Below, in pieces: positions 1-42,357 of a DNA stretch of 42,357 nucleotides (positions are counted from its first letter, which is position 1; the number at the start of each line of letters is the position of its first letter). The translations under genes were made by a program, and so were the position numbers. The stretch lies in assembly GCA_017473615.1 (NCBI GenBank), contig JAFUKL010000024.1:68029-110385 (forward strand), read 5' to 3'. Source of the DNA: Muribaculaceae bacterium (GTDB lineage Bacteria > Bacteroidota > Bacteroidia > Bacteroidales > Muribaculaceae). A model generated the notes under the pieces. That model searched no databases. It was not told the origin of the DNA and saw only the letters and a list, made by a program, of their open reading frames with translations.

Positions 1-2
1 TA

Positions 3-1121
3 ACCAATATCAACACTGATAAAAAGTATGATATATACACGTTCAACGGTGATTTTTCATTCAGTTTTAATGGAAAGGACAAGGAGAAGTTTGGTCTTGA
101 ATTTTATCATGTGAAAAGCAATGCGGGAACTTCGATTGACGATTATATGCAAGGAAGTGTGAGAAAAGATACGTGGTATTCTGCTTTTTATACGTTTAAA
201 CGCAGCTGGGGCAAATGGAATGTGGAGCTTGGATTGCGCTATGAATATGACCGCATAAACAGTGTAGGGCGAGGAGAGCAAAAAGGTATGAGACGTACCT
301 ACTCAGATCTGTTGCCTACATTAAGAGGCTCATATAAGTTTAATGATAAAGTGCGAATGACGGCTATTTACCGAAGAGTGATAGATCGCCCGGGATTCCA
401 AGAGCTTGATCCTACAGTTTATTATAGCGATTCATTGAATTATTCTACCGGTAATCCTAATTTAAAACCTACTTATACTGATCGCTTTCGCTTGATTCTG
501 AACTGGAAAGCCGTTAATATAGGTGTGCAGTATTGGAGATATAATGATGAGGTGATAAGTGTGTTAAGCCGTAAAGAACCCGGTTCAAACATATATGTAT
601 CAAAGCCTGAGAATATAAGTCATAGTGACGCATGGATGCTGAATGTGGATTATTCGCTCAGTGTTAACAGATTCAGCATGTCGCTTGGAGGGGGATTGGT
701 TTTACCTTATATGAAATATCCATATTTGGATAAAATCCGCAAGGTGAATACTTTGTATGGCAGTCTAAACGGTAATTTTAATTATATGTTCAATAAATAT
801 TTGATTGCACTTGTTCAGGCGCAAGTGAGTTCGCGAGGTGAGTTCGGGATTTCTCAACGGGGTGCAACTAACAATATAAGCGCAGGGCTGATGTTATCAC
901 TCTTGAATAATGATTTAAAAATAAGGGTAATAGGAACTGACTTGCTACGTAAGAGTGTAACTCCGTGGACCGAAACACGCTATGGCAATATGTATCAATG
1001 GCATAAAAACAGCTATGATACACGCAAGTTGTTAATCAATATAAGTTATACATTTAACAGCCTTAAAACTAAATTCAGGGATAGGGGCGGTAGCAGTAAA
1101 GCATACGACAGAACTAATTGA
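3..1121 (+). CDS. Outer-membrane beta-barrel protein (TonB-receptor-like fold), 3' part only
   Basis: The frame is open from the left edge (first full codon at 3) to a TGA at 1119-1121, so only the C-terminal 372 residues are present. The translation alternates short aromatic-rich beta strands with turns. It contains the GNPNLKPTYTDRF-type segment and a DRPGFQELDP segment, which are typical of the Bacteroidota outer-membrane beta-barrel family related to TonB-dependent receptors (OMP_b-brl type). The tail after the last strand (YTFN) is basic and Gly/Ser-rich, as is usual in this family. The N-terminal part, with any carboxypeptidase-like or plug domain, lies outside the window. It sits 58 bases ahead of an ABC exporter pair and could be its outer-membrane partner, but a promoter-like element in that gap argues for separate transcription. 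The family assignment is fairly firm; the substrate is unknown. Confidence 0.8.
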   Translation, partial: TNINTDKKYDIYTFNGDFSFSFNGKDKEKFGLEFYHVKSNAGTSIDDYMQGSVRKDTWYSAFYTFKRSWGKWNVELGLRYEYDRINSVGRGEQKGMRRTYSDLLPTLRGSYKFNDKVRMTAIYRRVIDRPGFQELDPTVYYSDSLNYSTGNPNLKPTYTDRFRLILNWKAVNIGVQYWRYNDEVISVLSRKEPGSNIYVSKPENISHSDAWMLNVDYSLSVNRFSMSLGGGLVLPYMKYPYLDKIRKVNTLYGSLNGNFNYMFNKYLIALVQAQVSSRGEFGISQRGATNNISAGLMLSLLNNDLKIRVIGTDLLRKSVTPWTETRYGNMYQWHKNSYDTRKLLINISYTFNSLKTKFRDRGGSSKAYDRTN

Positions 1122-1154
1122 TAATAATGGTGTGATAATGTAATTTTTTTATAC

Positions 1155-1162
1155 TATTTTTG
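1155..1162 (+). promoter_or_regulatory. Putative -7 element TATTTTTG before the ABC operon
   Basis: The octamer TATTTTTG fits the Bacteroidota -7 consensus TAnnTTTG and ends 17 bases before the ATG at 1180. No TTTG was found at the expected -33 distance, so this is a weak call in an AT-rich gap. Confidence 0.35.
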
Positions 1163-1179
1163 TGATATACATTTGATTT

Positions 1180-1860
1180 ATGATAGAACTGAAGAATATT
1201 TCCAAAATCTATAAGAGCGACGGAGTGGAAACCGTTGCTCTTATGGATATAAGTCTCACAATCAAAAAAGGTGAATTTGTAGCTGTTATGGGAGCGTCGG
1301 GATGTGGAAAGACTACGCTGTTGAATATCTTGGGACTTATAGATACTCCTACTGAAGGACGAATATATTTCGACGGAACAGAAACAACGAGTTGTGGCGA
1401 AAACGAAAGAATGAGGTTGAGAAGAGGGCGTGTCGGTTTCGTTTTTCAGAGTTTTAATCTTATCGATGACTTGACGGTAGCCCAAAATGTGGAATTGCCG
1501 TTGAAGTATATGGGCATGAAAGTTGATGAGCGGCGACAGAAAGTTATAGGTGTTTTGAAAGATTTGAAAATAAGCCATAGGGCAGGGTATTATCCACATC
1601 AACTTTCGGGTGGACAGCAGCAATTGGTTGCCATTGCGCGCGCCCTTGTGTCGGAGCCGGTCGTTATACTTGCTGATGAGCCAACGGGCAATATCGATTC
1701 TTCAATGGGGAAAACGATAATGGAGACACTCAGTTCTATCAATGCAAGGATAGGAACAACAATAGTGATGGCGACGCATAACAAGAGGGATGCTGAGTAT
1801 GCACATCGAGTGTTGAGTATGAGCGACGGTAATATAATAGCAACAGAAGAATTTGTGTGA
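1180..1860 (+). CDS. ABC transporter ATP-binding protein (MacB/LolD type)
   Basis: This 226-residue protein is a complete ABC nucleotide-binding domain. It has Walker A GASGCGKTT at about residues 38-46, a Q-loop in FVFQSF, the signature LSGGQQQ at about 142-148, Walker B VVILADEP and the H-loop histidine in ATH. The length and the DEPTGNID segment place it in the MacB/LolD/FtsE group, which drives type VII ABC mechanotransmission systems rather than classical substrate pumping. The second signature position is QQQ where LolD and MacB usually have QQR or QQQ, so nothing is abnormal. The stop codon is three bases before the permease start, so the two are certainly co-transcribed. It would power the permease at the cytoplasmic face. 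The substrate cannot be read from the sequence; lipoprotein release, peptide efflux and stress sensing are all possible. Confidence 0.92.
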   Translation: MIELKNISKIYKSDGVETVALMDISLTIKKGEFVAVMGASGCGKTTLLNILGLIDTPTEGRIYFDGTETTSCGENERMRLRRGRVGFVFQSFNLIDDLTVAQNVELPLKYMGMKVDERRQKVIGVLKDLKISHRAGYYPHQLSGGQQQLVAIARALVSEPVVILADEPTGNIDSSMGKTIMETLSSINARIGTTIVMATHNKRDAEYAHRVLSMSDGNIIATEEFV

Positions 1861-1863
1861 GAG

Positions 1864-4224
1864 ATGAAGACCTTTTTATATAGGCTGCGTACACGTTTTA
1901 GAGGATACGGCTTACCTCTTACACTGAATATTATCGGAATGGCTATTGCTTTTGTTGCGGCTATTGTGATACTTGTTCAAGTTCGCTTTGACATGACTTA
2001 CGATATGTTCCACAAAAATGCCGACAGGATATACCGTTTGCATATGATATATCCTACTGAAGTTGCCGACAGTGTGGGACGTACAAGAACTCTTGCTGTT
2101 CCCTTTGTGAAAGAACTCTTAAAAGCCGAAGGGGAAACTCTCATAGAAACTGTGTCATACAGCGTATTGAAAGCCGGACACAGGACTTGGCACGGCTCGA
2201 AAGCGGATTTTGCTCTTCCTTATTTTCTTGTGGATAGCAGTTTTGTTGACATATTTACATTCGACCTCATTTCCGGCTGTTCTGATGATTTTAATGGGCG
2301 CACTGGTGCAGTGCTGATACCGGAAAGCATAGCCGTCAAGCAATTTGGAGATACCGATGTGGTTGGAAAAGTGTTGTCGCAATCTGATTCCGATACTTTA
2401 AGGATATGTGGTGTCTATAAGGATTTTCCTTCTAATTCTATGTTGAAAAATTACGTTTATATGCCCCATAGAAATATGAGCGTAGATGAAAATAACTGGA
2501 ACAGGTGGGTTTATGAAGTGTATATAGAAGTGAAACCGGGTGTTTCCCTAAAGAGACTGACTGATTTTTTAGGTGAAAATCTGGAACGTGTAAAAAATGA
2601 CTTTGGTGAAATCTCTCCGCTTGATATGAAAGGATGGCAGGTGGAACCGGTTTTGATTCACGACTTGCATTACTTGTCGGAAATTGTGGAGTTTAATGTA
2701 CCTGTGGTTACTAAAGAAAGCGTAATGTTGTTATTTGTCATCAGTTTGGTAATAGTAATTATAGCCGGTTTTAATTTCGCAAATTTTCAGGTGGCACTTA
2801 TTCCTCGACGTATAAAGAATATAAATATAAACCGTATTTTGGGTGCCGGACGTAATAGATTGTTATGGGGGATATTGAGTGAGTCGGTTGCCTATGTAAT
2901 TGTTTCTTGGATAGGAGCATTACTCGTCTTAGTATTGTTTGCTGATGAATGGTTGTTCGGTACGTCAATCGTAAGGGTGAGTTTTGAGGATTCTTTATCG
3001 GTTTTAGTATATACGTTTTTAATGGCAATCATAATAGGTGTTTTGATAGGAGCATATCCTGCATTCTATCTTACCCGTGTGCCTGTACAAATTGTGTTGA
3101 AACGTCATTTGGGCTTGACGCGTAAATCTTTAGCCTTTCAGGATGTACTGCTGTGTTTTCAATTTTTATGCTCTTTGGCGTTAGTTACATGTTCTTACGT
3201 TATGTTGCAGCAAAACAGGTATCTTTATGACGGTGGTACGGTAGACAAAGAACATTTGGCGTTTGCTTATATGAAAGATACGATACCCGATGCCGCACCG
3301 CTTTATGAGAAAATAAACGCAATAGAAGGTGTGAAAGGAACTGCACTGAGCCTAAAAATACTTACGGCTCAGGATGAATTCATGGCGTGGAGTTGGGAGC
3401 ATGTAGTGATAAATGTAATGCAGGTATCCGAGAATTATCATCAAGTGATGGGTATAGATATGGTTGAGGGCAGGAACTTCTGTGAAAAAGACAGTTATGC
3501 CATGATTTTTAATGAGGCTGCAAAACTGAAATATCCCGACTATGTGGCAGTAGGAAAGCGGTTTGGCTCTTGGGGTGAATTTGATGGGTTTGAAATTGTA
3601 GGGATATGTAAGGATGTAAACTTCATGTCTTTGCGTAAAGAAATAGCTCCGATGGCATTTATTCTTGCCGGTGAAGATAATCTCACTTGTGTAAACGTAA
3701 GGCTTGATGAAGGATTCCGATTTGAAGATGTTAAAGTGAAATTAGAAGAGGCACTGGATGTGGTTGATACCGGTTATAAGCACAATTTTCGAAGTTTTGA
3801 TGAAATTTATTCGTCTACTTACAGGTATGAGAATCTTATGACTAATCGTATAGCATTATTGGCATTAGTTGCGATATTGATAAGCGTAATGGGGCTATGC
3901 GGGCAAGTGTTGATGAATGGTGAATACAGATTGAAAGAATTTGCTGTGAAAAGAGTAATGGGGGCAGGGATATGCAGGATATTGCGAGAACAACTGCAAC
4001 GGTATCTCTATCTATTGTGTGTGGCGGCAATCTTGGGTGCGCCTTTTTATAAATATTTTGTCGGCAGTCGGTGGTTGGTCGGTTTCTATTATCATATAGA
4101 TTTTTCTTGGAGTGTATATGTCGTTTCAGTGATATTGATAGCATGTACTGTGGTATTGATTACAATTTTGTTTATGCTGCAATATTTGTATAAAAAACCG
4201 GTAGAAATTCTTAAATATGAATAA
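1864..4224 (+). CDS. ABC transporter permease, FtsX/MacB family (tandem FtsX domains)
   Basis: The 786-residue protein has about eight hydrophobic segments. One is near the N-terminus (residues about 19-40), three lie at about 285-400, one at about 420-440 after an internal break, and three in the last 120 residues. Two large extracytoplasmic domains separate them. This is the doubled MacB_PCD plus FtsX layout typical of Bacteroidota permeases. The extracytoplasmic domains follow TM1 (about 40-280) and TM5 (about 445-660). It is paired with the ATPase just upstream and uses the same mRNA. These systems couple ATP hydrolysis in the cytoplasm to periplasmic conformational change. No further family-specific motif allows a substrate to be named. 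A 138-base gap follows, holding the promoter of the next gene. Confidence 0.9.
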   Translation: MKTFLYRLRTRFRGYGLPLTLNIIGMAIAFVAAIVILVQVRFDMTYDMFHKNADRIYRLHMIYPTEVADSVGRTRTLAVPFVKELLKAEGETLIETVSYSVLKAGHRTWHGSKADFALPYFLVDSSFVDIFTFDLISGCSDDFNGRTGAVLIPESIAVKQFGDTDVVGKVLSQSDSDTLRICGVYKDFPSNSMLKNYVYMPHRNMSVDENNWNRWVYEVYIEVKPGVSLKRLTDFLGENLERVKNDFGEISPLDMKGWQVEPVLIHDLHYLSEIVEFNVPVVTKESVMLLFVISLVIVIIAGFNFANFQVALIPRRIKNININRILGAGRNRLLWGILSESVAYVIVSWIGALLVLVLFADEWLFGTSIVRVSFEDSLSVLVYTFLMAIIIGVLIGAYPAFYLTRVPVQIVLKRHLGLTRKSLAFQDVLLCFQFLCSLALVTCSYVMLQQNRYLYDGGTVDKEHLAFAYMKDTIPDAAPLYEKINAIEGVKGTALSLKILTAQDEFMAWSWEHVVINVMQVSENYHQVMGIDMVEGRNFCEKDSYAMIFNEAAKLKYPDYVAVGKRFGSWGEFDGFEIVGICKDVNFMSLRKEIAPMAFILAGEDNLTCVNVRLDEGFRFEDVKVKLEEALDVVDTGYKHNFRSFDEIYSSTYRYENLMTNRIALLALVAILISVMGLCGQVLMNGEYRLKEFAVKRVMGAGICRILREQLQRYLYLLCVAAILGAPFYKYFVGSRWLVGFYYHIDFSWSVYVVSVILIACTVVLITILFMLQYLYKKPVEILKYE

Positions 4225-4269
4225 ATCTGCATTTTTATTATGCTTTTATGAAATAATATTTTGAAATGT

Positions 4270-4300
4270 TTTGTTGGATGAAATAAATATGCTACATTTG
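4270..4300 (+). promoter_or_regulatory. Housekeeping-type promoter of the trpB-like gene
   Basis: TTTG at 4270-4273 is followed after exactly 19 bases by TACATTTG at 4293-4300. This matches the Bacteroides primary-sigma consensus TTTG-N19..21-TAnnTTTG. The predicted start of transcription is near 4307. An ATG at 4299 overlapping the -7 box therefore cannot be the translation start, which supports the internal ATG at 4363. Confidence 0.7.
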
Positions 4301-4362
4301 TGCATATACTTTCATTATTGGAAGAGTATATCTACATTTATATTAATAATATTATTTTTACT

Positions 4363-5727
4363 ATGGACTCAAAGAAATTTTTATTGCAGGAAAGAGACAT
4401 ACCGACAGCTTGGTATAATGTAATGGCTGAAATGCAAAATAAGCCAAGACCTATTTTGAATCCTAAGACAAAAGAGCCTATGAAATCGGAAGATTTATAT
4501 CCGTTGTTTTCTAAGGCTGCATCCGAACAAGAATTGAATGATACCGATACGTGGATAGAAATTCCTGAAGAAGTAAGGGAAATGTATAAAATTTGGCGAC
4601 CTACGCCACTTGTGAGGGCTTCAGGATTGGAACGAATGCTGGATACGCCGGCTCATATATATTTTAAGAACGAGAGTGTAAGCCCGGTAGGTTCGCATAA
4701 GTTGAATTCAGCCATACCTCAGGCTTATTATTGCAAGCGGGAAGGTGTAACAAATATAACAACCGAAACAGGTGCCGGGCAATGGGGTGCGGCATTATCT
4801 TTGGCTGCAAAGCATTTCGGGCTTGAGTTGGCTGTCTATATGGTTAAAGTTTCATATCATCAGAAACCTTATCGCCGCTCGATAATGCAGACTTACGGAG
4901 CTGAGGTTATCGCATCACCGAGTATGTCGACTAAGGCAGGAAGAAAGATTATAACCGAGCATCCCAATTATCAAGGCTCGCTTGGAACGGCAATATCAGA
5001 GGCGGTGGAACTGGCTATGTCTACTCCGAATTGTAAATATGCATTAGGCTCGGTGCTTAATCACGTGGCACTGCATCAAACTGTAATAGGACTTGAGGCA
5101 GAGAAACAAATGGCAATGGCAGAGGAATATCCGGATATTGTGATAGGTTGTTTCGGTGGCGGCAGTAATTTTTCTGGAATTTCATTTCCGTTTTTACGTC
5201 ATAATTTCAGTGGTGAACGTAATACGCGCTTTATTGCAGCCGAACCTTCGTCCTGTCCTAAATTGACACGAGGAGTGATGGAGTATGATTTCGGGGACGA
5301 AGCAGGCTATACGCCGTTGATTCCAATGTACACTCTTGGGCATAATTTCTCGCCTGCAAATATTCATGCCGGCGGATTACGCTATCATGGAGCCGGTGCT
5401 GTGGTTAGCCAACTCAAGAAAGACGGGTTGATTGAGGCGGTAGATATACCTCAACTTGAAACCTTTAAGGCGGCTACGGCTTTTGCTCGAGCTGAGGGTA
5501 TTATACCCGCTCCGGAATCATCGCATGCCATAGCTGCAGCCATAAGAGAAGCGGAGCAAGCCAAACTTGAAGGAAAGTCCAAAGTGATTCTGTTCAATCT
5601 CTCGGGACATGGATTGATAGATATGGCTGCTTATGACCAATATTTGATGGGAGACTTGGCTAATTATGAAATACCGGAAAAGGAGATTAAGGATAATATT
5701 GAAAGATTAGAGAAAATTATTCGCTAA
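4363..5727 (+). CDS. trpB: Tryptophan synthase beta chain, TrpB2-type (stand-alone)
   Basis: This 454-residue PLP enzyme condenses indole with serine to make tryptophan. The PLP lysine lies in GSHKLNSA (about residue 113). A TrpB-like GAGQWG loop follows, and the glycine-rich PLP-phosphate site is CFGGGSN. The N-terminal extension and the RPTPL and SPVGSHK segments are those of the TrpB2 group rather than the TrpA-partnered TrpB1. ATG 4363 was chosen because the longer open frame (start near 4300) begins inside the promoter and adds a low-complexity Tyr/Ile tract. No trpA or other trp gene is adjacent, and it has its own promoter and a downstream hairpin, so it is monocistronic. TrpB2 enzymes are thought to act as indole-salvage enzymes or serine deaminases; which applies here is open. 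Confidence 0.9.
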   Translation: MDSKKFLLQERDIPTAWYNVMAEMQNKPRPILNPKTKEPMKSEDLYPLFSKAASEQELNDTDTWIEIPEEVREMYKIWRPTPLVRASGLERMLDTPAHIYFKNESVSPVGSHKLNSAIPQAYYCKREGVTNITTETGAGQWGAALSLAAKHFGLELAVYMVKVSYHQKPYRRSIMQTYGAEVIASPSMSTKAGRKIITEHPNYQGSLGTAISEAVELAMSTPNCKYALGSVLNHVALHQTVIGLEAEKQMAMAEEYPDIVIGCFGGGSNFSGISFPFLRHNFSGERNTRFIAAEPSSCPKLTRGVMEYDFGDEAGYTPLIPMYTLGHNFSPANIHAGGLRYHGAGAVVSQLKKDGLIEAVDIPQLETFKAATAFARAEGIIPAPESSHAIAAAIREAEQAKLEGKSKVILFNLSGHGLIDMAAYDQYLMGDLANYEIPEKEIKDNIERLEKIIR

Positions 5728-5760
5728 TATATAAGATTAGGGATAATTCGTAGATTTACA

Positions 5761-5800
5761 ACAGTTTGCTATTTAGGCTTTTAGCCTAAATAGCGACTGT
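5761..5800 (+). terminator. Perfect 12-bp hairpin after trpB
   Basis: GCTATTTAGGCT (5768-5779) pairs perfectly with AGCCTAAATAGC (5783-5794) across a three-base loop. The flanks ACAGT and ACTGT extend the stem with two bulged bases on the left and one on the right. It lies 33 bases after the trpB stop. The downstream tract is GT-rich (TGTTGTTGTCGTTT) rather than pure T, so this is a good hairpin but only a fair intrinsic terminator. Confidence 0.6.
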
Positions 5801-5895
5801 TGTTGTCGTTTGGAATTGTATTACTGTATTGCTTGATTAACTTTTTATTTCGTTGCTGAAATTTGTTCTAAATTACGGTAATAAAAAATATTTGA

Positions 5896-5927
5896 TTTGG
5901 ATAACACGATAAAATTTGCCAACTTTG
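5896..5927 (+). promoter_or_regulatory. Putative promoter of the ECF sigma/FecR genes
   Basis: TTTG at 5896-5899 is followed after 20 bases by CAACTTTG at 5920-5927, one mismatch from TAnnTTTG. Transcription would start near 5934, giving a leader of about 45 bases. It suggests that the sigma factor gene itself is expressed from the housekeeping sigma. Confidence 0.5.
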
Positions 5928-5978
5928 CAATAATATACTGTTTTATCAAAGCCTGTATAGGAGTTATCGGTATTTTTA

Positions 5979-6533
5979 ATGATTAGGGACGAAATAAATA
6001 AGCAATTCTACGAATTATTTAAGCAAAAGGATAGATTTATCCGTTTTGCTTATTATTATGTGCTGGATCATCAGGTAGCTGAGGATTTGGTAATGGATTC
6101 GTTCCTGTATTATTGGGAAAACCGTAATAACGTTGATATTAATGGCAATCTTCAAGCTTATATATTGAGGATTGTGAAACATAAGAGTTTGGATTACTTG
6201 AAGTTGCAACGAATACATAGCGAGGCTCACGAAAAGATACGTGAGGATGCCATGTGGGACTTGAATAAAAATATTGCAAGTTTGGAACAATTCGAGCCTT
6301 ATAAGGTGATGACAGACGAGTATCACCGGATTGTTGTGAATGCTGTGAAGCAATTGCCCGGTAGGACACGTGATATTTTTGTCATGAGCCGCGTTAAAGA
6401 AATGAAATACAGTGAGATTGCCGAAAAACTGAATATATCGGAAAAAACCGTAGAATATCACATGTCGAAAGCTATAAGGATTCTTAGGGATAAATTGAAA
6501 AATCTTTATGTATTAACATTTTTTATCTTTTAG
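5979..6533 (+). CDS. ECF RNA polymerase sigma factor (SusC/FecR-linked group)
   Basis: The 184-residue protein has the two-domain ECF layout. Region 2 covers about residues 15-80, with AYYYVLDHQVAEDLVMDSFLYYWENR followed by LQAYILRIVKHKSLDYLK for -10 recognition. Region 4 covers about 110-165, with LPGRTRDIFVMSRVKEMKYSEIAEKLNISEKTVEYH, a helix-turn-helix that reads the -35. It directs RNA polymerase to the neighbouring uptake genes when its anti-sigma factor is inactivated. It lies directly upstream of fecR and a SusC with an STN domain, the standard trans-envelope signalling order. The C-terminus ends in a hydrophobic tail (LTFFIF). Function as an ECF sigma factor is firm; its exact regulon is inferred from position. 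Confidence 0.93.
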   Translation: MIRDEINKQFYELFKQKDRFIRFAYYYVLDHQVAEDLVMDSFLYYWENRNNVDINGNLQAYILRIVKHKSLDYLKLQRIHSEAHEKIREDAMWDLNKNIASLEQFEPYKVMTDEYHRIVVNAVKQLPGRTRDIFVMSRVKEMKYSEIAEKLNISEKTVEYHMSKAIRILRDKLKNLYVLTFFIF

Positions 6534-6582
6534 TCAATAAAATAACTCAAAAACAGTTTAGGGTTTTTATCGGTAAGTTCGC

Positions 6583-6602
6583 TTTATCTCTGTAGAGATA
6601 AA
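6583..6602 (+). promoter_or_regulatory. Hairpin abutting the fecR start codon
   Basis: TTTATCTC (6583-6590) and GAGATAAA (6595-6602) form a perfect 8-bp stem with a TGTA loop. Its 3' arm ends on the base before the ATG at 6603, so the ribosome landing zone of fecR is inside the stem. A role in lowering FecR translation relative to the sigma factor is an inference. Confidence 0.5.
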
Positions 6603-7544
6603 ATGAACAATATGAATAAAGATACTTTGTATAAATATTTTTCCCGCCAATTATCTGCCGAGGAACGTAAAGCCGTGCAAGAATGGGTGGACGAGTCGGA
6701 GGAGCATTTAGCTGAATTTATGTCGGAGAGGGCGATGTTTGACGCATCGTTGCTTTTGATTTCTTCTGAAGATGTGGAATCGTCATCGAAGAATATCGGG
6801 CGTGTAAAACGTATGTTTGTGCAAGTCTTGAAAGTGGCTGCGGTTGTTGCAGTTACCTTGTGCTTGTCACATATATATAATACGGTGACATTTGAGAGAA
6901 ATATACCTATGTGTGAATTGAAAGTACCCGCCGGTCAGCAGATGAACATAACGCTTGCCGATGGTACTAACGTGTGGCTTAATTCCCTCACCACGTTGCG
7001 CTATCCGGCTCTTTTTGCAGGTGATGAACGCCGCGTGATGATAGACGGAGAGGGATATTTCGATGTTGAGAAAGATGCAGAAAAGCCCTTTTGTGTAGAG
7101 ACCTCCAAGGGTACGATAGAGGTGCTTGGAACGGTGTTTAACGTAGACGCTTATTCCAAATGCGACAATTTCAGCACTGCGCTGATAAGTGGCAGGGTGA
7201 AGATAATGGCAGATAACCAAGAATATTATTTGAATCCCGACCAAATGGCATGTCGTAATGCCGACGGGTCAATGTCTATAACAGAAATAGTCAATTATGA
7301 TCATTTCAGATGGAAAGAGGGTATAATAAGCCTTCAGAACGAGTCCTTTATGCAAATCATGAGGAAATTCGAGAAGTTCTACGGCATTAAGATTGTGGTA
7401 GACAAGCAAGGTATGGAGCAATTTGCATATACCGGTAAATTCTATCAGGCAGACGGTGTTCGCTATGCGCTGAAACTACTGCAACATGATATAAATTTTG
7501 ATTTTGAGAGTGATTACGAAAATAATATTATCCACATTAAATAA
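6603..7544 (+). CDS. FecR-family anti-sigma factor
   Basis: The 313-residue protein is a single-pass inner-membrane anti-sigma factor. A short cytoplasmic N-terminal domain (about 1-70, with KYFSRQLSAEERKAVQEWV) would bind the sigma factor. One transmembrane helix follows (about 75-92). The periplasmic FecR domain is at about 105-200 (LADGTNVWLNSLTTLRYP and GEGYFDVEKDAEKPFCVET), and a DUF4974-like C-terminal domain at about 240-312. The periplasmic part normally contacts the STN domain of the cognate SusC, which is the next gene. The start could be 6603 or the in-frame ATG at 6612 (MNKDTLYKYF), which is the commoner N-terminus in the family. It lies 69 bases after the sigma gene and is probably co-transcribed. 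Confidence 0.93.
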   Translation: MNNMNKDTLYKYFSRQLSAEERKAVQEWVDESEEHLAEFMSERAMFDASLLLISSEDVESSSKNIGRVKRMFVQVLKVAAVVAVTLCLSHIYNTVTFERNIPMCELKVPAGQQMNITLADGTNVWLNSLTTLRYPALFAGDERRVMIDGEGYFDVEKDAEKPFCVETSKGTIEVLGTVFNVDAYSKCDNFSTALISGRVKIMADNQEYYLNPDQMACRNADGSMSITEIVNYDHFRWKEGIISLQNESFMQIMRKFEKFYGIKIVVDKQGMEQFAYTGKFYQADGVRYALKLLQHDINFDFESDYENNIIHIK

Positions 7545-7688
7545 AATCTGATTGCCTATGGAATAAAACGAAGGAGAGACTATTAATCGGGTGACTTGCC
7601 ATAAACAGAGGCTCGTTTCCCCATGAAAACGATTAAAAACGGAAAAACTTAACTAATTATTTTTTTAAACCTTAAGTTTGACAAAAAT

Positions 7689-10600
7689 ATGAATCAAAGA
7701 GCAGAGGGTTTTATACCTCGATTAAGAACAATTAATCAATTATTGAAGATTTTTGTCTTGTCTATGTGTCTTTTTGCATTGCCAACGGCTTATGCGAGTG
7801 CACAAGGGAGCAAGATAAAGTCTCAAAAAGTGACACTTTCTGTGAAAGAACAATCGGTACAGAAGGTGTTAAGTGAAATTGAAAAACAGACAGGTTATCT
7901 GTTTGTAGTGAATCAAAATGTCGATACAAAGCGCAATGTCAGCATCGATGTTAAGTCAAAGAACGTAAAGGATGTGTTAAAGCGCCTTTTCGCCAAGACT
8001 GATGTAGCTTATGTATTCGACGGTCATAACATCCTGTTGTCTTCAAATATGCCTAAGGCAGAAGAGACAAAGGAATCGGCATCGAGCAGCGCACGCACAA
8101 TCACCGGTTTGGTGGTTGATGACAGCGGAGAGCCGCTTATCGGTGCTAACGTGCGTGTTAAAGGAAATAATAAGGTGGGCGTAGTTACCGACATCGACGG
8201 TAGATTTTCGCTTTCCGGAAATTTCAGTAACAGCACGGTGCTTACCGTTTCTTTTATCGGTATGAAGACAGCCGATGTGAAATTAGGTAACAAAAGCAAT
8301 GTTTCGGTAACTCTTGCACCCGATCAAGAACTTCTTGACGAAGTCGTGGTTGTCGGTTACGGAACACAAAAGAAAATCAATTTGACAGGTGCAGTAAGTA
8401 CTGTAAATGTTGCCAAGCAATTGGAAGCTCGTCCTATTACCGATGTTGCACGCGGTTTGCAAGGTTCGGCTCCGGGTCTTACAGTGCGTACTTCTACCGG
8501 TGAAATGGGAACGGACCCGACAATGAAAATCCGTGGTGTCATCGGTTCGGTGAACGGTAGTTCAAGCCCGTTGATTCTTGTGGACAACGTTGAATGTAAC
8601 AGCCTTCAGAACATTAACCCTGAAGATGTGGAAAGCGTTTCAGTATTGAAAGATGCTGCATCTGCTTCTATCTATGGTGTTAAGGCTGCATTTGGTGTTG
8701 TATTGATTACCACAAAGAAAGCGAAGAAGGGTGACAAGTTCCAAATCAGCTACAGCAACAACTTCTCATGGAAACGTCCTACCGTTACTCCTGAAATTGT
8801 TGAAACATACGAAGGTGCTGAGATGTCTTGGCAGGCAGGTCTTCGCCAAAACCCTAACTTGAGCGAACAGACCAACGCATGCTATTTGACATGGAATCTT
8901 GAGTCTATCGAGAGAATGAAAGAGTGGAAGCGTGTTTATGGCGACTATAACTTAAGCCCTGAATATGTGCTTGGTCGTGACTTCGACATCAAGGATGGTA
9001 AGCTTTATTTCTATCGTAGTTATGACGCTGCCGATGAATTCATCAAGAAAGATGCGTTCCAGCAAACTCACAACATCTCTGTATCAGGTTCATCAGGCAA
9101 TACATCTTATAATTTGGGCTTGGCATACCTTGGTTCAGAAGGTATTATGAATATCAATACCGACTCATACGATCGTTACAATGTATCTTTCAGCACCAAC
9201 ACCACTTTGAACAAGTGGGTTGACATCCGCTCTAAGTTATTGTACACTCGTTATCAATATGAAACTCCGTATTCATTGTCAAATGCTTCGGCATCTTATG
9301 ATGAGTGGTACTATTTCTACCGTTGGCCGAAAATCTATCCGTATGGAACATATCAGGGCATTCCTTTCCGTAATGCAGCTACTGAAATCGAGCAGGCTAA
9401 CCGTAATAAGAAGACCAATAACTACGCTCGTATCTCTTTGGGCGCAACAGGTCACATTCTTCCGGGACTTGACCTTGAAGTCGACTATACTTTCACTCAC
9501 GTAAACCGTTACAGCGAAATCAACGGTGGACAGGCTGAAGGATGGAACTTCTGGGGTGGTAGCGGACTTGTGAATGAAGTTTGGACACCAAGCTCATTGA
9601 ATAAAGCATATCGTGCAAACGATACCAGTGATTTCCATGTATTGAACGCTTTGGCTCGTTACAATAATGTATTTAAGGAAGATCACACTCTCGGTGTGAT
9701 TGCCGGTACCAATATCGAGCATTATCAGGCATACGGTAACACCAGTGAACGTCGTGACTTGTTGCTGATCGACCGTCCTGAAATCTCACTTGCCAACGGT
9801 GATCAATACGCTACTTCTTACCACACTCATGAAGCTCGCGTAGGTTTCTTCGGACGTATCAATTATATGTTCAAGAACCGTTATTTGCTTGAAGTTAACG
9901 GACGTTTCGACGGATCATCTAATTTCCCGTCAAATAAGCAATGGGGATTCTTCCCATCAACATCTTTGGGTTGGATCGTATCAGAAGAAAGTTTCATGCA
10001 AGGTTTGAAACCATACTTGAGCCAATTGAAACTTCGCGGTTCTTGGGGTCAGATAGGTAACCAAGACGTGGGTTCAAATATGTTCCGTTCAATTCTTTCT
10101 CCTACCACTACCACTTGGATTGTGGGAACTACAGGAGAACGTTCGTTCGGTCTTCCTACAGCAGTTCGTGACGGTTTCACATGGGAAACTATCACTACTA
10201 CCGACTTAGGTTTTGATACTCGTTTCTTCGGTGGACGTTTCGGCGTTTCATTCGACTGGTTCCAGCGTGTCAACAGCGACATGATTACAAGCGGTGACGC
10301 TCTTCCTTCAACATTCGGACAGACTGCTCCAAAGCAGAACTATGGCGAATTGACTACAAAGGGATGGGAATTGTCACTTGACTTCCAGCACCGTTTCAAC
10401 TTCGGTCTTGGACTTAACGTAACCGCTTATATCAGCGACGCTAAGGCTAAATATACCAAAATCAGCGGAAACTCTCGCCTTATCAGCGGCTTGTATGAAG
10501 GTAAGGAATATGGTGAAATCTGGGGCTTTGAAACCGATCGCTTGTTCCAAGAAGATGACTTTGAAACCGATCCTTCAGGAAACTTGGTGTTGAAAGAAGG

Positions 10601-11261
10601 TATACCTACTCAGGAATATTACGAAACCAACGGCTGGTTCTTCTACGGACCGGGTGACGTGAAGTTTAAGGATCTTGACGGTGACGGAAAGATTACTCCG
10701 GGTGACGGAACAATCGATAATCCCGGCGATAAGAAACGCATCGGTAATACTACTCCGCGCTATGAATACGGTATCCGCCTTGACATGACTTACAAAGGTT
10801 TTGACTTGGGTATATTCTTGCAAGGTGTAGGTAAGCGCGAATTGTGGTCTACCGGTTCAATCGTGGTTCCGGGCTTCAACTATCTTGAAGCATGGTACAC
10901 TCACCAGCTTGACTATTGGACACCTGAGAATACAGGAGCGTTCTATCCTCGCTTGACCAACCAAGGACAATCTAACCAGGCAATGAACTTCTTGCCACAG
11001 ACAAGATACTTGCTTGACATGTCTTATTGCCGTGTGAAGAACGTAACTCTTGGTTACACATTCCCGTCAAAGTGGATGAACAAAGTGAAAATAAGCAAAT
11101 GTCGTTTGTATGTTTCATTAGAGAACTTGTTTGAATTTGACAACCTTGGCGACATGCCTATCGACCCTGAAACAAACACCAGTGGTAGCGATGGCGGTTA
11201 CTTGGGACGTTCTTATCCATATTCTCGCACAACATCATTTGGCTTGCAAGTAACATTCTAA
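7689..11261 (+). CDS. SusC/RagA-family TonB-dependent transporter with STN signalling domain
   Basis: At 1190 residues this is a full-length SusC-type receptor. In order it has a signal peptide (about 1-40, ending near AYASAQG), an STN domain (about 45-112), a carboxypeptidase-regulatory-like domain (about 135-210, ITGLVVDDSGEPLIGANV), a plug (about 225-345, with VVGYGTQKK, PLILVDNVE and SIYGVKAAFGVVLITTKK) and a 22-strand barrel ending in LQVTF. It imports large ligands across the outer membrane using TonB and a SusD lid. The STN domain marks it as the sensor for the FecR/ECF switch just upstream. The 144-base gap from fecR presumably holds an ECF-dependent promoter, which I cannot define. 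Codon use is strongly biased (CGT, CTT, AAC), suggesting high expression. The ligand is not readable from sequence. Confidence 0.97.
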   Translation: MNQRAEGFIPRLRTINQLLKIFVLSMCLFALPTAYASAQGSKIKSQKVTLSVKEQSVQKVLSEIEKQTGYLFVVNQNVDTKRNVSIDVKSKNVKDVLKRLFAKTDVAYVFDGHNILLSSNMPKAEETKESASSSARTITGLVVDDSGEPLIGANVRVKGNNKVGVVTDIDGRFSLSGNFSNSTVLTVSFIGMKTADVKLGNKSNVSVTLAPDQELLDEVVVVGYGTQKKINLTGAVSTVNVAKQLEARPITDVARGLQGSAPGLTVRTSTGEMGTDPTMKIRGVIGSVNGSSSPLILVDNVECNSLQNINPEDVESVSVLKDAASASIYGVKAAFGVVLITTKKAKKGDKFQISYSNNFSWKRPTVTPEIVETYEGAEMSWQAGLRQNPNLSEQTNACYLTWNLESIERMKEWKRVYGDYNLSPEYVLGRDFDIKDGKLYFYRSYDAADEFIKKDAFQQTHNISVSGSSGNTSYNLGLAYLGSEGIMNINTDSYDRYNVSFSTNTTLNKWVDIRSKLLYTRYQYETPYSLSNASASYDEWYYFYRWPKIYPYGTYQGIPFRNAATEIEQANRNKKTNNYARISLGATGHILPGLDLEVDYTFTHVNRYSEINGGQAEGWNFWGGSGLVNEVWTPSSLNKAYRANDTSDFHVLNALARYNNVFKEDHTLGVIAGTNIEHYQAYGNTSERRDLLLIDRPEISLANGDQYATSYHTHEARVGFFGRINYMFKNRYLLEVNGRFDGSSNFPSNKQWGFFPSTSLGWIVSEESFMQGLKPYLSQLKLRGSWGQIGNQDVGSNMFRSILSPTTTTWIVGTTGERSFGLPTAVRDGFTWETITTTDLGFDTRFFGGRFGVSFDWFQRVNSDMITSGDALPSTFGQTAPKQNYGELTTKGWELSLDFQHRFNFGLGLNVTAYISDAKAKYTKISGNSRLISGLYEGKEYGEIWGFETDRLFQEDDFETDPSGNLVLKEGIPTQEYYETNGWFFYGPGDVKFKDLDGDGKITPGDGTIDNPGDKKRIGNTTPRYEYGIRLDMTYKGFDLGIFLQGVGKRELWSTGSIVVPGFNYLEAWYTHQLDYWTPENTGAFYPRLTNQGQSNQAMNFLPQTRYLLDMSYCRVKNVTLGYTFPSKWMNKVKISKCRLYVSLENLFEFDNLGDMPIDPETNTSGSDGGYLGRSYPYSRTTSFGLQVTF

Positions 11262-11280
11262 ACCTATAAAATGGAATATT

Positions 11281-13005
11281 ATGAAGAAAAGATATAGTTT
11301 AATTGCATTTTTGATGTTTGCCGTAGCATCTTTGACATCATGTGATGATTTCTTGGATTGCGCTCCTTACGATTCTATCGACGATTCGGAGTATTGGCAA
11401 AATGAGACACATATACGCACATATTCTTATGGTTTCTATCCGTCATTCTTTAACGGATTCGGAACAACCAAGCTTATCGGCGGCAGTTCATTCGGTAACG
11501 GTGACACTTTTAATGACGACGTGGCTTGGAGAACTCAAGGCGAGTTTACTCCGATACGCGTGCCCGATTCTGATAGCGGATGGGATTTCGCATTGGTGCG
11601 TAAAGCTAATTATATGCTTGAAAAGGTGCATTCTGTGCCGGGCTTGAGCGATGACGCAATGAAGCACTGGGTAGGTATAGCGCGTTTCTTCCGCGGTATT
11701 GCATACTCCAATCTTGTGTTTGCTTACGGTGATGTGCCTTTCTTCAATAAGCGTGTAGATGCTTCCGATACTGAAACTCTCTACAAGGATCGTGATCCGC
11801 GTACCGAAGTGGTCGACAGCATTATGAAAGACTTCAAGTATGCTCTTGAATGGGTGAGAACCGATGACGGAAATTTGACAATCAACCGCTACGTAGTGGG
11901 TGCAATGGTATCTCGCTTGATGTTGCGTGAAGGTACTTTCTTGAAGTATCACAATATCGATGCGTCAAAAGCTGCTGAAGCTATAGGTCTTGCACGCGAT
12001 GCTGCCAAGGTGGTGATGGGCTCCAATAAGTTTGCGATTTCTGAAGATTATAATGCATTGTTCTCAAGCGATGACCTTGCAGGTAATACTGAAGTTATCT
12101 TCTATCGCCAATATCTTGACGGAGTATTGACACACTGTGTGCTTACTTACAACAATGCCGAAGCTCAAACAGGTGCTAACAAGGCACTTTTGGATTCTTA
12201 CTTGATGAAGGACGGTAAACCTATCGGTCTTAGCACAACTTGGAACGGTACTACGGCTGCAGGTTATTTCAGCAACCGCGACCCGCGTATCAATGAGACA
12301 TTCCGTGAAAAGTACTATTTGCGCGGTGAAGATTGCACTCCGTTCAACTATTCTACTTCGGGATACTCTATGCGTAAGTTCATGGACGACTCTCAATCAT
12401 CAAGCGGTGATTTGAAATATCGTCAGCAGAACAACGTGACCGACTGTCCGCTTCTACGCTATGCCGAAGTACTTCTTAACTATGCCGAGGCTCGTTATGA
12501 ATTGGGCGAACTTACTCAGGATGACTTGAACAATACAATCAACCTTATCCGTGCGCGCAAGGGTGTTGAGATGCCTAAGCTGGAAATGGTGGGAGAATCT
12601 CCTGCTGTAAACGGCGAAACATACGATGACCCGCAACGTGATCCGGAAGTTTCAAGCCTTCTTTGGGAAATACGTCGCGAACGCCGTGTGGAAATGTGTT
12701 TCGAGGGTCTTCGTTACAGCGACTTGAAACGCTGGAAGAAACTTGACTACATGTATAACGGTGCTAATCCTGACATCAAGTATGGTGCTTATATCAACTA
12801 TGATGATTATCCTAAGGTAAACAAGGCTGAAGTTGTAATCGAAGACGATGCTACTGAAGGTTACATCCTATGTAATACAGGAACAGAGCGTCAAGCTCCT
12901 GAGGATAAGAACTATGTTAAGCCTGTTCCAAAGGATCAGATTCAGTTGTATAAGGACAACGGCTACACTCTGACCCAGACCAAGGAATGGCAGAATGAAG
13001 AATAA
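11281..13005 (+). CDS. SusD/RagB-family surface lipoprotein
   Basis: The 574-residue protein begins with a lipoprotein signal (lipobox LTSC, Cys21, followed by DD), so it should sit on the outer membrane. The early FLDCAPYDSIDDSEYW motif, the helical TPR-like core with GIARFFRGIAYSNLVFAYGDVPFF, and the C-terminal LLRYAEVLLNYAEARYELG and RRERRVEMCFEGLRYSDLKRW segments are classic SusD/RagB features. It forms the hinged ligand-binding lid over the SusC barrel encoded 19 bases upstream. Length is normal for the family and no frameshift is visible. Ligand identity must come from context. The co-localised amidase and GHL10 enzyme favour a peptidoglycan-derived glycan, though this is inference. Confidence 0.96.
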   Translation: MKKRYSLIAFLMFAVASLTSCDDFLDCAPYDSIDDSEYWQNETHIRTYSYGFYPSFFNGFGTTKLIGGSSFGNGDTFNDDVAWRTQGEFTPIRVPDSDSGWDFALVRKANYMLEKVHSVPGLSDDAMKHWVGIARFFRGIAYSNLVFAYGDVPFFNKRVDASDTETLYKDRDPRTEVVDSIMKDFKYALEWVRTDDGNLTINRYVVGAMVSRLMLREGTFLKYHNIDASKAAEAIGLARDAAKVVMGSNKFAISEDYNALFSSDDLAGNTEVIFYRQYLDGVLTHCVLTYNNAEAQTGANKALLDSYLMKDGKPIGLSTTWNGTTAAGYFSNRDPRINETFREKYYLRGEDCTPFNYSTSGYSMRKFMDDSQSSSGDLKYRQQNNVTDCPLLRYAEVLLNYAEARYELGELTQDDLNNTINLIRARKGVEMPKLEMVGESPAVNGETYDDPQRDPEVSSLLWEIRRERRVEMCFEGLRYSDLKRWKKLDYMYNGANPDIKYGAYINYDDYPKVNKAEVVIEDDATEGYILCNTGTERQAPEDKNYVKPVPKDQIQLYKDNGYTLTQTKEWQNEE

Positions 13006-13034
13006 TAGTGTAATCACCCTAAATTGATTTAAAA

Positions 13035-14744
13035 ATGAATATAAGAAATATATATTTATGTTTAAGCATGCTTTTCTGCCTTGTATTAGGCACAGCATGT
13101 TCTGATGACCCAATAGTGGAGAATCCATCGGGTGAGACATTCATCTACTCGTTGAGTATCACCAATGCGGGTCTTACAGGAACTGAAACCGTACAAGGTA
13201 CTCTTAATGAAGAGGCTAAGACTGTGGATTTCACGATTCCTGCAGAAAGTGACATCGAGGCTATCAAGTTCAGCGGTAAATTGTCGCTTGGTGCAAGTCT
13301 CGACCAAGAAAGCTATGATGTGTCTTCGGGTTCGGCTCAGGTTACAGTGGTGAACGTTGAAAACCGCGGTACTTATACCGTAAACGTTACATTGCTGCCT
13401 GCTACAGCTACTCCGTTGCTTCAAAAAGTGGTGGTTCGTGACGCTAACGGTACTGAAAAAGACGGTTTCGTGAGTGTACTCGATAAGACTGTTTATTTGA
13501 AGAGCCCGGAATCGGAATGGGTTGAAATCGTATCGGTTTCTTGTTTGCCTAAGCGTATTGATGTAGTTTGGACAGGTATGGATGGCGATAAAATTTATGC
13601 AAGCAATCCGGGTAAACTTGAATTAAATTTCGAGGGATTCACCGATGAATACCGTGTGCTGTTTGACGCTAATCCTGTATTCGGTGCTGATTTCATAAAT
13701 TACAACATGATAGAACGTGCAAATAGTAATATGTATCCTGACTATGCGGGTTCTATGGTACGTAGTGCCGATTTCGATGGTAAGGAATTGCTTGTTGTAT
13801 CTCGTTTGGGTAATGCACTCTTGCCAAAGGTGATGAAAAAACTTGATTTCGTTGCTAATACATTTGAAGAAAATGTACTTGACGTAACCGGTATCGAGGG
13901 TGGTACATATCTGATCAGTGCAGGTCGCTTGTCTCATGGTCATGTTTACATTTGTAACCTTTCAACAGGTGTAACTGCAGAGAACCCATTGAAGATTTAC
14001 CATTGGTCTTCTACCGAAGCCGGCGTAGTTCCTGAAGTTGTAGTAAACTTTGATGGTACAAGCTCGTTGGGTGGCGCACAAATTAAGAAACTTGCCGATG
14101 GTGAAGATACAACTTTGGGAGGTCGTCTTGGCGATAATCTGTCGGTATGTTTGGATGAGGCAGGTAATGGATACGCATTCTTGTTGCCGCAAGAAGGTGC
14201 AACCAATGTCCTACGTTTCACCGTTACCGGATTCACCACATTCTCTGATCCTGTATTGATTGTATCTGAAATAGCGGCTGACTATTATGCGGCTTTCAAT
14301 AAGGTGGAAGGTTCTGAAGATGAGTATGTATTTACAAGTGCAAGAGCTTTGGTTATGATTGTTAATCATGATGTGCAGCCTTTGTTCAAGCTTGGTGCTG
14401 AAGCTGTGCCTACTCTTGGAACCGATGCACGTATCATCACTTACGATGCAGAACGCTACTTGATAATGACAACAGGTCGTCGTGCTTCTTGGTCGGGTGA
14501 CCCGATATCAAAGTTCCTCGTATATAACATCTCTGATGGTTCTAATACATTGATTGCTCTTAAAAACTTTGATGAGCTGGAAGAGCGTGTGCCGGTATTC
14601 TCTTACGAACTTGGCGGTACTTACAGTAACGGTGCTTGTGCTGCTAATACCGGTTATGGAGTATCTGAAGACGGCAAATTATTGCTGATGACATCGGCTA
14701 CGCCGGCTGGTTTCACAATCTTTGAATTCCCTGAAAAACAATAG
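13035..14744 (+). CDS. SusE-position surface lipoprotein (DUF5018-like Ig domains plus C-terminal DUF4623-like propeller)
   Basis: The 569-residue protein has a lipoprotein signal (lipobox LGTAC, Cys22, then SDD). The Cys-Ser-Asp-Asp start resembles the Bacteroidota surface-export signal. Residues about 35-120 and 125-215 look like two Ig-like beta domains (TETVQGTLNEEAKTVDFTIP, as in DUF5018 proteins). The rest (about 225-567) is a beta-rich repeat domain with DFDGKELLVVSRLGN-type blades that recalls DUF4623 propellers. The third position after SusC and SusD is usually taken by a surface glycan-binding protein. No enzymatic motif is visible, so a ligand-binding role is the simplest reading. 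It is 29 bases from susD and ends in a strong terminator, closing the SusCD unit. Domain names are from memory of the families and not verified by search. Confidence 0.75.
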   Translation: MNIRNIYLCLSMLFCLVLGTACSDDPIVENPSGETFIYSLSITNAGLTGTETVQGTLNEEAKTVDFTIPAESDIEAIKFSGKLSLGASLDQESYDVSSGSAQVTVVNVENRGTYTVNVTLLPATATPLLQKVVVRDANGTEKDGFVSVLDKTVYLKSPESEWVEIVSVSCLPKRIDVVWTGMDGDKIYASNPGKLELNFEGFTDEYRVLFDANPVFGADFINYNMIERANSNMYPDYAGSMVRSADFDGKELLVVSRLGNALLPKVMKKLDFVANTFEENVLDVTGIEGGTYLISAGRLSHGHVYICNLSTGVTAENPLKIYHWSSTEAGVVPEVVVNFDGTSSLGGAQIKKLADGEDTTLGGRLGDNLSVCLDEAGNGYAFLLPQEGATNVLRFTVTGFTTFSDPVLIVSEIAADYYAAFNKVEGSEDEYVFTSARALVMIVNHDVQPLFKLGAEAVPTLGTDARIITYDAERYLIMTTGRRASWSGDPISKFLVYNISDGSNTLIALKNFDELEERVPVFSYELGGTYSNGACAANTGYGVSEDGKLLLMTSATPAGFTIFEFPEKQ

Positions 14745-14759
14745 CAATAGTTTAGGTGT

Positions 14760-14808
14760 GCAGCCGGGGCTTAGTGCCGCTGCGGGACTTATCCCGGCTG
14801 CTTTTTTT
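14760..14808 (+). terminator. Strong intrinsic terminator after the SusCD-lipoprotein unit
   Basis: GCAGCCGGG (14760-14768) pairs with CCCGGCTGC (14793-14801) and is followed directly by seven T residues. The 24-base loop can itself pair (AGT...ACT and CCGC/GCGG), making a long GC-rich stem. This separates the SusC/SusD/lipoprotein transcript from the propeller and amidase genes. Confidence 0.85.
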
Positions 14809-14906
14809 AAAAAAAAGTAAAACGAAATCTTGGACTTATTTGCAATAATTAAGTCGATAAGGCTGATAGAAATTAAAAACCGAATACGAATTAAAACTAT
14901 TAGATT

Positions 14907-16538
14907 ATGAAAAAAATATTTTTACCTATAGTTGTTTGTTTGGCAACGGCAATGAGTGCCAATGCTGTAGACGCAGGCAATGCAAATATCTATGCATCCG
15001 GTCTGAAAGTGCTCAATGGTGGAAGTGATGTTCAGTTTGTACTTAATGCTCCCGGTGATGTAACCGTAAATTTCTATAAAGAAGGTGTAACTGATGCTGT
15101 TTATTCAATTTCAAAAACGGGTCTTGAAAAAGGTACACATACTGTGTCTTTAACCGGTGTCTTACCTGATGCCGTAAAAGAAGGCGATCAACTTTCATGG
15201 GAAGTTGTTGCATCAGCCGAAGCAAAAACTGCGTGGGTGGGATTTTCTGCGAAAGCAGCCGGTTTATCAGAAATTCCGGCAGATCAAAAAATGTGTTATC
15301 CCGTTGGAATTGCGGTAGATAAAAATCCTAAGAGTCCATTTTTTGGTAATATATATCTACTGAATAATAATAGTGGAACTGTTGGAGGATTCGATGTCGC
15401 TAATTCAAATCTTGGAACAGGCGTATATATTTATAACTCTTTAATTGAATGTCAAAATCCAGGAGAGAATCATGAAACAGTATATTCTGGTGGTGTTAAT
15501 TGGGGTAATACATTGGATTCAGACCGCTGTGCAAACATATCAGTATCACCTGCAGATATAACAGTTGATGATGATGGATTTGTTTATATTTCTGATATGA
15601 GTACAGAGACTGGAGGGGTATATAGAATGAATCCAGCAAATCCAGAAAGTGATTTTGAAAAGATATTAACAGTAACAACAGACAATCACAATGGTGTATG
15701 TGGACTTGCTGTTATAGGTACAGGTGACGAAAAAACTTTATGGACAGTGAATATGAATCTTGCATTTTTATCAGATACAGAACGTCCGCTATCAGGATAT
15801 TTATATAAGTATAATTTGAACAAGTTGGCTAATGATAAAACCTATACCGGAGAGAAAGTCTTGGAAATTAAAGATTATACTATGGGTGGTAGGAATAATA
15901 CTTATTTGGCACCGGATAGGCGTGGTGGTGTATGGTTGGCGCAACGCTGGAATAGTTCAAGTCGAGGTTACTTTACATTAGTGCATGTTAATAAGAATAG
16001 TGAAGTTAGTTCATTTGGAAATCTTAAATATTGGGATGATTATTTTGGTACATTTACAAAGAATACTATTTCTGCTTATGCAATGGGACTGGATACAAAT
16101 TCTGATGGAACAAAAGTTGTAATAGGAGTGTATGGTGCAATAGGGGTACAAGATATAACCTATGATGAAAAAGGAAATGTAGCAACTTATGAAAATAGTT
16201 CTAATTATTTGGCTGGTTATTCTGGTAATTCAAATAATAATTCAAAAATTAATCATTTGGTAAATGGTGTTGCATATGATGCTGTAGGAAATGTGTATGT
16301 AGCTGATTGGAGTGATTATTTCCAAGCATATGCATCTTTGCCAGCTGAGAACAAATATACAACACCGGCAAATGAGCATGTTACAGTGAGCAAAGAGATG
16401 ACAGGTGTGGAAAGTACAATTGCCGATGAGAATGCTCCGGTAGAGTATTTCAATATGCAGGGTGTGAAAGTTAACGCTCCTGAAAATGGAATCTTTATCA
16501 AGAAACAGGCAGGCAAAACTACTAAAGTGATTTTATAA
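14907..16538 (+). CDS. Secreted beta-propeller protein, paralogue of the amidase C-terminal half
   Basis: The 543-residue protein has a Sec signal peptide (about 1-20, ending SANA). An Ig-like module follows at about 25-115, starting NIYASGLKVLNGG. A propeller-like region at about 125-480 repeats NHL/SMP-30-like blades (ITVDDDGFVYISDMS, GGVWLAQRW, GNVYVADWSDY). The C-terminal 35 residues (YFNMQGVKV...GIFIKKQAGKTTKVIL) resemble the short T9SS-like sorting tail common in Prevotella and Muribaculaceae secreted proteins. Module by module it aligns with residues about 385-860 of the next gene product. Bases about 15300-16400 are much more AT-rich (25-30% GC in sampled lines) than the paralogue (about 47% in one line), so the two copies have separate histories. 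No catalytic motif was seen; ligand binding or scaffolding is likely. Confidence 0.75.
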   Translation: MKKIFLPIVVCLATAMSANAVDAGNANIYASGLKVLNGGSDVQFVLNAPGDVTVNFYKEGVTDAVYSISKTGLEKGTHTVSLTGVLPDAVKEGDQLSWEVVASAEAKTAWVGFSAKAAGLSEIPADQKMCYPVGIAVDKNPKSPFFGNIYLLNNNSGTVGGFDVANSNLGTGVYIYNSLIECQNPGENHETVYSGGVNWGNTLDSDRCANISVSPADITVDDDGFVYISDMSTETGGVYRMNPANPESDFEKILTVTTDNHNGVCGLAVIGTGDEKTLWTVNMNLAFLSDTERPLSGYLYKYNLNKLANDKTYTGEKVLEIKDYTMGGRNNTYLAPDRRGGVWLAQRWNSSSRGYFTLVHVNKNSEVSSFGNLKYWDDYFGTFTKNTISAYAMGLDTNSDGTKVVIGVYGAIGVQDITYDEKGNVATYENSSNYLAGYSGNSNNNSKINHLVNGVAYDAVGNVYVADWSDYFQAYASLPAENKYTTPANEHVTVSKEMTGVESTIADENAPVEYFNMQGVKVNAPENGIFIKKQAGKTTKVIL

Positions 16539-16545
16539 AAAATAG

Positions 16546-16580
16546 TTGGGCTTATAAGCCTAATCGGCAGATAAGCCCAA
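16546..16580 (+). terminator. 9-bp hairpin between propeller and amidase genes
   Basis: TTGGGCTTA (16546-16554) pairs perfectly with TAAGCCCAA (16572-16580). The next bases are TAAAAAATAAG, so there is no T-tract, and it may be a processing or mRNA-stability hairpin rather than a true terminator. The left arm also lies in the palindrome GGCTTATAAGCC. Confidence 0.5.
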
Positions 16581-16609
16581 TAAAAAATAAGTTTTAAACT
16601 AATATTTTT

Positions 16610-19330
16610 ATGAAAAAAGTGATTTTAACAGCAGCTTTGGCGTTGTGCTGTGCCACAACGATCGGAGCAGCCGATATGACCGGTAAAAAGGTGTATATCA
16701 ATCCGGGTCATGGCGGTTATTGGAATGGTGGAACTATCGAGCAGGAAGTGGATGCAAGCGGAAATGTGATTACCCCGCGTAAGGGTAACGACCGTTTTGT
16801 GGCTACAATTCCTTTCCCAACCGAGTCGGAAGCGGGCTTTTGGGAGTCAAAGAGTAACTTGGTAAAGGGTCTTGAGTTGAAGAGATTGCTTGAGGCTGCA
16901 GGTTGCGAAGTGATGATGTCACGCACCACTAACACTGAGGCTGACGATAAGGACTTGAAGTCTATAGGACTTGAGGCTAATGCTTACCTTGGTGCTGCCG
17001 CTGCAGCAAATCCTGCGAATGTGGCGTTTATCTCGGTTCACTCCAATGCACTTGGTTCAAATGGCGGTATCAACTACTTCCTGAACCTGTATAATATGGA
17101 TGCTGACAAGTTGGGCAAGAATGCTACGTATATGGCTTTGGGTCAAAGCATGGCTACCAACTCTGCATCATTGCTTATGGATAATGAAATTACCGTGTGG
17201 AGCCCTACAGCTCCTAAGATTTGGGAAGATAACCAATTTTTGGGTTATACTCTTGGTGTGCTTCGTCACCTTGATGTGCCGGGTTTCCTTGTGGAAGGCA
17301 GTTTCCACGATTATCAGCCTGAAACTCACCGTTTGTTGAACGATGATTATTGCAAGCTTGCAGCTTACAATATGTATCGTTATTTCTGTGAGTATTTCGG
17401 AGCAGATAAACCAAATACCGGTGTTATTGCGGGCGCAGTAAAGCATGACCAAATGATTATCAAAGAAAAGAACTATAAGAACTGGGTTAAAGGTTCTCAC
17501 GACCGTTTCTATCCTATCAACGGTGCTACAGTAACCCTTCTTGATGCTAACGGAAATACATTGAAGACTTACACTACCGATAATAATTACAACGGTGTGT
17601 ATGTATTCTGGGATTTGACACCGGGAGCATACAAAGTGAAGATGGAGGCTGCGGGATTTGAAGCTCAAACTATAGATGTAACTGTAGAGGCTTCTAAAAT
17701 CACCGACCAAGTAACACAACTTCACGATCCTAATTACGTTGCTCCGGCACCAGCATTGGCTATTCCTAACGTATATGCATCAGGTTTGAAGGCTACTGCA
17801 ATTGCCGATGGCAAATATCAAATCGATTTCACATTGAATACGACTGCCGAAGATGTAACTGTTAAGGTTTACGAACAAGACGAAAATGCTACAGTGCTTG
17901 TTAAGGAAGTTAGCTATGGCGCAAAGGAAAAGGGTGCTAATTCAGTAGAACTCAACTTGGCGGGAGTGAACGGAACAGGCTTGACTTGGGCTGTAGAGGC
18001 TACAGGACCGTCAACAAACACCGATTCTCCTGTGAACTTCGTTAACTATACCGATCCTGCGGTTCAGTATGGTGCACCTACCGATGTTAAGGTGGATAAT
18101 AATACTGAAAGCGAATTCTTCGGACGCGTGTATGTACTTAATTCTATAGGTAAAGCTGCCGATAACCGCACAACTGCCGATGGATTATTTGTACTTGACG
18201 CTACATTGAGCGATGTAACCGGACAAGGAGATAAAGCATATACAGGTAATATAGTTTGGGCAGAGAATTCGGCATTGACATCGGTGGCAAGTCCTCACCG
18301 TATGGCTCTTGATGAAGAAGGTAATATCTTTGTATGTGACTGGAGTGATGGTCATTCAGGCGTATGGTATGTAGCTGCAAATAATTTGAACAGCGAATGG
18401 AAACCGGTATTCGGCGGTACAAGAAACAGTGACGGTCTTGCATCTGAAGGCGGTGTGGCTATTCACGGTTCTCTATCGGCTATAGCTGTGGCAGGTAAAG
18501 GTGACGAACGCACTCTTTATACATACGATGAAGACTATGCTGTGAACGGATCAGCTTCGATATTGAATAGTTATAAGATAGGAACACTTGCCAATACTTG
18601 GGTTTCTGCTCCAACCACAACTCGTGTGAACGGAACTGACGGAATAAATCACAATGCGGGACAAAAAGGCTATTTGCAAGCCGACGGTAAGGGCGGTCTT
18701 TGGGTTTCTCAATACCGCGGTGGTGCAGCAAGCACTCACCCTGCGCTTGTTCACTACAATGCAGCCGGTGCACCTGACTTCACTCATACCATTTGGGACG
18801 GACGTTTAAATTATGCCTTTGCCGTAAACCAAGCAGGCGATAAGTTTGCCGTAAACAGTGGAACATCTATATTGTTAGGTGATATTACATACGATGAAAA
18901 CGATGTACCTACAGTGACATTGAATGAAATCGAAGTTGAGGCAGAAGGCTCTAACACCTACGGTCTTGCATTTGATGCAGCCGATAACTTGTATCGTGTG
19001 GCAAGTGATGTTCAATATTTGCAAGGTTTTGCATGGCCTAAGGAAAATAACAGCCATGAAACAAAAGCTCCTTCAAAATATACATTGAACGGAACTACAG
19101 GTATCGATGACGTGACTACAGGAGGCGTAACAGTGAAAGCTGTGGGTGACGACTTGGTAATCACATCGGCTAAGGCTGTCGATACAGTTACAATATATTC
19201 AATGGCAGGTGCAGCAGTATATGCAAATGCCGGTGTTAACGCTGAATCATTGACAGTGAATATGGCATCTTGGTCTAACGGTGTATATATCGTAAAGGTT
19301 GACAATAAGGTATACAAGATTGTTAGATAA
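16610..19330 (+). CDS. Secreted N-acetylmuramoyl-L-alanine amidase (Amidase_3) fused to propeller and T9SS domain
   Basis: The 906-residue protein has a signal peptide (1 to about 20). The zinc amidase domain (about 25-265) would cleave the lactyl-amide bond between MurNAc and the stem peptide. All expected residues are present: His34 in NPGHGGYW, Glu79 in WESKSN, His144 in ISVHSN and the catalytic Glu229 in FLVEGSFH. A carboxypeptidase-regulatory or SpaA-like Ig domain follows at about 275-375. Then come an Ig-like module starting NVYASGLK (about 388) and a propeller (about 480-825), both paralogous to the preceding gene. The protein ends with a canonical type A T9SS sorting domain (about 835-906, VTIYSMAGAAVY...NGVYIVKVDNKVYKIVR). 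A housekeeping AmiA/AmiC enzyme would be about 250-450 residues, so this is an exported, surface- or medium-directed form. It is 71 bases after the propeller gene and is followed by a structured terminator-like RNA. Confidence 0.93.
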   Translation: MKKVILTAALALCCATTIGAADMTGKKVYINPGHGGYWNGGTIEQEVDASGNVITPRKGNDRFVATIPFPTESEAGFWESKSNLVKGLELKRLLEAAGCEVMMSRTTNTEADDKDLKSIGLEANAYLGAAAAANPANVAFISVHSNALGSNGGINYFLNLYNMDADKLGKNATYMALGQSMATNSASLLMDNEITVWSPTAPKIWEDNQFLGYTLGVLRHLDVPGFLVEGSFHDYQPETHRLLNDDYCKLAAYNMYRYFCEYFGADKPNTGVIAGAVKHDQMIIKEKNYKNWVKGSHDRFYPINGATVTLLDANGNTLKTYTTDNNYNGVYVFWDLTPGAYKVKMEAAGFEAQTIDVTVEASKITDQVTQLHDPNYVAPAPALAIPNVYASGLKATAIADGKYQIDFTLNTTAEDVTVKVYEQDENATVLVKEVSYGAKEKGANSVELNLAGVNGTGLTWAVEATGPSTNTDSPVNFVNYTDPAVQYGAPTDVKVDNNTESEFFGRVYVLNSIGKAADNRTTADGLFVLDATLSDVTGQGDKAYTGNIVWAENSALTSVASPHRMALDEEGNIFVCDWSDGHSGVWYVAANNLNSEWKPVFGGTRNSDGLASEGGVAIHGSLSAIAVAGKGDERTLYTYDEDYAVNGSASILNSYKIGTLANTWVSAPTTTRVNGTDGINHNAGQKGYLQADGKGGLWVSQYRGGAASTHPALVHYNAAGAPDFTHTIWDGRLNYAFAVNQAGDKFAVNSGTSILLGDITYDENDVPTVTLNEIEVEAEGSNTYGLAFDAADNLYRVASDVQYLQGFAWPKENNSHETKAPSKYTLNGTTGIDDVTTGGVTVKAVGDDLVITSAKAVDTVTIYSMAGAAVYANAGVNAESLTVNMASWSNGVYIVKVDNKVYKIVR

Positions 19331-19353
19331 GGTTAGTTAATAATTGTTGTGAC

Positions 19354-19474
19354 GCAGAGTCTTTGTCGGAGAATTGCCGGTTAAAAACGGCACATTAAAT
19401 CCTGATTGCAATAGACTACGTTAGGTCGGAGATGCTAATCCGACAAAGATTCTGCATTTTTTTATCTTTTTTTT
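19354..19474 (+). promoter_or_regulatory. Structured leader/attenuator-like RNA before the GHL10 gene
   Basis: GCAGAGTCTTTGTCGGA (19354-19370) pairs over 17 bp, with one G-U, to TCCGACAAAGATTCTGC (19439-19455). It is followed by seven T at 19457-19463 and a second T-run to 19474. Inside the 68-base loop, TGCCG/CGGCA (19375-19379/19388-19392) and CCTGA/TTAGG (19401-19405/19421-19425) can form two arms. A second GTCGGA at 19425-19430 can instead pair locally with TCCGAC (19439-19444), which would break the long terminator stem. The ATG of the GHL10 gene is only 28 bases further on. The structure could simply terminate the amidase mRNA; a switching role is inferred. Confidence 0.6.
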
Positions 19475-19483
19475 GAAGAAAAC

Positions 19484-20989
19484 ATGAAATTAAAAACTAT
19501 TGCGATGTTGCTTATGTCCTTCGCCTTAGCGGGCTGTGGCGGTGATGACGAACCGTCGACAACTCCACCGGGCGGAACAGGAGGCGACGAACCGGGGCAA
19601 ACGGTAAAAATAACAACACCGGCAAAAGAAATACGTGCTGTATGGCTTGCCACTGTGGGTAACATGGACTGGCCTACCGATAAATACAGCATCGAAAAAC
19701 AAAAACAGGAATATATCAATTACCTTGAACTGTTCAAGCAGTATAACGTGAATGTCGTTGTAGGGCAGATTCGTCCTACTGCCGATGCTTTCTTCGCATC
19801 GCAATATGAGCCGTGGAGCCAGTATCTGACAGGAACAAGAGGTAAAGACCCAGGTTATGACGTGGTGCAGTTCATGGTGGATGAAGCGCATAAACGCGGA
19901 CTGGAATTTCATGCATGGCTTAACCCTTACCGCATAAGCACTAACATAAATGCCTATAATCCTGTGGAGGGTGAATTTTATAAGGAGCATCCCGAGTGGA
20001 CTATGAAATATGGCAACCTGCTTATATTCCGTCCTGCCGTTCCTGAGGTGCGTCAGCATCTTGTGAATGTGATAGATGAAATATGCAGCAAATATGATGT
20101 GGACGGTATTCACTTCGATGATTATTTCTATCCTTATCCCGACGGCAAGAACACCCTTGATGATATGGGTGATTACAATAAATATGGAAAAGAATACAGT
20201 AATATAGAGGATTTCCGCCGCGGCAACGTGAACAAGGCTATAGAGGACGTCCATAATCTGTTGGCAAATAAATATCCCAGTGTGGTATTCTCCATCAGCC
20301 CTTACGGCGTGTGGAGAAACAAGAGTAAAGATCCTGTATACGGATCAAACTCAAGCACTTCTATCACCAACTATGACGACTTGTATGCCGACATAAGATT
20401 ATGGTGCGAAAAAGGCTGGATAGACTTGGTTGTGCCACAATTGTATGCGACGACAAAGAATCAGGCGATGAATTTTACAACGATGACTTCTTGGTGGTCA
20501 AATAACAGTTTCGATTGTCCGGTGGCTATCGGAATCGCTATGTATAAGTTCGGTAATAAGGCTGAAGGTAATATTTATGTGGATGAACCTACTGAACTTG
20601 AAACCGAGTTCTATCATACCCGCCGTAACAAAGTGAGCGGTACATTTATCTTTAATTCATCTGCTTTCAAGAACAACAAGATAAACATCCTCGATTACCT
20701 TGCAAGATGTTATCCGCAGAAAGCACTGATTCCGTTCATGGGACGTGCCGTAGCGGCTCAACCGGTGAAGATTTCAAGTATATCGGCTGATGGAAAGACA
20801 TTGTATTGGAAAGAGCAAAAAGGTATGCGCTTTGTTATATATAGGGTAGTTGACAATGCCGGAACCATAGTTGACATAGTGGACGGCGTGAACACTTATA
20901 CATGCGCTGAGGCAGGCGACTATTCGGTGAGCGTGCTGAACGACGACAATGTGGAAAGCGAATTGTCGCAAGTGGTGACAGTCAAGTGA
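19484..20989 (+). CDS. GHL10-family glycoside hydrolase lipoprotein (DigH/YngK-like)
   Basis: The 501-residue protein has a lipoprotein signal (lipobox LAGC, Cys18, followed by GGDDE) and a Pro/Gly-rich linker. The catalytic TIM-barrel-type GHL10 domain (PF02638 type) covers about residues 48-375. It shows EIRAVWLATVGNMDWP, a long GQIRPTADAFF segment, HAWLNPYR and DVDGIHFDDYFYPYP, the last holding the acidic residues typical of this fold. A fibronectin-III-like beta domain ends the protein (about 410-501). E. coli DigH, of the same family, is reported to cut peptidoglycan glycans lacking stem peptides, which is the product of an amidase. Its position right after an amidase gene makes the same substrate likely here. 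The short stretch after the stop (20990-21094) contains the hisS promoter. Family call is firm, substrate inferred. Confidence 0.92.
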   Translation: MKLKTIAMLLMSFALAGCGGDDEPSTTPPGGTGGDEPGQTVKITTPAKEIRAVWLATVGNMDWPTDKYSIEKQKQEYINYLELFKQYNVNVVVGQIRPTADAFFASQYEPWSQYLTGTRGKDPGYDVVQFMVDEAHKRGLEFHAWLNPYRISTNINAYNPVEGEFYKEHPEWTMKYGNLLIFRPAVPEVRQHLVNVIDEICSKYDVDGIHFDDYFYPYPDGKNTLDDMGDYNKYGKEYSNIEDFRRGNVNKAIEDVHNLLANKYPSVVFSISPYGVWRNKSKDPVYGSNSSTSITNYDDLYADIRLWCEKGWIDLVVPQLYATTKNQAMNFTTMTSWWSNNSFDCPVAIGIAMYKFGNKAEGNIYVDEPTELETEFYHTRRNKVSGTFIFNSSAFKNNKINILDYLARCYPQKALIPFMGRAVAAQPVKISSISADGKTLYWKEQKGMRFVIYRVVDNAGTIVDIVDGVNTYTCAEAGDYSVSVLNDDNVESELSQVVTVK

Positions 20990-21069
20990 TAAATTCATTT
21001 GTATATTATTTGGTGAGTGAGGGTAATGCGATTATTGAGCATTATCCTCATTTTTTGCGGGGATTTTAG

Positions 21070-21077
21070 TATCTTTG
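21070..21077 (+). promoter_or_regulatory. -7 element TATCTTTG of hisS
   Basis: TATCTTTG is an exact TAnnTTTG match, 17 bases before the ATG at 21095. It falls inside the longer open frame that begins at 21017, which argues for the internal start. A TTTG occurs at 21054-21057, but only 12 bases upstream, so no proper -33 box is seen. Confidence 0.5.
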
Positions 21078-21094
21078 CGGAAAATATCAAAATA

Positions 21095-22456
21095 ATGGCA
21101 CAGAAACCATCAATTCCAAAGGGAACAAGAGATTTTTCGCCTGAAGAAATGGCGAAACGCAACTATATTTTCAATACGATAAAGGATGTATTCCTGTTAT
21201 ATGGTTTTCAACAGATAGAAACACCGGCAATGGAAAACCTGTCGACGCTGATGGGGAAATATGGTGAAGAGGGAGATAAATTGTTGTTTAAGATACTGAA
21301 CAGCGGGGATTTTTTGCGTGATGCGAGCGATGAAATGCTTGCGGAAAGGGACTGCCTGCATCTGACTTCAAAATTGTGTGAGAAGGGGTTGCGCTATGAC
21401 CTGACCGTGCCTTTTGCACGTTATGTGGTGCAGCATCGCAATGACTTGCAGTTCCCATTCAAGCGTTATCAGATTCAGCCCGTGTGGCGTGCCGACCGTC
21501 CGCAGAAAGGACGCTACCGCGAGTTTTATCAGTGCGATGCCGATGTGGTGGGTAGCGATTCGCTTGTGAATGAAGTGGAATTGATTTCACTTATAGATGA
21601 AGTTTTCAGCCGTTTCGGCATAAACATAACAATCAAGTTGAATAATCGCAAGGTGCTGAGCGGTATTGCCGAAATCATTGGCGCACCCGAGAAAATAGTG
21701 GATATTACCGTAGCCATAGATAAGATAGACAAGATAGGTATAGATAACGTGAATGCCGAGCTTCGGGAAAAGGGATTGACTGAAGATGCCATAGCTACGT
21801 TGCGTCCGCTACTCGAACTTTCGGGAACGAATGATGAAAAGTTGAGTACACTTGAGACGCTCTTGGCTGATAGCGAAACAGGCAAAAAAGGTATCGAGGA
21901 ACTTAAATACGTTATATCGTGTGCAACCGATATGGGATTACGTTCTATATTGGAATTGGACGTATCGCTTGCTCGCGGGCTGAACTATTATACAGGAAGT
22001 ATTCTTGAAGTGAAAGCCAATGATGTGGAAATGGGCAGTATAACCGGTGGCGGACGTTACGACAATCTTACGGGTGTGTTTGGAATGGACGGCGTGAGTG
22101 GAGTGGGAATAAGTTTCGGCGCCGATCGCATCTTTGATGTCCTTAACACGTTGAATCTTTATCCTGCCGACACATGTGCTGTCACCAAAGTAATATTCAT
22201 GAACTTCGGTGAGGCTGAGGCAAGACAGTCTTTGAAATATGTAATGGATTTGCGAAAAGCCGGCATATCAGCCGAATTATATCCGGAATCTTCCAAGATG
22301 AAGAAACAGATGGCATACGCTAACAGTAAAAACATTCCGTATGTGGCAATGGTGGGAGAGACTGAAATGGCTGAAGGTAAGGTTGCTTTGAAAAATATGA
22401 TGACCGGTGAACAGGAGTTGTCGGACATCGCATCGGTAATAGAGAAACTTAAATAA
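21095..22456 (+). CDS. hisS: Histidyl-tRNA synthetase
   Basis: The 453-residue class II aminoacyl-tRNA synthetase charges tRNA-His with histidine in the cytosol. Motif 2 is visible as [15 protein letters not shown]...[13 protein letters not shown]. The HisRS-specific loop is [15 protein letters not shown], and motif 3 is [13 protein letters not shown] followed by [15 protein letters not shown]. The anticodon-binding domain covers the last 90 residues or so. The chosen start gives [18 protein letters not shown], the usual N-terminus. The 26 extra residues possible upstream overlap the -7 box and are not conserved-looking. A hairpin with a short T-run follows the stop. Nothing unusual was seen. 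Confidence 0.97.
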
Positions 22457-22461
22457 CTTAG

Positions 22462-22500
22462 GGGCTGAGCTAAAGAATGAATTTTGGCTCAGCTCTTTTA
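22462..22500 (+). terminator. Intrinsic terminator after hisS
   Basis: GGGCTGAGC (22462-22470) pairs with GCTCAGCTC (22487-22495), with one G-U wobble, extended by TAAA/TTTT-type pairing in the loop. It is followed by TTTTAGTTTG. It lies just after the hisS stop at 22456. Confidence 0.7.
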
Positions 22501-22542
22501 GTTTGTAAGAATTAACAAGATGCAATGCATTATGGCTGCTGT

Positions 22543-23433
22543 ATGAGAAAATTTTTAAAGACGTGGATTCTTCCTTTATCGATGGCAGGTGGTGTGCTGC
22601 TACATGAATATATAGGCAGTATATCATGGTTGTCGCCGGTGTTGATTTTCTGCATGCTCACTATCACTTTCACCAAATTAGACCCTAAGGATTTCAAAAT
22701 AACCCGTTTTCATCTTGTGCTGCTTGCGATACAATTCTTGGGATGCTGGATTGTGTATTATTCGCTGTATTTCTTCAATCCGATAGTCGCCGAGGGTGCA
22801 TTCCTATGCGTGTTTATATCTACCGCCACATCGGCTCCTGTCGTTACCGGAATGCTTGGCGGAAGCGTATCTACATTAGCAATATATTCGTTGCTCAGTA
22901 ATATGGTGCTGGCGATAACCGCTCCCATGTTTCTGTCATGGATTGCAGTAGACCGTGATATTGATTTTATGGACTCATTTCACAGGATATGCACACAGGT
23001 AGTCCCGATGTTGGTAATACCGTTGGCATTAGCGTTGCTTATGAGAAAATATACGCCGCAGGTTCACAAGGCATTGTCGGCACGTCAGTCGGTATCATTC
23101 TGGCTGTGGGCTGTGGCTTTGTTTATAGTGATAGGCAATGCCGTGAGTTTCGTTATGAAGCAGCCGTTGTCTTTGCTTGATGAAATGATTTATTTGGCGT
23201 TGGCATCACTTGCTGTGTGCTGTATGCAGTTCTATATAGGAAGACGAGTGGGGCGGAGGTATGGCGATAAAGTCGCCGGTGCTCAAGGGCTTGGGCAAAA
23301 GAATACAGTACTTGCCTTGTGGCTGTCCCTTACGTATCTCAATCCGATAATATCGGTAGCTCCTGCCGCATATATAGCATGGCAGAATATTATAAACAGC
23401 ACCCAAATTTACTTAAAAACAAAGCGCGGGTGA
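22543..23433 (+). CDS. Bile acid:sodium symporter (BASS) family transporter
   Basis: The 296-residue inner-membrane protein has about 9-10 hydrophobic helices covering almost its whole length. The segments ISTATSAPVVTGMLGGSVSTLAIYSLLSNM and GLGQKNTVLALWLSLTYLNPIISVAPAAYIAWQN correspond to the two crossover-helix regions of the BASS fold, where the Gln/Asn and Gly residues coordinate sodium and substrate. Members move organic acids such as bile acids, pantoate or pyruvate. Which one applies here cannot be told. Start 22543 (MRKFLKTW) matches the usual family N-terminus; an in-frame ATG at 22525 would add six residues. It is read in the same direction as hisS but lies behind a terminator. Confidence 0.8.
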   Translation: MRKFLKTWILPLSMAGGVLLHEYIGSISWLSPVLIFCMLTITFTKLDPKDFKITRFHLVLLAIQFLGCWIVYYSLYFFNPIVAEGAFLCVFISTATSAPVVTGMLGGSVSTLAIYSLLSNMVLAITAPMFLSWIAVDRDIDFMDSFHRICTQVVPMLVIPLALALLMRKYTPQVHKALSARQSVSFWLWAVALFIVIGNAVSFVMKQPLSLLDEMIYLALASLAVCCMQFYIGRRVGRRYGDKVAGAQGLGQKNTVLALWLSLTYLNPIISVAPAAYIAWQNIINSTQIYLKTKRG

Positions 23434-23535
23434 AACGAAATTATGCGTTTGGTTAGTTAAGATACCTAATCATCTTCCTTCTTCAGGATTTTAATTAAAA
23501 AATGTAGAAAAGAAGAATCATAATATTGAAATCGC

Positions 23536-23543
23536 TATCTTTG
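23536..23543 (+). promoter_or_regulatory. -7 element TATCTTTG of the Crp/Fnr-type gene
   Basis: TATCTTTG matches TAnnTTTG exactly. Transcription would begin near 23550, which makes the ATG at 23605 a normal start with a leader of about 55 bases. No -33 TTTG is evident. Confidence 0.5.
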
Positions 23544-23604
23544 CAATATATATAAACTATTTGGATTGATTTCTGAAAAAGAAATAGACAAAAGATATTC
23601 TGTT

Positions 23605-24288
23605 ATGGAAAGCATGTATGAAAAATTGATGGAATTGCCGTTGTTCCAAGGTGTAAGCCGGGATAAACTATCGGAATTGATAGAGAAGACGCCGTTTCAT
23701 TTCGTGAAATATAATAAAGGGCAGCAGATAGTGTCGGCAAATGACAATTGCACTCATATACGGTTTATCATATCCGGTGATGTGCGTATAGATATATCAA
23801 GCACAAATCGTCGTGTGGCAGTGTCGGAAACATTGTCGGGACCTGATGTCATTGGAGCCGATTATCTGTTCGGACGCAATACCTTTTATCCGTTTAACGC
23901 TACGGCATTGACCGAGTGTGGCATACTGCAAATAGTTAAAGCCGATTTTATAAACATCTTGATGAGTGACAAGGTATTCTTGTTCAATATGCTTAATATG
24001 CTTTCCAGAAATTCCCAAAAATCCACTTTCGGTATAATGGCACTTTCATCGGGTTCTATAGCCGAACGTTTGGCGTTTATCGTTACTTCATTGACACAAA
24101 AAGGCAGCAAAGACATAAAGATTGTATATAAACAGAAGGATTTGTGCAGTATTCTGGGTGTTCAAAGGTCATCATTGATACATGCGTTGGAGAAAATGAA
24201 TATTGATGGCGTAATAGACTATACAATGACCGAAATTAAAGTGAACAGCCGTGAGGCATTATTGGAAATCCTTCATTCAGAGGATTAA
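23605..24288 (+). CDS. Crp/Fnr-family transcriptional regulator
   Basis: The 227-residue protein has an N-terminal cyclic-nucleotide-binding-type beta-roll (about residues 10-120, FHFVKYNKGQQIVSANDNCTHIRFIISGDVRI). A dimerisation helix follows, then a C-terminal winged helix (about 150-225, KQKDLCSILGVQRSSLIHALEKMNIDGVIDY). The residues that bind cAMP in E. coli Crp are not recognisably conserved, and no FNR cysteine cluster is seen. The effector is therefore unknown, as for most Bacteroidota members. Start 23605 was preferred over an upstream in-frame TTG at 23566 because MESMYEKLMELPLFQGV matches homologous N-termini. It is followed by a possible repeat remnant and a small TSCPD gene in the same direction. 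Confidence 0.87.
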   Translation: MESMYEKLMELPLFQGVSRDKLSELIEKTPFHFVKYNKGQQIVSANDNCTHIRFIISGDVRIDISSTNRRVAVSETLSGPDVIGADYLFGRNTFYPFNATALTECGILQIVKADFINILMSDKVFLFNMLNMLSRNSQKSTFGIMALSSGSIAERLAFIVTSLTQKGSKDIKIVYKQKDLCSILGVQRSSLIHALEKMNIDGVIDYTMTEIKVNSREALLEILHSED

Positions 24289-24292
24289 TAAC

Positions 24293-24339
24293 CTGTTTAA
24301 ATCAGCTTCTAAAACAGTCTTGAAATAAAATTGAAACAA
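24293..24339. repeat. Possible short derivative of the fold-back repeat
   Basis: CTGTTTAAAT (24293-24302) and the 22 bases at 24318-24339 match the outer ends of the repeat at 35861-36055. The right half differs from bases 36029-36050 of that repeat at three positions, by eye. Internally CTGTTT and AAACAG form a small hairpin (24293-24316) that may act as a weak terminator for the regulator gene. It could be an internally deleted copy, or chance in AT-rich DNA. Confidence 0.35.
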
Positions 24340-24350
24340 CTACTTAAATT

Positions 24351-24602
24351 ATGGCTAAATTTACATATAAGACACAAGGAACATGCTCGTCGCAAATAAA
24401 TATTGATGTGGAAGAGGGCATTATTAACGATGTGGAATTTTATGGCGGATGCAATGGTAATTTGCAAGGTATTTCACGCTTGGTCAAAGGAATGAAATGC
24501 TCTGAAGCCGTATCGAGACTTGAGGGTATAAAATGCGGATTCAAACCAACTTCATGCCCTGATCAGTTGGCTCAAGCATTGAAATTGATAATGGAACGAT
24601 GA
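24351..24602 (+). CDS. TSCPD-domain small protein (TIGR03905 family)
   Basis: This 83-residue protein covers the whole TSCPD domain. The cysteines appear in TCSSQINIDV, YGGCNGNLQG, GMKCSEAV, IKCGFKP and the diagnostic TSCPDQLAQAL near the C-terminus. The TSCPD domain is also found at the C-terminus of some B12-dependent ribonucleotide reductases and is thought to bind metal. The function of stand-alone members is unknown. It is in the same direction as the Crp/Fnr gene 62 bases upstream. Its stop codon is only three bases from the stop of the convergent sigma factor gene, leaving no space for a terminator between them. Confidence 0.85.
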   Translation: MAKFTYKTQGTCSSQINIDVEEGIINDVEFYGGCNGNLQGISRLVKGMKCSEAVSRLEGIKCGFKPTSCPDQLAQALKLIMER

Positions 24603-24605
24603 AGA

Positions 24606-25118
24606 TTATCTGAAATCTTTCAACATTGTCTGTAATTTTTGTCGGGCGAAGAATATTCGGCTTTTTACCGTGCCAAGAGGCAAACTCATTTTGTCGGCTA
24701 TCTCGTTGTATTTATAGCCTGCTACGTGCATGGTGAACGGTATACGGTATTCGTCAGGGAAACTGTTTATGGCTTTTGTAATTTCTTTTGCATTGAAAGC
24801 TCCATCGGGTGTGTCGAATCCTGATTCTTGTGGCAGATTCAAGTGATAAAGATCTTCAGTTTGGTCTATAATGGTTTGGTTGCGTACTATGCGTCGGTAA
24901 TTATTGATGAAAATATTCCTCATTATGGTGAACACCCAACCTTTGAAGTTGGTATTGTCGGTGAATTTATCTTGGTTGTCAAGAACCTTTAATGTCGTGT
25001 CCTGTAATAAGTCTTTAGCCTCTTCACGGTTTGTCGTAAGAGTGTAAGCGAAATTCAGCATGTTGTCCTGTAGCTCCAGCAGCTGTTTTTGTAAAACATG
25101 TGTTGCAAGTGTTCCCAT
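24606..25118 (-). CDS. ECF-type RNA polymerase sigma factor (conserved Bacteroidota group)
   Basis: The 170-residue sigma factor has region 2 at about residues 10-85 (MLNFAYTLTTNREEAKDLLQDTTLKVLDN then NFKGWVFTIMRNIFINNYRR). Region 4 is at about 110-165 (FPDEYRIPFTMHVAGYKYNEIADKMSLPLGTVKSRIFFARQKL). It belongs to a very conserved Bacteroidota group found without a SusC/FecR partner. No anti-sigma gene is adjacent, unlike the factor at 5979. Start 25118 (MGTLATHVLQ) was chosen because the 20 extra residues possible upstream are not family-like. It is divergent from the NfeD-like gene and convergent with the TSCPD gene. Target genes are unknown; envelope or oxidative stress is a guess from relatives. 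Confidence 0.9.
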   Translation of the reverse strand: MGTLATHVLQKQLLELQDNMLNFAYTLTTNREEAKDLLQDTTLKVLDNQDKFTDNTNFKGWVFTIMRNIFINNYRRIVRNQTIIDQTEDLYHLNLPQESGFDTPDGAFNAKEITKAINSFPDEYRIPFTMHVAGYKYNEIADKMSLPLGTVKSRIFFARQKLQTMLKDFR

Positions 25119-25213
25119 AATATACATAATTTGATTAAGTAACATTAAAACACAATGGGAATGGGGAAAGTTTGCCAATTAAAGGATTCTTAGATTGTTT
25201 TATAAGATATTTG

Positions 25214-25244
25214 TTGAAATAATCATAGATAATGCTTAAATTTG
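25214..25244 (+). promoter_or_regulatory. Putative promoter of the NfeD-like gene
   Basis: TTG at 25214-25216 and TAAATTTG at 25237-25244 are separated by 20 bases, a good Bacteroidota primary promoter. Transcription would start near 25251, about 15-20 bases before the ATG. Confidence 0.55.
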
Positions 25245-25265
25245 CGTAGATACATATAAAAACAG

Positions 25266-25613
25266 ATGCTTATGGCAATAATATCTTATATAGTAGCAGC
25301 TATCATTATTGTAATAGCGGGGACGGTGATTCTCTATCATATATTTAACAAGGCAGGTAAGAAAGGTATGATGGAAGATGCAGCTCTCACATTGGAACAG
25401 AATATAGGTGACGGTTACTTAGGTGCACCTGAAGACCTACAGCAGTTTGTTGGAACTGAGGGCATATCTCTAACGGTTCTGAGACCTGCAGGAAAAATAA
25501 AAATAGGGGATGAAATTATAGATGCAGTATCCTATAATGATTATATTGAAGAAGGCGTAAAAGTGAAGGTTATTAAATATGAAAATACCCAATTGTATGT
25601 GCTGAAATCATAA
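25266..25613 (+). CDS. Short NfeD-like membrane protein with OB-fold domain
   Basis: The 115-residue protein has one N-terminal transmembrane helix (about residues 4-26) and then a small beta-barrel (about 55-113, GTEGISLTVLRPAGKIKIGDEIIDAVSYNDYIEEGVKVKVIKYENTQLYVLK). That barrel is the OB-fold C-terminal domain of NfeD, with the recognisable LRPAGKI and G..V.V motifs. Typical Bacteroidota NfeD proteins are about 150 residues with two to four helices and are followed by the flotillin gene floA. Here the membrane part is reduced and no floA follows. The in-frame ATG at 25272 is an equally possible start. It ends before a bidirectional terminator. Confidence 0.75.
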   Translation: MLMAIISYIVAAIIIVIAGTVILYHIFNKAGKKGMMEDAALTLEQNIGDGYLGAPEDLQQFVGTEGISLTVLRPAGKIKIGDEIIDAVSYNDYIEEGVKVKVIKYENTQLYVLKS

Positions 25614-25622
25614 AGAACAAAA

Positions 25623-25661
25623 AAAGGAGTAACCCGTAAAATGATAAGGTGTTACTCCTTT
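25623..25661. terminator. Bidirectional terminator between nfeD-like and antiporter genes
   Basis: AAAGGAGTAAC (25623-25633) pairs perfectly with GTTACTCCTTT (25651-25661). The A-run on the left and T-rich right flank allow it to end both the rightward nfeD-like transcript and the leftward antiporter transcript. Confidence 0.8.
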
Positions 25662-25701
25662 AGCTTATATTTAGGAATAGTGCAAAAATCTTCGATTTCT
25701 A

Positions 25702-27150
25702 TTATTCTTGTTTGTTCTCGGAAATCAACAGCAGTTTGTCTCCTATGTGGAGGTTAACGGTTCCGTTAGGAACAATGAACTCTGTACCTCTCTTGATAAT
25801 CATGACGAGAGTACCTTTAGGTAATCGCATATCGGCAAGTTTGTCGCCGTTATGCAACATTTCTTCTGTTACCGTCATATCTTCCAGAGTAGAATTGATT
25901 TCTTCCGGCAGTTCGACACCGAATTCATTACCTGTTTTCTCGATAGGCAAATCAAGTTTCAACTTCCGGGCAAAAGCCGATATGGTAGAACCTTGAAGTA
26001 TCAAAGATAACAGTGTTATAAAGAATACGATATTGAAAATCTGGTCGGCACCCTCAATATTCGCAACAACCGGGTAGGTTGCGAATATTATAGGTACTGC
26101 ACCGCGCAGACCGACCCATGATACGAAAGTCCATGCGCGTTTAGGCAGATTGCGGAACGGCATCAAGCAAATAACCACACTCAACGGTCGTGCCACAATC
26201 ATCATGAATAACCCTATAAGCAACGCTGTTGGCGCCACAGAAATTAGCTCATGAGGGTTGACGAGTAACCCCAAGGTGAGGAACATAACAATTTGTACAA
26301 GCCATGTAAGGCCATTGAAAAACGTTTGTGTTTCTTTCCTGTTGATTAGCTTTGCATTGCCAACAACGATACCGGCTATATATACGGCTAAATAACCGTT
26401 GCCTTTCAGTAAATCGGTAACCGTGAACGTGAAAAACACAAGGCTTAATGCTAAAATGGGGTATAAAGATGTATTTGACAGATTAATACGGTTATTTATC
26501 CATACCATGAATTTGCCGATACCGAAACCTGCCAGTCCTCCAAAAATGAATTGAATGGCGAAATCGGAAAATATCTGTAAACCGCCGGCTTCACTGCTGT
26601 TAACGAACTGGATAAGTACAATCGTAAGCATATATGCCATAGGGTCGTTACTTCCACTTTCCAACTCAAGCATAGGGCGCAGATTGTACTTCAAGTTCAT
26701 ATTCTGTGACCTTAGTATATTGAACACCGATGCGGAGTCTGTTGAAGACATGGTAGCTGCCAATAGAAGCGAAACTACCAATGACATGTGAATATCAAGC
26801 CCTGTCCAGTGAGAAATAAAAAATATGAAAAAGCCTGTTAGCAGCGTAGTGAACAGCACGCCGAAAGTGGATAGCAGTATACCCGGAGTAAGTACCGGGC
26901 GTATTTCTTTAATCTTGGTGTCGACACCGCCGGAAAAAAGTATGATACTTAGTGCCATCATACCAATGAATTGGGCTTGTCCTGCATTGCCGAACTGTAA
27001 TCCGAGCCCATCACTGCCAAAAAGCATTCCTACAATCAGAAACAGAAGCAATGACGGTATCCCGAAACGGTGTCCGCTCTTGCTTATTAATATACTGCAA
27101 AATACAAGTACTGCACCTAACAATAAGATGTTTTCTGCGTTAAATTCCAT
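25702..27150 (-). CDS. K+/H+ (or Na+/H+) antiporter, CPA1 NhaP2/CvrA type with TrkA_C domain
   Basis: The 482-residue protein has about 12 membrane helices in the first 390 residues. Family motifs include FGIPSLLLFLIVGMLFGSDG near the start, SSTDSASVFNILR and LELESGSNDPMAYMLT in the ion-path helices, and GLRGAVPIIFATYP near residue 345. The cytoplasmic tail (about 400-478) is a TrkA_C/RCK_C ligand-binding domain (LADMRLPKGTLVMIIKRGTEFIVPNG...GDKLLLI). This layout is that of NhaP2/CvrA potassium/proton antiporters, which control cell potassium and volume. Potassium over sodium is inferred from the RCK tail. It is the last gene of a leftward run with the POT-like transporter and feoAB. Confidence 0.9.
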   Translation of the reverse strand: MEFNAENILLLGAVLVFCSILISKSGHRFGIPSLLLFLIVGMLFGSDGLGLQFGNAGQAQFIGMMALSIILFSGGVDTKIKEIRPVLTPGILLSTFGVLFTTLLTGFFIFFISHWTGLDIHMSLVVSLLLAATMSSTDSASVFNILRSQNMNLKYNLRPMLELESGSNDPMAYMLTIVLIQFVNSSEAGGLQIFSDFAIQFIFGGLAGFGIGKFMVWINNRINLSNTSLYPILALSLVFFTFTVTDLLKGNGYLAVYIAGIVVGNAKLINRKETQTFFNGLTWLVQIVMFLTLGLLVNPHELISVAPTALLIGLFMMIVARPLSVVICLMPFRNLPKRAWTFVSWVGLRGAVPIIFATYPVVANIEGADQIFNIVFFITLLSLILQGSTISAFARKLKLDLPIEKTGNEFGVELPEEINSTLEDMTVTEEMLHNGDKLADMRLPKGTLVMIIKRGTEFIVPNGTVNLHIGDKLLLISENKQE

Positions 27151-27208
27151 AAATAATCATTTAAATGATGAATGTTTTATTTCTTTTGTTCAATATTTTT
27201 TTAACCTA

Positions 27209-28549
27209 TTATGATTTGGTTTTGTTCACTCTTGCATAAATAATTAATGCAACAGCCGAAATCATACCGATAGCTGCAAACCAATACCAGATGTAATGTG
27301 CATTTATTGCAGCCGATTGCCAAGCTTCAACAGAAGAGAATGTATTGGGATCGGGACAGTATTTTGTCAATAATATGCCCGATAGACCAAATCCTAAGAT
27401 TGATGATAGGAATGAATGCAAATGGCTGAACCCTAAATATAATCCTTCTTCTCCTTTAGGGGCTTGCAGAGAGAAATATTCCAAATAGCGCGGTGAGATG
27501 AAACATTCTGCCAATGCTTGAAAGGCGATGCCGAGAATCATCATAAATGTTATGGGATGCAGTCCTAATATGTCCCCTTCAAACACGTTGCCGGTAGCCA
27601 TAATGAGTGCAGATAGCGGGATAAGGAACATTCCGACTATTATAGACGTAAGCGCTTTCCGCTTAGCCATTAGCCGGGTTACAAAGTTAACGCATAATAC
27701 CACAACAAAAGGATTGACATTGGCTATCCATCCCGGGCGGGCAGTTTCTCCTGCCAATCTTATTACATATTTTGGCATAGTAGCGTATAATTGTTGTTGC
27801 ACTATCCAGAAACCTGTGACGATTAGAATCAATATCAACAGCCTTCCGTTAGAGAATACTTTGCGCAGACCGTTCATCACTTCTTTTATACTCTTGCCTT
27901 CTCCACTGTGATGAGCGGAATGGTAAAACAATATAACAGCGAGAAATGCAACTGCGCATAAAACCGCCGAGAAAAAATTGATATAAATATAAGCCGAGTC
28001 TCCCACAAATGAACGTAAAGGATCTATTACGCTTTTCCCCGTAAAAGAACCTATATTCACCATCATATAAAAAATGGAGTATCCTTTTGCACGTGTTTCA
28101 GATGTGGTTTCGCGTGCCACCGATGCCGAGATAATGGACTTGATGAATGCTCCTCCTATCATGAGTATGATAAGTACGGGGATTATAAGGTATCTTTCCC
28201 AACTGCCTATAAGTCCTGTGAAAACTGTTTTTTCTCCATATTCTACAAGTCCTGCACTTTCAAGCATAATCGGCAGTAATCCTTGTAGCAAATATCCTAT
28301 TGCAAGCAAAGAGAATGCTGTGATGATGGATTTGCGATAACCTATTTTATCGGCGAATGCTCCGGTAAACATTGGTAAAAGATAAAGTCCGCCGGAAAAT
28401 AAACCGGAAATAAGGCTTGCTTCCAAATCGGAGAATCCGAGAGTGTTAGACAAATAAAGTGTAATTACTATAAATACTGCATAGTATGCCATGCGTTCAA
28501 GTAACTCTGCCGTGTTGGCAGTCCAAAAAGCGCGAGTGTATTTCGACAT
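27209..28549 (-). CDS. MFS transporter, POT/PTR-like (probable peptide:H+ symporter)
   Basis: The 446-residue protein has about 12 transmembrane helices. The first helix carries ANTAELLERMAYYAVFIVITLYLS, which fits the ExxER-x-YY signature of proton-dependent oligopeptide transporters, where the Glu and Arg residues couple proton movement. The loop FADKIGYRKSI is the standard MFS motif A. It is diverged from the bacterial DtpA/B group, so a peptide substrate is likely but not certain. It starts 30 bases after feoAB and is followed after 58 bases by the antiporter, all on the same strand. No TAnnTTTG promoter was seen in front of it, so read-through from feoAB is plausible. Confidence 0.8.
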   Translation of the reverse strand: MSKYTRAFWTANTAELLERMAYYAVFIVITLYLSNTLGFSDLEASLISGLFSGGLYLLPMFTGAFADKIGYRKSIITAFSLLAIGYLLQGLLPIMLESAGLVEYGEKTVFTGLIGSWERYLIIPVLIILMIGGAFIKSIISASVARETTSETRAKGYSIFYMMVNIGSFTGKSVIDPLRSFVGDSAYIYINFFSAVLCAVAFLAVILFYHSAHHSGEGKSIKEVMNGLRKVFSNGRLLILILIVTGFWIVQQQLYATMPKYVIRLAGETARPGWIANVNPFVVVLCVNFVTRLMAKRKALTSIIVGMFLIPLSALIMATGNVFEGDILGLHPITFMMILGIAFQALAECFISPRYLEYFSLQAPKGEEGLYLGFSHLHSFLSSILGFGLSGILLTKYCPDPNTFSSVEAWQSAAINAHYIWYWFAAIGMISAVALIIYARVNKTKS

Positions 28550-28579
28550 AATTAGTAATGATGATGTATATTTAAAGAT

Positions 28580-30982
28580 TTAATGAAATAATATCATGCC
28601 TATCTGATAAACCAAGAAAGCAGCAATCCATGCTACGGCTGTATTATAGCACACGGCAAATGCTCCGTATTTCCAACTGCCGGACTCTTTTACTATCGCA
28701 GTGATTGTGGCAATACACGGGAAATACAAGAGTGAGAATACCATAAAACCAAGTGCCATTATTGGATTGAAGTCAGGGATGCCGGTCTGTGGATTAATAG
28801 CGGTAAGGCGTTTAGCTAATGAAGCGTCATCTTCACTATCGGCAGAATATAGAACGCCTAATGTGGATACTACAATTTCCTTGGCACTTGTTCCCGACAA
28901 AATAGCGATGGAAACTTTCCAGTTGAATCCTAACGGCTTTACCGCAGGCTCTATGAAATGACCTATTTTTGCGAGATAAGAGTTTTGCTGCTGTTCTATC
29001 AATTCCTGTTTAGTCATTTCTTCATTGCTTTTTTCAATATTTCTTGGAAAATAGCTTAAAATCCATATAGCAACGCTTGCGAGAAGAATGACACCTCCCA
29101 TTTTCTTCAAGTATTGTTCCCCTTTGTCCCACATGTGGTGTATTGTGGCTTTCATTGTGGGAACGCGGTAGGGTGGAAGTTCCATCACAAATGGTGTTTC
29201 GTCTTTCTTGAAGTAGAAACGTCTCAATAAACGAGCCGTGAGTATTGCCATAAGTACGCCGAGTATATATAAGGACAATAATACCAGTGACGGATGATTC
29301 GGGAAAAAAGCTCCAACCAGCAGTATATAAATGGGAAGTCTTGCACTGCATGACATGAACGGATTAATGAGCATCGTAATTAATCGGCTGCTCTTGCTCT
29401 CTATAATTCTTGTCGACATTATGGCGGGAACGTTACATCCGAATCCCATTACAAGAGGAATGAATGATTTACCGTGTAACCCGAGTTTGTGCATAATTTT
29501 ATCCATGATAAATGCGGCTCTCGACATGTAGCCGGAGTCTTCCATAAAGGAGATAAAAAGGTAAAGTATGAGTATGTTTGGCAGAAATACGATAACTCCG
29601 CCTACACCTCCTATAATACCGTCAATCATCAAGTCTTTGAGAGGACCTGACGGCATGTATTTTCCAACAATCTCAGACAGCCATTCGACACCGTTTTCTA
29701 TCCATTCCATCGGATATGCTCCAATCTCAAATGTCGCCCAAAACATAAGCCACATGATAAGCAAAAATATGGGGAATCCGAATAACTTGTGAGTGACTAT
29801 AGTATCGATAATCTCAGTCCCTTTTACATTGCGTGGCTCTTCACCTTGCTCATAGGTCTCTCGCAATGCTCCGGATATAAATCCGTATTTTTCACTTGCA
29901 ATGGCTGAAGTTATATCTTCCTGACCTACATTCTCAATATGTTTTACCCATTTGTCTCTGATTGATTTCCATTGTTCAAATTCGGGTTGCTCCTGTAGCA
30001 TTCGTTCCACCTCTTTGTCTCCTTCAAGCATCTTTATGGCAAGGTAGCGGGGAGAGAATTGCTTAACAGGCTGTGAACTGGCTTTAATGCTGTCTTTGAT
30101 TTCTTTAATTGCCGATTCTATTTCGGAACCGAGTTTAACATGCACGTGACGTACTGTATCATGCTTATCTTCGTATACTTTTATGATTGTATCCAATAAT
30201 TCCGGAATTCCCTCTCCTGTCTTTGTGACGGTGGGTACAAACGGAACTCCGATCATTTTTCCTAATTCTTCGTAATCGAGCTTGGCACCGCTATTCTTTA
30301 ATTCGTCATACATGTTTAACCCTACAACCATACTTCTGTCCATGTCGATAAGTTCGGTTGTGAGGTATAGATTGCGCTCTATATTGGATGCTACAATCAT
30401 GTTCAGTATAACATCTGGTATTTCGTCTTTGAGGTAACGGCGTACGTAAAGTTCCTCCGGAGAGTATGCCGATAAAGAATAAGTTCCCGGTAAGTCTACG
30501 ATTGTGATATGGTATCCTTTGTAGTCAAAATATCCTTCTTTGGCATCAACCGTGACACCGCTGTAATTGCCTACACGTTCATGTGCTCCGCTGACAAAAT
30601 TAAACAATGATGTTTTTCCGCAATTAGGATTTCCAATGAGTGCTACATTAATGTTTTTCCCTTCACGTTTAGCTATTGTTACCGGGTCATTGTCGTTGAT
30701 TGTCTGCATTTTTTGATTGGCAGGTACAGAGTGCTTGTCTCCGGTAAATTTTTCATTGTCGGGAACGACCTCGATAAGTGAAGCCTCGCTGTGTCTCAAT
30801 GAGACTTCATATCCGAGAATATTGTATTTAATGGGATCTTGCAATGGTGCATTTAACAGTACTTTTACTGTTTTCCCCCGTACAAATCCCATTTCCATGA
30901 CGCGTTTACGGAATGCACCATACCCTAAAATTTTGACTATAGTAGCCGATTCTCCTGTCTTTAAATCCGAAAGCCTAATCAC
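28580..30982 (-). CDS. feoAB: Fused FeoA-FeoB ferrous iron transporter
   Basis: The 800-residue protein starts with a FeoA SH3-like domain (about 1-75, MIRLSDLKTGESATIVKILGYGAFRKRVMEMGF). The FeoB G domain begins at about 110, with G1 GNPNCGKTSLFN, G3 VDLPGTYSLSAYSPEE and G4 NMYDE. The polytopic core has two Gate regions (GFGCNVPAIMSTR and LSGTSAKEIVVSTLGVLYS), whose cysteine and nearby residues form the iron path. It imports Fe2+ across the inner membrane under anaerobic conditions. FeoA-FeoB fusion is common in Bacteroidota. The start codon is GTG (CAC at 30980-30982 on the + strand). No ATG fits before the conserved RLSDLKTGE segment, and a -7 box lies just upstream. Fur-type control is likely, but no clear Fur box was found. 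Confidence 0.97.
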   Translation of the reverse strand: MIRLSDLKTGESATIVKILGYGAFRKRVMEMGFVRGKTVKVLLNAPLQDPIKYNILGYEVSLRHSEASLIEVVPDNEKFTGDKHSVPANQKMQTINDNDPVTIAKREGKNINVALIGNPNCGKTSLFNFVSGAHERVGNYSGVTVDAKEGYFDYKGYHITIVDLPGTYSLSAYSPEELYVRRYLKDEIPDVILNMIVASNIERNLYLTTELIDMDRSMVVGLNMYDELKNSGAKLDYEELGKMIGVPFVPTVTKTGEGIPELLDTIIKVYEDKHDTVRHVHVKLGSEIESAIKEIKDSIKASSQPVKQFSPRYLAIKMLEGDKEVERMLQEQPEFEQWKSIRDKWVKHIENVGQEDITSAIASEKYGFISGALRETYEQGEEPRNVKGTEIIDTIVTHKLFGFPIFLLIMWLMFWATFEIGAYPMEWIENGVEWLSEIVGKYMPSGPLKDLMIDGIIGGVGGVIVFLPNILILYLFISFMEDSGYMSRAAFIMDKIMHKLGLHGKSFIPLVMGFGCNVPAIMSTRIIESKSSRLITMLINPFMSCSARLPIYILLVGAFFPNHPSLVLLSLYILGVLMAILTARLLRRFYFKKDETPFVMELPPYRVPTMKATIHHMWDKGEQYLKKMGGVILLASVAIWILSYFPRNIEKSNEEMTKQELIEQQQNSYLAKIGHFIEPAVKPLGFNWKVSIAILSGTSAKEIVVSTLGVLYSADSEDDASLAKRLTAINPQTGIPDFNPIMALGFMVFSLLYFPCIATITAIVKESGSWKYGAFAVCYNTAVAWIAAFLVYQIGMILFH

Positions 30983-31008
30983 TGCAGTATATTATATATA
31001 TTATTCTG

Positions 31009-31016
31009 CAAAGATA
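31009..31016 (-). promoter_or_regulatory. -7 element TATCTTTG of feoAB
   Basis: On the minus strand TATCTTTG runs from 31016 to 31009, an exact TAnnTTTG match, with transcription start near 31002 and the GTG start at 30982. No TTTG was seen at the right -33 spacing. It indicates that feoAB is transcribed separately from the men operon. Confidence 0.5.
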
Positions 31017-31131
31017 CGTAATTTGGTTGGTAAATATATAGTGATAGCTGTATAATAATTTATAACAAGTCTAAATAAAAAGCCTTGGCTGATGCTATTA
31101 ATATTAATAAAGTCAGTATGCCCGGGATAAG

Positions 31132-32166
31132 TCATATTTTTCGGATAATTTTCCCGCTTGTTGTTTCCTTGAATTTTTTTACTGCTATATATCGTCGAGG
31201 AACGGCATGGCTCGGTAGTCTTTGTTTCATTTTTTCGATTAATGCCGGTTGTATATCTCCTTTTCTGATTTCTCCATCAGGGATGCTGCTGTATTCAAGT
31301 ACAAGTGCAACTTCTTCACCCCAAGTATCTGATGCGACTGAAGTTATGAAAAATCTCGCGTGTGGTATAATTTCACTGATCAATGGCTCTATCTTTTCCG
31401 GAAAAACCTTGATTCCCCCGGTGTTTATTACATTGTCTATTCTTCCGCACCAATGGAATTGAGCGGGAGATAGTAGGTCAACTACATCGTTTGTCTGTAT
31501 TTCTTGTTGGGTAAAATGAGGGGCATGTATTATAAGGCAGTTGCGACTATCTGTTGAAAATGTTATGTTGCCTAATGCTGTGTAGGGTTGAGGGGTTGTT
31601 CCTACCGGAGCAAGTGCTACATGGCTGCATGTTTCTGTCATTCCGTAAGTGCGAAAAGCTCTTATCCCTTGTTCTGCAAGTCTTTTCTCTATTTTTTGAG
31701 GCAGTACGCCTCCTCCTATTATTATATTGTCGAACATTGCTAATTTTTCGGGATTATTCAGCAGATATTTTATTTGTGACGGAACGAATGCACCAAGGCT
31801 TATTCTTTCGTTTTGATTGTAATTTGCTAAAGGTTGATTTGATGGTTTTTCTTCTATTATCTTTGCTTCAAGTTCCAGTGCTCTTGCAATCATCATTTTT
31901 CCTGCGATGTAACTTGGTGACAGGTTGAGGTGGAATGTGGAATCTTGATTTAAGTTGAAAAAAGAATTTGTCAGTTTGGCTGATGCTTTTATATCCTTCT
32001 TTGACAGATGTATTTCTTTGGGTGTTCCTGTTGAGCCGGATGTATGGGCTTTTATGTAATGTGAATCACTGAGAAATTCTTCAATGAATTCGGCTGTTTC
32101 TTTGGATGAATGTAGTCTTATTTCTTTCAAAGAACGGCATAATTTATTGTTGATTGTTATTTGCAT
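31132..32166 (-). CDS. menE: o-Succinylbenzoate-CoA ligase (MenE)
   Basis: The 344-residue adenylating enzyme activates o-succinylbenzoate to its CoA ester in menaquinone synthesis. The ATP-binding P-loop is HTSGSTGTPKEIHLSKKD (about residues 40-57). Downstream are RTYGMTETCSHVALAPVGT (A5 region), WCGRIDNVINTGGIKVFPEKIE (A7/A8) and the catalytic A10 lysine in KETTSGKIIRKI at the very end. At 344 residues it is shorter than general acyl-CoA ligases (about 500) because the N-terminal subdomain is reduced, which is usual for Bacteroidota MenE. Its place at the end of menD-menB-menC makes the assignment secure. It starts 14 bases after menC. Confidence 0.93.
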   Translation of the reverse strand: MQITINNKLCRSLKEIRLHSSKETAEFIEEFLSDSHYIKAHTSGSTGTPKEIHLSKKDIKASAKLTNSFFNLNQDSTFHLNLSPSYIAGKMMIARALELEAKIIEEKPSNQPLANYNQNERISLGAFVPSQIKYLLNNPEKLAMFDNIIIGGGVLPQKIEKRLAEQGIRAFRTYGMTETCSHVALAPVGTTPQPYTALGNITFSTDSRNCLIIHAPHFTQQEIQTNDVVDLLSPAQFHWCGRIDNVINTGGIKVFPEKIEPLISEIIPHARFFITSVASDTWGEEVALVLEYSSIPDGEIRKGDIQPALIEKMKQRLPSHAVPRRYIAVKKFKETTSGKIIRKI

Positions 32167-32180
32167 CTTAGCTTTAAATA

Positions 32181-33233
32181 TTAGATATTATTCCACTTAA
32201 AATCAGGGATGAACCAGTGCTTATCTTTGTCGTAAATTAAGTAATCTTCCCATTGCCTTAGCGGGGATTCTATGTTGTTGGAGAAAACCATACCTGTGCC
32301 TAATCCTTGCGGAATTTTTGGTTGCAGTGTGGTTACCCATTGGGCAATGGCGTTTAGTCCTATATTGGACTCTAATGCAGAGGTAATCCAACCTCCGATT
32401 TGAAACTGGGCTGCCATCTTAAGCCATTCCAAAGAGCCGGACAAACCTCCTGTGAGTGTGGGTTTCAGTATGATGTAGTGTGGTCTTATTGTTTTAAGGA
32501 GTTCCATCATTTCCATTGGGTGTGTAATACCGATCAGTTCTTCGTCCAAAGCAACAGGTATGGGTGTGTTGCGGCATATTTGTGCCATATCTTCCCATTG
32601 TCCTGCTTTGATGGGTTGTTCTATTGAGTGAATGTTGTATTTGGATAGTTCTGATAGGCGTTTCATGACATTTTCAGGAGAGAAACCACCGTTGGCGTCT
32701 ACCCTTATTTCTAAATCTTTATCAGAGTATTTTGTGCGTATGTGTTTGATGATTTCAAGTTCTTCTTTGAAATCTATTGCGCCTATTTTGAGTTTTATTG
32801 TGTGGAAACCCGCCGCAACTTTTTCATCGATACGTGCAATCATTTCTTCTTTCTTGCCCATCCAAATAAGCCCATTTATGGGTATTTTATATTCGCCATC
32901 GGTGAATCGTGATGGGTAGCATATCCGTTTTCCGCCGTTGGTAAAATCGAGTATTGCTGTTTCAAATCCGAATAATATTGAGGAATGGCATGATAAATCG
33001 GTGGGTACGCCGTTCTCTATGTTTTGGCATAATTCTACTAATTTCGTTTCGTAGTTCTCGTTGTCTTCGGCAGAAAGACCTTTAAAAAGGGCGCATTCGC
33101 CAATGCCGAAAATCTCAGGACACGATTCTTCCCATATTTTGATGAAATATGTGTCCTTGGTCTTCATTATGCCGCGCGAAGTGCCACCCGGGGTGATGAA
33201 GTTCAGTGTGTATGGAGCGTAAGCGGCTTTCAT
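32181..33233 (-). CDS. menC: o-Succinylbenzoate synthase (MenC), enolase superfamily
   Basis: The 350-residue enolase-superfamily enzyme dehydrates SHCHC to o-succinylbenzoate. The catalytic lysine pair is in TIKLKIG (about residues 145-151). The metal ligands are Asp in RVDANGG, Glu in SIEQPI and Asp in VALDEE, with the second acid/base lysine in IILKPTLTGG. The N-terminal capping domain is present (TPGGTSRGIMKTKDTYFIKI). Related dipeptide epimerases share these motifs, but the location between menB and menE settles the role. Its ATG overlaps the menB stop by one base (TAATG), showing translational coupling. Confidence 0.93.
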   Translation of the reverse strand: MKAAYAPYTLNFITPGGTSRGIMKTKDTYFIKIWEESCPEIFGIGECALFKGLSAEDNENYETKLVELCQNIENGVPTDLSCHSSILFGFETAILDFTNGGKRICYPSRFTDGEYKIPINGLIWMGKKEEMIARIDEKVAAGFHTIKLKIGAIDFKEELEIIKHIRTKYSDKDLEIRVDANGGFSPENVMKRLSELSKYNIHSIEQPIKAGQWEDMAQICRNTPIPVALDEELIGITHPMEMMELLKTIRPHYIILKPTLTGGLSGSLEWLKMAAQFQIGGWITSALESNIGLNAIAQWVTTLQPKIPQGLGTGMVFSNNIESPLRQWEDYLIYDKDKHWFIPDFKWNNI

Positions 33234-34057
33234 TATCCCGGGAAATTAGGAAATTGCTCAAAGTCGGGGTTGCGCTTCTCCAAAAAGGCATTTTTCCCTT
33301 CTTGTGCTTCATCCATAGTGTAATACATCATGGTTGCATCGCCGGCAAGTTCCATTAGTCCTCGCTGTCCGTCTAATTCAGCATTCAGACAACGTTTTAT
33401 CATTCTTATGGCAAGAGGACTGCGCATAGCGATTGTTTCGCACCATTCCACGGTCTCGTCCTCAAGCCTTTCTAATGGCACAACTTTGTTTACCATTCCC
33501 ATTTTTTCGGCTTCTGCTGCTGTGTATTGGCGACATAGATACCATATTTCACGCACTTTCTTCTGACCTACGCATCTTGCAAGGTAGGATGACCCGAAAC
33601 CTCCGTCAAAACTGCCTACTTTAGGACCGGTCTGTCCGAAACGTGCATTTTCGGATGCTATGGTGAGATCGCAGACTGTTTGAAGTACATTTCCTCCGCC
33701 TATAGCATATCCGTTTACCATAGCTATTACCGGTTTGGGTATGGAGCGAATGGCTTTGTGCACGTCGAGTACATTTAATCGAGGCGTGCCGTTCGGATCG
33801 TTGTATCCTCCGCGTGTTTTATAATTTTGGTCGCCGCCGGAACAAAACGCTTTATCTCCTGCTCCGGTTAATATGATTGTTCGGATGTCGGCACAATCTC
33901 GGCAATAGTCGATAGCGTCGAGGATTTCAAAGTTTGTGGTAGGTCGGAATGCGTTGTAGACTTCCGGACGGTTGATTGTTATTTTTGCAATACTTTTGTA
34001 TTGTTCGAATAGTATGTCCTTGTATTGCTTTATTGGTGTCCAAATTCTGTTATTCAT
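33233..34057 (-). CDS. menB: 1,4-Dihydroxy-2-naphthoyl-CoA synthase (MenB)
   Basis: The 274-residue crotonase-fold enzyme closes the second ring of the naphthoquinone. Typical features are [18 protein letters not shown], the oxyanion-hole segment [19 protein letters not shown] (about residues 68-86), [20 protein letters not shown] (about 120-139) and [22 protein letters not shown] (about 143-164). The C-terminal PNFPG tail is also conserved. The glycine-aspartate pair and the RGGY loop distinguish MenB from fatty-acid enoyl-CoA hydratases. It starts 15 bases after menD. It is the most conserved gene of the cluster and shows no oddities. Confidence 0.97.
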
Positions 34058-34072
34058 ATATTAAGTTATTTA

Positions 34073-35800
34073 TTATTTGTTTCGATTGAAAAATGTTCTT
34101 AAAACGGTTGCACTTATTTCATTATTGGTGTGTACTGCTAAAATTGAAGAGTGCTTATTTGCTAATAATTTAAGTAGAGAATCTTGAAGTGAAACTTCAT
34201 CATCAGCCTGTAAGTATTCAAACCCGAAAGCATCGGCATATTTGTGAATCGGCAAGTCTCTGTGTACTTCAAAATACTTTTCAAATTCCGGTAAATCGGA
34301 TGGTCCGTTTATGAATCGAAATATGCCGCCTCCACCATTGCAAAGGACGATTATTTTCAGTCGTTGGCTGTTGTATTGTGATGCGAGACCGCTTAAATCA
34401 TAGCTGAAACTCATATCGCCTGTAATCAATAGTGTGATACCGTTGTAGATTAAGGACGCTCCAAGTGCAGTAGAAGTGGAGCCGTCAATTCCGGAAACGC
34501 CACGATTGCAATGGCAACTTCCGTCAAAATCATGAATAGTTCCTATGATGTCGGCATATCTGATGGCACTGCCGTTTGATATTTGAAGATTTATGCCCAT
34601 TGTGGGCAGAGACTTCATGATTATATCCATTGCCTTAAAATCACACCAAGGCACACGATTAATGTAATTTTCAAGACCCGATTCTGCCTTTTGTGCTAAA
34701 TTTTTCCACTTTTCATAATATGCTCCATTTATTTTATGAATGTGTTCTGAAATTCCTGAGAAGAAAGCGTCGGGAGTAATTTCTATTCTATGTGATAGAT
34801 TTTGCATGGTATCGATAATGTTGTGGTCGATACCTATGCGCCAATGTTCCTTAGGTTGATTTTCTCTCAAAAAATTTTTAATCAAACGTGAAACCGGTGA
34901 ACCTCCGAATGTAATAAGAAGATCGGGAGTATAATCATTCCATTCAGATGCTTTTATTTCGGTCAATAGTCTGTCGGTATTGTGAAAAATATTTTTTGAA
35001 TGCCCGATGTTGGCTATAATTTCACTTAAAACAACGATATTATTACCGGCGATATTTTCAAGCGATTTTATTAATTCAGAGGAATGTTTTTGCATTGAAG
35101 CAATTATTAGAATTCTCTCTTTGGAATGAAGTTTTTCGGCAAGGTGCTTGAAAAATGTAACGTCTGCTTGTAGGCTCGGCGACATCCGTTTGATGATTCT
35201 TGTACTTTCGCTTTGTAGCGGTCGGCATTCATAGAGCGGTTCATTGAATTGCATATTGATATGCACCGGTCCTTCCGGTTGTTCTATAGCTTTTTGTAAT
35301 GCCTCGTTGATTATACGGTTGGCATACCACAAATGGTTTTTGCTTTTGTTTTCGTAAGGTATGTTGTAACTGCCTTTAACTATATTGTTTAGAATTCCAT
35401 GCTGAAGAATGGTTTGGCTGTCATTCTGGTTTATCCATTCATGTGGTCGGTCGGCAGAAATGACAATAAGTGGTAGCTGTTGATAAAAAGCTTCAGCTAC
35501 AGCAGGGGCATAGTCAAGGACTGCACTGCCTGATGTGCAAACTATTACCACGGGTTCGCGGGATTGTTGAATCATGCCGATTGCGGCAAAAGCTGCACTT
35601 CTTTCATCAACAATTATATATTTGCTTATTGCTTTACATTTGTTAAGTGAAATGATGATAGGGGCGTTGCGTGAACCCGGTGATATGACGGCGTGTTTCA
35701 CTCCGTAGGCTTGCAACAAATCCACAAGAATATTGCAGGATTCCTGTGTCGTGGTTATGCTTGTTTCCGATATATAATCAGTTTCTGATGCCGTATTCAT
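34073..35800 (-). CDS. menD: SEPHCHC synthase (MenD), thiamine-diphosphate enzyme
   Basis: The 575-residue enzyme joins isochorismate and 2-oxoglutarate in the first committed step of menaquinone synthesis. The N-terminal PYR domain has GVKHAVISPGSRNAPIIISL and the catalytic-glutamate region IVDERSAAFAAIGM (about residues 66-79). The central domain is less conserved. The C-terminal PP domain has GVSGIDGSTSTALGAS and the ThDP-magnesium motif beginning ITGDMSFSYDLSGL with NGGGGIFRFI. Length is normal. menF (isochorismate synthase), which often precedes menD in Bacteroidota, is not adjacent. Instead a 195-base fold-back repeat lies 60 bases upstream. Confidence 0.96.
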   Translation of the reverse strand: MNTASETDYISETSITTTQESCNILVDLLQAYGVKHAVISPGSRNAPIIISLNKCKAISKYIIVDERSAAFAAIGMIQQSREPVVIVCTSGSAVLDYAPAVAEAFYQQLPLIVISADRPHEWINQNDSQTILQHGILNNIVKGSYNIPYENKSKNHLWYANRIINEALQKAIEQPEGPVHINMQFNEPLYECRPLQSESTRIIKRMSPSLQADVTFFKHLAEKLHSKERILIIASMQKHSSELIKSLENIAGNNIVVLSEIIANIGHSKNIFHNTDRLLTEIKASEWNDYTPDLLITFGGSPVSRLIKNFLRENQPKEHWRIGIDHNIIDTMQNLSHRIEITPDAFFSGISEHIHKINGAYYEKWKNLAQKAESGLENYINRVPWCDFKAMDIIMKSLPTMGINLQISNGSAIRYADIIGTIHDFDGSCHCNRGVSGIDGSTSTALGASLIYNGITLLITGDMSFSYDLSGLASQYNSQRLKIIVLCNGGGGIFRFINGPSDLPEFEKYFEVHRDLPIHKYADAFGFEYLQADDEVSLQDSLLKLLANKHSSILAVHTNNEISATVLRTFFNRNK

Positions 35801-35822
35801 TGTTAAAAGTAAAATTATACAT

Positions 35823-35856
35823 CAAAATTAACAAAATTCTGTAATATATAAGCAAA
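35823..35856 (-). promoter_or_regulatory. Putative promoter of the menDBCE operon
   Basis: On the minus strand TTTG (35856-35853) and TAATTTTG (35830-35823) are separated by 22 bases, close to the Bacteroidota promoter consensus. Transcription would start near 35817, with menD starting at 35800. The -33 box is only four bases from the end of the fold-back repeat. Confidence 0.5.
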
Positions 35857-35860
35857 ACTA

Positions 35861-36055
35861 AGAATCTGTTTAAAATTTTCTTGAAATTTTTATTACAGTT
35901 CTACTTGGGACAAGTTTCGGATTCTTTAAGGCTCTTTTGGTTGTCTTTTTTATCAAATCACTTGGAAATAGCTCGCTATTACCTGCGCAATTTGATAAAA
36001 ATCCATTCCAAAATATTCCTTAAAATAATCTCGAAATAAAATTTAAACAGATTCT
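35861..36055. repeat. 195-base fold-back, MITE-like repeat
   Basis: The ends are inverted copies: AGAATCTGTTTAAA at 35861-35874 and its complement TTTAAACAGATTCT ending at 36055, with imperfect similarity continuing inward. Nested inside are GATTCTTTAAGG/CCTTAAAATAATC (35920-35931/36018-36030), TTTTGG/CCAAAA (35935-35940/36008-36013), a perfect 12-base pair TTTTTATCAAAT/ATTTGATAAAAA (35947-35958/35990-36001) and AATAG/CTATT (35967-35971/35976-35980). The whole element can fold into one long imperfect hairpin. No transposase and no clear target duplication are seen. It lies between two leftward genes and provides the TAG stop of the upstream phosphatase gene. Confidence 0.65.
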
Positions 36056-37331
36056 AATGAAATCCGTTGAATTTGTTTTGAAGTTTGTCGATATAATAAT
36101 TCCGTAAGTCTTTCCAACGATAATAAGGAGCATGGGGAGTGTGTATGGGAAGAGTTGTTTCCTCTTCGTTCAAGAGAACTTTTACAAGGATGTCATCATT
36201 TGTTTGATTTCTGTAAAAAATCATTTGTATGTTACTTGCCATTGGGAAAATCTTGTGCGAATGCCATTCATCGGCGAGCCTGTTGAGATCTTCGACACGT
36301 CTGTTGCAGTCGCCCAGTTCCATAAGACATGCAAGAGGTAATACACAGATTTCATGTCCGAACCGCAACGATGCTCCATTGTCTTTGCTCTTGATGGCAT
36401 TATCGGCACTTTCAATGATGTTATGAAGCAAATTACGCTGAATGAAAGGTAATTTTCCATCCAATTGCTTGGAATTTCCATATCCTAAATACCAAAACAA
36501 ATTCCATCTTTCCCATAAGGCATATAACTCCTCACATGTAAACAGATCATAAAAGTCAAAACCGAAATTATGGCTTTGCATATTGCCGGCTATCTCAAAT
36601 AGGTTCTCCATCGTGGTAACAGCATCGATGCTGTCTTTGGCAAAATCGACATCGTTTATCAGTTTGCTTATGAATCTCTCATAGGGAAGTGGTGTGGCTG
36701 TGATTTCTTTGTATATGGCACGTGCTTTATCGTGAATAGCATGAATACTGTCGTCATAGTAGTTCATATAATACATATCGGCATTGCTTGCATCGTGAAA
36801 AATGCGTATTTGGGGATTCATCTCCTTTAATTGCTGACATTCGTTTTCCATAGAAAGGATACAGCGGATAACGATTGTTGAGCGGGCATCGACGTGTGCA
36901 CTGTCGGCAAATATTTCAGGAAAATTGTAAAACATCCGTTTTGCAATATTTCTATGTTGTTCTGCTCCTAAGTCGGTCAATTCGCCAAACCTGTTTGCTG
37001 CGGCTTTATGTACGGCTTTTAGTTTCTTTAAGGTGTTTATTCCTTTTTGTGTCAATACGTTGTATTTTTTAGCTTTTTCAAGTGCTTCAATGGGGCGGGT
37101 GTATTGTTTTTCGTTGATTAGCCACCTGCTGCCATGTCTGCCGTAATGTTCCATGTGAAATGGAATGTATCCGACTGGAGACGACGTAAGCTTGATATGG
37201 TCTTTGTCGGGATATGCCAAATAGTTTCCTGCGCTAATGGAAGGATTGGCTCTGATTTCATCCATAAAGCCTTGTGCATATATGCTTTGTATGCATAAAG
37301 TGATTATGATGGTTAATATGATTTTTTTCAT
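36054..37331 (-). CDS. Secreted histidine acid phosphatase (MINPP-like, clade 2)
   Basis: The 425-residue protein has a signal peptide (MKKIILTIIITLCIQSIYAQG, cleavage near residue 20). The histidine-phosphatase core carries the nucleophile motif MEHYGRHGSRW (about residues 62-72). The distal proton-donor region is GASLRFGHEICVLPLACLM (about 310-328). Members remove phosphate from inositol phosphates or other phospho-esters outside the cytoplasm. The donor motif reads His-Glu directly, not His-Asp or the His-Ala-Glu of classic MINPP enzymes, so substrate and donor geometry are open. ATG 37331 was chosen because a well-spaced promoter lies between it and the longer start at 37388. The stop codon falls in the end of the fold-back repeat. 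Confidence 0.85.
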   Translation of the reverse strand: MKKIILTIIITLCIQSIYAQGFMDEIRANPSISAGNYLAYPDKDHIKLTSSPVGYIPFHMEHYGRHGSRWLINEKQYTRPIEALEKAKKYNVLTQKGINTLKKLKAVHKAAANRFGELTDLGAEQHRNIAKRMFYNFPEIFADSAHVDARSTIVIRCILSMENECQQLKEMNPQIRIFHDASNADMYYMNYYDDSIHAIHDKARAIYKEITATPLPYERFISKLINDVDFAKDSIDAVTTMENLFEIAGNMQSHNFGFDFYDLFTCEELYALWERWNLFWYLGYGNSKQLDGKLPFIQRNLLHNIIESADNAIKSKDNGASLRFGHEICVLPLACLMELGDCNRRVEDLNRLADEWHSHKIFPMASNIQMIFYRNQTNDDILVKVLLNEEETTLPIHTPHAPYYRWKDLRNYYIDKLQNKFNGFH

Positions 37332-37357
37332 GCTGTAATGAATTTGATTAAGTAGGG

Positions 37358-37389
37358 CAAAGGTATGCTTTTTAAAGTATATAAACAAA
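37358..37389 (-). promoter_or_regulatory. Promoter of the histidine acid phosphatase gene
   Basis: On the minus strand TTTG (37389-37386) and TACCTTTG (37365-37358) are 20 bases apart, an excellent match to TTTG-N19..21-TAnnTTTG. Transcription would start near 37350, 19 bases before the ATG at 37331. Confidence 0.7.
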
Positions 37390-37426
37390 ATGCAGCCGCA
37401 CTCTCATTATTGGAATACGGCTGTAT
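37389..37426 (-). terminator. Terminator of the malic enzyme gene
   Basis: CAGCCG (37393-37398) and CGGCTG (37418-37423) form the core of a stem extended by AAT/ATT flanks. Read leftward it is followed by the T-rich TTTTGTTTAT. It lies 22 bases after the malic enzyme stop and touches the -33 box of the next promoter. Confidence 0.65.
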
Positions 37427-37447
37427 TTATGGAAAGACTTTTTGTGT

Positions 37448-39733
37448 TTAGCATTTGCTCATTTTGTGTAGTACGGCAGCGTCAAGCACTGCTATAGTAG
37501 TAAGATTTACAATGTCTCTTACCGATGCGTTGATGGCAGTGAAGTGTATAGGCTTGTTCAGTCCCATTTGAATAGGTCCTATAAGTTCAGCCACACCCAT
37601 CTCCAACATCATGCGATATATGGTATTGGCAGCACTGAGATTCGGGAAGACCAATGTATTGACATCTTTACCAAACAACTTGTTGAATGGGAAAGCCTTA
37701 TCTCTTAGGTCTTTGTTCAATGCGTAATGCACTTGCATTTCTCCGTCAACCATTATGTCGGGGTACTTACGGTGAAGAACTTCGACCGCTTCATGCACTT
37801 CTTTAGGTCCGTGCTCTTTGTTTGTACCGAAATTACTGTATGACACCATTGAAATTACCGGATTGTGAGCGAAGTACTTAACCGAACTGTCGGCAAGGCG
37901 TGCGATGTCCACAAGGGTTTCGGTGTCATTGTTGTGGTTGATGGATGTGTCGGCAAGGAAGTATGTGCCGCGCTTGGTGTTCATTATGTGCATTGTGGCA
38001 AAGTGATTGTAACAAGGGCGTATGCCTATTACGTCTTTTGCTATCTGTACAGTGTCGTGATGACCGCCGGAATAAGTGCCGGTAATAAAAGCATCGGCAT
38101 CACCCATTTCCACCATCATCATGCCGAAATAATTGCGGTCAAACATCTTTTCAAGAGCTTCCGGATAGGTTAAACCGTTGCGTTGACGCTTTTCGGCGAG
38201 TTTTTGAGCATAACGGCTGCGTCGGTCTGCTTCACGGTCGTGGCGAAGGTTGACGATGGGGATTTCAGATATGTCAAGTCCTAAATTCTTGGCTCTCTTT
38301 CCTATCATTTCTTCATTACCGAGCAAAATCGGGTAACAAATCTTTTCGTGGTACGCTTGAACGGCTGCTTGCAACATGTTGTCGGTGTTTGCTTCTGCAA
38401 ATACCACACGCTTAGGATTCCGCTTAGCCTCTTCTGTGAATCGGCGCATGAGCTTGTTGTCATATCCCATAAGACGTTTCAGCTTTTCTTCGTAAGCTTC
38501 CCAGTCAGAAATAGGGCGGCGTGCCACTCCCGATTCCATAGCTGCTTTTGCCACTGCAGGAGACACCCATGTAATCAAGCGTGGATCAAGTGCTTTGGGA
38601 AGGATATAGTTGCAACCGAATTTCAGGTCGGTCATGTTGTATGCTTTGTTTACTACCGAGGGTACCGGCTCTTTGGCGAGTGCCGCTATGGCTTTAACAG
38701 CCGCAAGTTTCATCTCTTCATTGATGGTTGTAGCTCCGCAGTCCAATGCTCCTCGGAATATATATGGGAATCCTATAACATTGTTTATCTGGTTGGGATA
38801 ATCGGAACGTCCTGTAGCGAAAATAAGATCATTACGTGAAGAAATGGCGGTTTCGTATTCTATTTCCGGGTCAGGATTGGCAAGGGCAAAAACGATAGGA
38901 TTCTTTGTCATGGATTGCAGCATTTCGGGTGTTACTACATCCTTTACCGAAAGACCGAGGAATACATCGGCATCTTTCATGGCTTCTGCAAGAGTGGAAA
39001 TATTGCGATCGGTTGCAAATTCCCGTTTTTGAGAATTAAGGTCTTTGCGAGCTGTGGTGATTACGCCTTTGCTGTCGCACATCACAATATTTTCTTTCTT
39101 AACACCGAGAGCCATATACAGGCGGGTACATGACACAGCCGCAGCTCCGGCTCCGTTTACCACAAGTTTTACTTCCTCTATGTTCTTTCCTTGTATTTCA
39201 AGTGCATTCAGCAGTCCTGCACCGGATATTATGGCTGTACCGTGTTGGTCGTCGTGCATTACCGGAATGTCGCATTCCTCTTTAAGGCGGCGTTCTATTT
39301 CAAAACATTCAGGAGCTTTGATGTCTTCAAGATTTATGCCTCCGAAAGTAGGTGCAATAGCCTTGACTGCCTGAATGAATTTTTCCGGGTCATTTTCATT
39401 GACTTCAATGTCAAAACAATCAAGCCCTCCGAATATCTTGAACAGCAAAGCTTTACCTTCCATTACCGGTTTGCCTGCAAGTGCACCTATATTACCGAGA
39501 CCCAGAACTGCAGTACCGTTGGAAATTACAGCCACAAGATTTCCTTTGTTGGTGTATTCGTAAGCGTCTTGAGGATTCTCCTCAATTTCAAGACAGGGGT
39601 ATGCCACTCCCGGAGAGTACGCAAGAGATAAATCGCTTTGCGATGAGTAGGGTTTGGTGGGGATTGTTTCTATTTTCCCGGGCTTCCCGATTTTATGGTA
39701 ATCGAGAGCCATTTCTTTTGTAATTTTTGTCAT
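37448..39733 (-). CDS. maeB: NADP-dependent malic enzyme with C-terminal phosphotransacetylase-like domain
   Basis: The 761-residue cytosolic enzyme oxidatively decarboxylates malate to pyruvate. The malic enzyme half (about 1-420) has [42 protein letters not shown], the metal-binding [12 protein letters not shown] and the nucleotide site [12 protein letters not shown]. The C-terminal half (about 430-755, [16 protein letters not shown] to [12 protein letters not shown]) matches the phosphate acetyltransferase fold. In MaeB proteins this half is regulatory rather than a proven Pta, and binds acetyl-CoA. The hybrid length is normal for Bacteroidota. In C4-fermenting gut species the enzyme links malate and pyruvate pools. 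A terminator follows and a -7 box precedes it, so it is probably monocistronic. Confidence 0.96.
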
Positions 39734-39762
39734 AACGTTGAGTCAATGTGTAGATTGTAAAT

Positions 39763-39770
39763 CAAATATA
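39763..39770 (-). promoter_or_regulatory. -7 element TATATTTG of maeB
   Basis: On the minus strand TATATTTG (39770-39763) fits TAnnTTTG, 29 bases before the ATG. No -33 TTTG is found at the usual distance. Confidence 0.4.
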
Positions 39771-39958
39771 CATATCAAGTATGAATTTGCTATAAATGCA
39801 ACAAATACTGTTAATGTAGAGTTTTGCGAAATTACTAATAATTTATGATACAACCCACAAAAAAGAAATAAAAATGTGTATCTGAAAACCCTTGTCCCCC
39901 TTGAAAACGCTATAACTTATAAAAATACACTTGAAAGAATGAATTTTGTTGTGATTTT

Positions 39959-39990
39959 GTTGTGATTTTAGCTGTGAATGCTTAAATTTG
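39959..39990 (+). promoter_or_regulatory. Putative promoter of the RHS-repeat gene
   Basis: GTTG (39959-39962) and TAAATTTG (39983-39990) are separated by 20 bases. A better TTTG at 39956-39959 is 23 bases from the -7 box. The -33 region lies in the second copy of an 11-base tandem repeat, so repeat-number change could alter spacing. Confidence 0.5.
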
Positions 39991-40038
39991 TTGTAGCAAG
40001 GAGGTGTGTTTGTTCTTAACCTTTAAATTGTGTGCATC

Positions 40039-42357
40039 ATGAGAGCGAATTGCCGATTCACAGTTGTTTTGTGTACGTTGCTGTTTGTTGCGTTCTGCGC
40101 ATGTCACGCATACGCTCAGGAACGGAATTATGTGCGCAGTGCCATAATGACCTATCCGTTAAAAGAGGTTTCCGGGACGGAGTTCGATTTGGCTCGCGTG
40201 ACAGTGACCTATTACGATGGCTTGGGACGCCCGATTCAGCAGGTGCGTCAGGCTGCCGGCGGAAACGCTTTCGACATTCACACCGTTACCGAATATGACT
40301 CCTACGGTCGCCCTTACAGAACATGGCTGCCGGTGGAGAGCAACGGCACAAGCGGGGCTTACTCAGACCCATCGACGCTGAAAACGTTGGCTCAATCATT
40401 CTATGGCGATACCCGACCCTATACCGAGACCGAATATGCACGGATTCCTGAGATATGCGAGGAGGTTATTCACAACCCCGGTGCAGCATGGCATGCTGCA
40501 GGCGTATCCGCATATCGATACAAGGGCTTTAATCTATACGGCAATTCCGACTACGGCTGTGCGCGTTTCGATGTATCTTCCGACGGTTCTCTCATCCTTA
40601 ACGACGAATACGACAGCGGAAGACTGAGGTATGAGGACAGCATCGATGAAGACAATTGCAGCATAACCCGCTTTTTCGACCGGGAAAACCGTATGGTGCT
40701 TGAACGCCGTTGTTCGGACGGGGGGAACCTCGATACGTATTATGTTCATAACATTATGGGGCAGCTAAGCTATGTCATTCCCCCGAAAGCAGCATCGGTG
40801 TTGCTCGATGCCGATGACGGACCGTGTGACACAGCCGTGGTGCGCAAGCTGTGCAGTCACTATGGTTACGACAGCTACGGACGCATGATAGAGAGTCGTC
40901 GTCCGGGAGCCGAGCCGGAATACTTGGTTTATGACGCATTGGATAACGTGGTGATGCGGCAGGATGGCAACCTGCGGAAGGAGAACAAATGGCGTGTCAC
41001 CAAACTCGACCATCGATACCGCAAGGCGGTGGAAGGCATAGCCACATTGCCGGGCGAAACACGTGCCACTCTGCAGGAGCGCTGGAAAAAAGACCTTGCC
41101 ATAGAATCGGTTCAACCGTCATACTCCGGGATGGACGGACTGTTCTACAGCGACACCTGCGGAATCGATAACTTCAAGCCTGATGTGGCTTATTTCTACG
41201 ATAACTATGATGTGTGGAACGGTGTAGCAGGAGAGTCTTTGCCCACCGACAGCGACTACCCCTCGGGAATGCCCAACGGTATGGGACTGCTCACGGGCAA
41301 GGCGGTGTGGGAAGAGGGATATGCGGTGGTCAGTGCATACACCTACGACGACCGACGTCGCCTTATCCTTGATTGTGAATACAACTTCGATGGAATTTAC
41401 CGTATTCACACTTTCCATAAATACAATTTCGCCGGAGACCTCATAGGGAAGAAAACCGTATATACCAACAACGACCTATGGTTAACATATCAAAGCGAGT
41501 ATACCTACGATCGCGATTATTGGGGAAATCTGCTCACCGTATATCACCGAATGAACGATGAACAGGAACGCATATTGTACACTTACGGTTACGATGAAGT
41601 GGCACGTCAATCCGAGAAAAGGATATATCCTCGCAATGCCGAAAGTTTCTATCTGTCGACCTACGACTACAACATAAGAAGTCAACTCACCGAATTAAGT
41701 TCGCCTATGTTCAGCCAATGGTTGCACTATCAGGACAGCATCCCGGGCAGCACGCCTCGCCGGGGTGGTTCTCCGAGTGCGATGGAGTTTACAAGTGTAT
41801 CGGAAAGCGGCAGTCTCGACACCTGTACGGTGAGATATGGTTACGACGATTTCGATCGCCTTGTTTCAGTTAATGCCCCTTTTAATTCGATTGGGGAATT
41901 TAATGAAAATTTCAATTACGACGAAAACGGTAATCCCCTTTCCATCACTCGAGGAGGTTCCGACATAAATTCGGTGCAATGCATAGAACTCGAATACGAC
42001 GGAAACCAAATAAGCGCACTCAACGAGAGCAAACTCGCAGACGGCTTATTTCCCGACATACCGGCGGTGACGAAAGGCGACTATGAAACGGGGTGGACGT
42101 ATGATGCCAACGGAAACCGTACATCCGACCCGTCAAAAGGAATCACCTCCATAACCTACAATCATCTGAATCAGCCGTTGAAGTTCACATTTGAGGACGG
42201 CAGTTATATAGAACACCGATATCGCAGCGACGGTACGCTATACGGGCGAACCGAACGGGAGAAGATTATCACCACCACGGTAAACGGCGGTGCAACCGAT
42301 TCATGGAGGTGGCAATCCGTTTCCATAACCAAAGCGGGTGATTTTACGCTTGTATCC
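40039..42357 (+). CDS. Secreted RHS/YD-repeat protein (DUF6443-like N-terminus), 3' end outside window
   Basis: From ATG 40039 the frame stays open for 773 codons to the right edge; I read every line and found no stop. The N-terminus is a Sec signal peptide (about 1-27, ending CHAYAQ). A DUF6443-like start follows (VTYYDGLGRPIQQVRQAAGG at about 55-74). Many YD-type repeats come next (YDSYGRPYRT, YGYDSYGRMIES, YTYDDRRRLIL, YGYDEVARQSEK, YGYDDFDRLVSV, NYDENGNPLSI, YDANGNRTSD). Such repeats build the hollow beta cocoon of RHS proteins. In related proteins a variable C-terminal toxin or effector follows the RHS core, and that part is not visible here. GC content in sampled lines (57-60%) is higher than in most neighbours, hinting at foreign origin. 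Confidence 0.88.
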   Translation, partial: MRANCRFTVVLCTLLFVAFCACHAYAQERNYVRSAIMTYPLKEVSGTEFDLARVTVTYYDGLGRPIQQVRQAAGGNAFDIHTVTEYDSYGRPYRTWLPVESNGTSGAYSDPSTLKTLAQSFYGDTRPYTETEYARIPEICEEVIHNPGAAWHAAGVSAYRYKGFNLYGNSDYGCARFDVSSDGSLILNDEYDSGRLRYEDSIDEDNCSITRFFDRENRMVLERRCSDGGNLDTYYVHNIMGQLSYVIPPKAASVLLDADDGPCDTAVVRKLCSHYGYDSYGRMIESRRPGAEPEYLVYDALDNVVMRQDGNLRKENKWRVTKLDHRYRKAVEGIATLPGETRATLQERWKKDLAIESVQPSYSGMDGLFYSDTCGIDNFKPDVAYFYDNYDVWNGVAGESLPTDSDYPSGMPNGMGLLTGKAVWEEGYAVVSAYTYDDRRRLILDCEYNFDGIYRIHTFHKYNFAGDLIGKKTVYTNNDLWLTYQSEYTYDRDYWGNLLTVYHRMNDEQERILYTYGYDEVARQSEKRIYPRNAESFYLSTYDYNIRSQLTELSSPMFSQWLHYQDSIPGSTPRRGGSPSAMEFTSVSESGSLDTCTVRYGYDDFDRLVSVNAPFNSIGEFNENFNYDENGNPLSITRGGSDINSVQCIELEYDGNQISALNESKLADGLFPDIPAVTKGDYETGWTYDANGNRTSDPSKGITSITYNHLNQPLKFTFEDGSYIEHRYRSDGTLYGRTEREKIITTTVNGGATDSWRWQSVSITKAGDFTLVS

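Follow-up and report, generated by a model that had tools for sequence, protein, structure and literature searches.

A candidate SusCD-type locus for the utilisation of exogenous peptidoglycan in a Muribaculaceae bacterium

Described Systems Related to the Locus

The closest described counterparts of the locus analysed here are the Sus-like PULs with an ECF sigma/FecR pair, the muropeptide/MurNAc operon of Tannerella forsythia, the enzymes Cwp19 and DigH, and the NamZ (DUF1343) exo-N-acetylmuramidases. NamZ, which belongs to GH171 in the current classification, is specific for peptide-free MurNAc-GlcNAc, and DigH is taken here, following a preliminary description of this DNA, to be a GHL10 protein. 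Strong under-representation of the peptidoglycan families GH23, GH24, GH25, and GH73 was reported from a survey covering 13,537 PULs, although several predicted PULs do hold peptidoglycan enzymes (PMC6499787). The T. forsythia operon (lytB-ampG-ybbC-murTKQ) is used to scavenge environmental peptidoglycan fragments (PMC5388701) and serves the inner membrane and the cytoplasm; neither SusC nor TonB occurs in the accessible text of that paper, nor TonB in that of PMC7670621. Cwp19 from Clostridioides difficile is a peptidoglycan lytic transglycosylase (PMC6016235), and DigH serves, together with amidases, cell separation in E. coli (PMC12288456).

The scavenging of wall fragments by some Bacteroidales is known and its inner-membrane step has been described, and in the accessible open-licence literature no genes were found assigned to the outer-membrane step or to surface enzymes. 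Similarly, neither a description of a peptidoglycan SusCD locus nor a mention of DUF4623 was found in the open-licence literature (PMC).

Organisation of the Locus

The locus comprises eight genes on the same (+) strand, between positions 5979 and 20989 of the window (the whole stretch of 42,357 nucleotides analysed). They encode, in order, an ECF sigma factor, a FecR protein, SusC, SusD, a DUF4623 protein, a propeller, an amidase, and a GHL10 protein, with intergenic gaps of 69, 144, 19, 29, 162, 71, and 153 bases. This set had been proposed in the preliminary description, and ORF coordinates and profile searches agree with it in both positions and families. Upstream, a terminator-like hairpin of 14 pairs (5766..5796, +) follows a trpB-like gene and separates it from the locus; it has the longest stem of a scan that overall found no more hairpins than shuffled sequences did (11 vs. 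11.1). Downstream of the locus lies hisS, whose start is very likely at 21095, where it is preceded by a -7-like box of its own, as read by eye. A sigma-70 promoter scan did no better than chance (37 found, 38.3 expected from shuffles), and both an Rfam scan at gathering scores and a tRNA scan of the window were empty.

The first two genes encode the ECF sigma factor (5979..6533, +; TIGR02985, 3.5e-45) and a FecR-type anti-sigma factor (6603..7544, +; FecR 5.4e-15, FecR_C 1.3e-13). These are followed by a SusC/RagA TonB-dependent transporter (7689..11261, +; TIGR04056, 1.3e-263), which holds an N-terminal STN domain (3.1e-13) and a Plug domain, and by a SusD-family lipoprotein (11281..13005, +; SusD 2.2e-38), whose lipobox LTSC was read from the translation. 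The next gene encodes the DUF4623 lipoprotein (13035..14744, +; 1.7e-69), whose nearest solved structure, 4ftd, is uncharacterised. This protein stands where a surface glycan-binding protein would be expected and, judging from its position, may have that role.

The features that define a Sus-like PUL are therefore found in the window: adjacent susC and susD, a linked regulator (ECF sigma factor, FecR, and the STN domain on SusC), and a linked enzyme, the GHL10 protein, predicted by homology to be active on glycans. Like the PULs with ECF sigma/FecR pairs, the locus combines an STN-bearing SusC, SusD, a lipoprotein in the place of the surface glycan-binding protein, an enzyme lipoprotein, and the regulatory pair. 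What sets it apart from them is its enzyme content, which combines an N-acetylmuramoyl-L-alanine amidase with a GHL10 protein.

The Amidase and the Propeller Proteins

A secreted NHL-type propeller protein (14907..16538, +) is recognised by a weak NHL repeat match (5.9e-5). The following gene encodes an exported Amidase_3-propeller protein of 906 residues (16610..19330, +), comprising an Amidase_3 domain (residues ~28-254), a CarboxypepD_reg domain (~302-371), a propeller (~377-842, limits chosen by the analyst), and a T9SS type A sorting tail (~850-902). The C-terminal half of this protein and the secreted propeller protein are related propellers, since each matches the relatives of the other. 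The Amidase_3 match (PF01520) is modest (37.1 bits against a cut-off of 27, E 4.3e-9), and none of the solved amidases matched the domain better than E 0.025; likewise, a PDB sequence search gave no match at 0.001 for the whole amidase protein or for the propeller protein. H34, E79, H144, and E229, the putative zinc and catalytic residues of the family, are invariant columns in 15/15 aligned sequences, the window's included, in agreement with the earlier claim of a complete active site.

The sorting tail exceeds the cut-offs of both Por_Secre_tail (29.4 bits vs. 27) and TIGR04183 (31.8 vs. 23), and sprA, the T9SS gene searched for, is present in the genome (2767 bits), which together qualify the protein as predicted T9SS cargo. 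In rumen-type Muribaculaceae, a dockerin takes the place of this tail on the amidase.

The GHL10 Lipoprotein

The last gene encodes a GHL10 lipoprotein related to the Cwp19 and DigH family (19484..20989, +; GHL10 1.1e-70), with 238.6 bits for PF02638 against a curated cut-off of 27.9. By far the closest solved protein is Cwp19 (E 7.6e-89), for which 13 pocket residues have been discussed, 12 of them listed, plus Asp195 (PMC5765458). Twelve of the 13 are kept in the window protein, with S368 replaced by N, in an alignment read by eye. Cwp19 and DigH share with this protein the GHL10 family and the pocket residues, but they act on the wall of their producer (autolysis and cell separation, respectively), whereas the window protein is a lipoprotein encoded beside SusCD.

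The fold nearest to Cwp19 is that of PgaB, a poly-GlcNAc enzyme (PMC5765458). Membership of GHL10 does not by itself determine the substrate: DogH, an enzyme from Deinococcus, is reported to act on starch, and the paper in question mentions GHL10 ten times (PMC9967864). A weak Melibiase match was also observed in 5 of 19 GHL10 rows.

Related Loci and Their Gene Content

Relatives were anchored on DUF4623 and on neither of the two enzymes, giving 26 evaluable loci besides the window. These derive from 22 loci, minus two whose contigs end before the relevant genes (L102, L114), plus G199, G466, G427, G896, G927:C179 (L162), and G1117 (L165); nine of the ten loci from a later search duplicated named ones and were dropped, L165 being retained. 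Upstream extension was applied to L107, L109, L113, and L118 alone (L106 was not extended), and it was by upstream extension only that the GHL10 genes of these four loci, the amidase of L107, and the MurQ of L127 were found. Genes were called with custom-built profiles, and each counted amidase (14 + 5 + 1 relatives) and GHL10 (15 + 9 relatives) then matched Pfam. The GHL10 of L105, cut by the contig end, was counted, and the Golvesin proteins encoded in L126 and on C3 were left out of the amidase count (a relative in L109 scores 20.9 bits against a cut-off of 27).

DUF4623 matches occur in 34/395 genomes of the phylum and in 38/397 sampled genomes of the window's family. The idea that every such match marks the locus was rejected, since those of the phylum, except for G199, G466, G427, and G000, are partial, below 55 bits, and in frames of 401 to 2203 residues; these were dropped. 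Full-type DUF4623 (>165 bits) is found in 17/397 sampled genomes of the family, including the window's own, and the distribution of the locus in the family is sporadic.

The gene order was sought in other genomes and recurs in relatives, so that it reflects more than chance. A consistent lack of the amidase and GHL10 genes in homologous loci would have spoken against the preliminary description, and the opposite was found: all 26 relatives hold at least one of them and 18 hold both, with GHL10 in 24 and Amidase_3 in 20. The amidase was considered and rejected as the defining enzyme, because it is absent from six stretches that do hold GHL10 (L092, L093, L094, L126, L162, L106), whereas GHL10 is missing from two that hold the amidase, namely L100, covered over its whole contig, and G1117, covered for 5.2 kb downstream. 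GHL10 is therefore the constant enzyme, and the widespread core is SusC-SusD-DUF4623-GHL10, with the amidase added in many Bacteroidales.

The regulatory genes are less general. An ECF/FecR pair adjoins SusC in 9/26 relatives (L097, L098, L106, L108, L110, L111, L112, L117, L165) and was not seen in the other 17, several of which have little upstream DNA. The signal control proposed earlier thus stands for the window, with its ECF sigma factor, FecR, and STN domain, but not as a trait of such loci in general.

The substrates of NamZ and MurQ are MurNAc compounds; MurNAc is not known as a constituent of poly-beta-1,6-GlcNAc, chitin, or capsules. NamZ was identified by Pfam within the stretch in six relatives (L107, L109, L113, L118, L092, L126), MurQ by NCBIfam over cut-off in three (L092, L126, L127), and an SSF transporter in four (L092, L109, L113, L118). 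In G928-G931, GHL10, the amidase, SusCD, DUF4623, and NamZ lie on one contiguous contig run. With two NamZ genes per 3.3 Mb, ~1.2% of 20-kb stretches would be expected to hold one, so that 6/24 gives P ~3e-7 under independence, a value computed for 24 rows that are not fully independent and after the link had been noticed. NamZ is absent from the locus both in the window and in Muribaculaceae-type relatives. The statement that no standard CAZyme is present consequently applies to the window but not to the relatives that carry NamZ; L092 additionally holds a GH9 and a polysaccharide deacetylase.

The GHL10 tree comprised 52 rows, for which 25 paralogues and three own-genome copies were entered from 54 matches; L105, the GHL10 of L132, and four fetched regions duplicating locus copies were left out. 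The copies of 19 DUF4623 loci form a single branch (100/100) with that of L159, which had been entered as a paralogue and turned out to be a further SusCD-DUF4623-GHL10 locus, making 20/20 locus copies in the branch. With the labels as entered, the distinction between locus copies and paralogues needed four changes, and 0/500 shuffles gave as few. In contrast to this branch, L127, L128, L129, and L131 hold a GHL10 of another lineage, so that either the pairing has at least two origins or one of the lineages was replaced by the other. L129 has a second GHL10, called a locus copy solely for sharing the stretch, which groups with the paralogues.

Peptidoglycan Genes Elsewhere in the Genome

The ampG, namZ, and murQ genes of a Tannerella-type operon are not found together in the locus, NamZ and MurQ being encoded on other contigs. 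Contig C3 of the same genome, which resembles the T. forsythia operon, encodes MurQ, NamZ, SpoIID, an AmpG-like permease (149.7 bits, below the cut-off of 350), and a protein with a weak BadF-type kinase match; we take ybbC of that operon to be NamZ, and the counterparts of murT and murK are likewise presumed. The genome holds two NamZ genes, both on contigs other than the window's. Two more amidase-like proteins, weak by Pfam, are encoded beside GHL10 or NamZ: one of 1259 residues on C16, at or under the Amidase_3 cut-off (23.1 bits; 27.1 with its neighbours), and one of 1273 residues on C39, with no Amidase_3 match by Pfam and 196 bits with a custom-built profile.

Proposed Mechanism and Alternative Readings

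The presence of both enzymes in 18/26 relatives, together with NamZ, MurQ, and the SSF transporter in some, supports the earlier proposal, and the locus is probably a SusCD-type utilisation locus for exogenous peptidoglycan, with substrate, activity, and induction predicted from the gene content. By analogy with known STN/FecR/ECF systems, a peptidoglycan-derived glycan bound by SusC would activate the operon by signalling through the STN domain, FecR, and the ECF sigma factor, an activation that would be specific to part of the relatives. The amidase-propeller protein, presumably exported by the T9SS, would strip stem peptides off wall fragments outside the cell, and the GHL10 lipoprotein, by homology to Cwp19 and DigH, would then cut the bare glycan into short oligosaccharides of the kind that NamZ accepts. 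These would be bound by SusD and the DUF4623 lipoprotein and imported by SusC, and the breakdown would be completed by NamZ in the periplasm and by MurQ and its relatives in the cytoplasm, whose genes are present in the genome. The locus would thus be the outer-membrane counterpart of the T. forsythia operon, and the amidase would let many of the Bacteroidales versions start on the intact wall.

The SusC/RagA family, to which TIGR04056 assigns the transporter, includes peptide importers, and Amidase_3 occurs in 20/26 related loci, so that SusCD might be a RagAB-like importer of the stem peptides freed by the amidase, with the glycan cutter merely opening the mesh. This appears improbable, as the core occurs without Amidase_3 in six stretches and the additional neighbours NamZ and MurQ belong to the sugar side.

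Recapture of the cell's own wall fragments is hardly likely either. The preliminary description had allowed for both other bacteria and self-turnover as the source, and the part of DigH, a GHL10-type protein, and of amidases in cell separation in E. coli (PMC12288456), as well as the AmpG/NamZ/MurQ-type cluster in the genome, would fit the latter. However, the amidase bears a secretion tail (with sprA in the genome) and the cell's own wall lies under the outer membrane, which makes self-turnover the weaker option; moreover, the ECF/FecR/STN system and the SusCD importer look outward, and in some relatives the corresponding enzyme bears a dockerin.

Finally, another amino-sugar polymer (poly-beta-1,6-GlcNAc, chitin, or capsule), with the amidase incidental, is very unlikely to be the substrate despite the nearness of PgaB to Cwp19, the starch reported for DogH, and the GH9 and deacetylase of L092, given the MurNAc substrates of NamZ and MurQ and the co-occurrence of NamZ described above.

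Significance

The walls of bacteria make up a large reservoir of amino sugars and amino acids in the gut and the rumen. As a utilisation locus for exogenous peptidoglycan, the window's locus represents a concrete candidate with a marker, SusCD + DUF4623 + GHL10, that can be searched for in any genome, and its context offers a suggested role for DUF4623. More tentatively, and with somewhat less than even confidence, SusC-SusD-DUF4623-GHL10 might constitute a dedicated outer-membrane module by which members of at least five Bacteroidota family labels forage the peptidoglycan of other bacteria; surveys based on GH families would miss it, because GHL10 and the amidase are not GH families. On the same tentative reading, the dockerin in place of the T9SS tail in rumen-type Muribaculaceae suggests that the enzymes there may form a scaffolded, cellulosome-like cell-wall machine. 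Peptidoglycan as food would be an unusual use of a well-known type of sugar-import system, and it would bear on the amount of immunologically active wall material that commensals remove.

Gene content and borders of the locus

The eight genes that the preliminary description assigned to a signal-controlled locus apparently built for harvesting peptidoglycan glycan strands are all found in the window by gene calling and family searches, in the named families and on a single strand (+). They encode an ECF sigma factor (5979-6533), FecR (6603-7544), SusC (7689-11261), SusD (11281-13005), a DUF4623 lipoprotein (13035-14744), a propeller protein (14907-16538), an amidase protein (16610-19330), and a GHL10 lipoprotein (19484-20989). 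To the left lie a gene for a trpB-like PLP enzyme (4300-5727) and a hairpin (5766-5796), and to the right hisS, identified by family search. The window corresponds to 68029-110385 of contig C15, in a draft genome of 2.0 Mb that is 78% complete. Its region 31132-35800 (- strand) holds an AMP-binding enzyme and an MR_MLE enolase-type enzyme, with neighbours that look menB/menD-like by eye from their translations; these genes probably function in menaquinone synthesis.

Conservation of the locus in relatives

DUF4623, which is neither of the two enzymes, was chosen as the anchor to find out whether homologous loci consistently lack the amidase and GHL10. A scan of named genomes yielded 22 DUF4623 loci, from records titled Muribaculaceae, Prevotellaceae, Porphyromonadaceae, Candidatus Barnesiella, Candidatus Limisoma, Bacteroides, Parabacteroides, Bacteroidales, and Dysgonamonadaceae. 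Overlapping genome samples drawn at the level of the phylum (395), the class (395), and the family (397) added G199, G466, G427, G896, and G1117, and a locus on contig C179 of genome G927 was reached via the GHL10 tree. According to our own profiles and Pfam, and bearing in mind that the relatives are mostly metagenome-assembled genomes where assembly gaps can mimic gene absence, GHL10 is present in 24 of the 26 evaluable relatives (missing from L100 and G1117) and Amidase_3 in 20 (missing from L106, G199, G466, G427, G896, and G927:C179). Both occur together in 18, and every relative carries at least one, so that consistent loss of the two enzymes is not observed. The genes for the proposed signal control are present in the window, where ECF and FecR genes lie next to SusC, but this arrangement is not a general feature of the relatives, being found in only 9/26.

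Because G199, G466, G427, G896, and G927:C179 have SusC, SusD, DUF4623, and GHL10 without Amidase_3, this quartet is the core of the locus, with the amidase as an addition. All of these except G896 (DUF4623-GHL10-SusC-SusD) have the order SusC-SusD-DUF4623-GHL10. Beyond the window's family, the core is represented by few loci, namely G199, G466, G427, and G896 by label, and possibly records G927-G931. In G927, the second DUF4623 locus has a SusC gene (L162:9920-13735) that is broken into three frames, and in G931 the gene for GHL10 (L131:14670-16747) is shorter than its relatives and is followed by another frame; both could reflect decay or an error in sequencing.

In the GHL10 tree, one branch (support 100/100) comprises 19 locus copies and the L159 protein, which was found to sit in its own SusCD-DUF4623-GHL10 locus; the branch is therefore made up of locus copies only. 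The copies of L127, L128, L129, and L131 form a separate branch (100/100) elsewhere in the tree, which points to GHL10 having been either recruited a second time or replaced next to the same importer.

The two enzymes

The best solved match of the window GHL10 protein is Cwp19 (5oq2; E 7.6e-89, residues 47-398), followed by alpha-galactosidases (E 2.5e-5). Passages of PMC6016235 describe a demonstrated peptidoglycan lytic transglycosylase activity of Cwp19, with unsubstituted MurNAc ends on part of the products. DigH from E. coli is presented in the abstract of PMC12288456 as a glycan hydrolase specific for denuded strands. Read by eye from an alignment, the window protein keeps 12 of the 13 pocket residues discussed for Cwp19 in passages of PMC5765458, S368 being replaced by N. 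W54, W145, R150, and D212-D213-Y214 are invariant in all 19 aligned rows, three of which are paralogues from the window's own genome.

Family searches show that Amidase_3 is combined in the amidase protein with a carboxypeptidase-regulatory-like domain, a propeller, and a T9SS tail, and the same genome encodes sprA. Residues H34, E79, H144, and E229 are invariant in 15/15 aligned sequences, of which seven match dockerin type I (PF00404) and three Por_Secre_tail. In rumen-type Muribaculaceae relatives (L104:14056-16650, L101:14061-16664, L103:11746-13311, and others), the end of the amidase is a dockerin type I domain instead of the window-type T9SS tail; the L101 amidase also matches dockerin, that of G1117 does so weakly, under the cut-off, and the L103 propeller protein, the sole one scanned, carries it too (7.8e-12). 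The 906-residue protein is matched at 0.001 in 102/198 genomes of the window's family, with at least four matches in many, in frames of ~800 and ~1250 residues, some matches covering the propeller alone; this protein family is thus expanded there.

A small TolB/PD40-like propeller gene directly adjoins many secreted amidases of this family (L042, L045, L048, L056-L061, L125, L127-L129, L131, and many DUF4623 loci), and the two genes may work as one unit; this neighbour is absent from the window, L108, L110, L111, L112, and L117. In G042, of the window's genus, a stand-alone 379-residue amidase (L049:146-1282), sharing 72% identity with the window protein over residues 1-378 of the latter, lies ~6 kb from a trpB-like gene akin to the window's; the DUF4623 match in this genome is weak and partial only.

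Association with MurNAc catabolism

The window's own genome has four GHL10 matches, two NamZ, and one MurQ. Its contig C3 combines MurQ with a weak match to a BadF-type kinase, a membrane protein of HGSNAT-like type, NamZ, a permease resembling AmpG (149.7 bits, under the cut-off of NCBI), SpoIID, and a protein of the Golvesin type, a set resembling the muropeptide operon of T. forsythia (lytB, ampG, ybbC, murT, murK, and murQ, as given in a passage of PMC5388701). Contig C39 encodes a 1273-residue amidase-like protein, recognized by our own profile and not matched by Pfam Amidase_3, with a TolB-like protein, NamZ, and an SSF protein; a 1140-residue GHL10 protein follows ~6.5 kb past the SSF gene, with other genes in between. 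On contig C16 (L042:3182-15654), a pair of NAGPA-like phosphodiester glycosidase proteins is encoded together with GHL10, a TolB-like protein, and a 1259-residue amidase-like protein; T9SS-tail matches are sub-threshold in the one NAGPA protein scanned (22.6 bits) and GHL10 (21.9 bits, versus 27), and our profiles found no SusCD in the 20-kb stretch of L042. As NamZ, MurQ, and related genes are found in this genome, genes for the post-import steps are present.

Such genes are also found in the stretches around some of the relatives' loci. In G199 (L092), the order is NamZ-SusC-SusD-DUF4623-GHL10, then phosphoesterase, GH9, polysaccharide deacetylase, MurQ, and an SSF transporter; in G896 (L126), AmpG-like-NamZ-kinase-MurQ-Golvesin protein and one opposite-strand gene precede the core. 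NamZ lies downstream of DUF4623 in L107 (a stretch that ends at the contig end), L109, L113, and L118, with SSF in three of them; upstream, the same strand encodes amidase-propeller proteins along with GHL10 and a TolB-like protein. In G928 (L127), MurQ adjoins GHL10 on the opposite strand. NamZ is thus within the stretch in 6/26 relatives. Given a chance of ~1.2% per 20-kb stretch (two NamZ genes per 3.3 Mb), 6/24 corresponds to P ~3e-7 assuming independence of the rows, which does not apply to related ones (L113 and L118, for example), and the link had been spotted before the test.

In two genomes of one genus (L057:1353-15233 and L058:302-18907), an 805-residue amidase and its TolB-like partner lie beside an AmpG-like/NamZ gene run recognized by profiles built here, which would be a SusCD-independent tie between this amidase family and the scavenging of muropeptides.

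Proposed function

Sus-type loci are a known kind of system; a search of open-licence PMC literature found no account of a peptidoglycan locus containing SusCD, and no mention of DUF4623. Passages of a PUL survey (PMC6499787) report that peptidoglycan GH families are under-represented, suggesting remodelling as one reason, and that several predicted PULs do contain peptidoglycan enzymes. Because these passages name GH families, we infer that GHL10 and amidases would have gone uncounted.

In the proposed mechanism, the amidase would be exported to the cell surface and act first, followed by GHL10, a lipoprotein predicted to face outward; SusCD would then import the glycan oligosaccharides, and STN-FecR-ECF would control the locus. 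Peptidoglycan from the organism's own turnover is the alternative substrate, and the exogenous wall is preferred to it because the tools of the locus would face outward. The window locus quite probably serves the use of exogenous peptidoglycan.
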